From contig CAMYKB010000037.1 of the NCBI GenBank assembly GCA_947258875.1, forward strand, positions 1-50,561: a stretch of DNA of 50,561 nt. The letters are read 5' to 3'. This DNA is from an uncultured Gammaproteobacteria bacterium (GTDB lineage Bacteria; Pseudomonadota; Gammaproteobacteria; CAMYKB01). A program made the position numbers and the translations under genes. Positions 1-50,561 of this stretch are shown here, piece by piece. Below the pieces are notes generated by a model. The model was not told the DNA's origin and ran no database searches. It was given only the letters and a program-made list of their open reading frames with translations. The stretch's first letter is position 1; every line of letters starts with the position of its first letter.

Positions 1-27
1 TTCTTAAATCTACTTGGGACTGAACTT

Positions 28-73
28 AATAGGGCTGTTCTGGGACTATCCTGGGACATGCTCCAGCCCTATT
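28..73. repeat. 10-bp perfect inverted repeat beyond the tmRNA 3' end
   Basis: AATAGGGCTG at 28-37 is the exact reverse complement of CAGCCCTATT at 64-73, with a 26-nt interval that holds two TGGGAC copies (41-46, 52-57). A third TGGGAC lies at 15-20. No T-tract follows on either strand, so a classical terminator is not supported. It could be a protein-binding dyad or recombination-associated sequence, because tmRNA 3' ends are common integration sites. The function is unknown. Confidence 0.5.
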
Positions 74-102
74 TACCCCAATCCAGACAAAATGTGATTG
101 AC

Positions 103-140
103 AAAGAAAAACCCAACCTATTGATTAAGTTGTGTTGGTG
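103..140 (-). terminator. Candidate terminator of the tmRNA gene
   Basis: Reading the minus strand past the tmRNA CCA end, CCAAC can pair with GTTGG across a roughly 16-nt loop, and the second arm runs directly into GGGTTTTTCTTT. The stem is short (about 5 bp) and partly uses the mature 3' end. The U-rich tail is the main support. Confidence 0.4.
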
Positions 141-492
141 GAGGCGGCGGGAATCGAACCCGCGTCCGCAAGCACTCTGCCATTGGTACTACATGCTTAG
201 TCCGTCTTTAAGTTAACCGCGTACTCCCCGACGGACAGGGTAGCAAACGGCGAGTCTGGTAAAGTTTTAGTGGTTTGGACCCAGACAGGCCTCCCCACGA
301 TCTTGTGTAAATGACTTCTGAGTAGAACGCACAAGCACGATTCTGTCAGAAGCTAACCGGGTTTAAGCGGCTAGAGCGTAGTTGTCGTCGTTGGCAACTA
401 TAAAAATACAGCTGATGGATTTACGAGGCTACGCTGAGCACCTCGGCATGCACCTCAGGTTTTGCCACCCACGTCGAAGCCGGGTCGCCCCC
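136..492 (-). ncRNA. ssrA: Transfer-messenger RNA (tmRNA, SsrA)
   Basis: This RNA rescues stalled ribosomes with SmpB and tags the nascent chain for proteolysis. On the minus strand the mature 5' end begins GGGGGCGACC (from 492), and the 3' end is a T-arm (GTTCGATTCCCGCCG) followed by CGCCTCC, A and CCA (ending at 136). The two ends form a 7-bp acceptor stem with one G-U pair. The tag frame lies at 363-395: a GCC resume codon, then AACGACGACAACTACGCT, and a TAA stop. It encodes ANDDNYALAA, differing from the E. coli tag only by Asp for Glu at position 4. The gene is a one-piece, non-permuted form of about 357 nt, as usual for gammaproteobacteria. It is divergent from purL. Confidence 0.96.
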
Positions 493-510
493 AAAGTCAC
501 TAAATAAGAC

Positions 511-539
511 ATTCTACACTTACGGGAGTTCCCTGTCAC
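511..539 (-). promoter_or_regulatory. Sigma-70 promoter for ssrA
   Basis: On the minus strand, GTGACA (-35, five of six consensus bases) at 534-539 and TAGAAT (-10, five of six) at 511-516 are separated by exactly 17 bp. Transcription should start near 504, about a dozen bases before the mature tmRNA 5' end at 492, which fits a short processed leader. Confidence 0.75.
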
Positions 540-640
540 AATGCCTTGTCCAGCTCAAAAATGGCCCCTGAATCAGGGTGCGCCGGGTGGTGGTTTCCGC
601 TATTATTGCGCCTTCCCAACACACGTCAGATATAAGAAAA

Positions 641-3600
641 ATGCTGGTTTTGCCTGGTAGCTCTGCGCTCTCCGACTTCCGCCGTTCACGCTTGCTAGCC
701 AGACTCCGCGAACAGGTCCCTGCAATTACTTCCATCGCTGCGGTTCATGTCCATTTCGTGGATGTGGAGCGCAGTTTATCTGATGCCGAAGCGGTCAAGC
801 TTGAGCAGATACTCGATTTCTCACACCAGAACAACCTCGAAAACCAGGGCGGCGAGCTGTTTCTGGTGGTGCCGCGTACCGGTACGATTTCGCCCTGGGC
901 GAGTAAAGCGACTGATATTGCCCACAATTGCGGACTGGAAATGGTCAAGCGTATCGAGCGCGGGCAGGCTTATTTTATTGCTGCCGATACACCCTTCAGC
1001 GATGTGGCACACCAGCAAATTAAGGCGTTGATACATGACCGTATGACACAGGAAGTGATGGGCGCATTGGATGATGCCGTGGTGCTGTTTAATGCAGGTG
1101 AACCGGCACCGGTGCGTGTTATCGATCTGACGGGTGATGCCAATGCGGCGTTAGAGAATGCCAACCGTGAAATGGGCCTGGCGCTTTCCGCGGACGAGAT
1201 CCAGTACCTGGTCGAGAACTACCTGGATATCGGCCGCAACCCTACCGATGTTGAGTTGATGATGTTCGCGCAGGCCAACTCCGAGCATTGCCGTCACAAG
1301 ATCTTCAATGCGGACTGGGTAATTGATCAGCATCCACAAGACAAGACGCTGTTCGGCATGATCCGTAACACCTATGAGCACGCACCGGAAGGCATCTTGA
1401 CGGCCTATAAGGATAACGCTTCGGCCATAGTGGGCACGCGCGCCAGTCGTTTCATTGCGGATAGCCTGAGGCATGAATACCGTACGATAGAAGAGGATGT
1501 GCATATCCTCATGAAGGTGGAAACCCACAATCACCCCACCGCGATCTCGCCTTTCCCGGGTGCCGCTACCGGTTCGGGCGGTGAGATCAGGGACGAGGGC
1601 GCCACTGGTACCGGCAGCAAGCCCAAGGCAGGGTTATGTGGATTTTCAGTCTCCAATCTGCGTATCCCCGGGTATGAACAGCCCTGGGAAACGGATCACG
1701 GTAAGCCGGATCGCATCGTTTCGGCGCTCGATATTATGCTCGAGGGCCCCATTGGCGCTGCGGCCTTTAATAATGAGTTCGGACGGCCCAACATTACCGG
1801 TTATTTCCGCAGCTTCGAGGAAAAGGTTCCGGGCACGAACGGCGAAGAGCTGCGGGGGTATCACAAACCCATCATGGTTGCCGGTGGTCTCGGCAATATC
1901 CGCAAGGAGCACATTGAGAAACAAGCAATCCCGCCGGGTACACCCATAGTGGTACTGGGAGGGCCTGCCATGCTCATCGGTCTCGGTGGCGGGGCGGCCT
2001 CCTCGATGGCCAGTGGCACAAGTCTTGAAAATCTCGACTTTGCTTCGGTACAACGCGGGAACCCAGAGATGGAACGCCGCTGTCAGGAGGTCATTGATCG
2101 CTGTACCGCCTTTGGACATAACAACCCCATACTCTCAATACACGATGTGGGTGCCGGCGGCTTATCCAATGCGGTACCCGAGATCATTGAAGGCGCAGGG
2201 CGTGGTGGGCGCTTTGAATTGCGCACTATTCCTAATGATGAACCGGGCATGTCACCGATGGAGATCTGGTGCAACGAGGCCCAGGAACGATATGTGCTGG
2301 CAATCGATGTGGATCGGCTGCCCGTGTTCGAACAACTTTGTGAACGCGAGCGTTGTCCTTATGCCGTTATTGGTGAGAGCACAGAAGAACATCAGTTGAT
2401 CGTCGGCGACGGATATTTTGATAATGCCCCGGTCGATATGCCGCTGGAAGTGTTGCTCGGCAAGCCGCCCAAGATGTTGCGTAATGTGCAGCACCATAGT
2501 TTCCATAAACCCGAGTTCGAAACCGCCAATATTGATATTAATGATGCGGTGGAGCGTGTGTTGCGCCTGCCGAGTGTAGCCGCCAAGACCTTCCTGATTA
2601 CCATAGGGGACCGTACCGTGACCGGCATGGTCACGCGTGACCAGATGGTCGGTCCCTGGCAGGTGCCGGTTGCTGATGTTGCGGTCACTTGCAGTGACTA
2701 TCGGAGTTATGGCGGTGAGGCGATGGCGATGGGCGAGCGTACGCCGATCGCGTTGGTAAACCCTGCAGCTTCCGGGCGCATGGCGATTGGCGAGGCACTC
2801 ACCAATCTGGCTGCGGCATCTGTCGAAAAACTAACTGATGTATGTCTATCAGCCAACTGGATGGCTGCCGCTGGACACCCGGGCGAGGACGCTGCGTTGT
2901 TTGATACCGTCAAGGCCGTCGGTGAGGAGCTTTGCCCGGCGCTGGGTATTGCGATTCCAGTAGGCAAGGATTCGTTGTCGATGAAGAGCGTGTGGGACGA
3001 GGGTGGTAAGTCACATGCCGTGACCGGGCCGCTGTCACTTATTATCTCCGCGTTTGCGCCGGTTACCGATGTGCGCCATACCTTGACACCGCAGTTATGT
3101 AACGAGTGTGGCGATAGCGATTTGATCCTGATCGATCTGGGAAAAGGCCAGAATCGCCTGGCGGGGTCTGCGTTGGCGCAGGTCTATAAAAAGGTTGGAC
3201 ATCATGCGCCGGATGTGGACGATGCGCAGGCATTGAAGGCCTTCTTCGAAGTTATCCAGGACCTGCGAAATGACCGCTTGTTGCTGGCGTACCACGACCG
3301 TTCCGACGGCGGCCTGTTTGCGGCCTTGTGTGAAATGGCCTTCGCCGGTCACACCGGCGTGAGCGTCAGTCTTAGCGGGCTTGGGGACGACGCTGTTGCA
3401 GCACTGTTCAATGAAGAGCTGGGCGCTGTCATCCAGACACGCCACAGCGATACCGATACGGTCTTGCAGATACTCACAGAGGCCGGATTGGGTCATCATA
3501 GCTCGGTCATTGGCAATCTCAATGATGAAGATCGTATTGTTATAGAGCATTCACAGCAGGTGCTTTACGCAGCGAAGCGTGCGCAACTACATCAAATCTG

Positions 3601-4531
3601 GGCTGAGACCAGCTACCGCATGCAGGCCTTGCGCGATAACGAAACATGCGCAGAGCAGGAATTTGAAAACCTGGCGGATGAACAGGATCCCGGGCTGTCG
3701 CCGCGCCTGTGTTTTGATGCAGCCGAGGATATTGCTGCACCGTTGATCAATATAGGCAGCCGTCCCCGTGTTGCGGTGTTGCGGGAGCAAGGCGTCAATG
3801 GTCATATCGAAATGGCGGCCGCTTTTGATCGTGCAGGGTTTGCAGCGATCGATGTGCATATGAGTGATCTTATTGAAGGCCGCGTCAGTCTCAAGGATTT
3901 CAAGGGTATTGCAGCCTGTGGCGGGTTTTCATACGGTGATGTCCTGGGTGCTGGTGGCGGTTGGGCGAAATCGATCCTTTTCAATGCGCGTGCCTGCGAT
4001 GAATTCGAGGCTTTCTTCCATCGCGATGACGTGTTTGGTCTTGGGGTATGTAACGGTTGTCAGATGATGTCGCAATTACGCGAGCTGATTCCCGGTGCGG
4101 GTCACTGGCCGCGTTTCATGCGCAACACTTCGGAGCAATTCGAAGCACGTCTGGCGAAGGTTGAGATATTGCCTTCGCCCTCAATTATATTGGAAGGTAT
4201 GCAGGGTTCGGTGCTCCCGATCGCTGTGGCGCATGGTGAGGGCAGGGCGCAGTTCAGTGCCAATACAGCAGAGGCCACACTAAAGTCCGGACTCGTGTCA
4301 TTACGTTATGTTGATCACTACGGCAATGCTACCGAGCGTTATCCCTATAATCCGAACGGTTCACCGCAAGGGATCACCGGTCTTACCACCAGCGATGGGC
4401 GATTTACCATCATGATGCCGCATCCGGAACGGCTTTTCCGTACTGTACAATACTCATGGCACCCTGATGAATGGCCGATGGACGGCCCCTGGATGCGGAT
4501 GTTCCGAAATGCGCGGGTGTGGCTGGGGTAA
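641..4531 (+). CDS. purL: Phosphoribosylformylglycinamidine synthase (FGAM synthetase, large single-chain form)
   Basis: This cytosolic enzyme catalyses step four of purine synthesis: FGAR + glutamine + ATP to FGAM. The 1296-aa length matches the 1295-aa E. coli PurL, and the opening [14 protein letters not shown] aligns with the E. coli N-terminus, so I chose the ATG at 641 over the longer GTG frame opening at 578. Visible motifs are the NSEHCRHK motif in the first synthetase half, the [18 protein letters not shown] loop, and a second AIRS-like half with GKDSLSMKS. The C-terminal class I glutaminase has nucleophile Cys about 1137 (GVCNGCQ), a HGEGR segment and the catalytic MPHPER histidine. 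All catalytic landmarks are present. It stands alone, divergent from ssrA. A short palindrome (CCCTGA-A-TCAGGG near 566-578) lies upstream but does not match a PurR box. Confidence 0.98.
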
Positions 4532-4560
4532 ATTTTTGTGACAGATTCCCGAAAACTGCT

Positions 4561-4596
4561 TAATTGATACACTTTGTTGTGTATTTGCCCTATAAT
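4561..4596 (+). promoter_or_regulatory. Possible promoter upstream of the small barrel gene
   Basis: A perfect TATAAT -10 hexamer lies at 4591-4596, about 50 bases before the predicted start. The best -35 match, TTGATA (4564-4569), is 21 bp away, which is longer than ideal. The -10 is convincing; the -35 is not. Confidence 0.35.
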
Positions 4597-4647
4597 CCCA
4601 AATAGGAATTAGATTATACGTGGCTGTGGAGCTGTCTTGGAAAAATA

Positions 4648-5271
4648 GTGGATATTCAATGCCTTAAAACAAAATGCATGATGCCTGTCCTGTGTCTGGG
4701 GCTGGCATGGAGTGCTTCTGGGCAGGCGGAATGGTACTACGGTGCTCATGTAGGCAATACCGAGCAGACTTTTTTTCAGCAGGACCCTCAGTTACAGAAT
4801 ATTCTGATCGCTAATCCCTATGACGACGCTGAATCTGCCAATGCCTACTCATTTTATGGTGGCTTCAGACCCAATAACAATTTCTCGTTGGAACTAGGGT
4901 ACTCCGATCTCGGCCGCGAGACACTCGACAGCAGGCCTTCGGGCGCGCTGTTGTGGAAGCCGGGTTCCTTTATTGCTGATATCGAGACTGAAGGCTTGTT
5001 TGTGTCGGGTACCGGTAGTTTGCCGCTGGGCGATACCAGCTCGATCTACCTGCGTGCTGGGCTTTTTAATCTAGATATGGATACAGCAGCAAATTCTTTC
5101 ACATCAAGTGAATTCGGGGCCATTACAAGACCCAACCTTTTCTATGGCCTGGGTGCCGATTACGAGTTCAATAAGAGCTTTGGTATTCATGCCGAGTGGG
5201 AACGCTATAACTACAATAATAGTGAAGAAGATGTCGACCTGTTTTCGGCTGGCCTGAAATTTAACTTCTGA
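4648..5271 (+). CDS. Small outer-membrane beta-barrel protein (OmpA/OmpW-like porin fold)
   Basis: This 207-aa protein starts at GTG. The GTG start is preferred over the ATGs at 4678/4681 because it gives the signal peptide a basic n-region (K7, K9), followed by a hydrophobic core and a probable cleavage after SGQA (about residue 27). The mature part alternates aromatic and polar residues in roughly eight strand-like segments (WYYGAHVG, YSFYGGFRP, FSLELGYSDLG, IYLRAGLFN, PNLFYGLGADYEF, GIHAEWERYN) and ends VDLFSAGLKFNF. The terminal Phe is the usual Bam recognition signature. It resembles the eight-stranded barrels of the OmpA-like/opacity-protein group with no periplasmic domain. The ligand and physiological role are unknown. 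Confidence 0.75.
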   Translation: MDIQCLKTKCMMPVLCLGLAWSASGQAEWYYGAHVGNTEQTFFQQDPQLQNILIANPYDDAESANAYSFYGGFRPNNNFSLELGYSDLGRETLDSRPSGALLWKPGSFIADIETEGLFVSGTGSLPLGDTSSIYLRAGLFNLDMDTAANSFTSSEFGAITRPNLFYGLGADYEFNKSFGIHAEWERYNYNNSEEDVDLFSAGLKFNF

Positions 5272-5354
5272 TTAATCGGCAGTATCCTATCTAGTTACTA
5301 TCACAACTGGCTCCGCTAAATCACTTGCCGTAAGCTGCATCTGTATTGCGCTGA

Positions 5355-5386
5355 ACCTCGTATTCCTGGCGAGGTCTTAATTTTTA
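5355..5386 (+). terminator. Candidate Rho-independent terminator after the barrel gene
   Basis: ACCTCG (5355-5360) pairs with CGAGGT (5370-5375) across a 9-nt loop and is followed by CTTAATTTTTA. The stem is only 6 bp, but the T-rich tail and the position between two genes fit. Confidence 0.5.
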
Positions 5387-5408
5387 TCAAAGTGCAAGGT
5401 GGTTGTTA

Positions 5409-6365
5409 ATGCTAATCAAGTCAAAACGCGCGTCCGACGTCGCTTCATCTGAAATCACAGATCAATCCATTTATCAGCAGCGCCGTAAGTTCTTGCGTAA
5501 TACTGCATTATTCGGTGCGAGCGCGGCGTTGGCTCCCGGATTGCTGTTACCTGAATCAGTCATAGCCGGCGACAGGCTGGCGAATGTAGTCAAGAGCGCA
5601 TACACACTTGATGATGAGCTGACCCCGTATGACGCGGTCACCGAGTATAACAATTTCTATGAATTGGGTACCGGCAAGCGTGATCCGGCAGCGAACGCCA
5701 AGCGCCTTAAGACCTCGCCCTGGTCAGTTGCCATCGAAGGCGAATGTGCAAAGCCCGGTGTTTATGACATAGAAGATTTCATCAAACCTCATAAACTGGA
5801 GGAGCGGGTATATCGCCTGCGCTGCGTCGAAGCGTGGTCAATGGTGATTCCCTGGGTGGGCATTTCGCTTGCAGATGTGCTCAAACGGTTTGAGCCCACC
5901 TCGAAAGCGAAGTTTGTCGAATTCACCAGTATTCATGATCCCAAAAATTTGCCGGGGCAACGTGTTAAGACACTCGACTGGCCCTATGTCGAGGGCCTGC
6001 GTATCGATGAAGCCATGCACCCACTTAGCATTCTCGCGGTAGGTTTGTATGGCGAAGTGTTACCAAATCAAAATGGTGCACCGATGCGCCTGGTGGTGCC
6101 ATGGAAATACGGATTTAAAAGCAGCAAGTCCATCGTCAGGATCCGCTTCACCGAGAGTATGCCGAAAACAGCTTGGAATAAGGCGGGACCGAATGAATAT
6201 GGTTTCTATTCCAACGTGAATCCGGTAGTGGATCATCCACGCTGGAGCCAGAGACGTGAGCGACGTATCGGTGAATTCCGCAAACGCAAAACACTCATGT
6301 TCAATGGTTATGCCGAAGAAGTCGCCTCGCTGTATACGGGTATGGATCTGAAGAAGCACTTCTAG
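5409..6365 (+). CDS. msrP: Protein-methionine-sulfoxide reductase, catalytic molybdopterin subunit MsrP (YedY)
   Basis: This periplasmic molybdoenzyme reduces methionine sulfoxide in oxidised envelope proteins, taking electrons from MsrQ. The 318-aa start at ATG 5409 is set by the ribosome site AAGGTGG at 5396-5402; the in-frame TTG at 5403 overlaps that site and is unlikely. A twin-arginine signal (RRKFLRN, then a hydrophobic stretch ending near VIAG) indicates folded export with cofactor. The oxidoreductase molybdopterin domain contains YRLRCVEAW; its Cys is the expected Mo ligand. Downstream come [27 protein letters not shown] and the family-typical C-terminal [21 protein letters not shown]. 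msrQ follows after 2 bp, the standard operon. Confidence 0.96.
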
Positions 6366-6367
6366 TC

Positions 6368-7009
6368 ATGCCGACTGAATCCACGATCCGCTGGCTGATC
6401 AAGCCTGCGGTGTTCATGCTTGCATTGCTGCCTATTGTTATACTGCTGTGGCAGGGATTGAATAATGGGTTGGGTGCCAATCCCATCGAGGAGATCACGC
6501 ATCGCACCGGTGCATGGACTTTGCGGTTGCTGTTAATAACGCTTGCTGTTACTCCCTTACGACGTATCACAAAACAATCCTGGTTGATCCGTTTACGGCG
6601 CATGCTGGGCCTGTTCGTGTTTTTTTATGCCACGCTGCATTTCATAACCTATATCTGGCTCGATCAGTATTTTGATATGCAGGAGATCCTCAAGGACATC
6701 GTAAAACGGCCGTATATCACCGTTGGTTTTGCTGCGTTTGTACTTCTAATTCCCCTGGCAGCAACATCGACGAACGCTATGATGCGTCGGCTTAAGCGCC
6801 GTTGGGTACAATTACATCGCCTTGTTTATCTCATCGTGATTCTGGGCGTGTTACATTTCTGGTGGCTGGTAAAGGCCGATATCCGCGAACCCGCGGTATA
6901 TGCGGCTATAGTTACACTGTTGCTTGGATACCGGTTGTTAAAGCACTTTAAAAAACGCCCCCGGGATGCGGGCATGCCGGCGCAGCATTCCATGCAAAAC
7001 AGCCAGTAA
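6368..7009 (+). CDS. msrQ: Heme-binding membrane subunit MsrQ (YedZ)
   Basis: This 213-aa inner-membrane b-type cytochrome passes electrons from the quinone pool or flavin donors to MsrP. About six hydrophobic segments are visible: VFMLALLPIVILLW, TLRLLLITLAVTPL, MLGLFVFFYATLHFITYIW, a segment near YITVGFAAFVLLIPLAA, RLVYLIVILGVLHFWW and AIVTLLLGYRLL. Conserved histidines sit in the ferric-reductase-like core: ATLHFITY, WVQLHRLVYL and LHFWWLVK. The signature KRRWVQLHRLVYL is characteristic. It begins 2 bp after the msrP stop, so the two are translationally coupled. Confidence 0.95.
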   Translation: MPTESTIRWLIKPAVFMLALLPIVILLWQGLNNGLGANPIEEITHRTGAWTLRLLLITLAVTPLRRITKQSWLIRLRRMLGLFVFFYATLHFITYIWLDQYFDMQEILKDIVKRPYITVGFAAFVLLIPLAATSTNAMMRRLKRRWVQLHRLVYLIVILGVLHFWWLVKADIREPAVYAAIVTLLLGYRLLKHFKKRPRDAGMPAQHSMQNSQ

Positions 7010-7060
7010 TTGTACGTGTGGGCCTCATAACCCGGGGTCCACGAATTCCAGAGGGATGTT

Positions 7061-8287
7061 ATGACCACGATCCGTACCCAACGTGTCAGTTTTGTCGGCT
7101 CACAGGGTGACATGCTCGATGCCAGACTGGACTCACCGGAGGCCACGCCCAGGGCCTATGCGCTGTTCGCGCACTGCTTTACATGCTCCAAGAATTTCAT
7201 CGCCGCCAGCCGTATCAGTCGGGCATTGGCAAAACGCGGCATTGCAGTCTTGCGTTTCGACTTCACTGGTCTGGGCAGTAGTGAAGGTGATTTTGCCAAT
7301 ACCAACTTCTCATCCAATGTCACCGATCTGGTGATGGCGGCCGATTACCTGCGCGAAAAGTTCGAAGCGCCGCAAATTTTAATTGGCCACAGTCTGGGCG
7401 GTGCGGCGGTGTTGGCAGCTGCAGCCCAGATACCGGAATCGGTGGCGGTTGCAACTATCGGGGCACCCAGTGAGCCGACGCATGTGAGTAAACATTTTGC
7501 GGAGAAAGTACCGCAAATAGAGCAACAAGGTGAGGTTGAAGTCAATCTGTCAGGCCGTAGCTTCAGGATACAAAGACAGTTTCTGGAAGACATTGCCAGT
7601 CACAGGATGGAAGGCGTAATTGCGGACCTTGGTCGTGCGTTGTTGGTGTTTCATTCGCCGGGCGATGACACGGTAAGTATCGAACATGCGCAGCGCATCT
7701 TTCAAACAGCGAAACATCCCCGCAGCTTTGTATCGCTGGATGATGCCGACCACCTGCTGACACGTCGCGAAGACGCCGAGTATGTAGCCGAAGTATTGGC
7801 ATCTTGGGCAACCCGTTATATCCCACGGCCTGAGCGGGCTGAGGCAGAAGACACCGAGCAGGGCGTCGTTATTGTCACAGAAACCGGCGAAGGTAAGTAT
7901 ATCGAACGTATCCAGTCCGGGCGGCACCGGTTGCTGGCCGATGAACCCGAATCCGTAGGGGGCAATGATGCTGGTCCGGGTCCCTATGAGTTATTGCTGG
8001 CCAGCCTGGGGAGCTGTACCGCCATGACCCTGCGTATGTATGCCGATCATAAACAATTACCGTTGGAACGTGTCATCGTGCGCCTGCGGCATGAAAAAAT
8101 TCATGCAAAAGATTGTCACGATTGCGAAACTCGTGAAGGCCGAATCGATGTCATCGAACGCGAGATCGAACTGGAAGGCGATCTGGATGAGACGCAACGC
8201 GCACGAATGCTGGAGATTGCTGATCGCTGCCCGGTGCATCGAACCCTGCATGGCGAGATCAAGGTCGAGACGCGTTTCGCAGATTAG
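7061..8287 (+). CDS. Bifunctional alpha/beta-hydrolase / OsmC-family peroxiredoxin fusion
   Basis: This 408-aa cytosolic fusion starts at ATG with a strong ribosome site (AGAGGGA). The N-terminal half (about 1-255) is an alpha/beta hydrolase: nucleophile Ser111 in GHSLGG, an Asp in HSPGDDTVS and a His in DDADHLL complete the triad. The C-terminal half (about 270-408) is an OsmC/Ohr domain with the two expected thiols, Cys319 (LGSCTAMTL) and Cys390 (DRCPVHRTL), which in this family reduce organic hydroperoxides. The same domain order occurs in known database fusions. A plausible role is hydrolysis of an oxidised ester or acyl substrate coupled to peroxide removal, but the substrate is unknown. 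It is downstream of msrPQ, another oxidative-repair pair, with a 51-bp gap. Confidence 0.9.
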
Positions 8288-8407
8288 CGCATGCAATACA
8301 GCTGCTCACCGCAAAGAGATAATGGTGCAAAAAATATAAACAAAAGACCATGCGTTTTGCAGGAAGCGCCCCGCGGATTCCACTGTGTTGCCTCCGCATT
8401 ACCAAGG

Positions 8408-9109
8408 TTACTCAAAAGTTGGTGGTTGGAAGTTCCCCTTTAGGAGGCGCTGAAAAAAATCATTCCCGTTCTCTTGTAACAAGAAGTGGCGATAGGATTT
8501 CACACCAAAGGATGCCGGATCCATAGCCAGGTACAGGGCTGTGATTTCGGATTCGTCTTCAAAACCTTGGATCTTATAGCGATCCATTATCTGTTTGCGT
8601 GTCAGGCGATCCATGGTCGCTAATTGAACAGTATACGCGATGTACTCTTGTGCCTCTACGGATGGATTCTCCATAGTGAAATTATGCTGCGCGATGGCAT
8701 GTGCCACTTCGTGAATAATAAAACTTCTATGCAAGTCACTGCTTATCGGGATTCCAAAAGGAGGGTTTAGAGTCATGGCTTGTTTGCAACTCTCGATCGA
8801 GAGAATTTTGATTTCCGAGATAACAGGATCGAAGTGGCCATACTCAAGTATCTTTCGCTTGCCATTAATCTCTCGAACGACACGAATACTGATCGGCAAG
8901 GCAGTCTCAAAACCATGGGCCTTCATGAAACTGATCGCCACGTCGGCAGCATTGCAGGTTATTGCCGCATCCGCCGCATCTTCGTACATCACATGGATAT
9001 ATTCCTGACCACAAGTCAAATCCTCAGCGCTATAACAGGGTATTAAACTGGTGACTGATATGAGCGCCAGAGACAAAATAGTAGCGCTGGGAATGTAGTT
9101 TATCTTCAT
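8408..9109 (-). CDS. Secreted HEXXH-motif protein of unknown function (DUF6639-like)
   Basis: This 233-aa protein has an N-terminal signal peptide (MKINYIPSATILSLALISV..., probable cleavage after CYSA). The central segment FIIHEVAHAIAQH holds a HEXXH motif (H133, E134, H137), with acidic residues at 152-155 (VEAQEYIAY) placed like the third zinc ligand of gluzincins. Four cysteines (33, 52, 108 and one in the signal region) could form a periplasmic disulfide. It reads as a putative zinc metallopeptidase of the periplasm or exterior. The resemblance to the DUF6639 group is from memory and unverified. It is monocistronic and convergent with the OsmC fusion. Confidence 0.7.
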   Translation of the reverse strand: MKINYIPSATILSLALISVTSLIPCYSAEDLTCGQEYIHVMYEDAADAAITCNAADVAISFMKAHGFETALPISIRVVREINGKRKILEYGHFDPVISEIKILSIESCKQAMTLNPPFGIPISSDLHRSFIIHEVAHAIAQHNFTMENPSVEAQEYIAYTVQLATMDRLTRKQIMDRYKIQGFEDESEITALYLAMDPASFGVKSYRHFLLQENGNDFFQRLLKGNFQPPTFE

Positions 9110-9144
9110 AACTATGTCTTCATGTTTGCATTATAGACATAGTT
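9110..9144 (-). promoter_or_regulatory. 9-bp inverted repeat around a -10 box at the HEXXH gene start
   Basis: AACTATGTC (9110-9118) and GACATAGTT (9136-9144) are perfect reverse complements bracketing 17 bp. On the minus strand this interval contains TATAAT (complement of 9130-9135). The downstream arm abuts the ATG at 9109, and only a weak GAAG ribosome site lies between. A repressor bound here would cover the -10 box; alternatively an RNA hairpin could mask initiation. No good -35 is visible, which might mean activator dependence. Confidence 0.5.
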
Positions 9145-9337
9145 CAAACGTTTCTTTCGAGCTTGTGCTGTTTTAGTCAATCATCTTGTGACTCGAATCA
9201 ATACATTGGTTGTTAATTTACTGATGAGCAGGCTTAGATGCGAATTAGACCAGTTCCAGGAAGATCGTGGGAATCAGAAATACGGTATTCAATGTACTCT
9301 TTGCGCTGAAGAGTTTTTTGTTGTGTGGTAAAACCAC

Positions 9338-10195
9338 TTATTTAGTCAATGCCTGGCGCCCGGTCCAGTCGCGCGCAAATTGATGTGCGACACGCCCACT
9401 GCGTGAACCGCGCTGCAGGGCGTAGCGTAGGGCGTGTTCTCGTATTGACTCCTGATCAGTGATATTGGCGCCCAGCTGTGCCAGCCAGTGAAATACGGTT
9501 GCAAGGTATTCGTCCTGATTGAACGGGTGGAATGAAAGCCACAATCCGAAGCGTTCCGATAGCGAGATTTTTTCTTCTACGGCCTCGCTGTAATGAATTT
9601 CACCGTTAATATGGCGAGTATCGAGATTATCGCGCATTTGTTCGGGCATTAAATGACGGCGATTGGAGGTAGCATAAACGAGCACGTTATCCGGTGTGGC
9701 CGCGATGGAACCATCGAGTATCGCCTTGAGTGCCTTGTAGCTGGGGTCATCGGCTTCAAAGGATAAATCATCGGTGTAAATCACAAACCGTTCTTCACGG
9801 GTATAGAGAGGTTCAACGATGTACGGTAGGTCATTCAGGTCCTGTCGCTCGACCTCGATGACGCGTAGTCCCTTATTTGCATGCTCTGTCAATAATGCCT
9901 TGATCAATGACGACTTGCCTGTGCCGCGTGAACCCCATAGTAGAGCGTTATTGGCGGGCAGCCCGGCGATGAACTGACGCGTATTCTGCACCAACGCAGT
10001 CTTTTGTTTTTCTATGTTCAGCAGATCATCCAGCTTGATCTGGTGCGGATGGTGGATCGCTTCGAGCTGCCCCGGCTTGCGCCAGCGAAAGGCATGCGCA
10101 CTCCAGTCGATATCGTCCCGATTGAACGGCAGTAACGGTTCCAATCTGTCGACCAGAGCATCGAGCCGGTTGATGAAGTGCGTTATGTCATCCAT
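9338..10195 (-). CDS. AAA-type ATP-binding protein of the DUF815 family
   Basis: This 285-aa protein starts at the ATG at 10195; the open frame extends upstream through the ettA gene, but family similarity begins at MDDITHFINRLDAL. It has a Walker A GSRGTGKSS, a Walker B-like segment VIYTDDLSFE, and a sensor-like VYATSNRRHLMPE followed by arginine-rich SRSGRVAHQFARDW near the C-terminus. DUF815 proteins are widespread bacterial AAA ATPases without an assigned function. It lies 13 bp after ettA, so it is probably co-transcribed with that translation factor. The domain call is strong; the biological role is unknown. Confidence 0.85.
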   Translation of the reverse strand: MDDITHFINRLDALVDRLEPLLPFNRDDIDWSAHAFRWRKPGQLEAIHHPHQIKLDDLLNIEKQKTALVQNTRQFIAGLPANNALLWGSRGTGKSSLIKALLTEHANKGLRVIEVERQDLNDLPYIVEPLYTREERFVIYTDDLSFEADDPSYKALKAILDGSIAATPDNVLVYATSNRRHLMPEQMRDNLDTRHINGEIHYSEAVEEKISLSERFGLWLSFHPFNQDEYLATVFHWLAQLGANITDQESIREHALRYALQRGSRSGRVAHQFARDWTGRQALTK

Positions 10196-10208
10196 AGATA
10201 AACATGCC

Positions 10209-11873
10209 TTAGGCAAGCCGCTTGTACTTGATACGGTGCGGTTGGTTGGCCTCTTCGCCAGTGCGGCGTTGATAGTCCGCTTCGTAATCACTGTAATTGC
10301 CTTCAAACCAGACCACTTCGCTGTCGCCTTCAAACGCGAGGATATGAGTGGCGATACGATCCAGGAACCAACGGTCATGCGAGATCACTACCGCGCTGCC
10401 TGGGAAGTTCAGCAACGCTTCTTCGAGTGCGCGTAGGGTTTCCACATCAAGATCATTTGTGGGTTCATCAAGTAACAGTAAATTGCCGCCTTTCTTAAGT
10501 AAATTGGCGAGGTGCAGGCGGTTACGCTCACCACCGGATAAATCGCCAACACGTTTCTGCTGATCAGAACCCTTGAAATTGAATCGCCCGGCATAGGCAC
10601 GGGAAGGCATTTCGTAGCGGCCTACAGTGATCATGTCGAGGCCGTCCGACAGTTCTTCCCATACTGTTTTGCTGCTATCGAGTGCCTCGCGTGATTGGTC
10701 TACGTAGGCGATCTCGACACTCTCTCCAATCTTGATCTCGCCGGCATCGGGTGTTTCCTGTCCTATCAACATACGAAACAGGGTGGTCTTACCGGCGCCG
10801 TTGGGTCCGATGATGCCGACGATACCGCCACGCGGTAGATTGAAACTCAGGTTTTCATATAACAATCGGTCACCAAAGGCTTTGCTGATACCGTTGGCTT
10901 CGATTACGAGGTCACCGAGACGTGGTCCGGGCGGGATGTAGATCTCATTGGTCTCGGAGCGTTTTTGATAGTCTGAGGATGCAAGTTCTTCAAAGCGTTG
11001 CATGCGCGCCTTACTCTTGGCTTGACGGCCCTTGGGATTGCTGCGCACCCATTCCAACTCAGCGTGCATGGCCTTGCGGCGCGCACCTTCCTGTTTCTCT
11101 TCAAGCTCTAGACGTGTTTCTTTCTGTTCCAGCCAGGAAGAGTAATTACCTTGCCAGGGGATGCCGTGGCCGCGGTCCAGTTCGAGTATCCAGCCTGCGA
11201 CATTATCGAGGAAATAACGGTCATGGGTGACGGCGATAACGGTGCCACTGAATTCCTTGAGATAGCGTTCCAGCCAGGCCACCGATTCAGCGTCCAGGTG
11301 GTTGGTGGGCTCATCGAGGATCAGCATATCGGGACTGGATAACAGCAGGCGGCACAGAGCCACGCGGCGGCGTTCGCCCCCGGAGAGTGTGCTGACATCG
11401 GCATCCCAGGGCGGCAAACGCAAGGCATCGGCGGCGATATCCAACTTGTGCTCGAGATTATGCGCATCTGCTGCCTGGATAATGTTCTCCAAGCGCGCTT
11501 GTTCGGTGGCCAAGGCGTCGAAATCGGCATCCGCTTCAGCATAGGCAGCATAGACTTCTTCTAGTTTTTGCTGCGCCTGTTTTATTTCACCCAGGCCTTC
11601 TTCGACGTTGCCGCGCACATCCTTGTTATTATCGAGTTGCGGTTCCTGGGACAGGAAGCCGATGTTGATGCCCGGTTGTGGTCGCGCCTCACCGTGGAAG
11701 TCCTTGTCTACTCCCGCCATGATGCGCAGCAGGGTAGACTTGCCGGCGCCGTTGTAGCCGAGGACGCCAATCTTGGCGCCCGGGAAAAAATTCAGGGAAA
11801 TATCCCGCAGTATTTCTTTCTTGGGTGGCACGGTCTTGCCGACCGCATTCATGGTGTAAACGTATTGGGCCAT
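10209..11873 (-). CDS. ettA: Energy-dependent translational throttle protein EttA (ABC-F ATPase)
   Basis: This 554-aa cytosolic ABC-F protein binds the ribosomal E site and gates entry into elongation according to ATP/ADP ratio. I chose the ATG at 11873 because [19 protein letters not shown] aligns with the E. coli start; a GTG three codons upstream is less likely. Two ABC cassettes are visible: Walker [13 protein letters not shown] and [12 protein letters not shown], signatures [16 protein letters not shown] and [11 protein letters not shown], and Walker B motifs [15 protein letters not shown] and [15 protein letters not shown]. The charged inter-domain (PtIM) arm lies between them. No transmembrane segments. 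Length and motifs match the 555-aa E. coli protein. Confidence 0.97.
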
Positions 11874-11958
11874 CAGAAACACTTTATGTCGGTGTACGAA
11901 GCGGCTTATTATCCAGTATTCGCTTTTGGCTGACCAGCCCGCAACCAGACGTGGTGAT

Positions 11959-12942
11959 ATGGCGTCAAATCAGCAATCAGAATTTTGTATCTATCTTGGG
12001 GAGGCGCTTGCAGCCTATGGCTTTGGCGATGGGCACCCATTCAGTCGCCAGCGACATGATGTGTTCAAGGCAGCGTTGGAGCATAACGGCCTGTTGCAGC
12101 GTTGTGACATCGTTCCCCCCGTTATGGCCAGCGTTGACGTGATCAGCCGATTTCATACCAAGGACTATATCGCACGCGTACAGATGCAATCCAAACAAGG
12201 TATCGGCTTTTTGGATTACGGCGATACGCCTGCATTCAAAGGTGCGTTCGAAGCTGCAGCCAATGTGGTCGGCAGTGTGGTGGATGGCGTCAACCGTATC
12301 ATGCAAGGTGAATACCGGCGCGTATTTGTCCCGATAGCCGGATTACATCATGCAAGACGCGATTCCGCCGCGGGGTTTTGTGTGTTCAACGATTGCGGGG
12401 TGGCGATCGAGACATTGTTAGGCGAACATGCATTACAGTCTGTGGCCTATATTGACATCGATGCGCACCACGGTGATGGTGTGTTTTATGCTTTTGAAGA
12501 TAACCCCGCGCTAATTTTTGCAGACACACATCAATATGGTAATGGTTTTTATCCAGGCACGGGGCAAGCCACAGAGAGTGGGATGGGTAAAGCTGCCGGC
12601 AGCAAACTCAATATCCCGTTGCCCAGTGGTGCGGGTGACGAGCAGTTCATGCACGTCTGGCCGCAAGTTGAGGCCTTGTTGGCGGAACATCAGCCCGAAT
12701 TCATTTTATTGCAATGTGGCGCAGACAGTATCGCAGGTGATCCGATTACCGGTTTAGCTTTTTCTGCCAAGGCCCATACCTTTGCCACAGGCCGTCTGCG
12801 TGAGCTGGCGGAGCAGTATTGTGAAGGCCGCATACTGGCAATGGGGGGTGGGGGGTATAACCTGGAGAATATTGCCACGGCCTGGACGGCTGTGGCGGAT
12901 GTGCTGTCTGACGATTCCGCTAAAAACTCTGCTGAAAACTGA
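11959..12942 (+). CDS. Histone-deacetylase-family amidohydrolase (acetylpolyamine/AcuC-like)
   Basis: This 327-aa protein starts at the ATG at 11959 (an in-frame TTG at 11926 is possible). It is a zinc-dependent deacetylase of the arginase/deacetylase fold. Visible elements are the paired histidines GLHHARRD, the zinc-binding Asp/His in [28 protein letters not shown], a further metal-site Asp in [11 protein letters not shown], and the catalytic Tyr region GGGGYN. Bacterial members act on acetylpolyamines, acetylated proteins or other N-acyl amines; the substrate cannot be told here. It is divergent from ettA across only 85 bp, and its last 23 bp overlap the converging barrel gene. Confidence 0.9.
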
Positions 12943-13636
12943 TGCGTACATTATCGCGTGCACCGCTATCAACGCGGATCACAATGCGCCCGCCACTCGG
13001 TACTAACAAATCTATTCCTGCATAGGCGCCGACACTATCGTCATGTCCGAAGTTTCGGGTACTGGTTAACACGCCATTTGCCGTTTCATCGCCGTCGATA
13101 GTCTGTACAAAACCACCTGCAACAAGATGCAGCGCATCGAGTTTGTAACGCGTACCGATGGAGGTGACGACTTCATGCCATTGGAGTTTGCTTGATTGGC
13201 TGCTGAGATTGTCTTCGGCCTGGTTGTAGGTGTAACTAACGCCCAGATTAAGATCGAACGACTCGCTTTGTAGTGCATCGGCATTCAAGCTAATGCCGAC
13301 GAACTCGCCGCTGAGGTCCATGCCGTTGGTCACGGGGTTATTATTCTGGCTGACATCGAGGTAGCCGATAGTCAGTCCGGGTTGCAGCCAGGGAGAGTAG
13401 TATTCCTGAACGCTCAGGCCAATGCGGTTGCTGCGGGTTTCCACCGGAACGCCATTGTAATCGAAGGTAGTTTCGGAATGTTCGCCGTAGGCGTCGACAC
13501 CCAGACCGGCGGAAGATAGATACACAGAGCCATCGGCATGCACCATCGGGGCTGCCATCAGCATAAATACCAGGATAGGTGACAGGTATTTCACTATCAG
13601 GCTTGTGGAAATGGATGAATCGGGTAATCGGGCCAC
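12920..13636 (-). CDS. Predicted outer-membrane beta-barrel protein of unknown function
   Basis: This 238-aa protein has a signal peptide (basic-poor n-region, hydrophobic YLSPILVFMLMAAPM, cleavage after VHA, about residue 34). The mature chain shows regularly spaced amphipathic strands (IGLSVQEYYSPWLQPGLTIGYLDV, GEFVGISLNADAL, FDLNLGVSYTYNQ, GTRYKLDALHLVAGGFVQTI, SVGAYAGIDLLV, GRIVIRVDSGA) and ends VRISFQQSF with a terminal Phe. It looks like a small 8- to 12-strand barrel, but I do not recognise a named family. Its 3' end overlaps the histone-deacetylase-family gene by 23 bp, tail to tail. It is divergent from glyA. Confidence 0.7.
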   Translation of the reverse strand: MARLPDSSISTSLIVKYLSPILVFMLMAAPMVHADGSVYLSSAGLGVDAYGEHSETTFDYNGVPVETRSNRIGLSVQEYYSPWLQPGLTIGYLDVSQNNNPVTNGMDLSGEFVGISLNADALQSESFDLNLGVSYTYNQAEDNLSSQSSKLQWHEVVTSIGTRYKLDALHLVAGGFVQTIDGDETANGVLTSTRNFGHDDSVGAYAGIDLLVPSGGRIVIRVDSGARDNVRISFQQSF

Positions 13637-13767
13637 GCGCGTCTCCTGTGTGTTTTCTCTGTGTCTTTAGGGGAAGTCCCGGTTGCTGGATTCTACGATA
13701 TCCTGTGATATAGGGTATACTTTCACGCAATATCTGCTACTTCCACCTAAGTTTTACGGAGCCACAC

Positions 13768-15054
13768 ATGTTTTCCACTGATATGACCATTGCAGGCTTT
13801 GACGATGAACTGGCGCAGGCCATAGCCGCCGAGCAACGTCGCCAGGAAGAGCATATTGAGCTGATTGCTTCTGAGAATTATGCCAGCCCCAGAGTGATGC
13901 AGGCACAAGGTTCTGTGCTGACCAATAAGTATGCCGAGGGCTATCCCGGTAAACGCTACTATGGTGGTTGTGAATATGTGGATGTGGCCGAGCAGCTGGC
14001 GATTGACAGGGTCAAGGAATTGTTCGGCGCCGATTACGCAAACGTGCAACCGCATTCCGGTTCGCAGGCCAATGCAGCGGTTTATCTGGCCCTGCTGCAG
14101 GCGGGCGATACCATTCTGGGCATGAGCCTGGCCGATGGCGGACATCTGACCCACGGTTCCAAGGTGAATTTCTCGGGCAAGCTGTTCACGGCCTATCAAT
14201 ACGGCTTGAGTAGCAAAACCAATGAGATTGACTACCAACAGGTCGAGCAGCTGGCGCGTGAGCATAAACCCAAAATGATCATTGCCGGATTTTCTGCTTA
14301 CTCACGCGTCGTTGACTGGCAGCGTTTCCGAGATATTGCCGATGAGGTGGGCGCCTATCTGGTAGTCGATATGGCGCATATTGCAGGCTTGGTGGCTGCC
14401 GGACTGTATCCTAGCCCGGTGCAGATCGCCGATGTTACGACCTCAACTACACACAAAACGCTGCGTGGCCCACGTGGTGGAATTATCCTTGCCAGATCCA
14501 ACCCCGAGCTTGAAAAGAAGCTTAATTCGCTGGTCTTTCCCGGTACTCAGGGTGGACCCCTGATGCACGTCATCGCGGCCAAGGCCGTTGCTTTTAAGGA
14601 AGCCCTGCAGCCTGAGTTTAAACTTTATCAGCAGCAAGTGTTGGACAATGCGCGGGCCATGGCGGAGGTCTTTATCGCACGTGGATACAAGATAGTATCC
14701 GGTGGCACCGATGATCATTTGTTCCTGGTCGACCTTATAGATAAGGGTATTACTGGTAAAGATGCCGATGCCGCATTGGGTCGTGCCAACATTACTGTGA
14801 ATAAAAACAGTGTGCCTAACGACCCCCAGTCACCGTTTGTGACCAGTGGCCTGCGCATTGGCTCACCTGCAATGACGACGCGTGGTTTCAAAGTGACAGA
14901 GGCGCGTGAACTAACCGGCTGGATTTGTGACATCCTGGATGACATTGCCAATGAGACCACGATCGGGCGCGTGAAAGATCAGGTGATCAAGCTATGCGCG
15001 CGTTTCCCGGTGTATGCCTCAGCGGTTGATCAGAATACTCAGAACGTTGCCTGA
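13768..15054 (+). CDS. glyA: Serine hydroxymethyltransferase
   Basis: This 428-aa PLP enzyme interconverts serine + tetrahydrofolate and glycine + 5,10-methylene-THF, supplying C1 units in the cytosol. Conserved features are [11 protein letters not shown] near the N-terminus, [37 protein letters not shown], and the PLP-lysine segment [15 protein letters not shown] (Lys in THKT). The C-terminal [20 protein letters not shown] is also present. A ribosome site (ACGGAG) precedes the ATG. A -10-like TATACT sits at 13716-13721 without a clear -35. Linkage to nrdR and the riboflavin operon downstream is frequent in gammaproteobacteria. Confidence 0.98.
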
Positions 15055-15089
15055 ATATTTACGGCAAACTTCTTAGCTGAGACAGGATT

Positions 15090-15602
15090 ATGCGCTGTCC
15101 TTTTTGTAATGCTCAGGATACAAAAGTCATTGATTCGCGCCTCGCCAGCGAAGGTGACCAGGTGCGTAGGCGGCGCGAATGCTTGTCTTGTACTGAACGC
15201 TTCACAACCTATGAGACGGCTGAATTAAACCTGCCCAAGATTGCCAAGCAGGATGGGCGCCGTGAAGCATTCTCGGAAGAAAAATTGCGTGCTGGAATCG
15301 AGTTGGCCTGCGAAAAACGCCCGGTCGAATCGGAACAGATTGAAGAAGCAATCAATCATGTTAAACACAAACTGCTGGCTGCCGGCGAGCGTGACGTCGA
15401 TTCAAGACGTCTCGGCGAATGGGTTATGGGGGAGTTGCGAAATCTTGATCAGGTGGCATATGTGCGTTTTGCTTCAGTATACCGCAGCTTTCAGGATGTG
15501 CATGCCTTCCGTGAAGTGATTGAACGCCTGGAGCAAGACCTCACACCTGAAATGCTCAAGAGCCAGATGCCGCTTATCAGTGATGATGAACCCACGCGCT
15601 AG
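15090..15602 (+). CDS. nrdR: Transcriptional repressor NrdR
   Basis: This 170-aa nucleotide-sensing repressor of ribonucleotide reductase genes has an N-terminal zinc ribbon with C3, C6, C31 and C34 (RCPFCNAQ ... RRRRECLSC), followed by the basic turn RFTTYE. An ATP-cone domain spans about residues 49-139 ([29 protein letters not shown]...). The conserved tail [13 protein letters not shown] is present. No NrdR boxes are visible here, which is expected since its targets are nrd operons elsewhere. It lies 35 bp after glyA and 22 bp before ribD. Confidence 0.97.
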
Positions 15603-15624
15603 CGTAACAGCTGTCTCCTGACGC

Positions 15625-16749
15625 ATGTCAGCAGAGGAAGATTATCAGCATATGGCGCGTGCGCTGCGATTGGCGCAGCGCGGCCTGTATACTGCGGACC
15701 CTAATCCTCGAGTGGGTTGCGTGCTGGTCAATCGCGGTGCGGTTGTCGGTGAGGGTTTTCATGCACGTACAGGTGAGGGTCACGCAGAAGTCATCGCTCT
15801 TCAGGCCGCTGCTGCGCAGGCTAAAGGTGCAACAGCTTACATAACACTGGAGCCTTGTTGTCATCACGGGCATACACCTCCCTGTACAGAGGCGTTGATT
15901 GCTGCCGGTATCGTGCGTGCAGTTATCGCCATGCGTGATCCAAATCCACAGGTCAGCGGCCAGGGCGTGGCAGTACTACAGACTCACGGTATTGATGTTG
16001 TCGAAGGCGTGATGGCGGAGCAGGCGGCCGCTTTGAATCCAGGTTTCATCTCGCGCATGCAACACAATCGTCCCTGGGTGCGTATCAAGTCGGCAATCAG
16101 CCTGGATGGTCGCACTGCCATGGCCAGTGGAGAAAGCCAGTGGATTAGTGGTGAGACTGCGCGGCATGATGTGCAGTTGTTGCGCGCTCGCAGTGGTGCA
16201 GTGTTTACGGGTATTGGAACTGCATTGGCAGACGATCCCGGCCTTAATGTGCGTTTGTCGGCAGAACAACTGGGTATCGAAGGTGAGGTGCGGCAACCGC
16301 TGCGCGTTGTGATTGATGCCGATCTTAAGTTAAGTCCTGAGGCAAAATTATTACAGCTACCCGGTGAGAGTATTATATTTACTGTCGCGCATGATGATGC
16401 ACAACATACTGATAAAATGGAATCGCTGCAGCAGGCAGGCGCCGCAGTGATTACTGCCGGGGATGAGCAAGCCTGTATCGATTTGCCGCTGGCATTAAGG
16501 CTGCTGGCAGAGCGTGGTGTTAATGAACTGCAGGTCGAGGCCGGTTCACGGCTCGTGGGCTCATTGTTCAGCGCAGGGTTGGTTGATGAATTGGTCATTT
16601 ATCTTGCGCCCCATCTGATGGGTGATGCTGCGCAAGGATTGGTTCATATTCCCGCTATCGACAGTATGTCAAAGCGCGTGCCTTTGCGGTGGAGAGATGT
16701 ACGGAAAATTGGTGACGATCTGAAGATTGTTGCCATCCCGGAACAATAG
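15625..16749 (+). CDS. ribD: Bifunctional riboflavin biosynthesis deaminase/reductase RibD
   Basis: This 374-aa cytosolic enzyme carries out the second and third riboflavin steps. The N-terminal deaminase zinc site is H53-A-E55 with C78 and C87 in EPCCHHGHTPPC. The C-terminal reductase (about 145-374) has the RIKSAISLDGRTA opening and GGGx-like nucleotide contacts around ELQVEAGSRLVGSLF. No FMN riboswitch is visible upstream; the gene follows nrdR after 22 bp, so it may depend on upstream transcription. The stop codon is 10 bp before the GTG of the embedded Ntn-hydrolase gene. Confidence 0.96.
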   Translation: MSAEEDYQHMARALRLAQRGLYTADPNPRVGCVLVNRGAVVGEGFHARTGEGHAEVIALQAAAAQAKGATAYITLEPCCHHGHTPPCTEALIAAGIVRAVIAMRDPNPQVSGQGVAVLQTHGIDVVEGVMAEQAAALNPGFISRMQHNRPWVRIKSAISLDGRTAMASGESQWISGETARHDVQLLRARSGAVFTGIGTALADDPGLNVRLSAEQLGIEGEVRQPLRVVIDADLKLSPEAKLLQLPGESIIFTVAHDDAQHTDKMESLQQAGAAVITAGDEQACIDLPLALRLLAERGVNELQVEAGSRLVGSLFSAGLVDELVIYLAPHLMGDAAQGLVHIPAIDSMSKRVPLRWRDVRKIGDDLKIVAIPEQ

Positions 16750-16759
16750 TGAGGTTAGC

Positions 16760-17338
16760 GTGTCCACAATCGTAGCAGTCAGGAAAGGCAGTGTGGCGTG
16801 TATCGCTGGAGATAGTTTGACTACCTTTGAAGATACCCGGCAGTCGAGCCATTACGAGAAATCCTATGACAAGATTCATAGTTTTGCCGACAACCGCCTG
16901 GGTCTTGTGGGTAGCGCGGCGCATCATATTGTGATGCAACATTTGCTGACGGCCGATAACAACGATTACAGTTTCAATAACCGTATGGCTATTTTTGAGT
17001 CATTCCGCAATATACATCCCTTGCTAAAGGATAACTATTTCCTCAATCCCAAGGAACATGAGGATGACCCTTATGAATCCAGCAGGATTGATGCACTGCT
17101 GATCAACCCTCATGGTATTTATGGCGTGTATGCTATGCGCGAGGTGTTTGAGTATTCACGTTTTTGGGCGATTGGCTCCGGTTCTGAATATGCCCTGGGC
17201 GCCATGTTTGCGGTTTATGAGCAACTCGATTCGGCAGAAGATATTGCACGTATTGGGGTTGAAGCGGGAACGGAATTCGATACGTCATCGTCCTTGCCGC
17301 TGACCTCCTATTCGGTCACGCTTAATGAATTATCATAA
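16760..17338 (+). CDS. HslV/proteasome-beta-like Ntn-hydrolase with a serine at the nucleophile position
   Basis: This 192-aa protein starts at GTG 16760, supported by GAGG at 16751-16754. MSTIVAVRKGSVACIAGD aligns directly with HslV MTTIVSVRRNGHVVIAGD. After Met removal the N-terminal residue would be Ser where HslV has catalytic Thr1. Asp17 and Lys33 (mature numbering), which serve proteasome-type catalysis, are in register (AGDSLT; YEKSYDK). AIGSGSEYALGAMFA corresponds to the HslV IGSGGPYAQAAA segment. No HslU lies nearby. It could be a self-compartmentalised protease of the HslV/Anbu/BPH group or a catalytically altered paralogue; BPH-like is my best guess. Position inside the riboflavin operon suggests co-expression, not a proven functional link. 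Confidence 0.75.
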   Translation: MSTIVAVRKGSVACIAGDSLTTFEDTRQSSHYEKSYDKIHSFADNRLGLVGSAAHHIVMQHLLTADNNDYSFNNRMAIFESFRNIHPLLKDNYFLNPKEHEDDPYESSRIDALLINPHGIYGVYAMREVFEYSRFWAIGSGSEYALGAMFAVYEQLDSAEDIARIGVEAGTEFDTSSSLPLTSYSVTLNELS

Positions 17339-17347
17339 CGGGTAATT

Positions 17348-18013
17348 ATGTTTACCGGACTCATAGAAGGACTGGGTAGGCTGGCAGCGATAGAGAACAA
17401 GGGTGGTGATGCGCGCATGCTCATCGATACCGGTAATCTGGATATGGCGGACGGCGACCTGGGCGATAGCATCGCGGTCAATGGCGTGTGCCTGACTGTA
17501 CAAGCCCTGCAGGGAAAGAATTTTTATACGGATGTTTCACATGAGAGCCTGTCACTTACAACCCTAGGAGATCTGCAGGTAGGTGACTTGCTTAACCTGG
17601 AAAAGGCCTTGTTGCCCACGACCCGCCTAGGCGGGCATCTGGTCAGTGGTCATGTTGATGGCGTAGGTGAAGTGCTGGAGCGAACCCAGGAGGCGCGGTC
17701 CTGGCGTTTTAGAGTGCGTGCACCGGATGCCCTGGCCAGATATATTGCCAAAAAAGGCTCAATTTGCATCGACGGCACCAGTCTTACTATCAATCAGGTT
17801 ACAGGGGCCGAGTTTACTGTGAACATTATTCCGCATACCCTTGAACAGACGATTATTCACAGCTATCAACCGGGTCGCCAGGTTAATCTTGAAGTGGACC
17901 TGATTGCCCGTTATCTTGAGCGCCTTTTACTTGGCGACAAGGCGGCCGATGCGGGGTATTCAGGCATTACGTCAGAGTTTCTCGCCCAACAGGGTTATAT
18001 CAATAAAGCATGA
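17348..18013 (+). CDS. ribE: Riboflavin synthase, alpha subunit
   Basis: This 221-aa enzyme dismutates two 6,7-dimethyl-8-ribityllumazine molecules to riboflavin. Two tandem lumazine-binding barrels are visible: [10 protein letters not shown] ... [11 protein letters not shown] in the first and [14 protein letters not shown] ... [12 protein letters not shown] in the second. The C-terminal trimerisation helix includes [16 protein letters not shown]. It begins 9 bp after the Ntn-hydrolase gene and overlaps the next gene by 4 bp (ATGA). The same enzyme is called RibC in E. coli nomenclature. Confidence 0.97.
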
Positions 18014-19146
18014 ACGCTCCAGCAAAACAGGGTTCCTCCCCATTTAACAACATAGAGGAAATCATCGACGATATTCGCCAAGGCAAAATGGTGATCATTG
18101 TCGATGATGAGGATCGCGAAAATGAAGGCGATCTGCTGATGGCGGCATCGATGGTGCGGCCTGAAGACATCAATTTCATGGCGCGCTATGGCCGTGGTCT
18201 GATTTGCCTCACGCTGACACGCGAGCGTTGCAAGCAGCTTAATTTGCCATTGATGGTGAGTGATACCGACGATAAGCAGACTACGAATTTTACGGTTTCC
18301 ATCGAGGCGCGTGAAGGTGTTACAACAGGTATCTCGGCCTATGATCGGGCGCTGACGGTGCGCACCGCGGTGGCGCCCAATGCCGCAGCCGATGATATCG
18401 AACAACCTGGGCATATCTTCCCTTTAATGGCGCAACCCGGCGGCGTGCTGACGCGTGCCGGTCACACGGAGGCGGGTTGTGATCTGGCGCGTCTTGCGGA
18501 ACTGGAACCGGCGTCTGTGATTGTCGAAATCCTCAATGAAGATGGCAGTATGGCGCGACGCCCGGATTTGGAGATCTTTGCCAGAGAGCACGATCTCAAG
18601 ATGGGTACCATCGAGGACCTGATTCGATACCGTAATGAAAATGAACATACGGTGAATCGTGTCGCAGAGACGCCATTCCCGACCGAGTACGGGGATTTTC
18701 GCCTTATTGCCTATGAGGATATCTTCGACCATGGTATTCATTTCGCACTCGTCAATGGTGAGGTATCAGCAAGCGAGCCGACCCTGGTACGGGTGCATAT
18801 CGAAAACACCTTATGTGATACCTTATTTTCCAGTAGCAGACATTGTGGCTGGCCATTGCGCGACGCATTGCGCCGTATCGCCGAGCATGACAGCGGTGTG
18901 CTGGTTTTGTTGCGCAAACCACCCACTCACGATGACTTGCTCAAACAGGTGCGTCAGTTTGAGTACCGCTCGAGGGAATATGATGAAACAGCGCATAAAG
19001 CCCCAACAGATCGCCGCACCTACGGCATAGGGGCGCAGATCCTGAAGGACTTATCGGTGCATCAGATGCGTCTACTCAGCGCGCCACAGATACTGCACGG
19101 GCTTGGCGGCTTCGGGCTAGAGGTCGTAGAGTATATTTCACAGTAA
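18010..19146 (+). CDS. ribB: 3,4-dihydroxy-2-butanone-4-phosphate synthase with a degenerate GTP-cyclohydrolase-II-like domain (RibBX type)
   Basis: This is a 378-aa protein. The N-terminal RibB domain (about 1-210) is intact: [27 protein letters not shown] and [15 protein letters not shown], giving DHBP from ribulose-5-phosphate. The C-terminal RibA-like domain has lost its chemistry. Positions equivalent to the three zinc cysteines of E. coli RibA (54/65/67 spacing) are Asn266, Arg277 and Cys279, and the QEGRGIGL-type segment is replaced by [10 protein letters not shown]. This matches the RibBX architecture described in other proteobacteria, in which the C-terminal half is not a cyclohydrolase. 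A separate ribA should then exist elsewhere in the genome. It overlaps ribE by 4 bp. Confidence 0.9.
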
Positions 19147-19199
19147 CAATTCTCGATAACATGCTGTAAACTAATAAAAAACATCTATGAGAAATTTCC

Positions 19200-19676
19200 A
19201 TGGCAAACATTAATACAATTGCAGGCGAGCTGCGTCCCGGAAAGGCGCGTTTTGGTATTATCGCGGGACGTTTTAACAGCTTTATCGTAGACCACTTGGT
19301 GACAGGTGCACTCGACTGTCTGCGTCAACATGGGGTGGCAGACAAGTCCATGACCCTGGTGCATGTGCCCGGAGCTTATGAACTGCCCCTGGTCGCTCAA
19401 AAAATGGCAGTCAGTGAACATTATGATGCCATCATCGCGCTGGGTTGCGTTATCCGGGGGGCTACGCCGCATTTTGATTTTGTCGCGGGCGAGTGTTCCA
19501 AAGGGTTGGCGCAGGTTGCTCATGACAGCGGTATCCCTGTGGCCTTCGGCGTATTAACCACCGATACCATCGAGCAGGCGATCGAGCGTGCCGGCACCAA
19601 GGCGGGCAACAAAGGTGTTGATGCGGCGATGACCGCGTTGGAAATGGTCAGTTTACTTGCCAAATTGGGCGCGTGA
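19200..19676 (+). CDS. ribH: 6,7-dimethyl-8-ribityllumazine synthase
   Basis: This 158-aa enzyme condenses the RibD-derived pyrimidine with DHBP to give lumazine, usually as an icosahedral or pentameric shell. Motifs include [52 protein letters not shown] with the catalytic His, and [26 protein letters not shown]. The 53-bp gap before it is the largest inside the rib genes but shows no clear terminator. It abuts nusB with no gap: TGA is followed directly by GTG. Confidence 0.97.
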
Positions 19677-20126
19677 GTGGGGGATGCCCGCGTTGCCTCT
19701 GTAAAACCTTCTGCACGTCGCTGGTCGCGGCGACTTGCTATGCAGGCTCTCTATCAGTGGCAGATGACGGGGCAGCCACCGAGTGAGATCGAGTTGCAAT
19801 TCCAGGAAGACGAAAATTTTTCCAAGGCGGACCGCGATTATTTTGCAACTCTACTTCGTGAAGTGCCTGCAAATACCGATGACATCAATGCCTGCATAAG
19901 TCGTCACGCGGGGCGTACTATGGACGAGATCGATCCCGTGGAACGGGCAATTCTGCGTATCGCTTGTTATGAGCTACAGAAGTGTATTGATGTTCCGTTC
20001 AAGGTTGTCATTAACGAGGCTATAGAACTCAGTAAAAAATTTGGTGCTGAACAGGGCCATAAGTTTGTCAACAGTGTGCTGGATAGTGCCGTCATGGAGC
20101 TCAGGACGGAAACCAGCCGCCAGTGA
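19677..20126 (+). CDS. nusB: Transcription antitermination factor NusB
   Basis: This 149-aa RNA-binding helical protein acts with NusE/S10 at boxA in rRNA antitermination. ARRWSRRLAMQALYQWQMTG is the typical first helix, and EIDPVERAILRIACYEL plus VPFKVVINEAIELSKKFGAEQGHKFVNSVLD form the conserved core. The GTG start immediately after the ribH stop is supported by translational coupling; an internal GTG five codons later is an alternative. ribH-nusB-thiL-pgpA is a classical gammaproteobacterial arrangement. Confidence 0.96.
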   Translation: MGDARVASVKPSARRWSRRLAMQALYQWQMTGQPPSEIELQFQEDENFSKADRDYFATLLREVPANTDDINACISRHAGRTMDEIDPVERAILRIACYELQKCIDVPFKVVINEAIELSKKFGAEQGHKFVNSVLDSAVMELRTETSRQ

Positions 20127-20152
20127 TGTGCGCTGGCTGCGCCAACATACCC

Positions 20153-21115
20153 ATGGCCACTGAATTTGAACTGATCGAACGCTTTTTTGCCGCGCATATT
20201 GAAGATCCGGCTGTGCGCACAGGTATTGGTGATGACGCCGCGGTTATTAGTCCTCCGCCAGGTATGGATCTGGTTATTACCACCGATACCCTGGTCGAGG
20301 GTGTGCATTTTCCGCAGCAAAGTCCGCCGCATACGATAGGCCACAAGGCGTTGGCCGTTAACCTCAGTGATCTGGCTTCAATGGGGGCACAACCCAAATG
20401 GGTTACCTTGGCTTTGACCCTGCCCAGCGCCGATGAATCCTGGTTGGCGGCTTTCAGTGAGGGTTTTTTACGGCTCGCTGCTGAGCATGAAGTTGCGTTA
20501 GTTGGCGGCGATACGACCACCGGGCCATTGAGTATTACGGTGCAGGCGATAGGCGTGTTGCCTACTGGGACGGCTATAACCCGTGATGGCGCCAATGATG
20601 GAGATGCCATCTATATGACTGGGCATCCGGGGGACGCTGGATTCGCGCTGGCCGCCATGCAGGGCCGCTATCCCGTGACTGGAGACTTGTTTGAGCGCTG
20701 CCGGCAGCGCCTCGAGCAGCCGATTCCCCGTATCGCTGCAGGTAAGGCATTGCGGGGTCTGGCTAGCGCCGCAATCGATATCTCAGATGGGTTGCTATCC
20801 GATTTGGGGCATCTATTGCAGGTCAGCAGGGTGGGGGCGGAGATTAAGCTTGAATCCTTGCCACTTTCCGATTGCCTCATCGGAGCAATGGAGGGCCGGA
20901 TCGATTGGCTAATACCGCTGACGGCTGGTGATGATTATGAGTTGCTGTTCACGATATCCTGTGACAAATGCGCTGAACTCGGAAATTTAGATCCAGGATG
21001 CCCTGTCACGCGTATTGGTACGGTGACAGCATCGCCCGGATTGCGGTGCACCCACGATGGGCAATCTGTTGCACTGCCGCAAAGCCTGGGATATGAGCAT
21101 TTCGCAGATGACTGA
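20153..21115 (+). CDS. thiL: Thiamine-monophosphate kinase
   Basis: ThiL phosphorylates TMP to thiamine pyrophosphate in the cytosol. The ATG at 20153 (MATEFELIERFF) matches the E. coli N-terminus and gives 320 aa. An ATG at 20126 overlapping the nusB stop (TGATG) would add nine residues and is plausible for coupling. Conserved features are GIGDDAAV, ITTDTLVEGVHF, KALAVNLSDLASMGA, VGGDTTTGPLSITV, AAIDISDGLLSDLGHLL and TAGDDYELLFT, the acidic Mg/ATP-binding network of the PurM/ThiL fold. Confidence 0.95.
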   Translation: MATEFELIERFFAAHIEDPAVRTGIGDDAAVISPPPGMDLVITTDTLVEGVHFPQQSPPHTIGHKALAVNLSDLASMGAQPKWVTLALTLPSADESWLAAFSEGFLRLAAEHEVALVGGDTTTGPLSITVQAIGVLPTGTAITRDGANDGDAIYMTGHPGDAGFALAAMQGRYPVTGDLFERCRQRLEQPIPRIAAGKALRGLASAAIDISDGLLSDLGHLLQVSRVGAEIKLESLPLSDCLIGAMEGRIDWLIPLTAGDDYELLFTISCDKCAELGNLDPGCPVTRIGTVTASPGLRCTHDGQSVALPQSLGYEHFADD

Positions 21116-21617
21116 TAAGGATATTAGGGAAAAGAGTCCTCGAATGAAGGACTTATTAACGAACCCGGTGCAATTTCTGGCCTTCGGTTTTGGTTCCGGC
21201 CTGGCTCCTGTGGCGCCGGGGACCTTCGGGACATTGGCTGCTGTGCCGGTCTATTTGCTAATACAGCAGCTGCCTTGGCCGCTTTATCTGTCGTTTACAG
21301 TAGTTGTCTCTCTTGCCGGTATCTGGATTTGCGGTGCCGCATCGCGGCAGCTCGGTGTGCACGATCACGGTGGCATCGTGTGGGATGAAATCGCGGGTTT
21401 TCTGATCACTATGGCGGCTGCGCCACCCGGTTGGCTGTGGGTGGCCATTGGGTTTTTGTTCTTCAGGTTTTTCGATGTTCTCAAGCCTTGGCCGATAGGC
21501 TGGCTCGATGATCACCTGCAGGGCGGGCTGGGCATCATGCTGGATGACGTGGTTGCCGGACTGTTTGGCATGATTTCAATCTGGCTGGTGCACTATACTG
21601 TGTTGAATTATTTTTAA
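21108..21617 (+). CDS. pgpA: Phosphatidylglycerophosphatase A
   Basis: This inner-membrane phosphatase converts phosphatidylglycerophosphate to phosphatidylglycerol. The ATG at 21108 overlaps thiL by 8 bp and gives 169 aa with the same distance to FGFGSGLAPVAPGT as in E. coli PgpA (172 aa); ATGs at 21057 and 21093 are longer options. Signature segments are GSGLAPVAPGTFGTLAAVP, VHDHGGIVWDEIAGFLIT, FFRFFDVLKPWPIGWLD and GGLGIMLDDVVAGL, with several hydrophobic helices. It is the last gene of the rib-nusB-thiL-pgpA run. Confidence 0.95.
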   Translation: MTDKDIREKSPRMKDLLTNPVQFLAFGFGSGLAPVAPGTFGTLAAVPVYLLIQQLPWPLYLSFTVVVSLAGIWICGAASRQLGVHDHGGIVWDEIAGFLITMAAAPPGWLWVAIGFLFFRFFDVLKPWPIGWLDDHLQGGLGIMLDDVVAGLFGMISIWLVHYTVLNYF

Positions 21618-21742
21618 AAAACTGTCATCTGGCTAAGTGAGTATTCGTAAACAATATGTTATTCAATAAGATAAATAATATTCCGCATGTGTATTTCTAG
21701 TTATAAAAGTATACGATATGACTCTGGTTGCTGTATCTTTCA

Positions 21743-21785
21743 GCGTCACCGTCGCCAGGTGATGCAAGGCTAGCTGCAAGCTGGT
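21743..21785 (+). promoter_or_regulatory. Two adjacent hairpins in the leader of the kinase/PilT cluster
   Basis: GCGTCACC (21743-21750) pairs with GGTGATGC (21758-21765): eight pairs including one G-U, 7-nt loop. After three bases GCTAGCT (21769-21775) pairs with AGCTGGT (21779-21785): seven pairs with two wobbles, 3-nt loop. A strong ribosome site (CTGGGGG) and the ATG at 21805 follow. There is no T-tract, so a terminator is unlikely. The sequence does not match the c-di-GMP-I riboswitch consensus I know. It may be a cis-acting RNA element or a protein-binding leader. The 120 bp upstream are AT-rich, as expected of a promoter, but no clear hexamer pair stands out. Confidence 0.45.
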
Positions 21786-21804
21786 AATTATTCTGGGGGA
21801 ATGA

Positions 21805-22275
21805 ATGAACAGTAATCCACTGCGCGTCTCTAAAACACAAAAAGAGGTCTCGCTATGGGTGCATCCTGAGGGGCGTGTAAGTGGTGCAATTTATCTTCGC
21901 GGGGAATCTGCGGAATACGCTAAAGAGCGTGCCAGCGAGGCCTTCAATCAGACCAGCCCCTTTATTGTCTTAAGCTGCATGGGTCCGGATAATACGCGCT
22001 TTTATAGCAAGCGGGGCATTGTACGGATTGAATATGAGGATGCAGATGAGCGACCTGTGACTGAGGGTGTGGCCGAGTTCGGCTGTTCGCTAACCATGAT
22101 GGATGGCTCAACCATTACAGGTACTATTATCGAAGTGCTGAAACCTGAAAGTGCGCGGTTGTATGATTATCTCAATATCACCGAGCACAGGTTCATCAAG
22201 ATACACCTGCAAAATAATGAAATATGTTTGATTAACAAAGCCTATATTGTGCGTGTTACGCCTGTTTCGGTTTAG
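21805..22275 (+). CDS. Small beta-rich protein with two tandem copies of one domain; function unknown
   Basis: This is a 156-aa cytosolic protein (no signal peptide or membrane segment). The two halves align with each other. About 14-75: VSLWVHPEGRVSGAIY ... PFIVLSC ... YSKRGIVRIE. About 92-153: CSLTMMDGSTITGTII ... RFIKIHL ... INKAYIVRVT. In each, a strand pair around a Gly-x-Ile/Val-x-Gly turn is followed by an SA-containing helix-like stretch, a hydrophobic strand and a final K-x-x-IVR strand. SARLYDYLN in the second copy recalls the small DUF6812-type domain, a memory-based resemblance I cannot verify. It is the first gene of the kinase/PilT cluster, preceded by a structured leader and a strong ribosome site. 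It may be a regulatory or adaptor subunit. Confidence 0.7.
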   Translation: MNSNPLRVSKTQKEVSLWVHPEGRVSGAIYLRGESAEYAKERASEAFNQTSPFIVLSCMGPDNTRFYSKRGIVRIEYEDADERPVTEGVAEFGCSLTMMDGSTITGTIIEVLKPESARLYDYLNITEHRFIKIHLQNNEICLINKAYIVRVTPVSV

Positions 22276-22317
22276 ACGATTTCAATGATCCAATTTGATT
22301 AATGATTCTATAAGATA

Positions 22318-24693
22318 ATGTTGGGCGTATTTGACAGCTTTAAGGCAGATAAAATAATCAGTCAGATTATTGCGTCTGGCGATACTTCCAGCCCTTCCAG
22401 TCAACAAAAGATTCAGAAGCTGAAAGGCATTGCCAAATCCTCCATACCCAAAATTATGGAGCGCCTCAATACCACCAGCCTTGAAGAAAGTGAGCTTGTT
22501 ATTGATCTCCTCAGTAAACTGGTTGATCGACCAACATTGCAGATTTTCTACAAGGGCCTTGCTCATCAGGACTCGAAGGTTGTCAGCGGTATCGTCAAGG
22601 TGCTGGGGAAGGCGCATCACATCGATCCAAACAAATTACTTGAGTTGTTCGATGATCCGGAGGTATCGAAACCGGCAATCTTGCAGGTGCTTTCCGACCA
22701 CCAGGAGTTCCTCAATGGTGAGATGCTGCTACGTTATGCATTTAAGCTCGAGCACAATGATCAATCTGTGTTGTTCAGGATCCTCAACGAGGTTGCCGAT
22801 GAGAAATTGATTCCTTCACTCATCAGCCGCGCCGACGCAAAGGACCCTATTATGCGCGCTCGATTGGCTGAGGTGCTCTCAAAATTCCAGGTACCGCAAG
22901 CGCAAGCTGCTTTGCAGAAAATGCTTAATGATACCAGTAAGTCAGTGCGCCTTGCTGCCCTGGAAGGGTTGTCAAAAATGGATGCCAGCGTTGACATTGA
23001 GCAATTGTGCAAGTTGATCACCGATCCTGATATGAAGATTCAGAATAAGGCGATCGATGCCATTGTTAAGCTCAACCATCCAGATACGGTGAAGTACCTG
23101 ATTGAACCGTTACGCGCGGAAGAAGAACATCCCAGACGCGCTGCTGTAGAAGTGTTGAATGGTATTGCCAATCCTAATGCTGTAAAAGATCTGTTGTTTG
23201 CCATCAAGGACAGCGACTGGTGGGTCCGTAGCAGAGCGGCTGACGCATTGGGTAAGATCGGTGGTAAACGGGTTGTCGATTCCGTGATCGAGTTGATCAA
23301 GGATGATGATGAGTTCGTGCGCCGCACTGCTATCGAAATCATCAATGCCACCAAGGATCAACGTACCTACGACGCTTTAACTGATGCGCTCAATGATTCC
23401 GACTGGTGGGTGCGCGAGCGAGCAATTGATGGTTTGGCGGCGCTGGGCGATAAAAGGGCATCACCTGTACTGGTTAAGATGCTGCAGCAAGACGATGCCA
23501 GCAATACCATCGCTGGCGTGCTAATGCGTGCATTTATAGAACTGGATGCCAAGAGTGCGATAAAGCCGATCATTGCCTACCTGGATAAGGCCAATGAGAG
23601 CGTCAAGAAAGAGGCCATCCAGGCATTGGGCAGCCTTGCAGACCAGACGCACGCCAATCTGGTTAAGGGTGCAATTGATAAGTATACAAAAGATACAGAA
23701 TCAGAAATCCAAGAGGTAGCCAACAGTGTTATCCGCAAAGTGGAAGCACTGGAATCGACCGCATCAGGTGTGCGTGAACGTATCGCTGGCGTGGCACCGG
23801 GAAGTGCCGCGGCCAATGCGGGTGCAGCACCGGTCAAAGGTGAATTTGATGATTTCGATCCGGCACGCATGAAGCCGGGTGACGTACTTGCCGGACGTTA
23901 CCGATTTATAAAGATGGTTGGTCGTGGTGCATTTGGTGCTGTCTATCTAATGGAAGACAATATGGTCAACGAGGAGTTGATCATCAAATTCCTTAATCCG
24001 TCAGTGGCATCCGATGAAAGTATAATCAAGCGCTTTATTTATGAGTTGAGATTTGCGCGCAAGGTCACTCATAAAAATGTCATTCGTATCTATGACATGT
24101 TGAGATTCGGGGAATCAAGCGCGATATCCATGGAGTATTTCCCCAGCCATACATTAGGTGGCGAAATACGTGGCGGCAAGGCGATGCAGGTTGAGAAGGC
24201 TCTTGCAATCCTTAAGGATATCTGTGCTGGCATGGATGCGGCACACAGTGCCAGCGTAGTGCACCGCGATCTCAAACCCAGTAATATCCTGATTAACGAT
24301 GCGGGCCTGGTTAAGGTGGTGGATTTCGGCGTTGCCTCAGCTACCCAACAAATGGATACTAAGCTGACAAAGACAGGTTTGCTGGTGGGTACACCGACCT
24401 ATATGGCACCTGAGCAGGTGCTAGGTAAAAAAATCGATCACAGAACCGATATTTATAGTCTTGGTGTTATTATGTATGAAATGCTTACGGGCAAGCCGCC
24501 ATACAGTGGGGGTGACAGTATGGCCATTATGTATCAGCATGTTCAAGGCAAGGCTACACCGGCGATTGAAATAAATTCTGAAATACCCGCCACACTGAGT
24601 GCAATGATTATGAAAGCGATGGCGGTCGATCCGGAAAAACGTTTCCAAACGATGAAAGAACTGGGTGACCGGCTCGCTGCATTTTTAGCCTGA
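22318..24693 (+). CDS. HEAT-repeat protein fused to a Ser/Thr protein kinase
   Basis: This is a 791-aa cytosolic protein. Residues about 60-490 are a solenoid of HEAT/PBS-lyase-type helical repeats; recurring units such as DSDWWVRSRAADALGKIG and DSDWWVRERAIDGLAALG are visible. After an Ala/Gly-rich linker, a complete Hanks-type kinase runs from about 526 to 790: glycine loop GRGAFGAV, Lys557 (LIIKFL), catalytic HRDLKPSN (His649, Asp651), DFG with Asp669, and GTPTYMAPEQ (697-699). All catalytic residues are present, so it should be active. No membrane segment or PASTA domain. The repeats probably dock targets or the neighbouring ATPases. The FHA domain encoded three genes downstream is a natural reader of its phosphothreonine products. 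Confidence 0.93.
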   Translation: MLGVFDSFKADKIISQIIASGDTSSPSSQQKIQKLKGIAKSSIPKIMERLNTTSLEESELVIDLLSKLVDRPTLQIFYKGLAHQDSKVVSGIVKVLGKAHHIDPNKLLELFDDPEVSKPAILQVLSDHQEFLNGEMLLRYAFKLEHNDQSVLFRILNEVADEKLIPSLISRADAKDPIMRARLAEVLSKFQVPQAQAALQKMLNDTSKSVRLAALEGLSKMDASVDIEQLCKLITDPDMKIQNKAIDAIVKLNHPDTVKYLIEPLRAEEEHPRRAAVEVLNGIANPNAVKDLLFAIKDSDWWVRSRAADALGKIGGKRVVDSVIELIKDDDEFVRRTAIEIINATKDQRTYDALTDALNDSDWWVRERAIDGLAALGDKRASPVLVKMLQQDDASNTIAGVLMRAFIELDAKSAIKPIIAYLDKANESVKKEAIQALGSLADQTHANLVKGAIDKYTKDTESEIQEVANSVIRKVEALESTASGVRERIAGVAPGSAAANAGAAPVKGEFDDFDPARMKPGDVLAGRYRFIKMVGRGAFGAVYLMEDNMVNEELIIKFLNPSVASDESIIKRFIYELRFARKVTHKNVIRIYDMLRFGESSAISMEYFPSHTLGGEIRGGKAMQVEKALAILKDICAGMDAAHSASVVHRDLKPSNILINDAGLVKVVDFGVASATQQMDTKLTKTGLLVGTPTYMAPEQVLGKKIDHRTDIYSLGVIMYEMLTGKPPYSGGDSMAIMYQHVQGKATPAIEINSEIPATLSAMIMKAMAVDPEKRFQTMKELGDRLAAFLA

Positions 24694-24712
24694 GTCGCTG
24701 GATGTAACTTTA

Positions 24713-25807
24713 ATGCCAAGAATAGACGCGTTTTTGAAGCTGGGGCTCGAGCAGGACTGCTCAGATGTGCATTTGGCGGTTAATGTACCCCCGATGCTAC
24801 GTATGCATGGCGAGCTCATGCCGATCAAATTCCGTGCGCTCGGTGATGCTGAACTGGAAGGATACATTTTCGAGATACTCACGGAATCACAGATCGAACG
24901 CTTCAAGGCGGGCCATGATCTTGATTTTTCCTATATGTCAGAAGGTGTTGGCCGCTTCAGGGTAAATTTATTCCGTAAATCCACCGGCATGGGTGCTGTA
25001 CTGCGACATATTCCAACTCGCATCCCGACCTTCGAAGCGCTGAATCTGCCCCCCGTCATCAAGACCATGGCAGATTATAAACAGGGGATGGTGCTGGTGA
25101 CGGGCTCAACCGGTACAGGTAAATCAACAACGCTGGCTTCATTGATTGACTACATCAATTCAACCAAGCAGGAAAATATCATCACCCTTGAGGATCCGAT
25201 TGAATTCATCCATCCCAGTAAGCGTTCACAGGTTATACAACGTGAAGTCGGGACGCATCTGGCTACTTTTTCTGATGGCCTGCGCTCCGCGTTACGCGAG
25301 GATCCGGATATTGTGCTGGTGGGAGAGATGCGTGATGCAGACACCATTAGTATGGCTATGCTGGCAGCTGAAACTGGCCATTTAGTATTCGGCACCTTGC
25401 ATACGACCTCAGCCGTAAAATCGATTGATCGTATTCTCGATGCGCTGCCTGCGGATCAGCGAGATCAGGGTAAGATTTTCCTGGCGCAGAACCTGCATGC
25501 CGTGGTTACGCAGCAACTGGTAAAAACAGCTGATGGTAGAGGGCGCCGAGCCATAGTAGAAGTGTTACTTATGACCAATGCAATTTCAAACCTGATTATG
25601 AACGACAAGACATTTCAGGTGTCCAGTCAGATGCAAACCAATCGTGCTAAAGGTATGCAGTTGATGGACCAGGCATTGCTCGAAGCGGTGCAGAACAAAG
25701 TGGTTGATCCGGATGACGCCTATGTGCATGCAACGGAAAAGAAATTATTTCAACGTTATGTAACCAACCCAGATTTGCTGCCTAAGGTTAGTCTTGCGGG
25801 TGGTTGA
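24713..25807 (+). CDS. Divergent PilT-family retraction ATPase
   Basis: This 364-aa hexameric secretion-superfamily ATPase is similar along its whole length to PilT, the cytosolic motor that depolymerises type IV pili. It has an N-terminal PAS-like N2E domain (SDVHLAVNVPPMLRMHGEL), Walker A GSTGTGKSTT with Lys137, an Asp box TLEDPIEFIH, Walker B DPDIVLVGEMRD and a His box HLVFGTLHTTSA. The retraction motif AIRNLIRE of canonical PilT is changed to AISNLIMN, and the C-terminus is longer. No pilus assembly genes are adjacent, unlike the usual pilT-pilU locus. I call it PilT-like, not PilT. It is 19 bp after the kinase gene. Confidence 0.9.
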   Translation: MPRIDAFLKLGLEQDCSDVHLAVNVPPMLRMHGELMPIKFRALGDAELEGYIFEILTESQIERFKAGHDLDFSYMSEGVGRFRVNLFRKSTGMGAVLRHIPTRIPTFEALNLPPVIKTMADYKQGMVLVTGSTGTGKSTTLASLIDYINSTKQENIITLEDPIEFIHPSKRSQVIQREVGTHLATFSDGLRSALREDPDIVLVGEMRDADTISMAMLAAETGHLVFGTLHTTSAVKSIDRILDALPADQRDQGKIFLAQNLHAVVTQQLVKTADGRGRRAIVEVLLMTNAISNLIMNDKTFQVSSQMQTNRAKGMQLMDQALLEAVQNKVVDPDDAYVHATEKKLFQRYVTNPDLLPKVSLAGG

Positions 25808-25825
25808 TACATGAGTATTTGACAG

Positions 25826-26893
25826 ATGTCTGAACCCATTGCTCTGGGCCTTTGCCTGGAAATGATGATCGCCCAGGAAGGCTCTGACCTCCATTACCTG
25901 TCGGGCGATCCGCCCAGGATCAGGCAGAATGGCGACCTGATCGTTCTGGATGAAAATCGACTGACTACCAAACTGGTGGAAGATGAGCTGCTCCAGATTA
26001 TGCAGCCGCGCACGCAGAATGATTTTAAGCGTGAAGACAGTGCCGATTTTGCCTACCTCAAGGAAGGGCTGGCGAGGTTTCGTGTTAATGTTTTCAGGCA
26101 TTTGAATGGTGTTGGTGCGGTATTCAGAGCAATCCCGACCCAGGCATCTGGTCTCGAAACACTTAGTTTGCCGAGCATTCTGGGTAACCTGTGTGCACAA
26201 AAGAAAGGTATGATCCTGGTCACCGGTAAAACCGGTTCTGGTAAGTCGACAACACTTGCGGCAATGGTGGATACGATTAACCAGACTCGTAAGGGCCATA
26301 TACTGACGATCGAAGATCCCATTGAATTTGTGCATGAACGTAATAATTGTTTGATTAGCCAGCGTGAAGTCGGTGATCACACGAGGTCATTTGCAAGCGC
26401 ATTACATTCAGCATTGCGCGAAGACCCGGATGTGATTCTGGTGGGTGAGTTGCGCGATCTGGAAACCATGAGTCTGGCGGTCACTGCTGCCGAGACGGGT
26501 ATACTGGTGTTGGGTACCCTGCATACCAATAGTGCTGCAGCAACCGTCGACCGCATTATCAATACCTTTCCGGTACAGAAACAACCCCATATCCGCACCA
26601 TGCTCTCCACCTCATTGCGTGGCGTTGTTTCCCAAACCCTCCTTAAGAGGATAGATAACAAGGGGCGCGTACCTGCGGTCGAAATCCTTGTGAATAATTC
26701 GGCTGTTGCTAACACCATTCGTGAAGGCAAGACCGATCAGATTGAATCGATTATGCAGGGTGGTTCATTGTCCGGTATGCAAACAATGGATAACTCCTTG
26801 CGCAAATTGCTCGATCAAAGGTTAATTAGCGGTGATGATGCGTATGAACAATCGAACAACAAGTCCGACTTTGAAAAGTATAAAACCAGGTGA
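25826..26893 (+). CDS. PilT/PilU-family ATPase
   Basis: This 355-aa paralogue of the preceding protein starts 18 bp after it. Motifs: N2E segment SDLHYLSGDPPRIRQNGDL, Walker A GKTGSGKSTT with Lys140, Asp box TIEDPIEFVHE, Walker B DPDVILVGELRD, His box ILVLGTLHTNSA, and AVANTIREGKTDQIES, closer to the canonical AIRNLIRE motif than the first copy. PilT and PilU work together in canonical systems, so these two may form a paired motor. It overlaps the following protease gene by 4 bp (GTGA), implying coupling. Confidence 0.9.
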   Translation: MSEPIALGLCLEMMIAQEGSDLHYLSGDPPRIRQNGDLIVLDENRLTTKLVEDELLQIMQPRTQNDFKREDSADFAYLKEGLARFRVNVFRHLNGVGAVFRAIPTQASGLETLSLPSILGNLCAQKKGMILVTGKTGSGKSTTLAAMVDTINQTRKGHILTIEDPIEFVHERNNCLISQREVGDHTRSFASALHSALREDPDVILVGELRDLETMSLAVTAAETGILVLGTLHTNSAAATVDRIINTFPVQKQPHIRTMLSTSLRGVVSQTLLKRIDNKGRVPAVEILVNNSAVANTIREGKTDQIESIMQGGSLSGMQTMDNSLRKLLDQRLISGDDAYEQSNNKSDFEKYKTR

Positions 26894-27558
26894 TCACTGA
26901 CCTGCGATCGATGCGATGTGCGCTTTACCTGTTGACTGGTTTATTGTTGTGTCAGACCGGGCTTGCATTCGCAATAGATGACATTCTAGTTGTCGGCCTT
27001 TTCAAGAACAAGGCCGTTGTGCTCATTGATAACAAGCGGCGGCTATTATCGATCGGAGAAGTTTCTCCTGAGGGCGTTCAGTTAATAAGGGCTGATAGCC
27101 GTAGTGCAACACTGGAAATACAAGGTCAAAGACGCAAGTATATGTTGGGTAGCCGTGTCAAAACCACATATGCTAATCCGCAATATGCCAAGACCACGAT
27201 ATACCGGAACACTCAGGGTATGTACGTGACGTCAGGCTCTATTAATGGCCAGGTAGTTACTTTTCTGGTCGATACCGGTGCTTCTGCTATTGCCATGAAC
27301 AAAAATACGGCCAGGCGCCTGGCCATTGATTATGAAAAAAAAGAAGCATTGACCGTTGTTAATACTGCATCTGGCATGTCTCGGGCGTATCAGGTGACTC
27401 TCAAGCAGGTGAAACTGGGTGCGCTGAGTAAACGAAATGTGACGGCGCTGGTGATTGATGGGGATGCGCCGCAGCAGGTATTGCTTGGCATGTCGTTCCT
27501 GGGAGGGCTGGATATCAAGAATACGGGACAGATGATGGTCCTGGAGAAGAAATATTAG
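26890..27558 (+). CDS. Exported retropepsin-like aspartic protease with an N-terminal GspC/PilP-like region
   Basis: This 222-aa protein begins at a GTG overlapping the upstream stop. The N-terminus (CALYLLTGLLLCQTGLAFA) is a signal peptide or anchor, so the protein acts in the periplasm. Residues about 29-85 (ILVVGLFKNKAVVLIDNKRRLLSIGEVSPEGVQLI...) resemble the homology region of GspC/PilP: a V-x-G start, I-D-x-x-R-R and an I-G-E step. Residues about 115-222 are a single-chain retropepsin fold of the clan AA type, with the catalytic FLVDTGAS (Asp128) and the LLGMSFLGGL flap/hydrophobic signature near the end. Such proteins should dimerise to be active. Substrate unknown; association with PilT-like motors suggests envelope machinery. 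Confidence 0.85.
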   Translation: MITDLRSMRCALYLLTGLLLCQTGLAFAIDDILVVGLFKNKAVVLIDNKRRLLSIGEVSPEGVQLIRADSRSATLEIQGQRRKYMLGSRVKTTYANPQYAKTTIYRNTQGMYVTSGSINGQVVTFLVDTGASAIAMNKNTARRLAIDYEKKEALTVVNTASGMSRAYQVTLKQVKLGALSKRNVTALVIDGDAPQQVLLGMSFLGGLDIKNTGQMMVLEKKY

Positions 27559-27660
27559 ACTGGAACTGATTTCCATGGCTAAAGTTGTATGCCGTAGGGT
27601 GGTTGCCAGTTCAATTCTATAAGTCCATCATGACGCAGGGCTTATTACCATGATGCATTA

Positions 27661-28551
27661 ATGTCTCAAAGCAACCAAAATTCTGCTGTTGCATTTGCCG
27701 ATATTACAGATAGCACGGATCTATATGAGTGCTACGGTGATGCCGCGGCGCAACGTGCCATAACGGCGTGCCTCAAACTGATGTCTGATAATGTGCGTAG
27801 CCATGGTGGCCACGTAGTGAGGACTGTTGGGGATGAGATAATGTGCCAGTTTGCTGAGCTGGATGCGGCTGTCAACAGCTTGGTAGACCTTAATAAAGTG
27901 CTCGCCAGTGAACTCTTCAATGATGATATTCGGCTGAAAATCAAATCAGGTCTCCATTATGGGCCGGTTATTGAAGAACAGGGCGATCTTTATGGCGATG
28001 CTGTAAATGTGGCGGCGCGGATGCGCTCATTGGCAAAAGCCGAGCAGATTCTGATTACTCAAGGTGTTGCCGAGCGACTTTCAGGAGACTTGGGACAACA
28101 CATCAGGAAAATTGATAAAACCAGTATCAAAGGCAAGCAGGATCCGATTGATGTATTTGAGGTGCTATGGGAGAAGGACGATATTACGCGCATCATGTCG
28201 AGTACGATCATCTCTGATATGTTGGCGACACTCAAATTAACGCTAACAATTGGCGATCAGAAAATCGAGTTGGCGCCTGATGCGCCCATTTTCATACTCG
28301 GCCGGGCAAGCCAGTGTGATCTGGTCATCAATTCTCCAGGAGCTTCGCGTATTCATGCGCGTATTGAATACCGGCGTGGCAAATTCATGCTTATGGATCA
28401 GAGCATAAACGGCACTTTTATTCGTACGGCCGACGGTAAAGAAGTGTTCATCAAGCGTGAGGAATTACCCTTATGGGACAAGGGAATAATAAGCCTGGGT
28501 AGCGCCATCTCCGATAACAGCCCGCATATCCTTAATTACGAGTGCGAATGA
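27661..28551 (+). CDS. Class III adenylate/guanylate cyclase fused to an FHA domain
   Basis: This is a 296-aa cytosolic protein. The cyclase domain (about 7-170) has both metal-binding aspartates, Asp14 (FADITDST) and Asp58 (VGDEIM), and the transition-state pair Asn116 and Arg120 in DLYGDAVNVAARM. Asp109 of the base-recognition pair is present, but the partner that is Lys in adenylate cyclases is Arg54 (VVRTVGD), so ATP or GTP preference is uncertain. The FHA domain (about 190-280) keeps GR (214-215), SRxH (229-232) and NGT (250-252), the phosphothreonine-binding set. It is separated from the protease gene by about 100 bp and lies with the kinase cluster. Phosphorylation-dependent control of cyclic nucleotide synthesis is the obvious hypothesis. 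Confidence 0.92.
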   Translation: MSQSNQNSAVAFADITDSTDLYECYGDAAAQRAITACLKLMSDNVRSHGGHVVRTVGDEIMCQFAELDAAVNSLVDLNKVLASELFNDDIRLKIKSGLHYGPVIEEQGDLYGDAVNVAARMRSLAKAEQILITQGVAERLSGDLGQHIRKIDKTSIKGKQDPIDVFEVLWEKDDITRIMSSTIISDMLATLKLTLTIGDQKIELAPDAPIFILGRASQCDLVINSPGASRIHARIEYRRGKFMLMDQSINGTFIRTADGKEVFIKREELPLWDKGIISLGSAISDNSPHILNYECE

Positions 28552-28646
28552 AGCTGGTTCTGTTTACAGTTAATGTCCGAATGGCTCGCCAGGATCCGCA
28601 GTGTTGTGTCTGAGTACCTGGCAAGTCCCCTGAAATCTGTACTTTC

Positions 28647-28655
28647 TGGTATGAT
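28647..28655 (+). promoter_or_regulatory. Extended -10 promoter for gltX
   Basis: TGGTATGAT (TG-N-TATGAT) lies about 30 bases before the gltX ATG, forming an extended -10 element. No recognisable -35 hexamer is seen 15-19 bp upstream, which is tolerated at extended -10 promoters. Confidence 0.5.
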
Positions 28656-28684
28656 CGCGCCATCTCAAGACTGGTAGAGAGCTC

Positions 28685-30100
28685 ATGTCTGTTCGTACAC
28701 GATTCGCACCTAGCCCGACCGGCTATTTACATGTTGGCGGTGCGCGTACCGCATTATTTTCCTGGTTATATGCCCGCAAATCGCAAGGTAAGTTTATCCT
28801 GCGTATCGAGGATACTGACCGGGAACGTTCCACCCAGGAATCCATCGATGCCATCCTTGATGGCATGGCCTGGTTGGGACTGCAATATGATGAAGGCCCG
28901 TTCTATCAAACTCAGCGCATGGAACGCTACCGTGAAGTCATCCAGAAGTTACTCGATGATGGCAATGCCTACTATTGCTATTGCACCAGGGAAGAACTTG
29001 ATGAATTGCGGCAACAACAGCTCGCGAATAAGCAGAAACCGCGTTATGACGGGCGTTATCGTGATCATGACGGCCCTCCGCGCGCGGGTGTAGACCCGGT
29101 AATACGTTTCAGGAATCCGCTAGAAGGTGAGGTAGTAGTTCATGACCTGATTCGGGGCAATATCGTTATCCAGAACAGTGAACTCGATGATCTCATCATT
29201 GCACGTTCTGACGGTACACCGACCTACAATCTTACGGTAGTGGTCGATGATATGGATATGGGGATTACCCATGTGATTCGGGGCGATGATCATATCAATA
29301 ACACTCCTCGGCAGATCAATATCCTTCGTGCGCTGGGCGCAGAGTCACCCCAATATGCACACGTACCGATGATTCTGGGTAGCGACGGTAAACGTCTCTC
29401 CAAACGCCATGGCGCTGTGGGTGTCATGCAATACCGTGATGACGGGTTTTTGCCTGAGGCGTTGCTGAATTATCTGGTGCGTCTGGGCTGGTCATATGGC
29501 GACCAGGAGGTTTTCACGCTGGATGAGATGATCGAGCTATTTGACATCAAAGATGTCAATTTCTCGGCCTCAACATTTAATACCGAAAAATTGTCGTGGC
29601 TGAACCAGCATTACATCAAGACCTTGGATGCAAACCATATCGCTGAGCATTTACACTGGCATATGCAGCAATGTGGTATTGCGCTGGATAATGGTCCGCC
29701 ATTGATTGATCTGGTAGAGGCGTATAGGGAACGTGCCAAGACACTCAAGGAGATGGCCAGCAGCAGTCGCTTTTTCTATGAGGAGTTTGAAGATTATGAC
29801 GAGAAAGCGGCCCGCAAGAATCTGAAACCGGCAAGTCTCGATGTCCTGATCGCCTTACGCGATGGCTTTGCAGCGGTGGCTGGCCCTGACTGGTCTGGAG
29901 CAGCGGCCCACGATGTAGTGACACGAGCGGCTGAAGAAAATGATCTGAAACTCGGAAAAGTGGCACAACCGCTGCGCGTCGCAGTATCCGGTACTGCTGT
30001 TTCACCGCCGATAGACATAACCTTGCAACTGCTTGGCAGAGAACGCACGTTAGCGCGTATTGACAGGGCGATCGCAAAAATCACACAAGATAACCCCTGA
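28685..30100 (+). CDS. gltX: Glutamyl-tRNA synthetase
   Basis: This 471-aa class I aminoacyl-tRNA synthetase charges tRNA-Glu. The HIGH-type motif is [17 protein letters not shown] near the N-terminus and the KMSKS-type motif is [12 protein letters not shown] around residue 240. [42 protein letters not shown] is the conserved active-site region. The length equals that of E. coli GltX (471 aa). The anticodon-binding helical domain fills the C-terminal third. An aminoacyl-tRNA synthetase and tRNA-Ala are neighbours but do not form a cognate pair. Confidence 0.98.
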
Positions 30101-30151
30101 TCTGCCGGGATTTTTAAATAAATCGCTGCTTGCTCGAGTGACGGCTCGCTC

Positions 30152-30181
30152 TTGACAGTATCCGCCACACTGGCGTACATT
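30152..30181 (+). promoter_or_regulatory. Promoter of the tRNA-Ala gene
   Basis: A perfect -35 TTGACA (30152-30157) and a -10 TACATT (30176-30181) are separated by 18 bp, 17 bases before the tRNA. The following GCGCGC is a GC-rich discriminator, typical of stringently controlled stable-RNA promoters. Confidence 0.7.
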
Positions 30182-30198
30182 GCGCGCTCACCACGTGT

Positions 30199-30274
<76 letters not shown>

Positions 30275-30307
30275 AATTCCTTCCTCTATCCAGGCAGCGT
30301 TATTCGG

Positions 30308-31054
30308 TTAGCGTTTCAGGCGCCCACGCTGTTTGAGTGTGACGCCGCCACGGCGGTCAACCCGGCCAAGCAACTGTAGCCCATTGCGCACATCAGCCGG
30401 TGTTCGTGCGGTTGGTTCAAGGCGTAGGTTGGTTTGATACTGCCAGCCCTTATCCAGGTCAATTTTGCCCTTGAGGAGTAAATCACCGCCACTATTGCTG
30501 AGCTGCAGCTCGGCCTTTTCCTGCGGGTGATCAAGTTCCGCTTTGACATCACCCAGTGCCAGAGTGAGCGGCGCTGTCAGTCGCGCCTGATTTAACAGGA
30601 TAGTGCCCGCAATATCCTGGATGCCGTCTTCGCCAACATCCAGGGTATCGATGTCGGCACTGAGGGTGCCCGACAGGTTTACTGTATAGGCTTCCAGGTA
30701 GGGCGACAGGGCGGTTATGTCGCCCCTCAGCTGCAATCCCTTTATCGTTACGCCCTGGTTCTTGCGTAAGGATACCCGGGCTTTGCCTTGTAGCTCAGGG
30801 CGTTGGGTAGCAAGTTTCAGCGACACGCGTCCCCACAATAGGGGTAGTGGGTTCGTACGCCACCTGACATCACCAAGCGCGAGTTTGTCGACCATGACAT
30901 TTGCCGCCATGCCTCTCCAGACACTTCCTTCGAGTTGCTGGTAGTAGACTGTGGCCGGCAGGTAACGACTTGCAAGGTGCGCAGGCGCCGTGCCGATTAA
31001 CAGGATTGCATAAAGTGGTAGTCCGATCAGGACATAGCGTAACGCGGTTTTCAT
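30308..31054 (-). CDS. gspN: Type II secretion system protein GspN
   Basis: This 248-aa bitopic inner-membrane protein has one N-terminal helix (YVLIGLPLYAILLIGTAP) followed by a periplasmic beta-rich region (QLEGSVWRGMAANVMV, LPLLWGRVSLKLATQRPELQGKARVS, LQLRGDITALSPYLEAY). GspN is an accessory, not universally conserved T2SS component. Its start codon overlaps the gspM stop (31054). It is the distal gene of the gspG-N run, convergent with the tRNA-Ala gene. Confidence 0.9.
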   Translation of the reverse strand: MKTALRYVLIGLPLYAILLIGTAPAHLASRYLPATVYYQQLEGSVWRGMAANVMVDKLALGDVRWRTNPLPLLWGRVSLKLATQRPELQGKARVSLRKNQGVTIKGLQLRGDITALSPYLEAYTVNLSGTLSADIDTLDVGEDGIQDIAGTILLNQARLTAPLTLALGDVKAELDHPQEKAELQLSNSGGDLLLKGKIDLDKGWQYQTNLRLEPTARTPADVRNGLQLLGRVDRRGGVTLKQRGRLKR

Positions 31055-31536
31055 CAGCGTTGCAGGCTCAGGCGTGAACTGACAAGCCCGGATTCACCAG
31101 TTTTGTCAATGCTGCTGCGGCTGACGCTGATACCGTGTTGCCGCTGCAGTTGATCCAGCCAGCGCATCAGGCTATCGAAGTTTGCATTTTCAATCCAGAG
31201 TTTTGCGCCATTGTTACCGTCAGGCTCCATGCGTTGAATCGCAGCTCGCAGCTTAGCCTGCTTAGCACTGCTTTCGATGGTAGCCAGCATGGAACGATTA
31301 CTGTTCCTGGTCGTTGTAGCGGCCGGTGAGCGCCTCAATCGCTTTACCTTATGGCTGGATTGTTGCATCCATACCAGCAACTCTTTATCTGCTTTAATGT
31401 TATTGGTCAAAAGCTTGTGTTTGCCCGCGAAGGGTTCCAAAACAAGCAGATAGATCAATATCAACAGCAAGGCGCTGGCGCCAGCAATTGTTATCATGCG
31501 TTCACGCGCTGCCAGCGAATCCCACCAGGCCTTCAT
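31054..31536 (-). CDS. gspM: Type II secretion system protein GspM
   Basis: This is a 160-aa bitopic protein: a short cytosolic MKAWWDSLAARER, one transmembrane helix (MITIAGASALLLILIYLLVLEPF) and a periplasmic ferredoxin-like domain (about 75-160). It partners GspL in the inner-membrane platform. MxxWWxSLxxRER is the family hallmark. It overlaps gspL by 4 bp. Confidence 0.93.
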   Translation of the reverse strand: MKAWWDSLAARERMITIAGASALLLILIYLLVLEPFAGKHKLLTNNIKADKELLVWMQQSSHKVKRLRRSPAATTTRNSNRSMLATIESSAKQAKLRAAIQRMEPDGNNGAKLWIENANFDSLMRWLDQLQRQHGISVSRSSIDKTGESGLVSSRLSLQR

Positions 31537-32642
31537 CCCTTGCCTCCATGGATCAGTAAACGAGCACTGACGTTGTCGCCACGCGTCTCGGCGGATTGGA
31601 TACTGGCTGTAAAACCCGCCTTCTCGATTTGCCGTTTGATGGTTTCGAGAGATTCCAGATCGCTGGCTTGCAGTTTGATCTCCAGGCGGCCATCACGGAA
31701 ACCAAGGTTGTTGATCTGTGTGTTCTCAGCCTTGGCAATCGCCTGTGCACCTGTATCGAGTAGTGTGATGAAGTTGTTGCCATCACCAGCCCGCAGGTTT
31801 TCATGTTGCTGTGAGAGTTGTCGAACATCCATGACCTTGACAGCGATCATCACGCTCAGCCAGATTCCCAGCAATACTGCCGCCACGCGCCAGGGTTTTA
31901 GTAATTTGCTGACCGGGCTGCGACTGAGATAGGTGCCTTGCAGCAGGTTCATTGCTGCTTTGCCTGTATGCCCCAACGTCAATACATCCATTGCGCTACA
32001 GTCATCTGTCGCCAATGTCAGCGTGACCGGTAATTGCAGCTGCGGACCAGAGGTTGCGCTGCAGTCATAGACCTTGATCGACACAGGTGGTTGTTCGCAC
32101 TCACTCAATTGTTGCTCTAGTGCCAGCTGCAGATTATCTGTTTCGATGGCTAGGCCGTGAAAGTCATCTGTGCGTAACACGGCGCGTTGTGATTCGATCA
32201 GCAATGTCCAGGTGTCCGGCTGCCAAGGTAGCATGAGACTCTCGGGAACAATGCTCTGTGCATTGATACCCGCCACTGACAGCTCCTGCAATAACTCCTG
32301 CATACGCGCATGTTCGATGACTGCCACTGTGTGGCGGTTGTCACCGAGGGATTCGCCAATTGAGAAATGCAAGTTATCGATATCATCGGCGAGTTCGTCT
32401 TCGAGTGCGTAGGGAACCGCTTTGGCAAGTTGCTGACGGTTGCGTGCCTTGATGCTGACTTCGGTGATCAGCAAGAATTCATCGGGGACCATAGCCACCA
32501 CACGCCGTTGACGGGCCAGGGGCACAGCAGCAGTCAGCTCGCCACGCTCCGTTTGTGTAACGGAATCGTTAGCCGCACTGATGATCCGCCATTCAGCCTG
32601 GCCACCTCCCGTTGCGGGCATTCTTATGACGAGTGTTTCCAT
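31533..32642 (-). CDS. gspL: Type II secretion system protein GspL
   Basis: This 369-aa bitopic protein recruits the GspE ATPase to the membrane. The cytosolic actin-like domain fills about residues 1-240 (VPDEFLLITEVSIKARNRQQLAKAVPYALEDELADDIDNLHF is characteristic). A single transmembrane helix follows (WRVAAVLLGIWLSVMIAVKVMDV), then a periplasmic ferredoxin-like domain (INNLGFRDGRLEIKLQASDLESLETIKRQIEKAGF). It lies 18 bp after gspK and overlaps gspM by 4 bp. Confidence 0.95.
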   Translation of the reverse strand: METLVIRMPATGGGQAEWRIISAANDSVTQTERGELTAAVPLARQRRVVAMVPDEFLLITEVSIKARNRQQLAKAVPYALEDELADDIDNLHFSIGESLGDNRHTVAVIEHARMQELLQELSVAGINAQSIVPESLMLPWQPDTWTLLIESQRAVLRTDDFHGLAIETDNLQLALEQQLSECEQPPVSIKVYDCSATSGPQLQLPVTLTLATDDCSAMDVLTLGHTGKAAMNLLQGTYLSRSPVSKLLKPWRVAAVLLGIWLSVMIAVKVMDVRQLSQQHENLRAGDGNNFITLLDTGAQAIAKAENTQINNLGFRDGRLEIKLQASDLESLETIKRQIEKAGFTASIQSAETRGDNVSARLLIHGGKG

Positions 32643-32660
32643 ATAGTCGGTGGTTTGGTG

Positions 32661-33587
32661 TTATTGGGCTTGGTGTCGTTGCAAGGTTATTATCATACCG
32701 TTTTGTTGGCGGTGCAGTACACTGTTGAGGGAAACTGAAGTACTGCCTATCTGTATTTCGCTATAGAGCAAAAAATAGTCACTCCTCACATCCAACTCCT
32801 GGGAATCGATGGTTATTCCCTTGAGCTCCGGGTGTTGCAGAAATTCGTCGAGGTTTTCAAAAGGTTCGACTTCGCGTGCCTCGATGAGCGCATCCGCCTT
32901 TTGTTGGTCGATTTCAGGTGAAAGGCTGGTGATAAGTTCGGCAGCCGCTGTGTTGACATTGATCGATGTGCGCACAGGCAGGGTACAGAGATAGGGAGTC
33001 AGTTTCAGATAGGTTTCCTGATCAAAGCCCTTGATGAGGCGTAGTTCACTGATATCTGACATCAGGCGGTTGGCGGTGAGGTAGGGGAGTTCCAGTCCCA
33101 TATAGTGATCATCTTCAGCGCCATCAGGTGGCTGTGCATCGATATCCTGATCGATCCAGTCGATCACGGCTTGTGCCAGCCCGGGATCCAGGTCGAGGTG
33201 CTTAAGCAGGCCCTGAAAGCGTGTCATACTAGCCGCATCGAGCTTACCATCGATGATCAGGTTATTAATATTAAAACGCCCCTGTAGATCTGAGAGTTGG
33301 CCCTGTATGCCGCCACCGGGTAACGGGATCGGGGGCAGGGTGTAGGCCCAGGCCTCGTCCAGGCTGTCGATCTTGCTCTCCTTGAGGTCTTCCTTCAGGA
33401 TCGACTTCGCCCAAATCTCGCCACCCTCTGCATACTGCCAGGCCTGGTCGCCATCCAGCAGACTGGCAGTACGGCGCGTATCGTAGAATTGCTGTCGCGC
33501 CATCGATACCGCGATAATGGTGGCTAATGCAACAATCAACAGCACAGTAATCAGGGCAACCCCTTGGTTGTGATGACAGCGGTTCAT
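32661..33587 (-). CDS. gspK: Type II secretion minor pseudopilin GspK
   Basis: This 308-aa minor pseudopilin forms the tip complex with GspI and GspJ. The class III leader ends NQG, and the hydrophobic helix VALITVLLIVALATIIAVSMARQQFYD follows. As in other GspK proteins, the Glu at +5 found in other pseudopilins is absent (Thr here), and the globular domain is large and alpha-helical (DLQGRFNINNL; VIDWIDQDIDAQPPDGAEDDHY; SINVNTAAAELI; YFLLYSEIQIG). It overlaps gspJ by 4 bp. Confidence 0.96.
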   Translation of the reverse strand: MNRCHHNQGVALITVLLIVALATIIAVSMARQQFYDTRRTASLLDGDQAWQYAEGGEIWAKSILKEDLKESKIDSLDEAWAYTLPPIPLPGGGIQGQLSDLQGRFNINNLIIDGKLDAASMTRFQGLLKHLDLDPGLAQAVIDWIDQDIDAQPPDGAEDDHYMGLELPYLTANRLMSDISELRLIKGFDQETYLKLTPYLCTLPVRTSINVNTAAAELITSLSPEIDQQKADALIEAREVEPFENLDEFLQHPELKGITIDSQELDVRSDYFLLYSEIQIGSTSVSLNSVLHRQQNGMIITLQRHQAQ

Positions 33588-34216
33588 TGCAACGTGGGTA
33601 TGACGCGGCGGACCTCTCCCCAGGGCTCGGCCTCAAGGGTGAATTCCACAGCCTTGGGCAGAGGGGACAGGTTTGCCTGGTTGCTATTCTGGGGCGGCCA
33701 GTCGGTCAGCCATTCGTCGTTTTGATCCAGAAAACGCAATTGAAAGTGATCGACATCGGTGAGCAGCGGTGAAACCAGGCTGTTTTCAACCGTATAGCCA
33801 TCTAGTGTCGGCCATACCAGGCGTATCAGTGTGTTTTCTTCATTGATATCGTAGGCCACACGTTGCAATGTGCTGCGTGTCAGTCCCGCGGGATTGCGCC
33901 AGCCACCCCGCGTGAGACTCAACAAGGGTTGAGCCGCGGTTTGCAGCGCGTTCTCTATATCGCCGTATTCATTTCTCACTGGCCTGTCGACCAGTTGCGT
34001 AATGTCACGCTCAAGATAACGCAGGGAAAGTTGCAGTTCGCGCAAGCGTTCAGCCTGCTGTTTGTTGTGTTCATGGCTGATTAATACACTATTAAGACCG
34101 CCATAGGCCATTACTCCAAGGATGGCAAACACTGCCATTGCGATGAGTATTTCCAGTAATGTGAAACCGTCACTACGAGTTCGTGATTGTGGTTTGAGGT
34201 GCATGTTCAGCATCAT
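33584..34216 (-). CDS. gspJ: Type II secretion minor pseudopilin GspJ
   Basis: This 210-aa minor pseudopilin has the prepilin site SDGFTLLEILIAMAVFAILGVMAY, cleaved after Gly with Glu at +5. The soluble beta domain contains LSLRYLERDITQLVDRPVRNEYGD and LTRGGWRNPAGLTRSTLQRVAY, both typical of GspJ. It sits 6 bp after gspI and overlaps gspK by 4 bp. Confidence 0.96.
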   Translation of the reverse strand: MMLNMHLKPQSRTRSDGFTLLEILIAMAVFAILGVMAYGGLNSVLISHEHNKQQAERLRELQLSLRYLERDITQLVDRPVRNEYGDIENALQTAAQPLLSLTRGGWRNPAGLTRSTLQRVAYDINEENTLIRLVWPTLDGYTVENSLVSPLLTDVDHFQLRFLDQNDEWLTDWPPQNSNQANLSPLPKAVEFTLEAEPWGEVRRVIPTLQ

Positions 34217-34222
34217 TGCGAG

Positions 34223-34609
34223 TTAGTTGCCGATAAAGCCGGTCAAGGTTACAAGGCCCGGTAAGTCATCGTCCTTGTGCAAACGCACAGTGATTTCGAC
34301 GCGATGTATACTTTTGTTTGCGGTTTCTTCGACCTTGGTTTGCCAGTACCATTCAGTCCGAGCCATCTCCTCCGAGCCCGAACTGAAACCGACTGCGGGT
34401 GTTGATTTCTGTAGTTGCAGCTCGGTCATCTGATTCAATGCTACCCAGTGCGCAAAGGTTTTGTCACGTAGATAGCTGGCATTTGCAGAGAGGTCTGCGG
34501 TGGTCTTGATGATCGCAGAGAGCGCGACCGCGACGATCGCCAGTGCCACTAGCACTTCAAGTAAGGTGAAGCCGTTATAATTTTGCAGTGCTGGACGCAG
34601 GGTCTTCAT
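34223..34609 (-). CDS. gspI: Type II secretion minor pseudopilin GspI
   Basis: This 128-aa minor pseudopilin has the prepilin site YNGFTLLEVLVALAIVAVALSAIIKTT (Glu +5) followed by LRDKTFAHWVALNQMTELQL, the GspI-typical region. It initiates tip assembly with GspJ/K. It overlaps gspH by 4 bp. Confidence 0.96.
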   Translation of the reverse strand: MKTLRPALQNYNGFTLLEVLVALAIVAVALSAIIKTTADLSANASYLRDKTFAHWVALNQMTELQLQKSTPAVGFSSGSEEMARTEWYWQTKVEETANKSIHRVEITVRLHKDDDLPGLVTLTGFIGN

Positions 34610-35103
34610 GGCGCAGTTTGCATTGTCAGATTGCCGATCGCATCAGCCGTGATAATAATTTCCGTATCGTCATCATCATGCAAACTCATTTCGAAGGGAG
34701 TGAATTCGCCTCCCGAGAGAATGTAAATCTGCGGGTCCTCGGGTTGATTGACAGGTAAATCCACCTTTAGGCCTTCGAGGTGGAGTTGCGGTGTGAACTG
34801 GTCAGATAACTCACGCGTGCGAAACGCCTGATCTGCCGTGATAACCTGCCATTCATTATCAACCAGCTGGTAATAACCAAATCCGGTTTGCCAGAAGGCG
34901 AGTGCATAATCCTGGCCATTGAAGACCGCTTCTTCTTTGGCAAGGGTCGTCAGGGCGAGTATTTGTTTTGCGGCCTGTTCAAGTTTATGTGACTGTGTAT
35001 TGCCGATGGCGAGCACCGCAAAGCCGGTCATGATGGCGATGATCACCAACACCGCCAATAACTCGAGCAGGGTAAAACCCCTTGCACGATTCCGGCGTGG
35101 CAT
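34606..35103 (-). CDS. gspH: Type II secretion minor pseudopilin GspH
   Basis: This 165-aa minor pseudopilin has the prepilin site ARGFTLLELLAVLVIIAIMTGFAVLAIG (Glu +5). The following beta-rich head (NGQDYALAFWQTGFGYYQLVDNEWQV) matches GspH. It links the pseudopilus tip to the GspG shaft. It lies 5 bp after gspG. Confidence 0.95.
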   Translation of the reverse strand: MPRRNRARGFTLLELLAVLVIIAIMTGFAVLAIGNTQSHKLEQAAKQILALTTLAKEEAVFNGQDYALAFWQTGFGYYQLVDNEWQVITADQAFRTRELSDQFTPQLHLEGLKVDLPVNQPEDPQIYILSGGEFTPFEMSLHDDDDTEIIITADAIGNLTMQTAP

Positions 35104-35108
35104 TGTGA

Positions 35109-35576
35109 TTACTCAAGCCCCCAGCTTGTGATATCGGAATTTGCCGCTTCGCCACCCACCTGGTTGTCTGCACCCAGCGAGTAAAGATCGTACTTGCCAT
35201 GTTCGCCCGGGCTCAGGTACTGGTAATCATTGCCCCAGGGGTCCTTGGGCATGCGTGCAATGTATCCGTCTTCCTTCCAGTTGCGTGGCTCAGGAGGAAT
35301 ACCGGGTTTAATGGCGAGGGCTTCTAAGCCTTGCTCGGTGGTAGGGTAATTATAATTGTCCAGCTTGTAGAGATTGAGAGCGCTTTCCAGCGCGCGTATA
35401 TCCTGCTTGGCCTTGACGATACGCGCATCATCCGGACGACTCATCACGCGTGGCACCACGATGGCCGCCAGAATGGAGAGGATTACCACCACCACAATCA
35501 CCTCGATCAGGGTGAAGCCGGCTGCAGCTTTGCTGGATAGTGCTGCGTTGTGTTTGTTATCAGAGTATGGGTTCAT
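35109..35576 (-). CDS. gspG: Type II secretion major pseudopilin GspG
   Basis: This 155-aa major pseudopilin forms the pseudopilus fibre. The prepilin site is [24 protein letters not shown] (Glu +5). The C-terminal head has the GspG calcium loop and signature: [48 protein letters not shown], then DITSW. It heads the G-N half of the T2SS locus and is divergent, across 41 bp, from the rhombosortase gene, so it needs its own promoter or read-through from gspF. Confidence 0.97.
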
Positions 35577-35617
35577 GGTCTGTTTATCTCGTTAAAAATA
35601 AGGTTCAATAGTATCAA

Positions 35618-36232
35618 ATGAAAATAACTTCACGCATGGCTCCGTTGTTAGAGCGCTGGTGGCCAGTATTGTTCGTTATTATTGTGGCCGGCCTGCTGCA
35701 GGCACTGATGCCAGACAGTGGGCAGGCCTTGCGTTTCGAACGTGGCAGCATCCAATCTGGCCAACTGTGGCGGGTGATTACGGGGCATCTCATACACCTC
35801 GGCTGGGGACATTACCTGATGAATATGCTGGGCTTGCTGCTGATCTGCGGGATCTATCGCCATCGGCTCACCGCGGGTATTACCATTACTTGGTTGCTGG
35901 TCTGCGCAGTCGTTGTGAGTGGCGGTTTGTTGTTGTTCAATCCGAATGTGCATTGGTATGTGGGCCTCTCTGGCGTACTGCATGGCATCCTGGTGGCAGC
36001 AGCCATCAGTGACCTGAAAACACATCGCTGGGAGAGTCTGGTAATACTTGGCTTCACAGGTGCAAAATTGCTGTGGGAGCAGTTGCAGGGTTCGGTACCA
36101 GGGAGTGCGTCGGTAGCCGGTGGCCAGGTGGTGGTAGATGCACATTTATATGGGATGCTCGGCGGTCTCTTGGTGGTGATATTGACGGTGATTGGGAAAA
36201 GGCTAAAATTGCCGTGGGTTATGGGTTTATAA
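35618..36232 (+). CDS. rrtA: Rhombosortase (GlyGly-CTERM-processing rhomboid-family intramembrane protease)
   Basis: This is a 204-aa integral membrane protein with about six helices. Rhombosortase hallmarks are W51-R-x-x-TGHLIHLGWGHYLMN (H57, H60, H65, N69), the catalytic serine in GLSGVLHG (Ser118) and the catalytic His in DAHLYGM (His176). Rhombosortases cleave the GlyGly-CTERM tail of proteins exported by type II secretion, releasing or modifying them at the surface. No GlyGly-CTERM tail was seen in the proteins of this window, so substrates lie elsewhere. It is transcribed against the gsp genes, inserted between gspF and gspG. Confidence 0.9.
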   Translation: MKITSRMAPLLERWWPVLFVIIVAGLLQALMPDSGQALRFERGSIQSGQLWRVITGHLIHLGWGHYLMNMLGLLLICGIYRHRLTAGITITWLLVCAVVVSGGLLLFNPNVHWYVGLSGVLHGILVAAAISDLKTHRWESLVILGFTGAKLLWEQLQGSVPGSASVAGGQVVVDAHLYGMLGGLLVVILTVIGKRLKLPWVMGL

Positions 36233-36244
36233 GTGTAAACCCAT
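36221..36244. repeat. 9-bp hairpin overlapping the rhombosortase stop
   Basis: ATGGGTTTA (36221-36229) and TAAACCCAT (36236-36244) form a perfect 9-bp stem with a 6-nt loop, in the convergent gap between rrtA and gspF. The stem is AT-rich and neither strand has a T-run directly after it, so it may slow but not cleanly terminate transcription. Confidence 0.45.
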
Positions 36245-36303
36245 ATAAAAACAATGATATACAATATATTTATTATGTAAATGATTACCTAGTGTCAAGT
36301 GCA

Positions 36304-37518
36304 TCATTTTACCAGCTGATTGAGTTCGAAAATCGGTAGCAGGATGGCGAGTACGATCAGCAACACCAAAATGCCCATGGTCAGTATCATGATGGGCTCA
36401 AACAACGCCAGCAGTGTGCCCAACAAAGTTTGTAGTTCGCGCTCTTGTTGGTCCGCCGCCCGTTCCAGCATGATTTCGAGTTTGCCACTGGATTCGCCGC
36501 TGGCGATAAGGTGCAGGGTCATGGGCGGGAACAGTTTAGAGCTTTCCAGTGCGGCGTTGATGCTGGCGCCTTCCCGCACGCTGGCGCTGGCATTCATGAT
36601 GGCTTCACGCATGGGCAGGTTGCGCACTACCTGGGCGGATATCCTTAGTGCATCGAGTACCGGGACGCTGCTTGCGACCAGGATACTTAAAGTACGTGCA
36701 AAGCGGGCCGTATTCACGCCTTTGATCAATCTGGACAGCAAGGGTAGTGTTAGCAGGCCGTTGTGCACGCGGTAGCGGAATGTATCACTGCGCAGCATGC
36801 GTGCAAACAGGACCACAGCGATGACCAGGGCTATCAGGATAAGCAGACCATAGGATTTGGTGAAATCACTGATAGCAATCAGGCTACGCGTGAGCAGCGG
36901 AAGTTCCTGGCCAAGGTTCTCAAATACCTCGACGACCTGAGGCACCACGTAGGTCAGCAGCCCGATCACGACCAGGAACGCAATAGTCGTCAGGATAATC
37001 GGGTAGATCAGTGCCATGCTGAGGCGCTGTTGCATGTCCTGGCGTTTCTCTGCGTAGTCAGCAAGCCTATCGAGGACTGTATCGAGATGCCCTGATTTTT
37101 CGCCTGCGGCGACAGTAGCGCTATAAAGTTCGGGAAACGCACCTGGAAAGTCACGCAATCCCGCTTCCAGTGCATGGCCTTCGGTGACACGTGTACGCAC
37201 CCCCATGATGATGCGCTTCACGCGCGGTTTGTCGTTTTGCCGTGCCGCAGTGCCGAGAGCTTCTTCCAGTGGGATGCCCGAGCGAACCAGGGTAGACAGC
37301 TGCCGCGTCATCAGCGCGAGTTCAGTCGAACTGAGGCCCTGGTTGAAGCGGTGTTTCATGCCGCCTTGCTGTTTGCCTTCTGTGATGGTGGTGATGTCCA
37401 GTGGCTGCAGTCCGCGCTCGCGTAACGCCTGGCGTGCTTGGCGTGGCGTATCACCCTCTACGACGCCGCGCTGCTCGCGACCACCGGGATTCAGTGCTTT
37501 ATATTCAAAGGCGGGCAT
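36304..37518 (-). CDS. gspF: Type II secretion inner-membrane platform protein GspF
   Basis: This 404-aa polytopic protein is the central platform that couples GspE to pseudopilus assembly. It carries two repeated cytosolic helical domains (about 70-170: ALMTRQLSTLVRSGIPLEEALG; about 270-370: ARFARTLSILVASSVPVLDALRIS) and three transmembrane helices (near LIYPIILTTIAFLVVIGLLTYVV, LLILIALVIAVVLF and LFEPIMILTMGILVLLIVLAILLPI). The N-terminal MPAFEYKALNPGGREQRGVVEGD is a GspF signature. It is 53 bp after gspE and convergent with rrtA. Confidence 0.97.
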   Translation of the reverse strand: MPAFEYKALNPGGREQRGVVEGDTPRQARQALRERGLQPLDITTITEGKQQGGMKHRFNQGLSSTELALMTRQLSTLVRSGIPLEEALGTAARQNDKPRVKRIIMGVRTRVTEGHALEAGLRDFPGAFPELYSATVAAGEKSGHLDTVLDRLADYAEKRQDMQQRLSMALIYPIILTTIAFLVVIGLLTYVVPQVVEVFENLGQELPLLTRSLIAISDFTKSYGLLILIALVIAVVLFARMLRSDTFRYRVHNGLLTLPLLSRLIKGVNTARFARTLSILVASSVPVLDALRISAQVVRNLPMREAIMNASASVREGASINAALESSKLFPPMTLHLIASGESSGKLEIMLERAADQQERELQTLLGTLLALFEPIMILTMGILVLLIVLAILLPIFELNQLVK

Positions 37519-37571
37519 AAGCGATTATAGGGGTCAGGCAAATGTTGGCGTAGTGGGCAACAACACAGGCC

Positions 37572-39089
37572 CTAGTCTTCCCGGGTGACGCGCAGTACTT
37601 CTTCCAGAGTGGTGACGCCGGACAGCACCAGGCGCATACCGTCCTGGCGGATGCTGGATGTTTTGCTGCGTGCATATTTCTCGAGTTGGTGTTCAGCCGC
37701 GTTGTCATGGATCATATTGCGCAGGTTGTCATCGAGTGGGATTAACTCATAGATACCGGTGCGGCCGGTGTAGCCGGTGTTATTGCAGTTCTTGCAGCCA
37801 TTGGCAGAGAAGATGGTTATGGCAGAATCGCCTGGTTGATCTGATGAGGCTATAGACAGTTGTTGCTGTTCTGTGGGTGAGGCTGTATGCACTTGTTTGC
37901 AGTCATCGCAAAGGACGCGTACCAGGCGTTGTGCCAGCACCGCAAGCAGGCTTGAGGCCAGTAGGAATGGCTCAATACCCATATCCCGTAAGCGTGTGAT
38001 TGCACCGACTGCGGTATTGGTGTGCAGTGTCGAGAATACGGTGTGGCCGGTGAGACTGGCCTGCACCGCGATTTGCGCTGTTTCCAGGTCACGTATTTCA
38101 CCAACCATCACCACATCGGGATCCTGGCGCAGGATGGCACGCAGGCCTCTTGCAAAGGTCATATCAACCTTGGAGTTGACCTGTGTCTGGCCGATACCCT
38201 CAAGCAAATATTCGATCGGATCTTCGACTGTAAGGATGTTGCGTTGTTTGTCGTTGAGTTCGGTTAACGCAGCATACAGCGTTGTTGTTTTGCCTGATCC
38301 TGTTGGGCCGGTGACGAGCACAATCCCATGCGGCTTGTGCACGATTTCCCTGAGCAGATCATGGGTGGTATCGCTCATCCCCAGGTGGCGAAGATCAAGG
38401 CGCCCCGCCTGTTTATCCAGCAGTCGCATGACAACGCGTTCACCGTGACCGGAGGGCAGGGTCGAGACGCGCACGTCAACCGCGCGCCCGGCAATTTTGA
38501 GTGAGATACGCCCATCCTGCGGCAGGCGTTTTTCAGCAATATCCAGTTTAGCCATCACCTTGATGCGGGACACGATCAGGCTGGCCATATTGCGTGGCGG
38601 TTGCAGCAGCTCACGCAACACCCCGTCGACGCGAAAGCGTACCGACAGATGGGTCTCATAGGGTTCGATATGAATATCCGACGCGTTTTCCTTGATAGCC
38701 TCGGTCAACAGTGCATTGATCAGGCGGATGATCGGCGCGTCATCTTCCGTTTCCATAAGATCTTCTGGCTCGGGAAGCGACTCGGCGAGGCTGGCTAAAT
38801 CCAGGTCATCACCCAGGTCCTCCATCATCGCCATGGCGCCATTGGTACTACTGTCGTAACTCTTGGTCAGCAGGCTATTGAATTCGTTTTCCGGCAAGGT
38901 GGTGAAGGTCAGGGGCTTGCCTAGAAATCGCCGCAGTTCGTTAATCGTGAGGCTGCGAACATTCGGCCGTTGATAGATCACCACGCGGCCATCGATTTCC
39001 TCACCCACCACAACGCCATGACGCTTGGCGAACCCGTAAGGTGGTTTGCGCAAAGGGCTTGATGCAGAAACACTGAGAGTATCGGTCAT
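37572..39089 (-). CDS. gspE: Type II secretion assembly ATPase GspE
   Basis: This 505-aa cytosolic hexameric ATPase powers pseudopilus growth. The N1E/N2E domains precede the catalytic core: Walker A GPTGSGKTTTLYAAL, Asp box TVEDPIEYLLEG, Walker B DPDVVMVGEIRDLETAQ, His box GHTVFSTLHTNTA. A zinc loop with two CxxC pairs (CDDC ... CKNC) before TGYTGRTGIYELIPLD distinguishes it from the two PilT-like proteins of this window. It overlaps gspD by 4 bp. Confidence 0.97.
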   Translation of the reverse strand: MTDTLSVSASSPLRKPPYGFAKRHGVVVGEEIDGRVVIYQRPNVRSLTINELRRFLGKPLTFTTLPENEFNSLLTKSYDSSTNGAMAMMEDLGDDLDLASLAESLPEPEDLMETEDDAPIIRLINALLTEAIKENASDIHIEPYETHLSVRFRVDGVLRELLQPPRNMASLIVSRIKVMAKLDIAEKRLPQDGRISLKIAGRAVDVRVSTLPSGHGERVVMRLLDKQAGRLDLRHLGMSDTTHDLLREIVHKPHGIVLVTGPTGSGKTTTLYAALTELNDKQRNILTVEDPIEYLLEGIGQTQVNSKVDMTFARGLRAILRQDPDVVMVGEIRDLETAQIAVQASLTGHTVFSTLHTNTAVGAITRLRDMGIEPFLLASSLLAVLAQRLVRVLCDDCKQVHTASPTEQQQLSIASSDQPGDSAITIFSANGCKNCNNTGYTGRTGIYELIPLDDNLRNMIHDNAAEHQLEKYARSKTSSIRQDGMRLVLSGVTTLEEVLRVTRED

Positions 39090-41056
39090 GGTGGCGTTAC
39101 AGCTCCTGTTTCGAGCTCTGGCGGCTGGGGTTGTGGCATCTGCGTGATCAGTTCGTCCAGGTCAGGCAGGTTGGTGCCGCGTGTTTTGAGCAGGCCGCGG
39201 CGGTCCATTTTCGATTCGATCTGGCGTGCACGCAGGTAATCGTACTTGCGGTTAGTGACATAATCCGCCGAGTTGCGGTCACGCAGGATGACTGGATGGA
39301 TGAACACCATCAGGTTGCTCTTCCTCTTAGTGCTTGCGTCGGAACGGAACAGGCGGCCGAGTAGTGGAATGTCGCCCAGTAAGGGCACTTTGTCGACCGA
39401 ATCGGTGAATTCATCCTCGATCAAGCCGCCCAGCACCAGTATCTGGTCGTCTTCCACGAGTACGCTGGTCTTGATACTGCGCTCGTTGGTGATGAACCCG
39501 GCACCCTCAACATTGGCGCCAAGACTGGAAGCTTCCTGCTCGATCTGTAGTTTGAGAGTATTACCTTCATTGATCTGGGGCGTCACTCGCAGCAGGATGC
39601 CGACATCCTTACGATCAAAGGTTTGAAAGGGGTTGGTTGAACTGTCACCCGTTTGAGTGAAAGAGCCCGTTAAGATGGGGACTTCCCTGCCAACGTTAAT
39701 TTCGGCTTCTTCATTATCCATGGTAACCAGTGTCGGGGTCGATAGGATATTGGTAGCGGCATCGCTTTGCAGTGCATTGAGGAGCACCGCGAAATTCGTG
39801 CGACCGTCACGATTGTCGCCAGCACCCAGTACTAGCCCTGCGATATTACCTGCGACCGATTCGGGGCTGGCGATGAGATTTGCGAGGGGGACACTTGAAA
39901 ACGGAAAGTTAGTACCGCCGACTGCGCGGTCCTTGTCGAGCAGGGCAAACTGTACCCCCAATTCTGCAGCCAGGTCGGTAGTGACGTCGGCGATAATGGT
40001 TTCTACCAGTACCTGTGCACGGCGGATATCCAGTTGCCGTACAACACTTTTAATGCGTTCAAATTCGTCGGGAGCCGCAGTCACCAGCAAGGCGTTATTG
40101 CCGGGGTCGGCCTGAATATCAAGTTCACCCTTACTGACATTCGCTACAACCGCAGGTTTGCCACCCTGGGCGGCGGTCTGTTGGGTTTTGCTGATACCAA
40201 GTAACAATGGGGCCAGCTCTTCGGCCTTGGCGTACTTGAGAAAAATAACCTGGGTCTTGCCTGAATATTCCAGTGGTGTATCCAGGTGCGCGATGATGCC
40301 ACGTATACGTAGTCTCGAAGCCTTGTCACCGCTGAGCAACAGACTGTTGGTGCGGTCATCCGCAACCAGCAGAGGCGCACCAGGGAGCTGGGCGCCCTTG
40401 GCGTCTTTCTGAGCCAGGGTGCTGATGATACGTACGATTTCATTGGCCGAAGCATGTTGCAGCGGGATAACCTCGATTTCCTGACTGTCTGGCTTATCGA
40501 TGCGTTGCACGATGCGCACCAGGCGGTCGATATTGGCGGCTCGATCGGAAATAATGAGCATGTTGCTTGAGGTATAAGCGGCCAGGTGTCCCTGCTGTGG
40601 TATCAACGGGCGCAGGATAGGCACCATCTGTGCGGCCGGGACGTTTTGCACCGCGATAACACGGGTCACCATTTCATCGCCAATACCGGGGCTGCCAGGG
40701 CTGCTGATCGAAACCGGGCCTTGTTTGGCGCTGACATCTGGCACAATTTTGATGATATTACCAACCTCTACCGCAGCGTAGCCGTTCACCTGCAAGACAG
40801 ACAAAAATACCTGGTAAACCTCGTTCTTGTTCATGGGCTTTGAGGAGATCACCGTGACTTTGTTGCCCTTTACCCTGGCATCGATGATGAAGTTTTTGCC
40901 GGTTGCTTCAGCGACAATCTCTACCAGTGAGCGGATATTGACATCCTTGAGGTTGAGCGTGACGTCATCATCTGCATGGCTGACAGTGGCAGCACCTGCA
41001 ACCAGCAGGACGAGGCCGACGGCGTAATTGATGAGCGTGCGAACACTGGCTTTCAT
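39086..41056 (-). CDS. gspD: Type II secretion outer-membrane secretin GspD
   Basis: This 656-aa secretin has a signal peptide ending near VSHA. It runs N0 (VTLNLKDVNIRSLVEIVAEATGKNFIID), then N1-N3 (VIAVQNVPAAQMVPILRPLIPQQGHLAAY; VIPLQHASANEIVRIISTLAQ; VIFLKYAKAEELAPLL). The barrel-forming secretin domain contains VLVETIIADVTTDLAAELGVQF, GREVPILTG and VLGGLIEDEFTDSVDKVPLLGDIPLLGRLFRS. It makes the 15-mer channel through which folded proteins leave. No separate pilotin gene is seen here. Confidence 0.98.
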   Translation of the reverse strand: MKASVRTLINYAVGLVLLVAGAATVSHADDDVTLNLKDVNIRSLVEIVAEATGKNFIIDARVKGNKVTVISSKPMNKNEVYQVFLSVLQVNGYAAVEVGNIIKIVPDVSAKQGPVSISSPGSPGIGDEMVTRVIAVQNVPAAQMVPILRPLIPQQGHLAAYTSSNMLIISDRAANIDRLVRIVQRIDKPDSQEIEVIPLQHASANEIVRIISTLAQKDAKGAQLPGAPLLVADDRTNSLLLSGDKASRLRIRGIIAHLDTPLEYSGKTQVIFLKYAKAEELAPLLLGISKTQQTAAQGGKPAVVANVSKGELDIQADPGNNALLVTAAPDEFERIKSVVRQLDIRRAQVLVETIIADVTTDLAAELGVQFALLDKDRAVGGTNFPFSSVPLANLIASPESVAGNIAGLVLGAGDNRDGRTNFAVLLNALQSDAATNILSTPTLVTMDNEEAEINVGREVPILTGSFTQTGDSSTNPFQTFDRKDVGILLRVTPQINEGNTLKLQIEQEASSLGANVEGAGFITNERSIKTSVLVEDDQILVLGGLIEDEFTDSVDKVPLLGDIPLLGRLFRSDASTKRKSNLMVFIHPVILRDRNSADYVTNRKYDYLRARQIESKMDRRGLLKTRGTNLPDLDELITQMPQPQPPELETGAVTPP

Positions 41057-41212
41057 TCTGGATACGGTCCTTCTTGGATAAGGTTATTGGTCTCTAGCCC
41101 TGCTTCCGTGGATAGATTGTACCGGCGCTTATGAGTTAATAATCAACTATATATCAAATTGTTATACCACTTATCTGAAATAGCTATGATGATTGTACAG
41201 GGTCATAGTGTT
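41057..41212 (-). other. 156-bp gap between gspC and gspD
   Basis: This gap is long for a T2SS operon, where neighbours usually touch. On the minus strand it holds AT-rich stretches such as TATAAC and TATATA, about 45-80 bases before the gspD start, compatible with an internal promoter, but no convincing -35/-10 pair. No ORF and no hairpin with a T-tract was found. Confidence 0.35.
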
Positions 41213-42145
41213 TCATTCATCAAAAGTGTGGTTCAGATACACCTCGCTACCGTTACGTAGCAAGGTCACGTTAACTTCTTGCGCGGATCTGAGCTGATGC
41301 AACGCCTTGAGTCCCTTACCAGGATTATCCAGGGTCATGCCATTTACACCGGTAATGATATCGCCGTTTTCAAGTCCAATACGCGTGAATAACTCGGATT
41401 TACGCTTGGGAGTGATGCGGTAACCTATGAATTGTCCACCTTCACTGTGCGGTGTCGCCTTGACGAGGTCATTCAGCCGTGCTGGATTTTTCAGTACATC
41501 ACTGCGCACTTCGCTAAAGCTTTTGCCTGCCCCGAAATTGGATACGGCGTCGCTAGTAACTCCCGGCCTGATGCGCGGCCGACCAGGCCGGGTCTTGGTT
41601 GGCACAGTGGTTGTTATTGAGCTGTTGCCCGTGTCCTTGGCTTTTGGCATACGCAAGGTCTCGAGTTGGGCATTACGTTCGAGGATCACCCGGTCTGCGT
41701 AGACAGCCTTGAGTTTGGCTCCACCTGCGACATCATCGCCAATGTGGTAGTACTTTTCATCATTACGGCCACCCGATATCACCGCCATGGCATCTTCGCT
41801 GTCTGTTGCGTAAACACCATGTAATTTGAGGTTGAGGCGTGTCTCGGGTGCATCTTGCGGGAGTTGCTCCGCTGTGATCTGGGCCTCACCAAACAGGTGC
41901 AGAGACGCAATACGGTTGCCGTAGTTCACCCTGCCAGCCGAACGCGGCGCCGTCTGCTGACTGGTGTTAGTGGTCGGTGGTACGCGGGCTTCGGGTTCGG
42001 GTGCGACGATTTGCCAGGTCAATTTTGCCAGTTGCAGGGCGATAAGAGCCAGCAACAGCAGACTGACCAACATGGGCAATCTCTGCATTAGCGCATTGAA
42101 ACGGCTATTACGGCTCAGGCTTTCAAGCAACTGCGTCATCCTCAA
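41213..42145 (-). CDS. gspC: Type II secretion inner-membrane protein GspC
   Basis: This 310-aa bitopic protein connects the inner platform with the secretin. A short cytosolic tail and transmembrane helix (LPMLVSLLLLALIALQLAKLTWQIV) are followed by the HR domain (ASLHLFGEAQ ... RLNLKLHGVYATDSEDAMAVISGGRNDEKYYHIGD). A C-terminal PDZ-like domain contains GYRITPKRKSELFTRIGLENGDIITGVNGMTL. It is the first gene of the minus-strand T2SS locus, 156 bp from gspD. The region upstream of it (42146-42281) is AT-rich and should carry its promoter. Confidence 0.95.
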   Translation of the reverse strand: MRMTQLLESLSRNSRFNALMQRLPMLVSLLLLALIALQLAKLTWQIVAPEPEARVPPTTNTSQQTAPRSAGRVNYGNRIASLHLFGEAQITAEQLPQDAPETRLNLKLHGVYATDSEDAMAVISGGRNDEKYYHIGDDVAGGAKLKAVYADRVILERNAQLETLRMPKAKDTGNSSITTTVPTKTRPGRPRIRPGVTSDAVSNFGAGKSFSEVRSDVLKNPARLNDLVKATPHSEGGQFIGYRITPKRKSELFTRIGLENGDIITGVNGMTLDNPGKGLKALHQLRSAQEVNVTLLRNGSEVYLNHTFDE

Positions 42146-42275
42146 GCACAGGCTGGCATATATTTTTTATAAAATTCAAAGGACTATTCTATTTTATTAG
42201 AATTAATATGACAATTCCGTATGGTGCTGGTTCCCACGATTTTTCCATAATCTGGTCAGGCTGGCCTGGCGGCAA

Positions 42276-42308
42276 TAAAAAGGCGCCCCAGTGTGGCACT
42301 GGGGCGCC
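42276..42308 (-). terminator. Strong Rho-independent terminator after the oligoendopeptidase gene
   Basis: GGCGCCCCAGTG (42282-42293) and CACTGGGGCGCC (42297-42308) form a perfect 12-bp GC-rich stem with a TGG loop. Read on the minus strand it is followed by TTTTTATTG. It lies 16 bp beyond the pepF-like stop and separates the opp-peptidase operon from gspC. Confidence 0.9.
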
Positions 42309-42324
42309 CATAGTTTAACAGGCC

Positions 42325-44178
42325 CTAGCTGCGCTGGCGTTTCAGAATGGTTTCGATTTCATCCATGATGGCATTCATGCGTTTGACCAGTGATTGGTAA
42401 GGTGCCGGTGTGGCCAGATCAACGCCGGCAGCGAGCAGCAACTCATACGGATAGTCCGATCCACCTGCCTTGAGCAAGCCCAGGTAGTTTTCCAGAGCGC
42501 CAGCTTCGCCTGCCATGACGCGATCGGCCAGCAGTGACGAGGCAGCCAGCGATGTGGCGTACTGGTAGACATAGAAGTTGTAATAAAAATGTGGAATATA
42601 TGCCCATTCAATAGTGTAGGGCTCATCAATGACGACAACCCCCTTGTCATGCCCGTGATAGCGTTTGAGAATATCGGCATAGATCCTGGTCATACTTTCA
42701 CCAGAAAGTGCTTCACCTTTTTCCACTTCCTCATGAATCTTGAGCTCGAACTCGGCAAACATGGCCTGGCGGTAAAAGGTGCCGCGTAACTGTTCCAGTG
42801 CCGATCCAAGATAAAACAAGCGTTCTTCATCATTCTTTGCCTCACTCAACATTTTGTCGAGCAACAGAGCTTCGTTGAAAGTGGAAGCAATTTCAGCTGT
42901 GAAGATTGAATAGTCAGCTGTGACATAGGGTTGCGAGGTATTGGCCAGCCATGAGTGCATGGTGTGTCCCCATTCATGCGCCAGAGTGGAGACGTCGTCG
43001 TAGTCCTCATTGTAGTTCATCAAGATATAGGGATGAACGTCATACGCTGAACCATTCGAATAGGCTCCTGAGCGTTTACCGGCTCGCGGATAGACATCCA
43101 TCCAGCGGTTGTCAAAGCCCTTGCGGGCGACATCTACATAGCTCTTACCCAGGGGCTTGACGGCATCGAGGAACAGTTGCTTGCCTTTTTCAATGGGGAA
43201 ACTGAGGTCTGATTTAACCAGCGGTGGGTAAATATCGTAATAATGCATTTCACCGATACCCAGCATTTTGCGGCGTAGCTTGAAGTAACGATGCAGGGTG
43301 TCGAGATTGGCATTCACCTGTTCGATGAGTGTGTGGTAAACCGCTTCAGGGATCTTGTTGGCACCCAATGCCGAGGCCAGTGAATTTGGATAATTTCTGA
43401 CCTTGGCATAAAAGCTGTCACGTTTCACTTGAGAGTACAGCGAGGTACCGAAGGTACGTGAGTAGTTCTGCCACATTGGCCAGAAGGTGTTGAAGACCAG
43501 TTTGCGGTCGGCCCGATTGGGCGCCGCGCGGTGTTTACTGTAACCGGCCTGATCCAGACGCACCGTGCTACCGTCTGAAAGTGTCACCGTCGGCCAGGGT
43601 ACATCGGCATTAGCAAGAATACTGTAAACATTATACGGGGTATCCGTTACCAGTCCCGCCGTTGCGATAATCTTTTCCTCGCTCTCTGACAGGGTGTGAG
43701 GTGCTTGTCGCAAGACATCATCCAGGAAATGTCCGTAAATCAGCAGATCCGGGTCTTGCTCCATAAAGCTCAATATCTTGTCTTCACCCAGTTTAAGAAT
43801 TTCGGGAGAAAGGAAACTGGTCTTCTGTGAAAAACCGGTTGCCACCAGGCTGGCCTTTTGGTCCATTTCCTGGGCCTTGGCAACCTTGGTATCTTGATCA
43901 CTCATCATGGAGGCGTAGGATTGCGCCTGGCTGAGTTGTTTGTCTATTTCAAAGATGGTGTCCAGGCAACGCTTGAAGGTCATTGCGTCATCGCCCAGAT
44001 GCCCCTGACAGGCCTGGATTTCACTAAGACGCGATTCAATCAAATCAATCGCGGCGCGCCACTGTTGGTTATCGGCATAAAGATGCGTTAAGTCCCAGCG
44101 ATCTTTTTCTTTTTCCGCAAATGCCTGGGAAGAGGCGAGTAGGCCTAAAGTGCAAATAGTGATAACAAATTTTCGCAT
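42325..44178 (-). CDS. pepF: Exported M3-family oligoendopeptidase F
   Basis: This is a 617-aa zinc metallopeptidase. The catalytic motif HEWGH (401-405, in STLAHEWGHTMHSW) and the downstream third-ligand segment FTAEIASTFNEALLLDKML match the M3B/PepF family. Unlike the classical cytosolic enzyme it begins with a clear signal peptide (MRKFVITICTLGLLASSQAFA, cleavage about residue 21), so it should degrade oligopeptides in the periplasm or outside. It lies 41 bp after oppF with its own ribosome site (TTTGGAG) and no terminator between, so it is probably the last gene of the opp operon: peptides are shortened before or alongside uptake. Confidence 0.93.
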   Translation of the reverse strand: MRKFVITICTLGLLASSQAFAEKEKDRWDLTHLYADNQQWRAAIDLIESRLSEIQACQGHLGDDAMTFKRCLDTIFEIDKQLSQAQSYASMMSDQDTKVAKAQEMDQKASLVATGFSQKTSFLSPEILKLGEDKILSFMEQDPDLLIYGHFLDDVLRQAPHTLSESEEKIIATAGLVTDTPYNVYSILANADVPWPTVTLSDGSTVRLDQAGYSKHRAAPNRADRKLVFNTFWPMWQNYSRTFGTSLYSQVKRDSFYAKVRNYPNSLASALGANKIPEAVYHTLIEQVNANLDTLHRYFKLRRKMLGIGEMHYYDIYPPLVKSDLSFPIEKGKQLFLDAVKPLGKSYVDVARKGFDNRWMDVYPRAGKRSGAYSNGSAYDVHPYILMNYNEDYDDVSTLAHEWGHTMHSWLANTSQPYVTADYSIFTAEIASTFNEALLLDKMLSEAKNDEERLFYLGSALEQLRGTFYRQAMFAEFELKIHEEVEKGEALSGESMTRIYADILKRYHGHDKGVVVIDEPYTIEWAYIPHFYYNFYVYQYATSLAASSLLADRVMAGEAGALENYLGLLKAGGSDYPYELLLAAGVDLATPAPYQSLVKRMNAIMDEIETILKRQRS

Positions 44179-44219
44179 AACCGGTCTCCAAAAAAATTCA
44201 CAGAATTAGGGTATTCATC

Positions 44220-45197
44220 TCAATCAACGGCATGACAAGCAACCTGTACGCCTGTCTCGATTTCTCTTAACTGGGGTTCCTCAATTGCGCAGATGTCAGT
44301 CGCCGATGGACAACGTGTGCGGAACGGGCAGCCACTAGGCAGATTCAGTGGCGAAGGTAGGTCGCCCCCCAGTAATCGCGACTGCTTGCTGCGCTCCTTA
44401 ACGGGATCCGGAATTGGTACTGCATCGATAAGAGCGCGTGTGTAAGGGTGGCGCGGATTTTCGTATAAGGTATCGCGGTCGGAAATTTCCACTACCCGTC
44501 CCAGATACATCACCAGCACCCGTTGACTGATATGTCTGACCACACTCAGGTCATGCGCAATGAAAATCAACGACAGTCCCATCTCGTTCTGAATCTCCAT
44601 CAACAGGTTTATGATCTGTGCCTGGATTGAGACATCCAGTGCGCTGACGGGTTCATCGCAGATAATCAGTTTGGGCTTGAGGATCAATGCACGCGCGATA
44701 CCGATACGTTGGCATTGTCCGCCGGAAAATTCGTGCGGGTAGCGGTTGATCAGGTTAGGCAGCAAGCCCACTTTGGACATAATGTTCTTGACCCGCGCCC
44801 TGACGTCATCCCTGGAAAGTTTCGGGTAAAAGGTGGTGAGAGGTTCTGCAATGATCTGGCCGACAGTCATACGCGGATCGAGTGAAGCCAGAGGATCCTG
44901 GAAGATCACCTGCATATGCTCACGCTTGTCACGCAATTGTTTTAGCGACTGGCCGACCAGTTCTTCACCTGATAGCACAACGCTGCCGCCGGCGGCCTTG
45001 ACCAGTCCCAGAATAGCGCGCGCCAGAGTCGATTTACCGCAACCCGATTCTCCCACCACGCCGAGTGTCTCGCCCGGCCTTAAGTCAAAGTTCACGCCGT
45101 TTACGGCTTTGAGTATGCGTGAGCGACCCAGGATCCCTTTACCCGGTACGGAAAAGTGCACGTGCAAATCGTTGACAGTGAGTAGCTGATCAGTCAT
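44220..45197 (-). CDS. oppF: Oligopeptide ABC transporter ATP-binding protein OppF
   Basis: This 325-aa cytosolic ATPase energises peptide import with OppD. Walker A is GESGCGKSTLAR, the signature EFSGGQCQRIGIARAL, Walker B LIICDEPVSALDVS. The C-terminal oligopeptide-transporter tail has a cysteine cluster (GCPFRTRCPSATDIC ... VACHAVD), in some family members an iron-sulfur site. It overlaps oppD by 4 bp. Confidence 0.96.
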   Translation of the reverse strand: MTDQLLTVNDLHVHFSVPGKGILGRSRILKAVNGVNFDLRPGETLGVVGESGCGKSTLARAILGLVKAAGGSVVLSGEELVGQSLKQLRDKREHMQVIFQDPLASLDPRMTVGQIIAEPLTTFYPKLSRDDVRARVKNIMSKVGLLPNLINRYPHEFSGGQCQRIGIARALILKPKLIICDEPVSALDVSIQAQIINLLMEIQNEMGLSLIFIAHDLSVVRHISQRVLVMYLGRVVEISDRDTLYENPRHPYTRALIDAVPIPDPVKERSKQSRLLGGDLPSPLNLPSGCPFRTRCPSATDICAIEEPQLREIETGVQVACHAVD

Positions 45198-46159
45198 GGC
45201 AGTGACTCAAGGTGACAGGCTTTGGAATGTGCGCTGCCAATATCATGCAGATGAGGTTTTTCGTGTTTGCAGCGGTCAAAAACCTGTTCGCAACGATCGT
45301 TGAAGGGGCAACCTTCGGGAAGGTGCAGGAGATTCGGAGGATTACCGGGAATCGCATGTAGTTGTTTAGCGTCAATGTTGTCCAGCCGAGGTACGGAATG
45401 TAATAACCCCTGCGTGTATGGGTGCGCCGCATGATAAAAAATGTCATTGATAGCTGCAGATTCCATGATTTCACCACCGTACATTACAAGTACTTTGTCG
45501 CAAACACCCGCGACCACCCCCAAATCATGGGTAATCAGGATAATGGCAGTATTGAAATCCCGTTTCAGTTCGGCGAGTAGGGAGACGATTTGCGCTTGCA
45601 CAGTGACGTCGAGAGCTGTCGTTGGCTCATCGGCGATGAGCAGGTCAGGCTCGCACAGTAGTGACATGGCGATCATGACACGCTGCCGCATACCGCCGGA
45701 GAATTCATGCGGATACATGTCAACCCGGCGACGGGCATCCGGGATCTTGACGGCGTCGAGCATCTCGATGGCTTTGTTACGGGCCTCTGCGAACCCAATG
45801 CCTTTGTGCAGTTGCAAGACCTCGGCCATCTGCCTTGAGATGCGCATGTGTGGATTCAGCGATGTCATTGGGTCCTGGAAGATCATTGAGATTTCGTTGC
45901 CACGCACATGATTCATATCTGCCTTGGAAAGTGACAGCAGGTCACGATCCTTGAACATCACTGTGCCCTCGGCCCGACCATTGGCCGCTAACAGCCCGAT
46001 CATGCCCAGCACCGCCTGACTCTTGCCGGAACCGGATTCACCGACAATGCCAAGGGTCTCGCCCGCCTCCAGTTGGATGTCCAGGCCATTGACGGCGCGC
46101 ACGATACCATCATGTGTTTCGAAACTGACTTTCAGGTCTTTTACATCGAGTAGTGTCAC
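45194..46159 (-). CDS. oppD: Oligopeptide ABC transporter ATP-binding protein OppD
   Basis: This 321-aa ATPase partners OppF. Walker A is GESGSGKSQAVLG, the signature EFSGGMRQRVMIAMSL, Walker B LLIADEPTTALDVT. The C-terminal cysteine cluster (GCPFNDRCEQVFDRC ... KACHLE) matches OppD/DppD. It lies 18 bp after oppC. Confidence 0.96.
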   Translation of the reverse strand: MTLLDVKDLKVSFETHDGIVRAVNGLDIQLEAGETLGIVGESGSGKSQAVLGMIGLLAANGRAEGTVMFKDRDLLSLSKADMNHVRGNEISMIFQDPMTSLNPHMRISRQMAEVLQLHKGIGFAEARNKAIEMLDAVKIPDARRRVDMYPHEFSGGMRQRVMIAMSLLCEPDLLIADEPTTALDVTVQAQIVSLLAELKRDFNTAIILITHDLGVVAGVCDKVLVMYGGEIMESAAINDIFYHAAHPYTQGLLHSVPRLDNIDAKQLHAIPGNPPNLLHLPEGCPFNDRCEQVFDRCKHEKPHLHDIGSAHSKACHLESLP

Positions 46160-46177
46160 AAGTGATCCAGAGGTTTC

Positions 46178-47077
46178 TTAACGGTCTTTAGGGTCAAGTG
46201 CATCGCGTAGACCGTCACCGATGAAGTTAAAGCAAAACAGTGTCAGCGCAAGAAAGATCGCAGGGAAGATCAGGCTCCAGGAAGCAGTCTCCATATCCTT
46301 GGCACCTTCATTGACGAGTGCGCCCCAACTCGTGAACGGCTCCTGCACCCCCAGGCCAAGAAAACTCAGGAATGATTCCACCAGGATGACCTGCGGTATG
46401 GTCAGTGTGACGTAAACAATTACCACACCCAGCAGGTTAGGGACGATATGCCGCCGAATGATGGTAAAACCGGGGACACCTGCTGCTTCGGCGGCTTCAA
46501 TGAATTCCTTGCGCTTGAGGCTCAGGGTTTGTCCGCGCACGATACGCGCCATATCCAGCCAATTGATCGCACCAATGGCGACAAAAATCAAAAAGATATT
46601 ACGGCCAAAGAACACCATCAGCAGGATTACAAAAAACATAAACGGCATGGCATAGAGGATGTCAACAAAACGCATCATCAGGTGATCGATCTTGCCACCA
46701 AAATAACCTGCAGTAGCGCCGTATGTTATACCAATGAGCAGACTCACGAGTGTCGCCACGATACCCACCATCAAGGACACTCGGCCGCCGTACAGTGTGC
46801 GCACAAAAAGATCGCGTCCGAGTGAATCCGTGCCAAAGAAATGTGCATTAGCGATCGTGGGTGGCGATGACATCAGCTCCCAGTCGGTGGCATCGAAATC
46901 ATGCGGGCTCAGAAACGGTGCCAGCAACACCATCACAGCCACTATCGAGAGAATGATCATGCTTGTCACAGCGGCCTTGTTGGTAAATAGCCGGCGCCGG
47001 GCATCAGCCCATAAACTGCGGCCTCTGACTTCGCTTACCGCATCGATGTCGGTCATGGATTCTGCTGTGTTAGACAA
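46178..47077 (-). CDS. oppC: Oligopeptide ABC transporter permease OppC
   Basis: This is a 299-aa inner-membrane permease with about six helices. The EAA loop EFIEAAEAAGVPGFTIIRRHIVPNLLG contacts the ATPases. TDSLGRDLFVRTLYGGRVSLMVG is typical of OppC/DppC. It begins 3 bp after the oppB stop. Confidence 0.96.
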   Translation of the reverse strand: MSNTAESMTDIDAVSEVRGRSLWADARRRLFTNKAAVTSMIILSIVAVMVLLAPFLSPHDFDATDWELMSSPPTIANAHFFGTDSLGRDLFVRTLYGGRVSLMVGIVATLVSLLIGITYGATAGYFGGKIDHLMMRFVDILYAMPFMFFVILLMVFFGRNIFLIFVAIGAINWLDMARIVRGQTLSLKRKEFIEAAEAAGVPGFTIIRRHIVPNLLGVVIVYVTLTIPQVILVESFLSFLGLGVQEPFTSWGALVNEGAKDMETASWSLIFPAIFLALTLFCFNFIGDGLRDALDPKDR

Positions 47078-47080
47078 GGC

Positions 47081-48001
47081 TTAGTACCTCACCCGAGGGT
47101 CAAGGACCGCATAGAGCAAATCCACGATCAGATTAAAGACAATGATAAGTACGCCATAAAAAATAACGACACCCATCACGAGTGTGTAATCGCGGTTTAG
47201 AGCGCCCTGCACGAAGTAGCGGCCAAGACCAGGCAAACCAAATATTTGCTCGATGACGACAGAACCGGTAATAACGGCTGCTGTCGCCGGTCCCAGGTAT
47301 GAGACGACAGGTAGTAGTGCGGGTTTTAGTGCGTGTCGGATGATCACCGTATGCTCAGGCAGGCCTTTGGCACGCGCAGTACGGATAAAATTACTGCGTA
47401 GTACTTCGATCATGCTGCCGCGAGTCAGGCGGGCAATATAGGCAACCTGGGGTAAGGAGAGCGCGATAATAGGCAGTACGGTATTACGAAAGCTGCCGCC
47501 TTCCCAGCCGCCGGCAGGGAGCCAACCCAGGTACACCGCAAATACTAATAACAACAGTGGCGCCATAACAAAGTTCGGAATCGAGATACCGACCATAGCG
47601 GTGGTCATTACAGAGTAATCCACGCGTGAGTTTTGTCGCAATGCAGCTATGGCTCCCAAAGTCACGCCTATGATCAGCGCAAGCAAGATGGCGGAGCCAC
47701 CCAGGCGGAGCGATACTGGAAAACCGGCGCCAATCAATTCATTGACGGAATAATCCTTATACTGAAATGAGGGGCCGAAGTCACCGCGTGCAATATCCCA
47801 GAGATAGCGTCCGTATTGCATCACCAATGGTTCATCAAGGTGGTATTTTTTATCCAGGTTGGCCTGGATTTCCGGGGGTAAGGTCTTCTCGGTATCGAAA
47901 GGACCGCCGGGTGCCAGCCTGACCATGAAAAAGGCGACAGTGATAATCAATAACAAGGTGGGCCATGCGCCCAAAAAGCGTTTAAACGCAAATGCAAGCA
48001 T
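47081..48001 (-). CDS. oppB: Oligopeptide ABC transporter permease OppB
   Basis: This is a 306-aa inner-membrane permease. The opening (MLAFAFKRFLGAWPTLLLIITVAFFMVRLAPGGPF) and the body, including YKDYSVNELI, ARLTRGSMIEVLRSNFIRTARAKGLPEHTVIIRHALKPALLP and LYAVLDPRVRY, are closely similar to E. coli OppB, which supports a true Opp rather than a Dpp or nickel system. It lies 48 bp after oppA. Confidence 0.97.
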   Translation of the reverse strand: MLAFAFKRFLGAWPTLLLIITVAFFMVRLAPGGPFDTEKTLPPEIQANLDKKYHLDEPLVMQYGRYLWDIARGDFGPSFQYKDYSVNELIGAGFPVSLRLGGSAILLALIIGVTLGAIAALRQNSRVDYSVMTTAMVGISIPNFVMAPLLLLVFAVYLGWLPAGGWEGGSFRNTVLPIIALSLPQVAYIARLTRGSMIEVLRSNFIRTARAKGLPEHTVIIRHALKPALLPVVSYLGPATAAVITGSVVIEQIFGLPGLGRYFVQGALNRDYTLVMGVVIFYGVLIIVFNLIVDLLYAVLDPRVRY

Positions 48002-48049
48002 GAAGCAGCTACTCTCTCAGGGTATAGATAAACGCACAAATGACTTGGT

Positions 48050-49753
48050 TTAGTGTTCTAAAATGTAGAGGTGCTTGCTATATTGATGGTCCATGATGTT
48101 GTCGACATAGCCGCCCACATAGGGCTTCACCACACGTTTGCTAGTATAGTAATAAATAGGAATGATCGGATAATCTTCCAACATGATGCGCTCGGCCTGT
48201 TTGAGTAATGTCTTGCGTTTCTCCGGGTCTGGTTCAACGGCTGATTGTGCAAGCAGGGCGTCGTATTCAGGATTAACATATCCGGAATCATTGATGCCAT
48301 GTTGGGAATGCAGCAATTCCGCAAAACTGAAGGCGTCGTTGTAATCCGCAATCCAGCCTGCACGGAATACCTCAGTCACCTGTTTTTGCTTGCGGTTTTC
48401 GAGGAATACCTTCCACTCTTCATTTAGAATTTTGGCATTAACACCGAGCGCCTGTTTCCACATGGCTGCAATTGCCAGAGCCACCTTCTTATGGTTTTCG
48501 CTGGTGTTATAGCGAATTTCCACCGTAAACGGGTTGTCTTTGGAATATCCTGCTTCTTCGTAAAGCTTTTTAGCCATTGCCAAACGTTCTTCCTTGCTCA
48601 GGGACATCCAGTCATATTCTTCGTTTTCGTAATTGTAGACGCCTCTGGGGACCCAGCCATAAGCGGGTACCACGCCGGCGGTGACCACTTTTTCAGCAAT
48701 AATTTCCCGGTCCAACGTCATGGACAAGGCCTGACGGAGTTTCTTGTTATCCTTGAACGGCGGCTTGGTGACATTGAACCCATAATAATAATTACCTAGA
48801 TAAAGGGGGGTGCGCATTTCTCCAGGTAGATTTTCTTTGAGCCATTTGTATTGATTAATGGGAAATTCATATACGAAATCAAGTTCACCGGCACGATAGC
48901 GTTTCAGTGCAGATGACTGATCCTCAATGGGGTAAAAGAAGACTGTATCAATGGTGGTGTTAGCGTTATCCCAGTACCGAGGATTACGATCTACCCGAAT
49001 ATGTGATTGCACCACCCACTCGCTGAGCGTGTAAGCGCCGTTGGAAACCAGGTTGTCAGGCCGTGAAAATTTATCGCCGTATTTTTCAACCGAAGCCGGG
49101 TGTATAGGAAAGGTCGATGAATGGGTTAGCAATCCAAGAAAGTAGGGCGTGGGTCCTTTGAGTGTTACTTTCAAGGTGCGCTCATCGAGAGCCTCCGCAG
49201 CCAGTGTCTCAGGTTTCATTTTGCCCTGAATAATTGCCTCGGCATTCAGTACCGGGGCAAAAGTCTGTGAATAATAGGAACCGGTTTCCGGAGCCAGTAA
49301 ACGACGCCAGGCAAAGACAAAATCACTGGCGAGCACGGGGTCGCCATTCGACCAGCGTGCATTTTCTCTGATATAAAATGTATACACCGTACCGTCTTCG
49401 CTGATCTCCCAGCGTTCTGCGGCTCCAGGGATGAGTTTGCCCTCCGGCGTTTCACCAATTAGTCCTTCAAAGATGTCGCGCTGGATATGGGAGGAAGGGA
49501 CACCTTCTGACTTATGTGGGTCCAGACTCTGTGGCTCTGAGCCATTGCCACGATGGAATATCTGTTGTTTTGCGAGTACAAGCTTGCCGGGCTCCGTGCT
49601 GGTCGAAGCCGTGTTTTGTTGCGTGTTAGCTTGGCCGCTGCCGGTGTCGATACCGCTTTTCTGCGATGACTCGTTTTCACCTGAACAGCCGTACAACAGA
49701 CCTATCAGTATAAATAGGGGTATCAGGGTGATATGTTTTAAGTCTATACGCAT
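48050..49753 (-). CDS. oppA: Oligopeptide-binding lipoprotein OppA
   Basis: This is a 567-aa solute-binding protein (family 5). The lipobox LLYGC places a lipidated Cys at residue 23, so it is membrane-tethered, unlike soluble E. coli OppA. A Gln/Ser/Thr-rich linker runs to about residue 60. The binding core contains GSEPQSLDPHKSEGVPSSHIQRDIFEGLI, WSNGDPVLASDFVFAWRRLL, LVSNGAYTLSEWVVQSHIRVDRNPRYWDN and YYYGFNVTKPPFKDNKKLRQALSMTLDRE. First gene of oppABCDF-pepF. Confidence 0.96.
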   Translation of the reverse strand: MRIDLKHITLIPLFILIGLLYGCSGENESSQKSGIDTGSGQANTQQNTASTSTEPGKLVLAKQQIFHRGNGSEPQSLDPHKSEGVPSSHIQRDIFEGLIGETPEGKLIPGAAERWEISEDGTVYTFYIRENARWSNGDPVLASDFVFAWRRLLAPETGSYYSQTFAPVLNAEAIIQGKMKPETLAAEALDERTLKVTLKGPTPYFLGLLTHSSTFPIHPASVEKYGDKFSRPDNLVSNGAYTLSEWVVQSHIRVDRNPRYWDNANTTIDTVFFYPIEDQSSALKRYRAGELDFVYEFPINQYKWLKENLPGEMRTPLYLGNYYYGFNVTKPPFKDNKKLRQALSMTLDREIIAEKVVTAGVVPAYGWVPRGVYNYENEEYDWMSLSKEERLAMAKKLYEEAGYSKDNPFTVEIRYNTSENHKKVALAIAAMWKQALGVNAKILNEEWKVFLENRKQKQVTEVFRAGWIADYNDAFSFAELLHSQHGINDSGYVNPEYDALLAQSAVEPDPEKRKTLLKQAERIMLEDYPIIPIYYYTSKRVVKPYVGGYVDNIMDHQYSKHLYILEH

Positions 49754-50245
49754 CAGAACCGCCTTGTCTGTCGCTCAATGAAGCCCTGCACGCCGGGCAT
49801 TCGTGGATCTCTGGATCGTTTGTGAATATCTTATAGTAAATCATTCTCAGGCTTCAGGGCCTGTGCCCGATGGCAGTGCACAGCATAGGTGACGTGCTCA
49901 TGCATATATCATTCATGGCGCAGCGCCCAACTGCAGATTTCACAAAATGTATTGGTCCTGTTCGGGCAAACAGTCGATAACTTATTGAATACCAATAAGA
50001 TATCGCGTGATGCCTTGTGCCAACCGTCTGTTTCTGGCTCAAAAATTGCTATCATTACTCAGGGTGTGGCCATGAAAATCAGCCGCTTATTATGCCCATA
50101 AAAAAAATTCAAACAAGTGTTTAGAATTGGATCAATATTACGCTATGATTACACCCCAAACCGGGCTATTTCGGTATCAGTGCACGGATGCACGCACAAT
50201 CAAGTCGATGGATCTCCATTATTTTTGAATTACGTTAAGGGAGCT
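49754..50245. other. 492-bp intergenic region between oppA and a TonB-dependent receptor gene
   Basis: I find no convincing gene here. It must contain the divergent promoters of oppA (minus) and the receptor (plus). A perfect dyad CTTATTG-AATAC-CAATAAG lies at 49981-49999 and could be an operator. A run of A at 50100-50107 and AT-rich DNA follow. Upstream of oppA the minus strand holds TTACTATAAG (around 49830) as a possible -10, with no clear -35. Confidence 0.45.
50120..50149 (+). promoter_or_regulatory. Possible promoter of the TonB-dependent receptor gene
   Basis: TTTAGA (50120-50125) and TATGAT (50144-50149) are separated by 18 bp, about 95 bases before the start codon. The -10 matches five of six consensus bases, the -35 four of six at best. 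A leader of about 90 nt would follow. Confidence 0.4.
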
Positions 50246-50561
50246 ATGCTCATTATGAAAAACCCTAATTATAAAATTAGGCGCGCAGTGCACATGGCGC
50301 TGGCTGCAGGGTTGTCTGCCAGCCTCGCCACCACTGGCGCTTTTGCCGCGGAAGATCCCGCGGAGCTGGAAAAGGTTGAGGTCACCGGCTCACATATCAA
50401 GCAAATCGATATCGAAGGTGCGAGCCCAATCGCGGTAATCAGTCGTGAGGATATCGAGCTGAGTGGTTTGGAGTCAGTCGCAGATGTCTTGCGCAGAACG
50501 CCTTTCAATAGTTTTGGTTCTTTCCGCGAGACCTCGGGTAATACCTTCCAGTCCCAGGCTC
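50246..50561 (+). CDS. TonB-dependent outer-membrane receptor (5' part, cut by the window end)
   Basis: This is an open frame running off the window: at least 105 residues. AAGGGAG (50237-50243) precedes two in-frame ATGs, 50246 and 50255; the second has the more usable spacing and may be the true start. The signal peptide (KIRRAVHMALAAGLSASLATTGAFAA) is followed by a TonB-box-like ELEKVEVTGSHI and the start of the plug domain, SPIAVISREDIELSGLESVADVLRRTPFNSFGS. The ligand cannot be inferred from the plug alone. Confidence 0.88.
   Translation, partial: MLIMKNPNYKIRRAVHMALAAGLSASLATTGAFAAEDPAELEKVEVTGSHIKQIDIEGASPIAVISREDIELSGLESVADVLRRTPFNSFGSFRETSGNTFQSQA

Follow-up and report, generated by a model that had tools for sequence, protein, structure and literature searches.

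A HEAT-Repeat Ser/Thr Kinase Gene Conserved with Two PilT-Class ATPase Genes in Gammaproteobacteria: A Candidate Phospho-Regulated Motor Module

We analyzed a stretch of 50,561 nucleotides (the window) from an uncultured Gammaproteobacteria bacterium (GCA_947258875.1 CAMYKB010000037.1:1-50561), in which six co-directional ORFs, designated g1 to g6, lie between pgpA (21057..21617, plus strand) and gltX (28685..30100, plus strand), both flanking genes being recognized by Pfam. The six ORFs were found at the positions given in the initial annotation, and the close spacing described there was borne out by the ORF coordinates: the successive intergenic gaps are 42, 19, 18, -4, and 102 bp, the negative value corresponding to a 4-bp overlap of g4 and g5. 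Promoter-like sites at the locus did not exceed chance; terminator-like sites were in excess of shuffled sequences, and the operon limits are not fixed by these sites. The earlier statement that pilin and assembly genes are missing from the vicinity proved wrong: a type II secretion system (T2SS) operon with pseudopilin genes lies just beyond gltX. This gspC-gspN operon (~30308..42145, minus strand) begins 208 bp past gltX, and reads outward as gspN, gspM, gspL, gspK, gspJ, a GspH-like pseudopilin gene, gspG, gspF, gspE, gspD, and gspC.

Domain assignment with Pfam and NCBIfam profiles confirmed that g2 (22318..24693, plus strand) encodes a HEAT-repeat Ser/Thr kinase, in which HEAT repeats (residues ~1-480) are followed by a protein kinase domain (528-779). 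The Lys, HRD, DFG, and APE motif residues were essentially invariant among 54 homologues, as expected of a Hanks-type kinase. Directly upstream, g1 (21805..22275, plus strand) encodes a small protein whose C-terminal half matches DUF6812 in Pfam. In a profile-profile comparison with hhalign, the N- and C-terminal halves of g1 aligned over 49 columns with a probability of 90 and an E value of 1.6e-6; thus, the reading of this protein as duplicated stands. An AlphaFold model of g1, built from three sequences, reached a pLDDT of 36 and was set aside.

The products of g3 (PilTa; 24713..25807, plus strand) and g4 (PilTb; 25826..26893, plus strand) scored 430.0 and 441.5 bits, respectively, against TIGR01420, for which the curated cut-off is 319.1, and the presence of two PilT-class motors was thereby upheld. 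Their labeling as a PilT-PilU pair was not, because the two motors form clades distinct from both PilT and PilU. In a tree of 78 sequences, with clades named by position and motif, the PilTa (support 100/100) and PilTb (100/98) clades were separated from canonical PilT (100/100), from PilU, and from a third PilU-like paralogue, and a split with strong support left both on the same side as PilT. Identity was about 45-50% to PilT and 35-39% to PilU, PilTb being closer to PilT (mean 50%) than PilTa (45%). Identification of the second motor as PilU was rejected, both on its place in the tree and on its His box, which reads GTLHT in both motors versus TLHA in PilU. Across 54 PilTa and 50 PilTb sequences, little or no variation was seen in the key residues of the Walker A motif, the Walker B Glu, the Asp box, and the His box. 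The AIRNLIRE motif of canonical PilT, kept in all 15 canonical sequences, was intact in neither motor: PilTb retains the IRE-GK part, and PilTa has lost most of it. Family membership suggests a role in pilus retraction for both proteins; canonical retraction is not certain, since the motif is degenerate in PilTa. The source genome also carries pilMNOP and three other PilT-family ATPases, its pil genes and canonical PilT/PilU being located elsewhere, outside the module, and further PilT-family ATPases besides the pair were present in all 11 module genomes checked.

To compare gene order, kinase homologues were taken from two collections, which possibly have some species in common, and the genes of the relatives were called by codon usage. 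This yielded 62 kinase loci, 51 of which had sufficient downstream sequence. In 47 of these 51 loci, PilTa lay 3' of the kinase and was encoded on the same strand; the count rises to 49 with two split-kinase loci (L039 and L041), in which broken kinase ORFs are followed by PilTa. PilTb came after PilTa in 47. The median gap between kinase and PilTa was 13 bp, with many overlaps of 1-4 bp. A true separation of the two genes was observed at one locus (L111), and a truncated kinase without PilTa at another (L116). The module was found in at least five genomic contexts, across many gammaproteobacterial families. It is flanked by mrp and metG in many MAG lineages, by glnE-ilvE in Ectothiorhodospira and others, by pgpA and gltX in the relatives of the window, and, at L095, by a pyrophosphatase-like gene together with a cyclase-FHA gene in convergent orientation, and it also occurs in neighborhoods of PP2C and FHA genes. 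The trio of kinase, PilTa, and PilTb is present in the cultured strains Ectothiorhodospira haloalkaliphila ATCC 51935 and E. marina DSM 241.

Co-occurrence was scored in a sample of 369 genomes of the class, with thresholds of E <=1e-40 for the kinase and E <=1e-105 for PilTa. The kinase was detected in 47 genomes, and PilTa was found in 45 of these but in none of the 322 kinase-less genomes (Fisher p = 6e-56, a value that overstates independence because the sampled genomes share ancestry, which the test ignores). Despite this caveat, the contrast between PilTa, the cyclase-FHA protein, and the protease as partners of the kinase was clear. The g1 gene, which sits upstream of the kinase, showed the same restriction (36/47 versus 0/322), a recognizable copy being absent from 11 kinase genomes. 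In two genomes (G162 and G365), both the kinase and the PilTa-PilTb pair were retained although they lay on different contigs. These results indicated that the conserved core is the kinase with PilTa and PilTb, usually with g1 upstream, and that g5 and g6 are local neighbors. The conserved linkage and the co-occurrence strongly support the three core genes as a unit, and we are highly confident that this unit is a functional one.

The g5 gene (26890..27558, plus strand) encodes a retropepsin-like aspartic protease of clan AA (TIGR02281, 113.7 bits against a cut-off of 57.95) with the active site DTGAS. It had been described as an exported protease with a GspC/PilP-like segment; the protease family was confirmed and a signal peptide is apparent at the N terminus by eye, but the segment went undetected, with no Pfam match and an hhalign probability below 1 against the GspC and PilP of the same genome (single-sequence targets, and hence a weak test). 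A single-sequence AlphaFold model of the protease (pLDDT 35) was set aside. The protease was present in 130 of the 369 genomes, namely 21 of the 47 with the kinase versus 109 of the 322 without it (Fisher p = 0.19). Moreover, a retropepsin gene follows thiL-pgpA at six loci where the module is absent (L172, L179, L181, L182, L184, and L185), and in G185 the protease is near pgpA with the kinase on a different contig. The gene order of the relatives thus marks pgpA as the ancestral neighbor of g5, and the simplest history, for which gene order gives no date, is that, in the lineage of the window, insertion of the module separated pgpA from the protease gene. We judged g5 to be a bystander, a widespread neighbor of pgpA outside the module.

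As annotated, g6 (27661..28551, plus strand) encodes a class III nucleotide cyclase fused to an FHA domain, according to both Pfam and its intact motifs. The cyclase motifs FADIT, VGDE, GDLYGD, and NVAAR are present, which we take to supply the two metal-binding Asp residues, the adenine-specifying Asp, and the transition-state Asn and Arg; the substrate Lys position is Arg in the window. The GR, SxxH, and NG motifs of the FHA domain were invariant in four g6 homologues. Cyclase-FHA genes occurred in 23 of the 47 kinase genomes versus 59 of the 322 others (Fisher p = 1.5e-5, shared ancestry ignored). They were beside the module at four loci (L090, L091, L093, and L095), adjoined gltX in G062 (L199), where the contig lacks the module, and stood next to a PP2C-like gene, recognized by eye, in several genomes. 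The cyclase-FHA protein is therefore a portable FHA-signaling part that was recruited in some lineages: weakly associated with the kinase, usually unlinked, and an optional, clade-specific partner. Given the gene order and occurrence of g5 and g6 across genomes, the six genes were rejected as a conserved block.

Other FHA and phosphatase genes recur at the kinase loci. The gene directly after pilTb encodes an FHA protein of ~222 aa in 15 of 50 loci, with one FHA domain by Pfam and a C-terminal half that is FHA-like by eye; most loci are without a directly attached FHA gene. A PP2C phosphatase gene was linked in 9 of 60 loci, at most three genes upstream, and eight of these nine also have the FHA gene; at six loci, an FHA-GAF-HD-GYP protein is encoded upstream. 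Among the neighbors of the kinase loci, neither FHA nor PP2C genes were found beside the trio in the mrp-metG lineages, and the window combines the kinase with the cyclase-FHA fusion and has no linked PP2C. The recurrence of FHA and PP2C genes lends indirect support to the earlier idea that the kinase writes and the FHA domain reads, and makes it better backed by the relatives than by the window; the phosphorylation and FHA-binding steps themselves we infer.

Taken together, the results are best explained by a dedicated phospho-regulated module composed of a HEAT-repeat kinase and two accessory PilT-class motors, to which we assign a probability of roughly 0.55. In such a module, the HEAT repeats may act as a docking or sensing arm, and PilTa and PilTb would act on the ordinary type IV pilus machine of the cell. 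The kinase would most likely phosphorylate the motors, or a protein on the motors, at threonines; we consider regulation of the motors through phosphorylation probable. Targets of the kinase other than the motors are also possible. The phosphosite may be bound by the FHA protein, which many relatives encode separately, downstream of pilTb, and we give the role of this protein as reader an even chance. If there is a reader in the source genome, it would probably be the FHA half of g6, although the odds that g6 plays this part fall somewhat short of even. The phosphosite would be reset by the PP2C phosphatase, which is linked to the module in a subset of the relatives and is unlinked in the window. 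Phosphorylation might turn the accessory motors on or off, or exchange PilTa/PilTb with PilT/PilU, and the cyclase of g6, or the FHA-GAF-HD-GYP protein in relatives, might couple the motor state to a nucleotide second messenger. We propose only tentatively a more specific version, in which the kinase, an FHA reader, and PP2C directly gate the accessory motor pair, and the phosphorylation state decides whether this pair or canonical PilT/PilU is in use. The targets of phosphorylation, the binding by FHA, and the effect on retraction are thus predicted features of the module.

The initial annotation had joined all six genes in one circuit that starts in the cytosol and ends in the periplasm, where the protease would deliver its output. 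Such a circuit could draw on the order of g2 to g6, which is the same in two relatives (L091 and L093), and on the overlap of g4 and g5. It is not supported, because the protease is unassociated with the kinase, is widespread, and ancestrally adjoins pgpA, while g6 is mostly unlinked elsewhere; the circuit is largely refuted for the protease, and as a whole we give it hardly any credence. The core genes might also be functionally independent of one another and owe their linkage to co-transfer or to neutral operon inertia, as the shared ancestry of the sampled genomes and the housekeeping genes at the flanks would allow. However, conservation over many families and several contexts, the retention of both parts in G162 and G365 although unlinked, and the lack of any genome with PilTa and no kinase make this very improbable.

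It is also conceivable that the motors and the kinase serve a machine other than the type IV pilus, for example the T2SS beside gltX. The T2SS operon just downstream in the window and the degenerate AIRNLIRE of PilTa are in line with this, but both motors grouped with PilT in the tree, and T2SSs are not known to employ PilT-class ATPases. A T2SS link of the module was rejected, as gsp genes were near none of the 40 other loci scanned, and service to another machine in general we regard as unlikely. Alternatively, the module might control pilus expression or localization rather than motor activity, for example by phosphorylation of an FHA adaptor, an arrangement known from the archaellum regulatory network, whose ArnA is an FHA protein. 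Ser/Thr kinases have been described as regulators of Sulfolobus archaella (PMC5300886), and FHA genes recur at the module loci; yet the conserved core includes no DNA-binding gene, and its conserved partners are the motors themselves, so that such control has an outside chance. We therefore retain the phospho-regulated module of kinase and accessory motors as the preferred reading.

Retraction of type IV pili is usually attributed to ATPase identity, to two-component or chemosensory input, and to cyclic nucleotides. The module suggests that gammaproteobacteria carrying it may use phosphorylation to switch a dedicated pair of pilus motors; if this is true, such a phospho-switch would be present in roughly one in eight of the sampled gammaproteobacterial genomes. 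The kinase gene hardly ever occurs apart from a PilT pair of its own, which would make it directly testable whether retraction motors are phosphorylated on Ser/Thr. A search of the open-access literature for a kinase-PilT module (kinase with PilT and FHA or HEAT) returned no description, an absence that is no proof of novelty.

Compared with the known systems, PilTa and PilTb resemble canonical type IVa PilT/PilU in matching TIGR01420, in their intact Walker A/B, Asp, and His boxes, and in forming a tandem ATPase pair; they differ in their separate clades, in the altered AIRNLIRE motif, and in being encoded with a kinase, other PilT-family genes lying elsewhere in the same genomes. Geobacter (PilT1-PilT4) and Neisseria (PilT2) likewise have additional PilT paralogues encoded away from the main pil cluster (PMC5065972, PMC10790696), and, in the passages available, those of Geobacter are without kinase linkage; we set them beside PilTa and PilTb by description rather than by tree. 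In the Sulfolobus archaellum regulatory network (ArnB, the kinases ArnC/ArnD, and PP2A), Ser/Thr kinases and a phosphatase likewise control a type IV pilus-like machine, but that network is archaeal, targets regulators of archaellum expression, and includes no kinase-motor operon in the passages available (PMC5300886). The threonine phosphorylation pathway of the type VI secretion system (T6SS), with the kinase PpkA, the PP2C phosphatase PppA, and Fha1 (PMC5995506), also places a Ser/Thr kinase, a PP2C, and an FHA protein at the service of an envelope machine, whereas the module has a HEAT-repeat kinase and PilT-class motors, and the window has no linked PP2C. No T6SS genes were recognized on reading the neighbors of the module; the module may work in a manner analogous to this pathway, and we do not place it as a member. 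The parts of the module all come from known families, and their combination as a conserved unit appears to be new.

A retropepsin gene of the TIGR02281 family, located at 26890-27558 in the window, was repeatedly observed adjoining thiL-pgpA across gammaproteobacteria (loci L172, L179, L181, L182, L184, and L185). The gltX gene is convergent with the gspC-gspN type II secretion operon (30308-42145), with tRNA-Ala in between.

In genomes without the kinase module, PP2C-like phosphatase genes adjoined the cyclase-FHA gene (loci L194, L195, L197, and L200). In the related locus L090 (11180-13133), pilTb and cyclase-FHA were each broken into a pair of ORFs, which suggests decay or assembly errors. 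HEAT or kinase relatives with 26-37% identity were observed on contigs of Desulfobacterota and other deltaproteobacteria (L042-L047), and no PilT match was found beside them.

Away from the module, the window's own genome carries three PilT-family genes in tandem (G000:C8:50521-53832; L049, L050, and L052), which comprise PilT, PilU, and a member of a third, PilU-related clade that is also present in several relatives.

Follow-up and report, generated by a model that had tools for sequence, protein, structure and literature searches.

A rhombosortase gene paired head-to-head with gspG in the type II secretion locus of an uncultured gammaproteobacterium

Introduction

Why does a gene for a rhombosortase, an intramembrane serine protease, lie on the opposite strand between gspF and gspG, inside the gene set of a type II secretion system (T2SS)? 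We addressed this question in a 50,561-nucleotide stretch of DNA from an uncultured gammaproteobacterium (hereafter, the window), where an earlier note had described the gene, rrtA, as inserted into the gsp operon. The link between rhombosortase and type II secretion drawn previously is, in the literature text available to us, the co-occurrence of the genes in genomes. The accessible text of Haft and Varghese 2011 (PMC3237569) describes rhombosortase genes adjoining single cargo genes, marks no T2SS subclass by rhombosortase, and contains no mention of a head-to-head pairing of rrtA with gspG. The analysis below leads us to consider it likely that rrtA encodes an active rhombosortase that has long been paired head-to-head with gspG and processes tailed cargo for the T2SS.

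rrtA lies between two halves of a complete gsp gene set

The rrtA ORF (35618-36232, + strand, 204 aa) matched the rhombosortase model TIGR03902 with 149.1 bits (cut-off 84, E 9.4e-44) and the generic Rhomboid domain PF01694 with 49.3 bits. GlpG-type rhomboid proteases have PF01694 in common with the rrtA product, which nevertheless scored far below the cut-offs of the GlpG models (27 bits, cut-off 250, and 20.7 bits, cut-off 335). Elsewhere in the source genome, which is 98.5% complete in 67 contigs, there were two further weak matches to rhomboids, with TIGR03902 scores of 21.8 and 21 bits.

Both flanking genes are on the minus strand, so that rrtA stands head-to-head with gspG (35109-35576, major pseudopilin, TIGR01710, 187.7 bits) and tail-to-tail with gspF (36304-37518, inner-membrane platform protein, TIGR02120, 510 bits); the coordinates and strands thus agree with the arrangement originally proposed. 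The interval 35577-36303 runs from the gspG start to the gspF stop, of which only 35618-36232 is rrtA proper. The head-to-head gap of 41 bp (35577-35617), the expected site of the start signals of both genes, is 71% A+T and the tail-to-tail gap of 71 bp (36233-36303) is 75% A+T, compared with 48% for the window.

On the gspF side follow gspE (37572-39089, ATPase, PF00437, 529 bits), gspD (39086-41056, secretin, PF00263 and the GspD N0 domain) and gspC (41213-42145, TIGR01713, 131 bits, cut-off 101.6), with 53 bp between gspF and gspE, an overlap of gspE and gspD, and 156 bp between gspD and gspC. On the other side, gspG is followed by gspH (34606-35103), gspI (34223-34609, PF02501), gspJ (33584-34216, PF11612), gspK (32661-33587, NF037980, 321.8 bits), gspL (31533-32642, TIGR01709, 227 bits), gspM (31054-31536, PF04612, 133 bits) and gspN (30308-31054, PF01203, 133.5 bits), which overlap or nearly touch (gaps of -4 to 18 bp). 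All of these genes are on the minus strand. GspH was named by position, since Pfam returned only a pilin N-methylation motif match for it, and it seeded its own profile. The family matches on either side of rrtA therefore bear out the described split into gspCDEF and gspGHIJKLMN. The locus resembles a type II secretion gsp operon in its complete C-N set, in order, and differs from it in the opposite-strand gene between F and G.

Beyond gspN lies gltX (28685-30100); in Methylonatrum kenyense, gltX (13041-14426) is about 2.5 kb from rrtA, with no gsp genes in the flank examined. Two neighbouring plus-strand ORFs of the window with T2SSE-type ATPase domains (24689-25804 and 25823-26890) are presumably pilT and pilU.

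The catalytic pair is conserved among rhombosortases

Ser118 of the rrtA product was present in 128/128 aligned rhombosortases and His176 in 126/128, the remaining two being gapped at that column, which upholds the catalytic pair named in the earlier note. The spacing of the two residues, 58, equals that of S102 and H160 in Vibrio cholerae RssP, the residues mutated there according to the available text of Gadwal 2018 (PMC6219818). An AlphaFold model based on six sequences had a mean pLDDT of 70.5 and was too weak to bear on the six membrane helices of the rhomboid fold; a Foldseek search with it gave no PDB match at E <=0.001, and the best rhomboid-like entry was a designed fold (TM 0.39).

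The system resembles the GlyGly-CTERM system of RssP in the family score, the Ser/His spacing, the T2SS in the genome and the tails composed of a glycine motif, a helix and basic residues. It differs in that rrtA here pairs head-to-head with gspG and in that TIGR03501 gives no match for the genome's own C-terminal tails.

The divergent rrtA-gspG pair recurs in many relatives

We searched 369 genomes of the class for rhombosortases at a threshold of E 1e-22, with all matches above the cut-off, and found 128 genes in 126 genomes. In the 128 neighbourhoods, window included, gsp genes were marked by profiles grown from the window proteins, and a gsp neighbour was counted when a hit above 100 bits lay within 1.5 kb of rrtA. 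In 42 of the 128, from 24 families, rrtA was divergent beside gspG. In 38 of these the script labelled the neighbour gspG, and in four (L073, L145, L174 and L175) gspH, because in the four the stop-to-stop frame of gspG overlaps rrtA; the coordinates identify the neighbour there as gspG too. A divergent adjacency this frequent has a p of 4e-80 at a chance rate of 0.002, a rate that we set ourselves and a calculation that ignores relatedness, the 42 loci being non-independent because the genomes are related.

The orientation was divergent in 42 of the 44 rrtA-gspG neighbours; in the other two (L154 and L165), rrtA lies between gspF and gspG in the direction of the operon. In one further locus (L166), rrtA is upstream of gspC. 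The full gspF-rrtA-gspG sandwich, with gspF within 1.5 kb, occurred in 7 of the 42 divergent loci, from five families (the window, L071, L102, L128, L129, L135 and L148), and gspF was farther off in four (2.3-2.4 kb in L098, L155 and L170; 8 kb in L069). In the remaining 31, gspF was absent from the flank, which extended 0.8 to 10.2 kb beyond rrtA. The start-to-start gap, with start codons assigned by rule, was 30 to 400 bp in 40 of the 42 divergent loci (median about 126), and that of the window was the second shortest among these 40.

Linkage to gsp genes is not required, since 83 of the 128 rrtA genes had no gsp neighbour within 1.5 kb, a count that includes eight loci whose sequence ends too close upstream to judge and leaves short downstream ends uncounted. 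In one of the 83 (L124), gspG is 2.5 kb off with a large frame in between. Five named relatives, found by contig search, likewise had no gsp genes in the flank examined, which totals 6.5 kb in one of them (L040). On the best tree of the 128 rrtA proteins, the linked/unlinked label changed 22 times, compared with 34.7-36.3 under shuffled labels, and the well-supported branches force only 3 changes. The pairing is thus clustered by descent, with an almost always identical orientation. By tree path, the rrtA of the window is nearest to those of L155 and L170 (SH-aLRT 89, on a branch that was not starred).

Because the neighbourhood recurs in so many related bacteria, an old pairing is likelier than a stray insertion. 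"Inserted" is probably the wrong picture of this gene, which forms a head-to-head pair with gspG here and in many relatives. In the available text of the rhombosortase and GlyGly-CTERM literature (PMC3237569, PMC4713064, PMC10128026, PMC13393428, PMC6219818, PMC5300114 and PMC11389362), we found no report of the gspG pairing, nor of the internal-site frames described below.

Gene order favours a separate start of gspG

The earlier note had reasoned that gspG needs either a promoter of its own in the 41-bp gap or read-through. Our scan for sigma-70-like sites with at least 9 of 12 matching positions found none in this gap. Lowering the threshold to 8 of 12 gave three minus-strand matches between 35560 and 35760, of which one (35624-35595) has most of its length in the gap; no plus-strand match that could serve rrtA appeared at this level. 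Upstream of gspG in 41 of the 42 divergent loci, sites of at least 9 of 12 were present in 5 regions, where shuffles gave 4.5; upstream of gspH, gspI and gspJ, they were present in 1/38, 1/35 and 1/39, against 2.9, 1.9 and 1.5. Base composition accounts for the raw excess at gspG, and the sequence thus lends a promoter no support. A further site of at least 9 of 12 on the minus strand (36281-36254) would read through rrtA into gspG; the region 35000-42500 contained 9 promoter-like sites, against an expectation of 5.6 (sd 2.6).

A stem over the rrtA stop codon (36220-36245), possibly a non-canonical terminator, has 11 pairs on the plus strand and 10 on the minus strand, with folding energies of -12.8 and -11.4 kcal/mol, respectively. 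Its z values were -2.7/-3.1 in a 46-base stretch and -1.6/-1.7 in 109 bases. The stem has no U-run and is missing from the list of the terminator scan, and because of the missing U-run we did not call it a terminator. Upstream of gspC, pepF is followed by a hairpin that resembles a terminator (42309-42281) and then by a promoter-like site with 10 of 12 matching positions (42214-42186), both on the minus strand; the two fit a gspC start at that place.

The argument for a separate start comes from comparing loci: in the 31 of 42 divergent loci without gspF in the flank, gspG heads its gene run. A separate transcription start of gspG, one part of the original proposal, is accordingly favoured by the gene order, and the promoter scans lend it no support. 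It is also conceivable that gspG is read by read-through from some other upstream gene.

The genome encodes candidate cargo with GlyGly-CTERM-type tails

TIGR03501 found no match in the source genome at E 0.001, and 14 control genomes were likewise silent. Of the 126 rhombosortase genomes, 80 were searched with this model, which matched at E 1 in 62 of them and exceeded its cut-off in 47; its silence in the source genome therefore says little. At E 10, it pointed to three places in the source genome, on contigs C4, C11 and C33, of which that on C4 was retained. The C11 place was rejected as off-frame in a 392-aa ORF on the same strand, and the C33 place as off-frame in a 592-aa ORF with two stops inside.

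We then used a profile (A1) of 18 tails, one of which is the genome's own tail on C4. It marked eight places, namely C4 (E 0.003, its own tail being in the profile), C14 (0.04), C17 (0.24), C24 (0.36), C22 (0.42), C60 (0.46), C11 (4.8) and a second place on C14 (5.1). On reading, we kept C4, both C14 places and C22, all with tripartite tails (internal in the case of C4), and rejected C17, C24, C60 and C11. Since C17 and C24 outscored C22, the choice of C22 and of the second C14 place relies on reading and not on score. A later profile, A3, includes the genome's own tails, which obtain low E-values by construction.

Three of the tails are C-terminal. A 692-aa VIT/VWA protein ends in SGGGAFDTWMLMLLAPALLFRWTRRQ and a 905-aa reprolysin-like metalloprotease in SGGGGGGSLSALMLLFLLVPFGRMIMVTVNARYRPLT, and both have, by eye, a tripartite tail and a signal peptide. 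A 460-aa protein ends in SGGSGALGLVELLLLISGCLVGIYPRRNKKRL; the tail is present, and translation from the listed TTG start gives no clear signal peptide. None of the three candidate tails matched TIGR03501 at E 1 (cut-off 15.5 bits), and we regard them as GlyGly-CTERM-type as judged by their architecture and our own profiles. The earlier note had held that a genome devoid of GlyGly-CTERM proteins would speak against it; the search returned these three C-terminal tails, on which TIGR03501 is silent, and the note is therefore not refuted on this point.

We also searched the neighbourhoods of rrtA for ends with a glycine motif, a helix and basic residues, covering 133 loci (the 128 and the five named relatives), and found 20 such ORFs in 19 of them. 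Among the 45 gsp-linked loci (42 divergent, 2 co-directional and 1 upstream of gspC), the search found only L069, with two tailed ORFs between gspF and rrtA. Inspection of six loci by eye revealed a further tailed ORF in each of L155 and L170, where the ORF continues about 20 residues past the basic end. In these three loci (tailed ORFs at 2216-7960 in L069, 5378-7465 in L155 and 7515-9536 in L170), cargo, cutter and exporter form one neighbourhood. The place between rrtA and gspF that tailed cargo occupies in L155 and L170 is taken in L098 by an ORF (7432-8742) that is lipoprotein-like by eye (LSGC near the start). A tailed ORF stands directly beside rrtA in ten unlinked loci (L077, L082, L162, L163, L187, L188, L190, L194, L195 and L196), which resemble the single-cargo genomes with an adjacent cargo gene in the accessible text of PMC3237569. 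Two genomes carry two rhombosortase genes each, G308 (L149 and L162) and G349 (L095 and L188), and the L162 and L188 copies each adjoin a tailed ORF.

Proposed processing of cargo for type II secretion

In the mechanism that we propose, the divergent intergenic region would be the starting point of both rrtA and the gspG-N half of the T2SS, and gspC-F would form a separate unit ending against rrtA. Cargo proteins, which carry a signal peptide and end in a glycine motif, a helix and basic residues, would reach the periplasm and be held there by the C-terminal helix. RrtA would then cut at the glycine motif, by analogy with VesB of V. cholerae, for which the available literature text gives cleavage after Gly383 of an SGGS motif and a T2SS-dependent surface location. 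The cut product would pass through the T2SS to the cell surface. Likely cargo in this genome would be the VIT/VWA protein, the reprolysin-like metalloprotease and, with its signal peptide not clear, the 460-aa protein. The recurrent pairing with gspG and the tailed proteins in the genome agree with the previous suggestion that linkage of rrtA to the T2SS makes functional sense. The gene order is real and meaningful, and the functional reading is, as an inference, sound. Such a recurrent link between the genes for cutter and exporter would tie rhombosortase processing to type II secretion, and the rrtA-gspG pairing offers a gene-order handle on cargo.

A recent insertion, in which rrtA entered a gsp operon that was still intact in this lineage and read-through now feeds gspG-N, would fit a sandwich with a close gspF (7/128, five families) that is rarer than the plain divergent pair, and the short gaps within gspD-F and gspG-N; the site at 36281-36254 (-) would supply the read-through, the numbers of such sites being near chance. 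The identical divergent orientation in 42 loci of 24 families, and the two gaps, in neither of which mobile-element remains were seen by eye, make this reading improbable. Another possibility is that the rrtA product acts on a T2SS component, a pseudopilin or GspL/M/N, so that the linkage reflects assembly and not cargo processing. Most linked loci indeed pair rrtA with gspG and not with cargo, and the search found a tailed ORF in only 1 of the 45 linked loci (L069), with two more by eye (L155 and L170). Nevertheless, the genome has cargo with glycine-motif tails, ten unlinked loci have a tailed ORF directly beside rrtA, and the translated Gsp proteins of the window showed, by eye, no such tail, and we therefore hold a T2SS target to be very improbable.

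A neighbourhood kept by chance from an ancestor, without shared regulation, is a more serious alternative, one that touches only the regulatory part of our reading and is compatible with cargo processing. It fits the 22 label changes on the best rrtA tree (3 forced by well-supported branches), the 83/128 unlinked genes and the lack of a shared promoter signal. It fits less well with an orientation that is the same in 42/44 neighbours and a pairing that persists across 24 families, and on balance we consider it rather unlikely. We thus return to the long-standing pair of an active rhombosortase gene and gspG as the likely reading.

A passenger and an OmpA-type barrel share one frame

The internal tail on C4 belongs to a 1493-aa protein encoded outside the window in one frame with a GTG start (7287-11768, - strand, of locus L086). 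The order is a signal peptide, an adhesin-like passenger with Ig-like repeats (Big_13, 82 bits) and TSP3-like repeats (16.3 bits, short of the cut-off of 25), the GlyGly-CTERM-like segment TGSGTGSLGLLSLMLLSVLLALRYRP, a short basic loop, a second hydrophobic stretch that forms a signal-peptide-like helix, and an OmpA-type barrel (28.2 bits, cut-off 21), after which the frame ends. The internal tail alone reached 14.1 bits with TIGR03501 (cut-off 15.5).

The last 237 residues of this protein had matches at E 1e-6 in 38 of the 369 class genomes; 37 of these belong to the 126 with a rhombosortase, and the remaining one (G101) has a 204-aa frame without a passenger. Frames of at least 800 aa with a barrel-end match occurred in 24/126 rhombosortase genomes and 0/243 others (Fisher p 1.3e-12, a value that ignores relatedness and comes from a query taken from a rhombosortase genome). 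Of 30 barrel-end loci taken for comparison, 17 carry at least 475 passenger residues ahead of the barrel and 13 are barrel-only. A loose regular expression for a glycine motif, a helix, a basic loop and a second helix matched 15 of the 17 passenger loci and 0/13 barrel-only loci, and the other two passenger loci (L213 and L222) have two helices by eye.

These frames lead us to suggest, tentatively and as something just short of probable, that rhombosortase in addition acts at internal sites of proteins that yield two products. The two helices may fold into a hairpin whose basic loop lies in the cytoplasm; cleavage by rhombosortase would release the passenger for the T2SS and cleavage by signal peptidase the outer-membrane protein, so that one gene would yield both in equimolar amounts. 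Should these frames be true substrates, a C-terminal sorting signal need not always sit at the C-terminus, and a surface adhesin and its own partner in the outer membrane would come from a single gene.

All six of the long relatives' frames given to Pfam, taken from the 17, have an OmpA domain at the end. When ten junction tails were submitted alone to TIGR03501, three reached the cut-off, three stayed below it and four were silent, one of which reached the cut-off of a MYXO-CTERM model.
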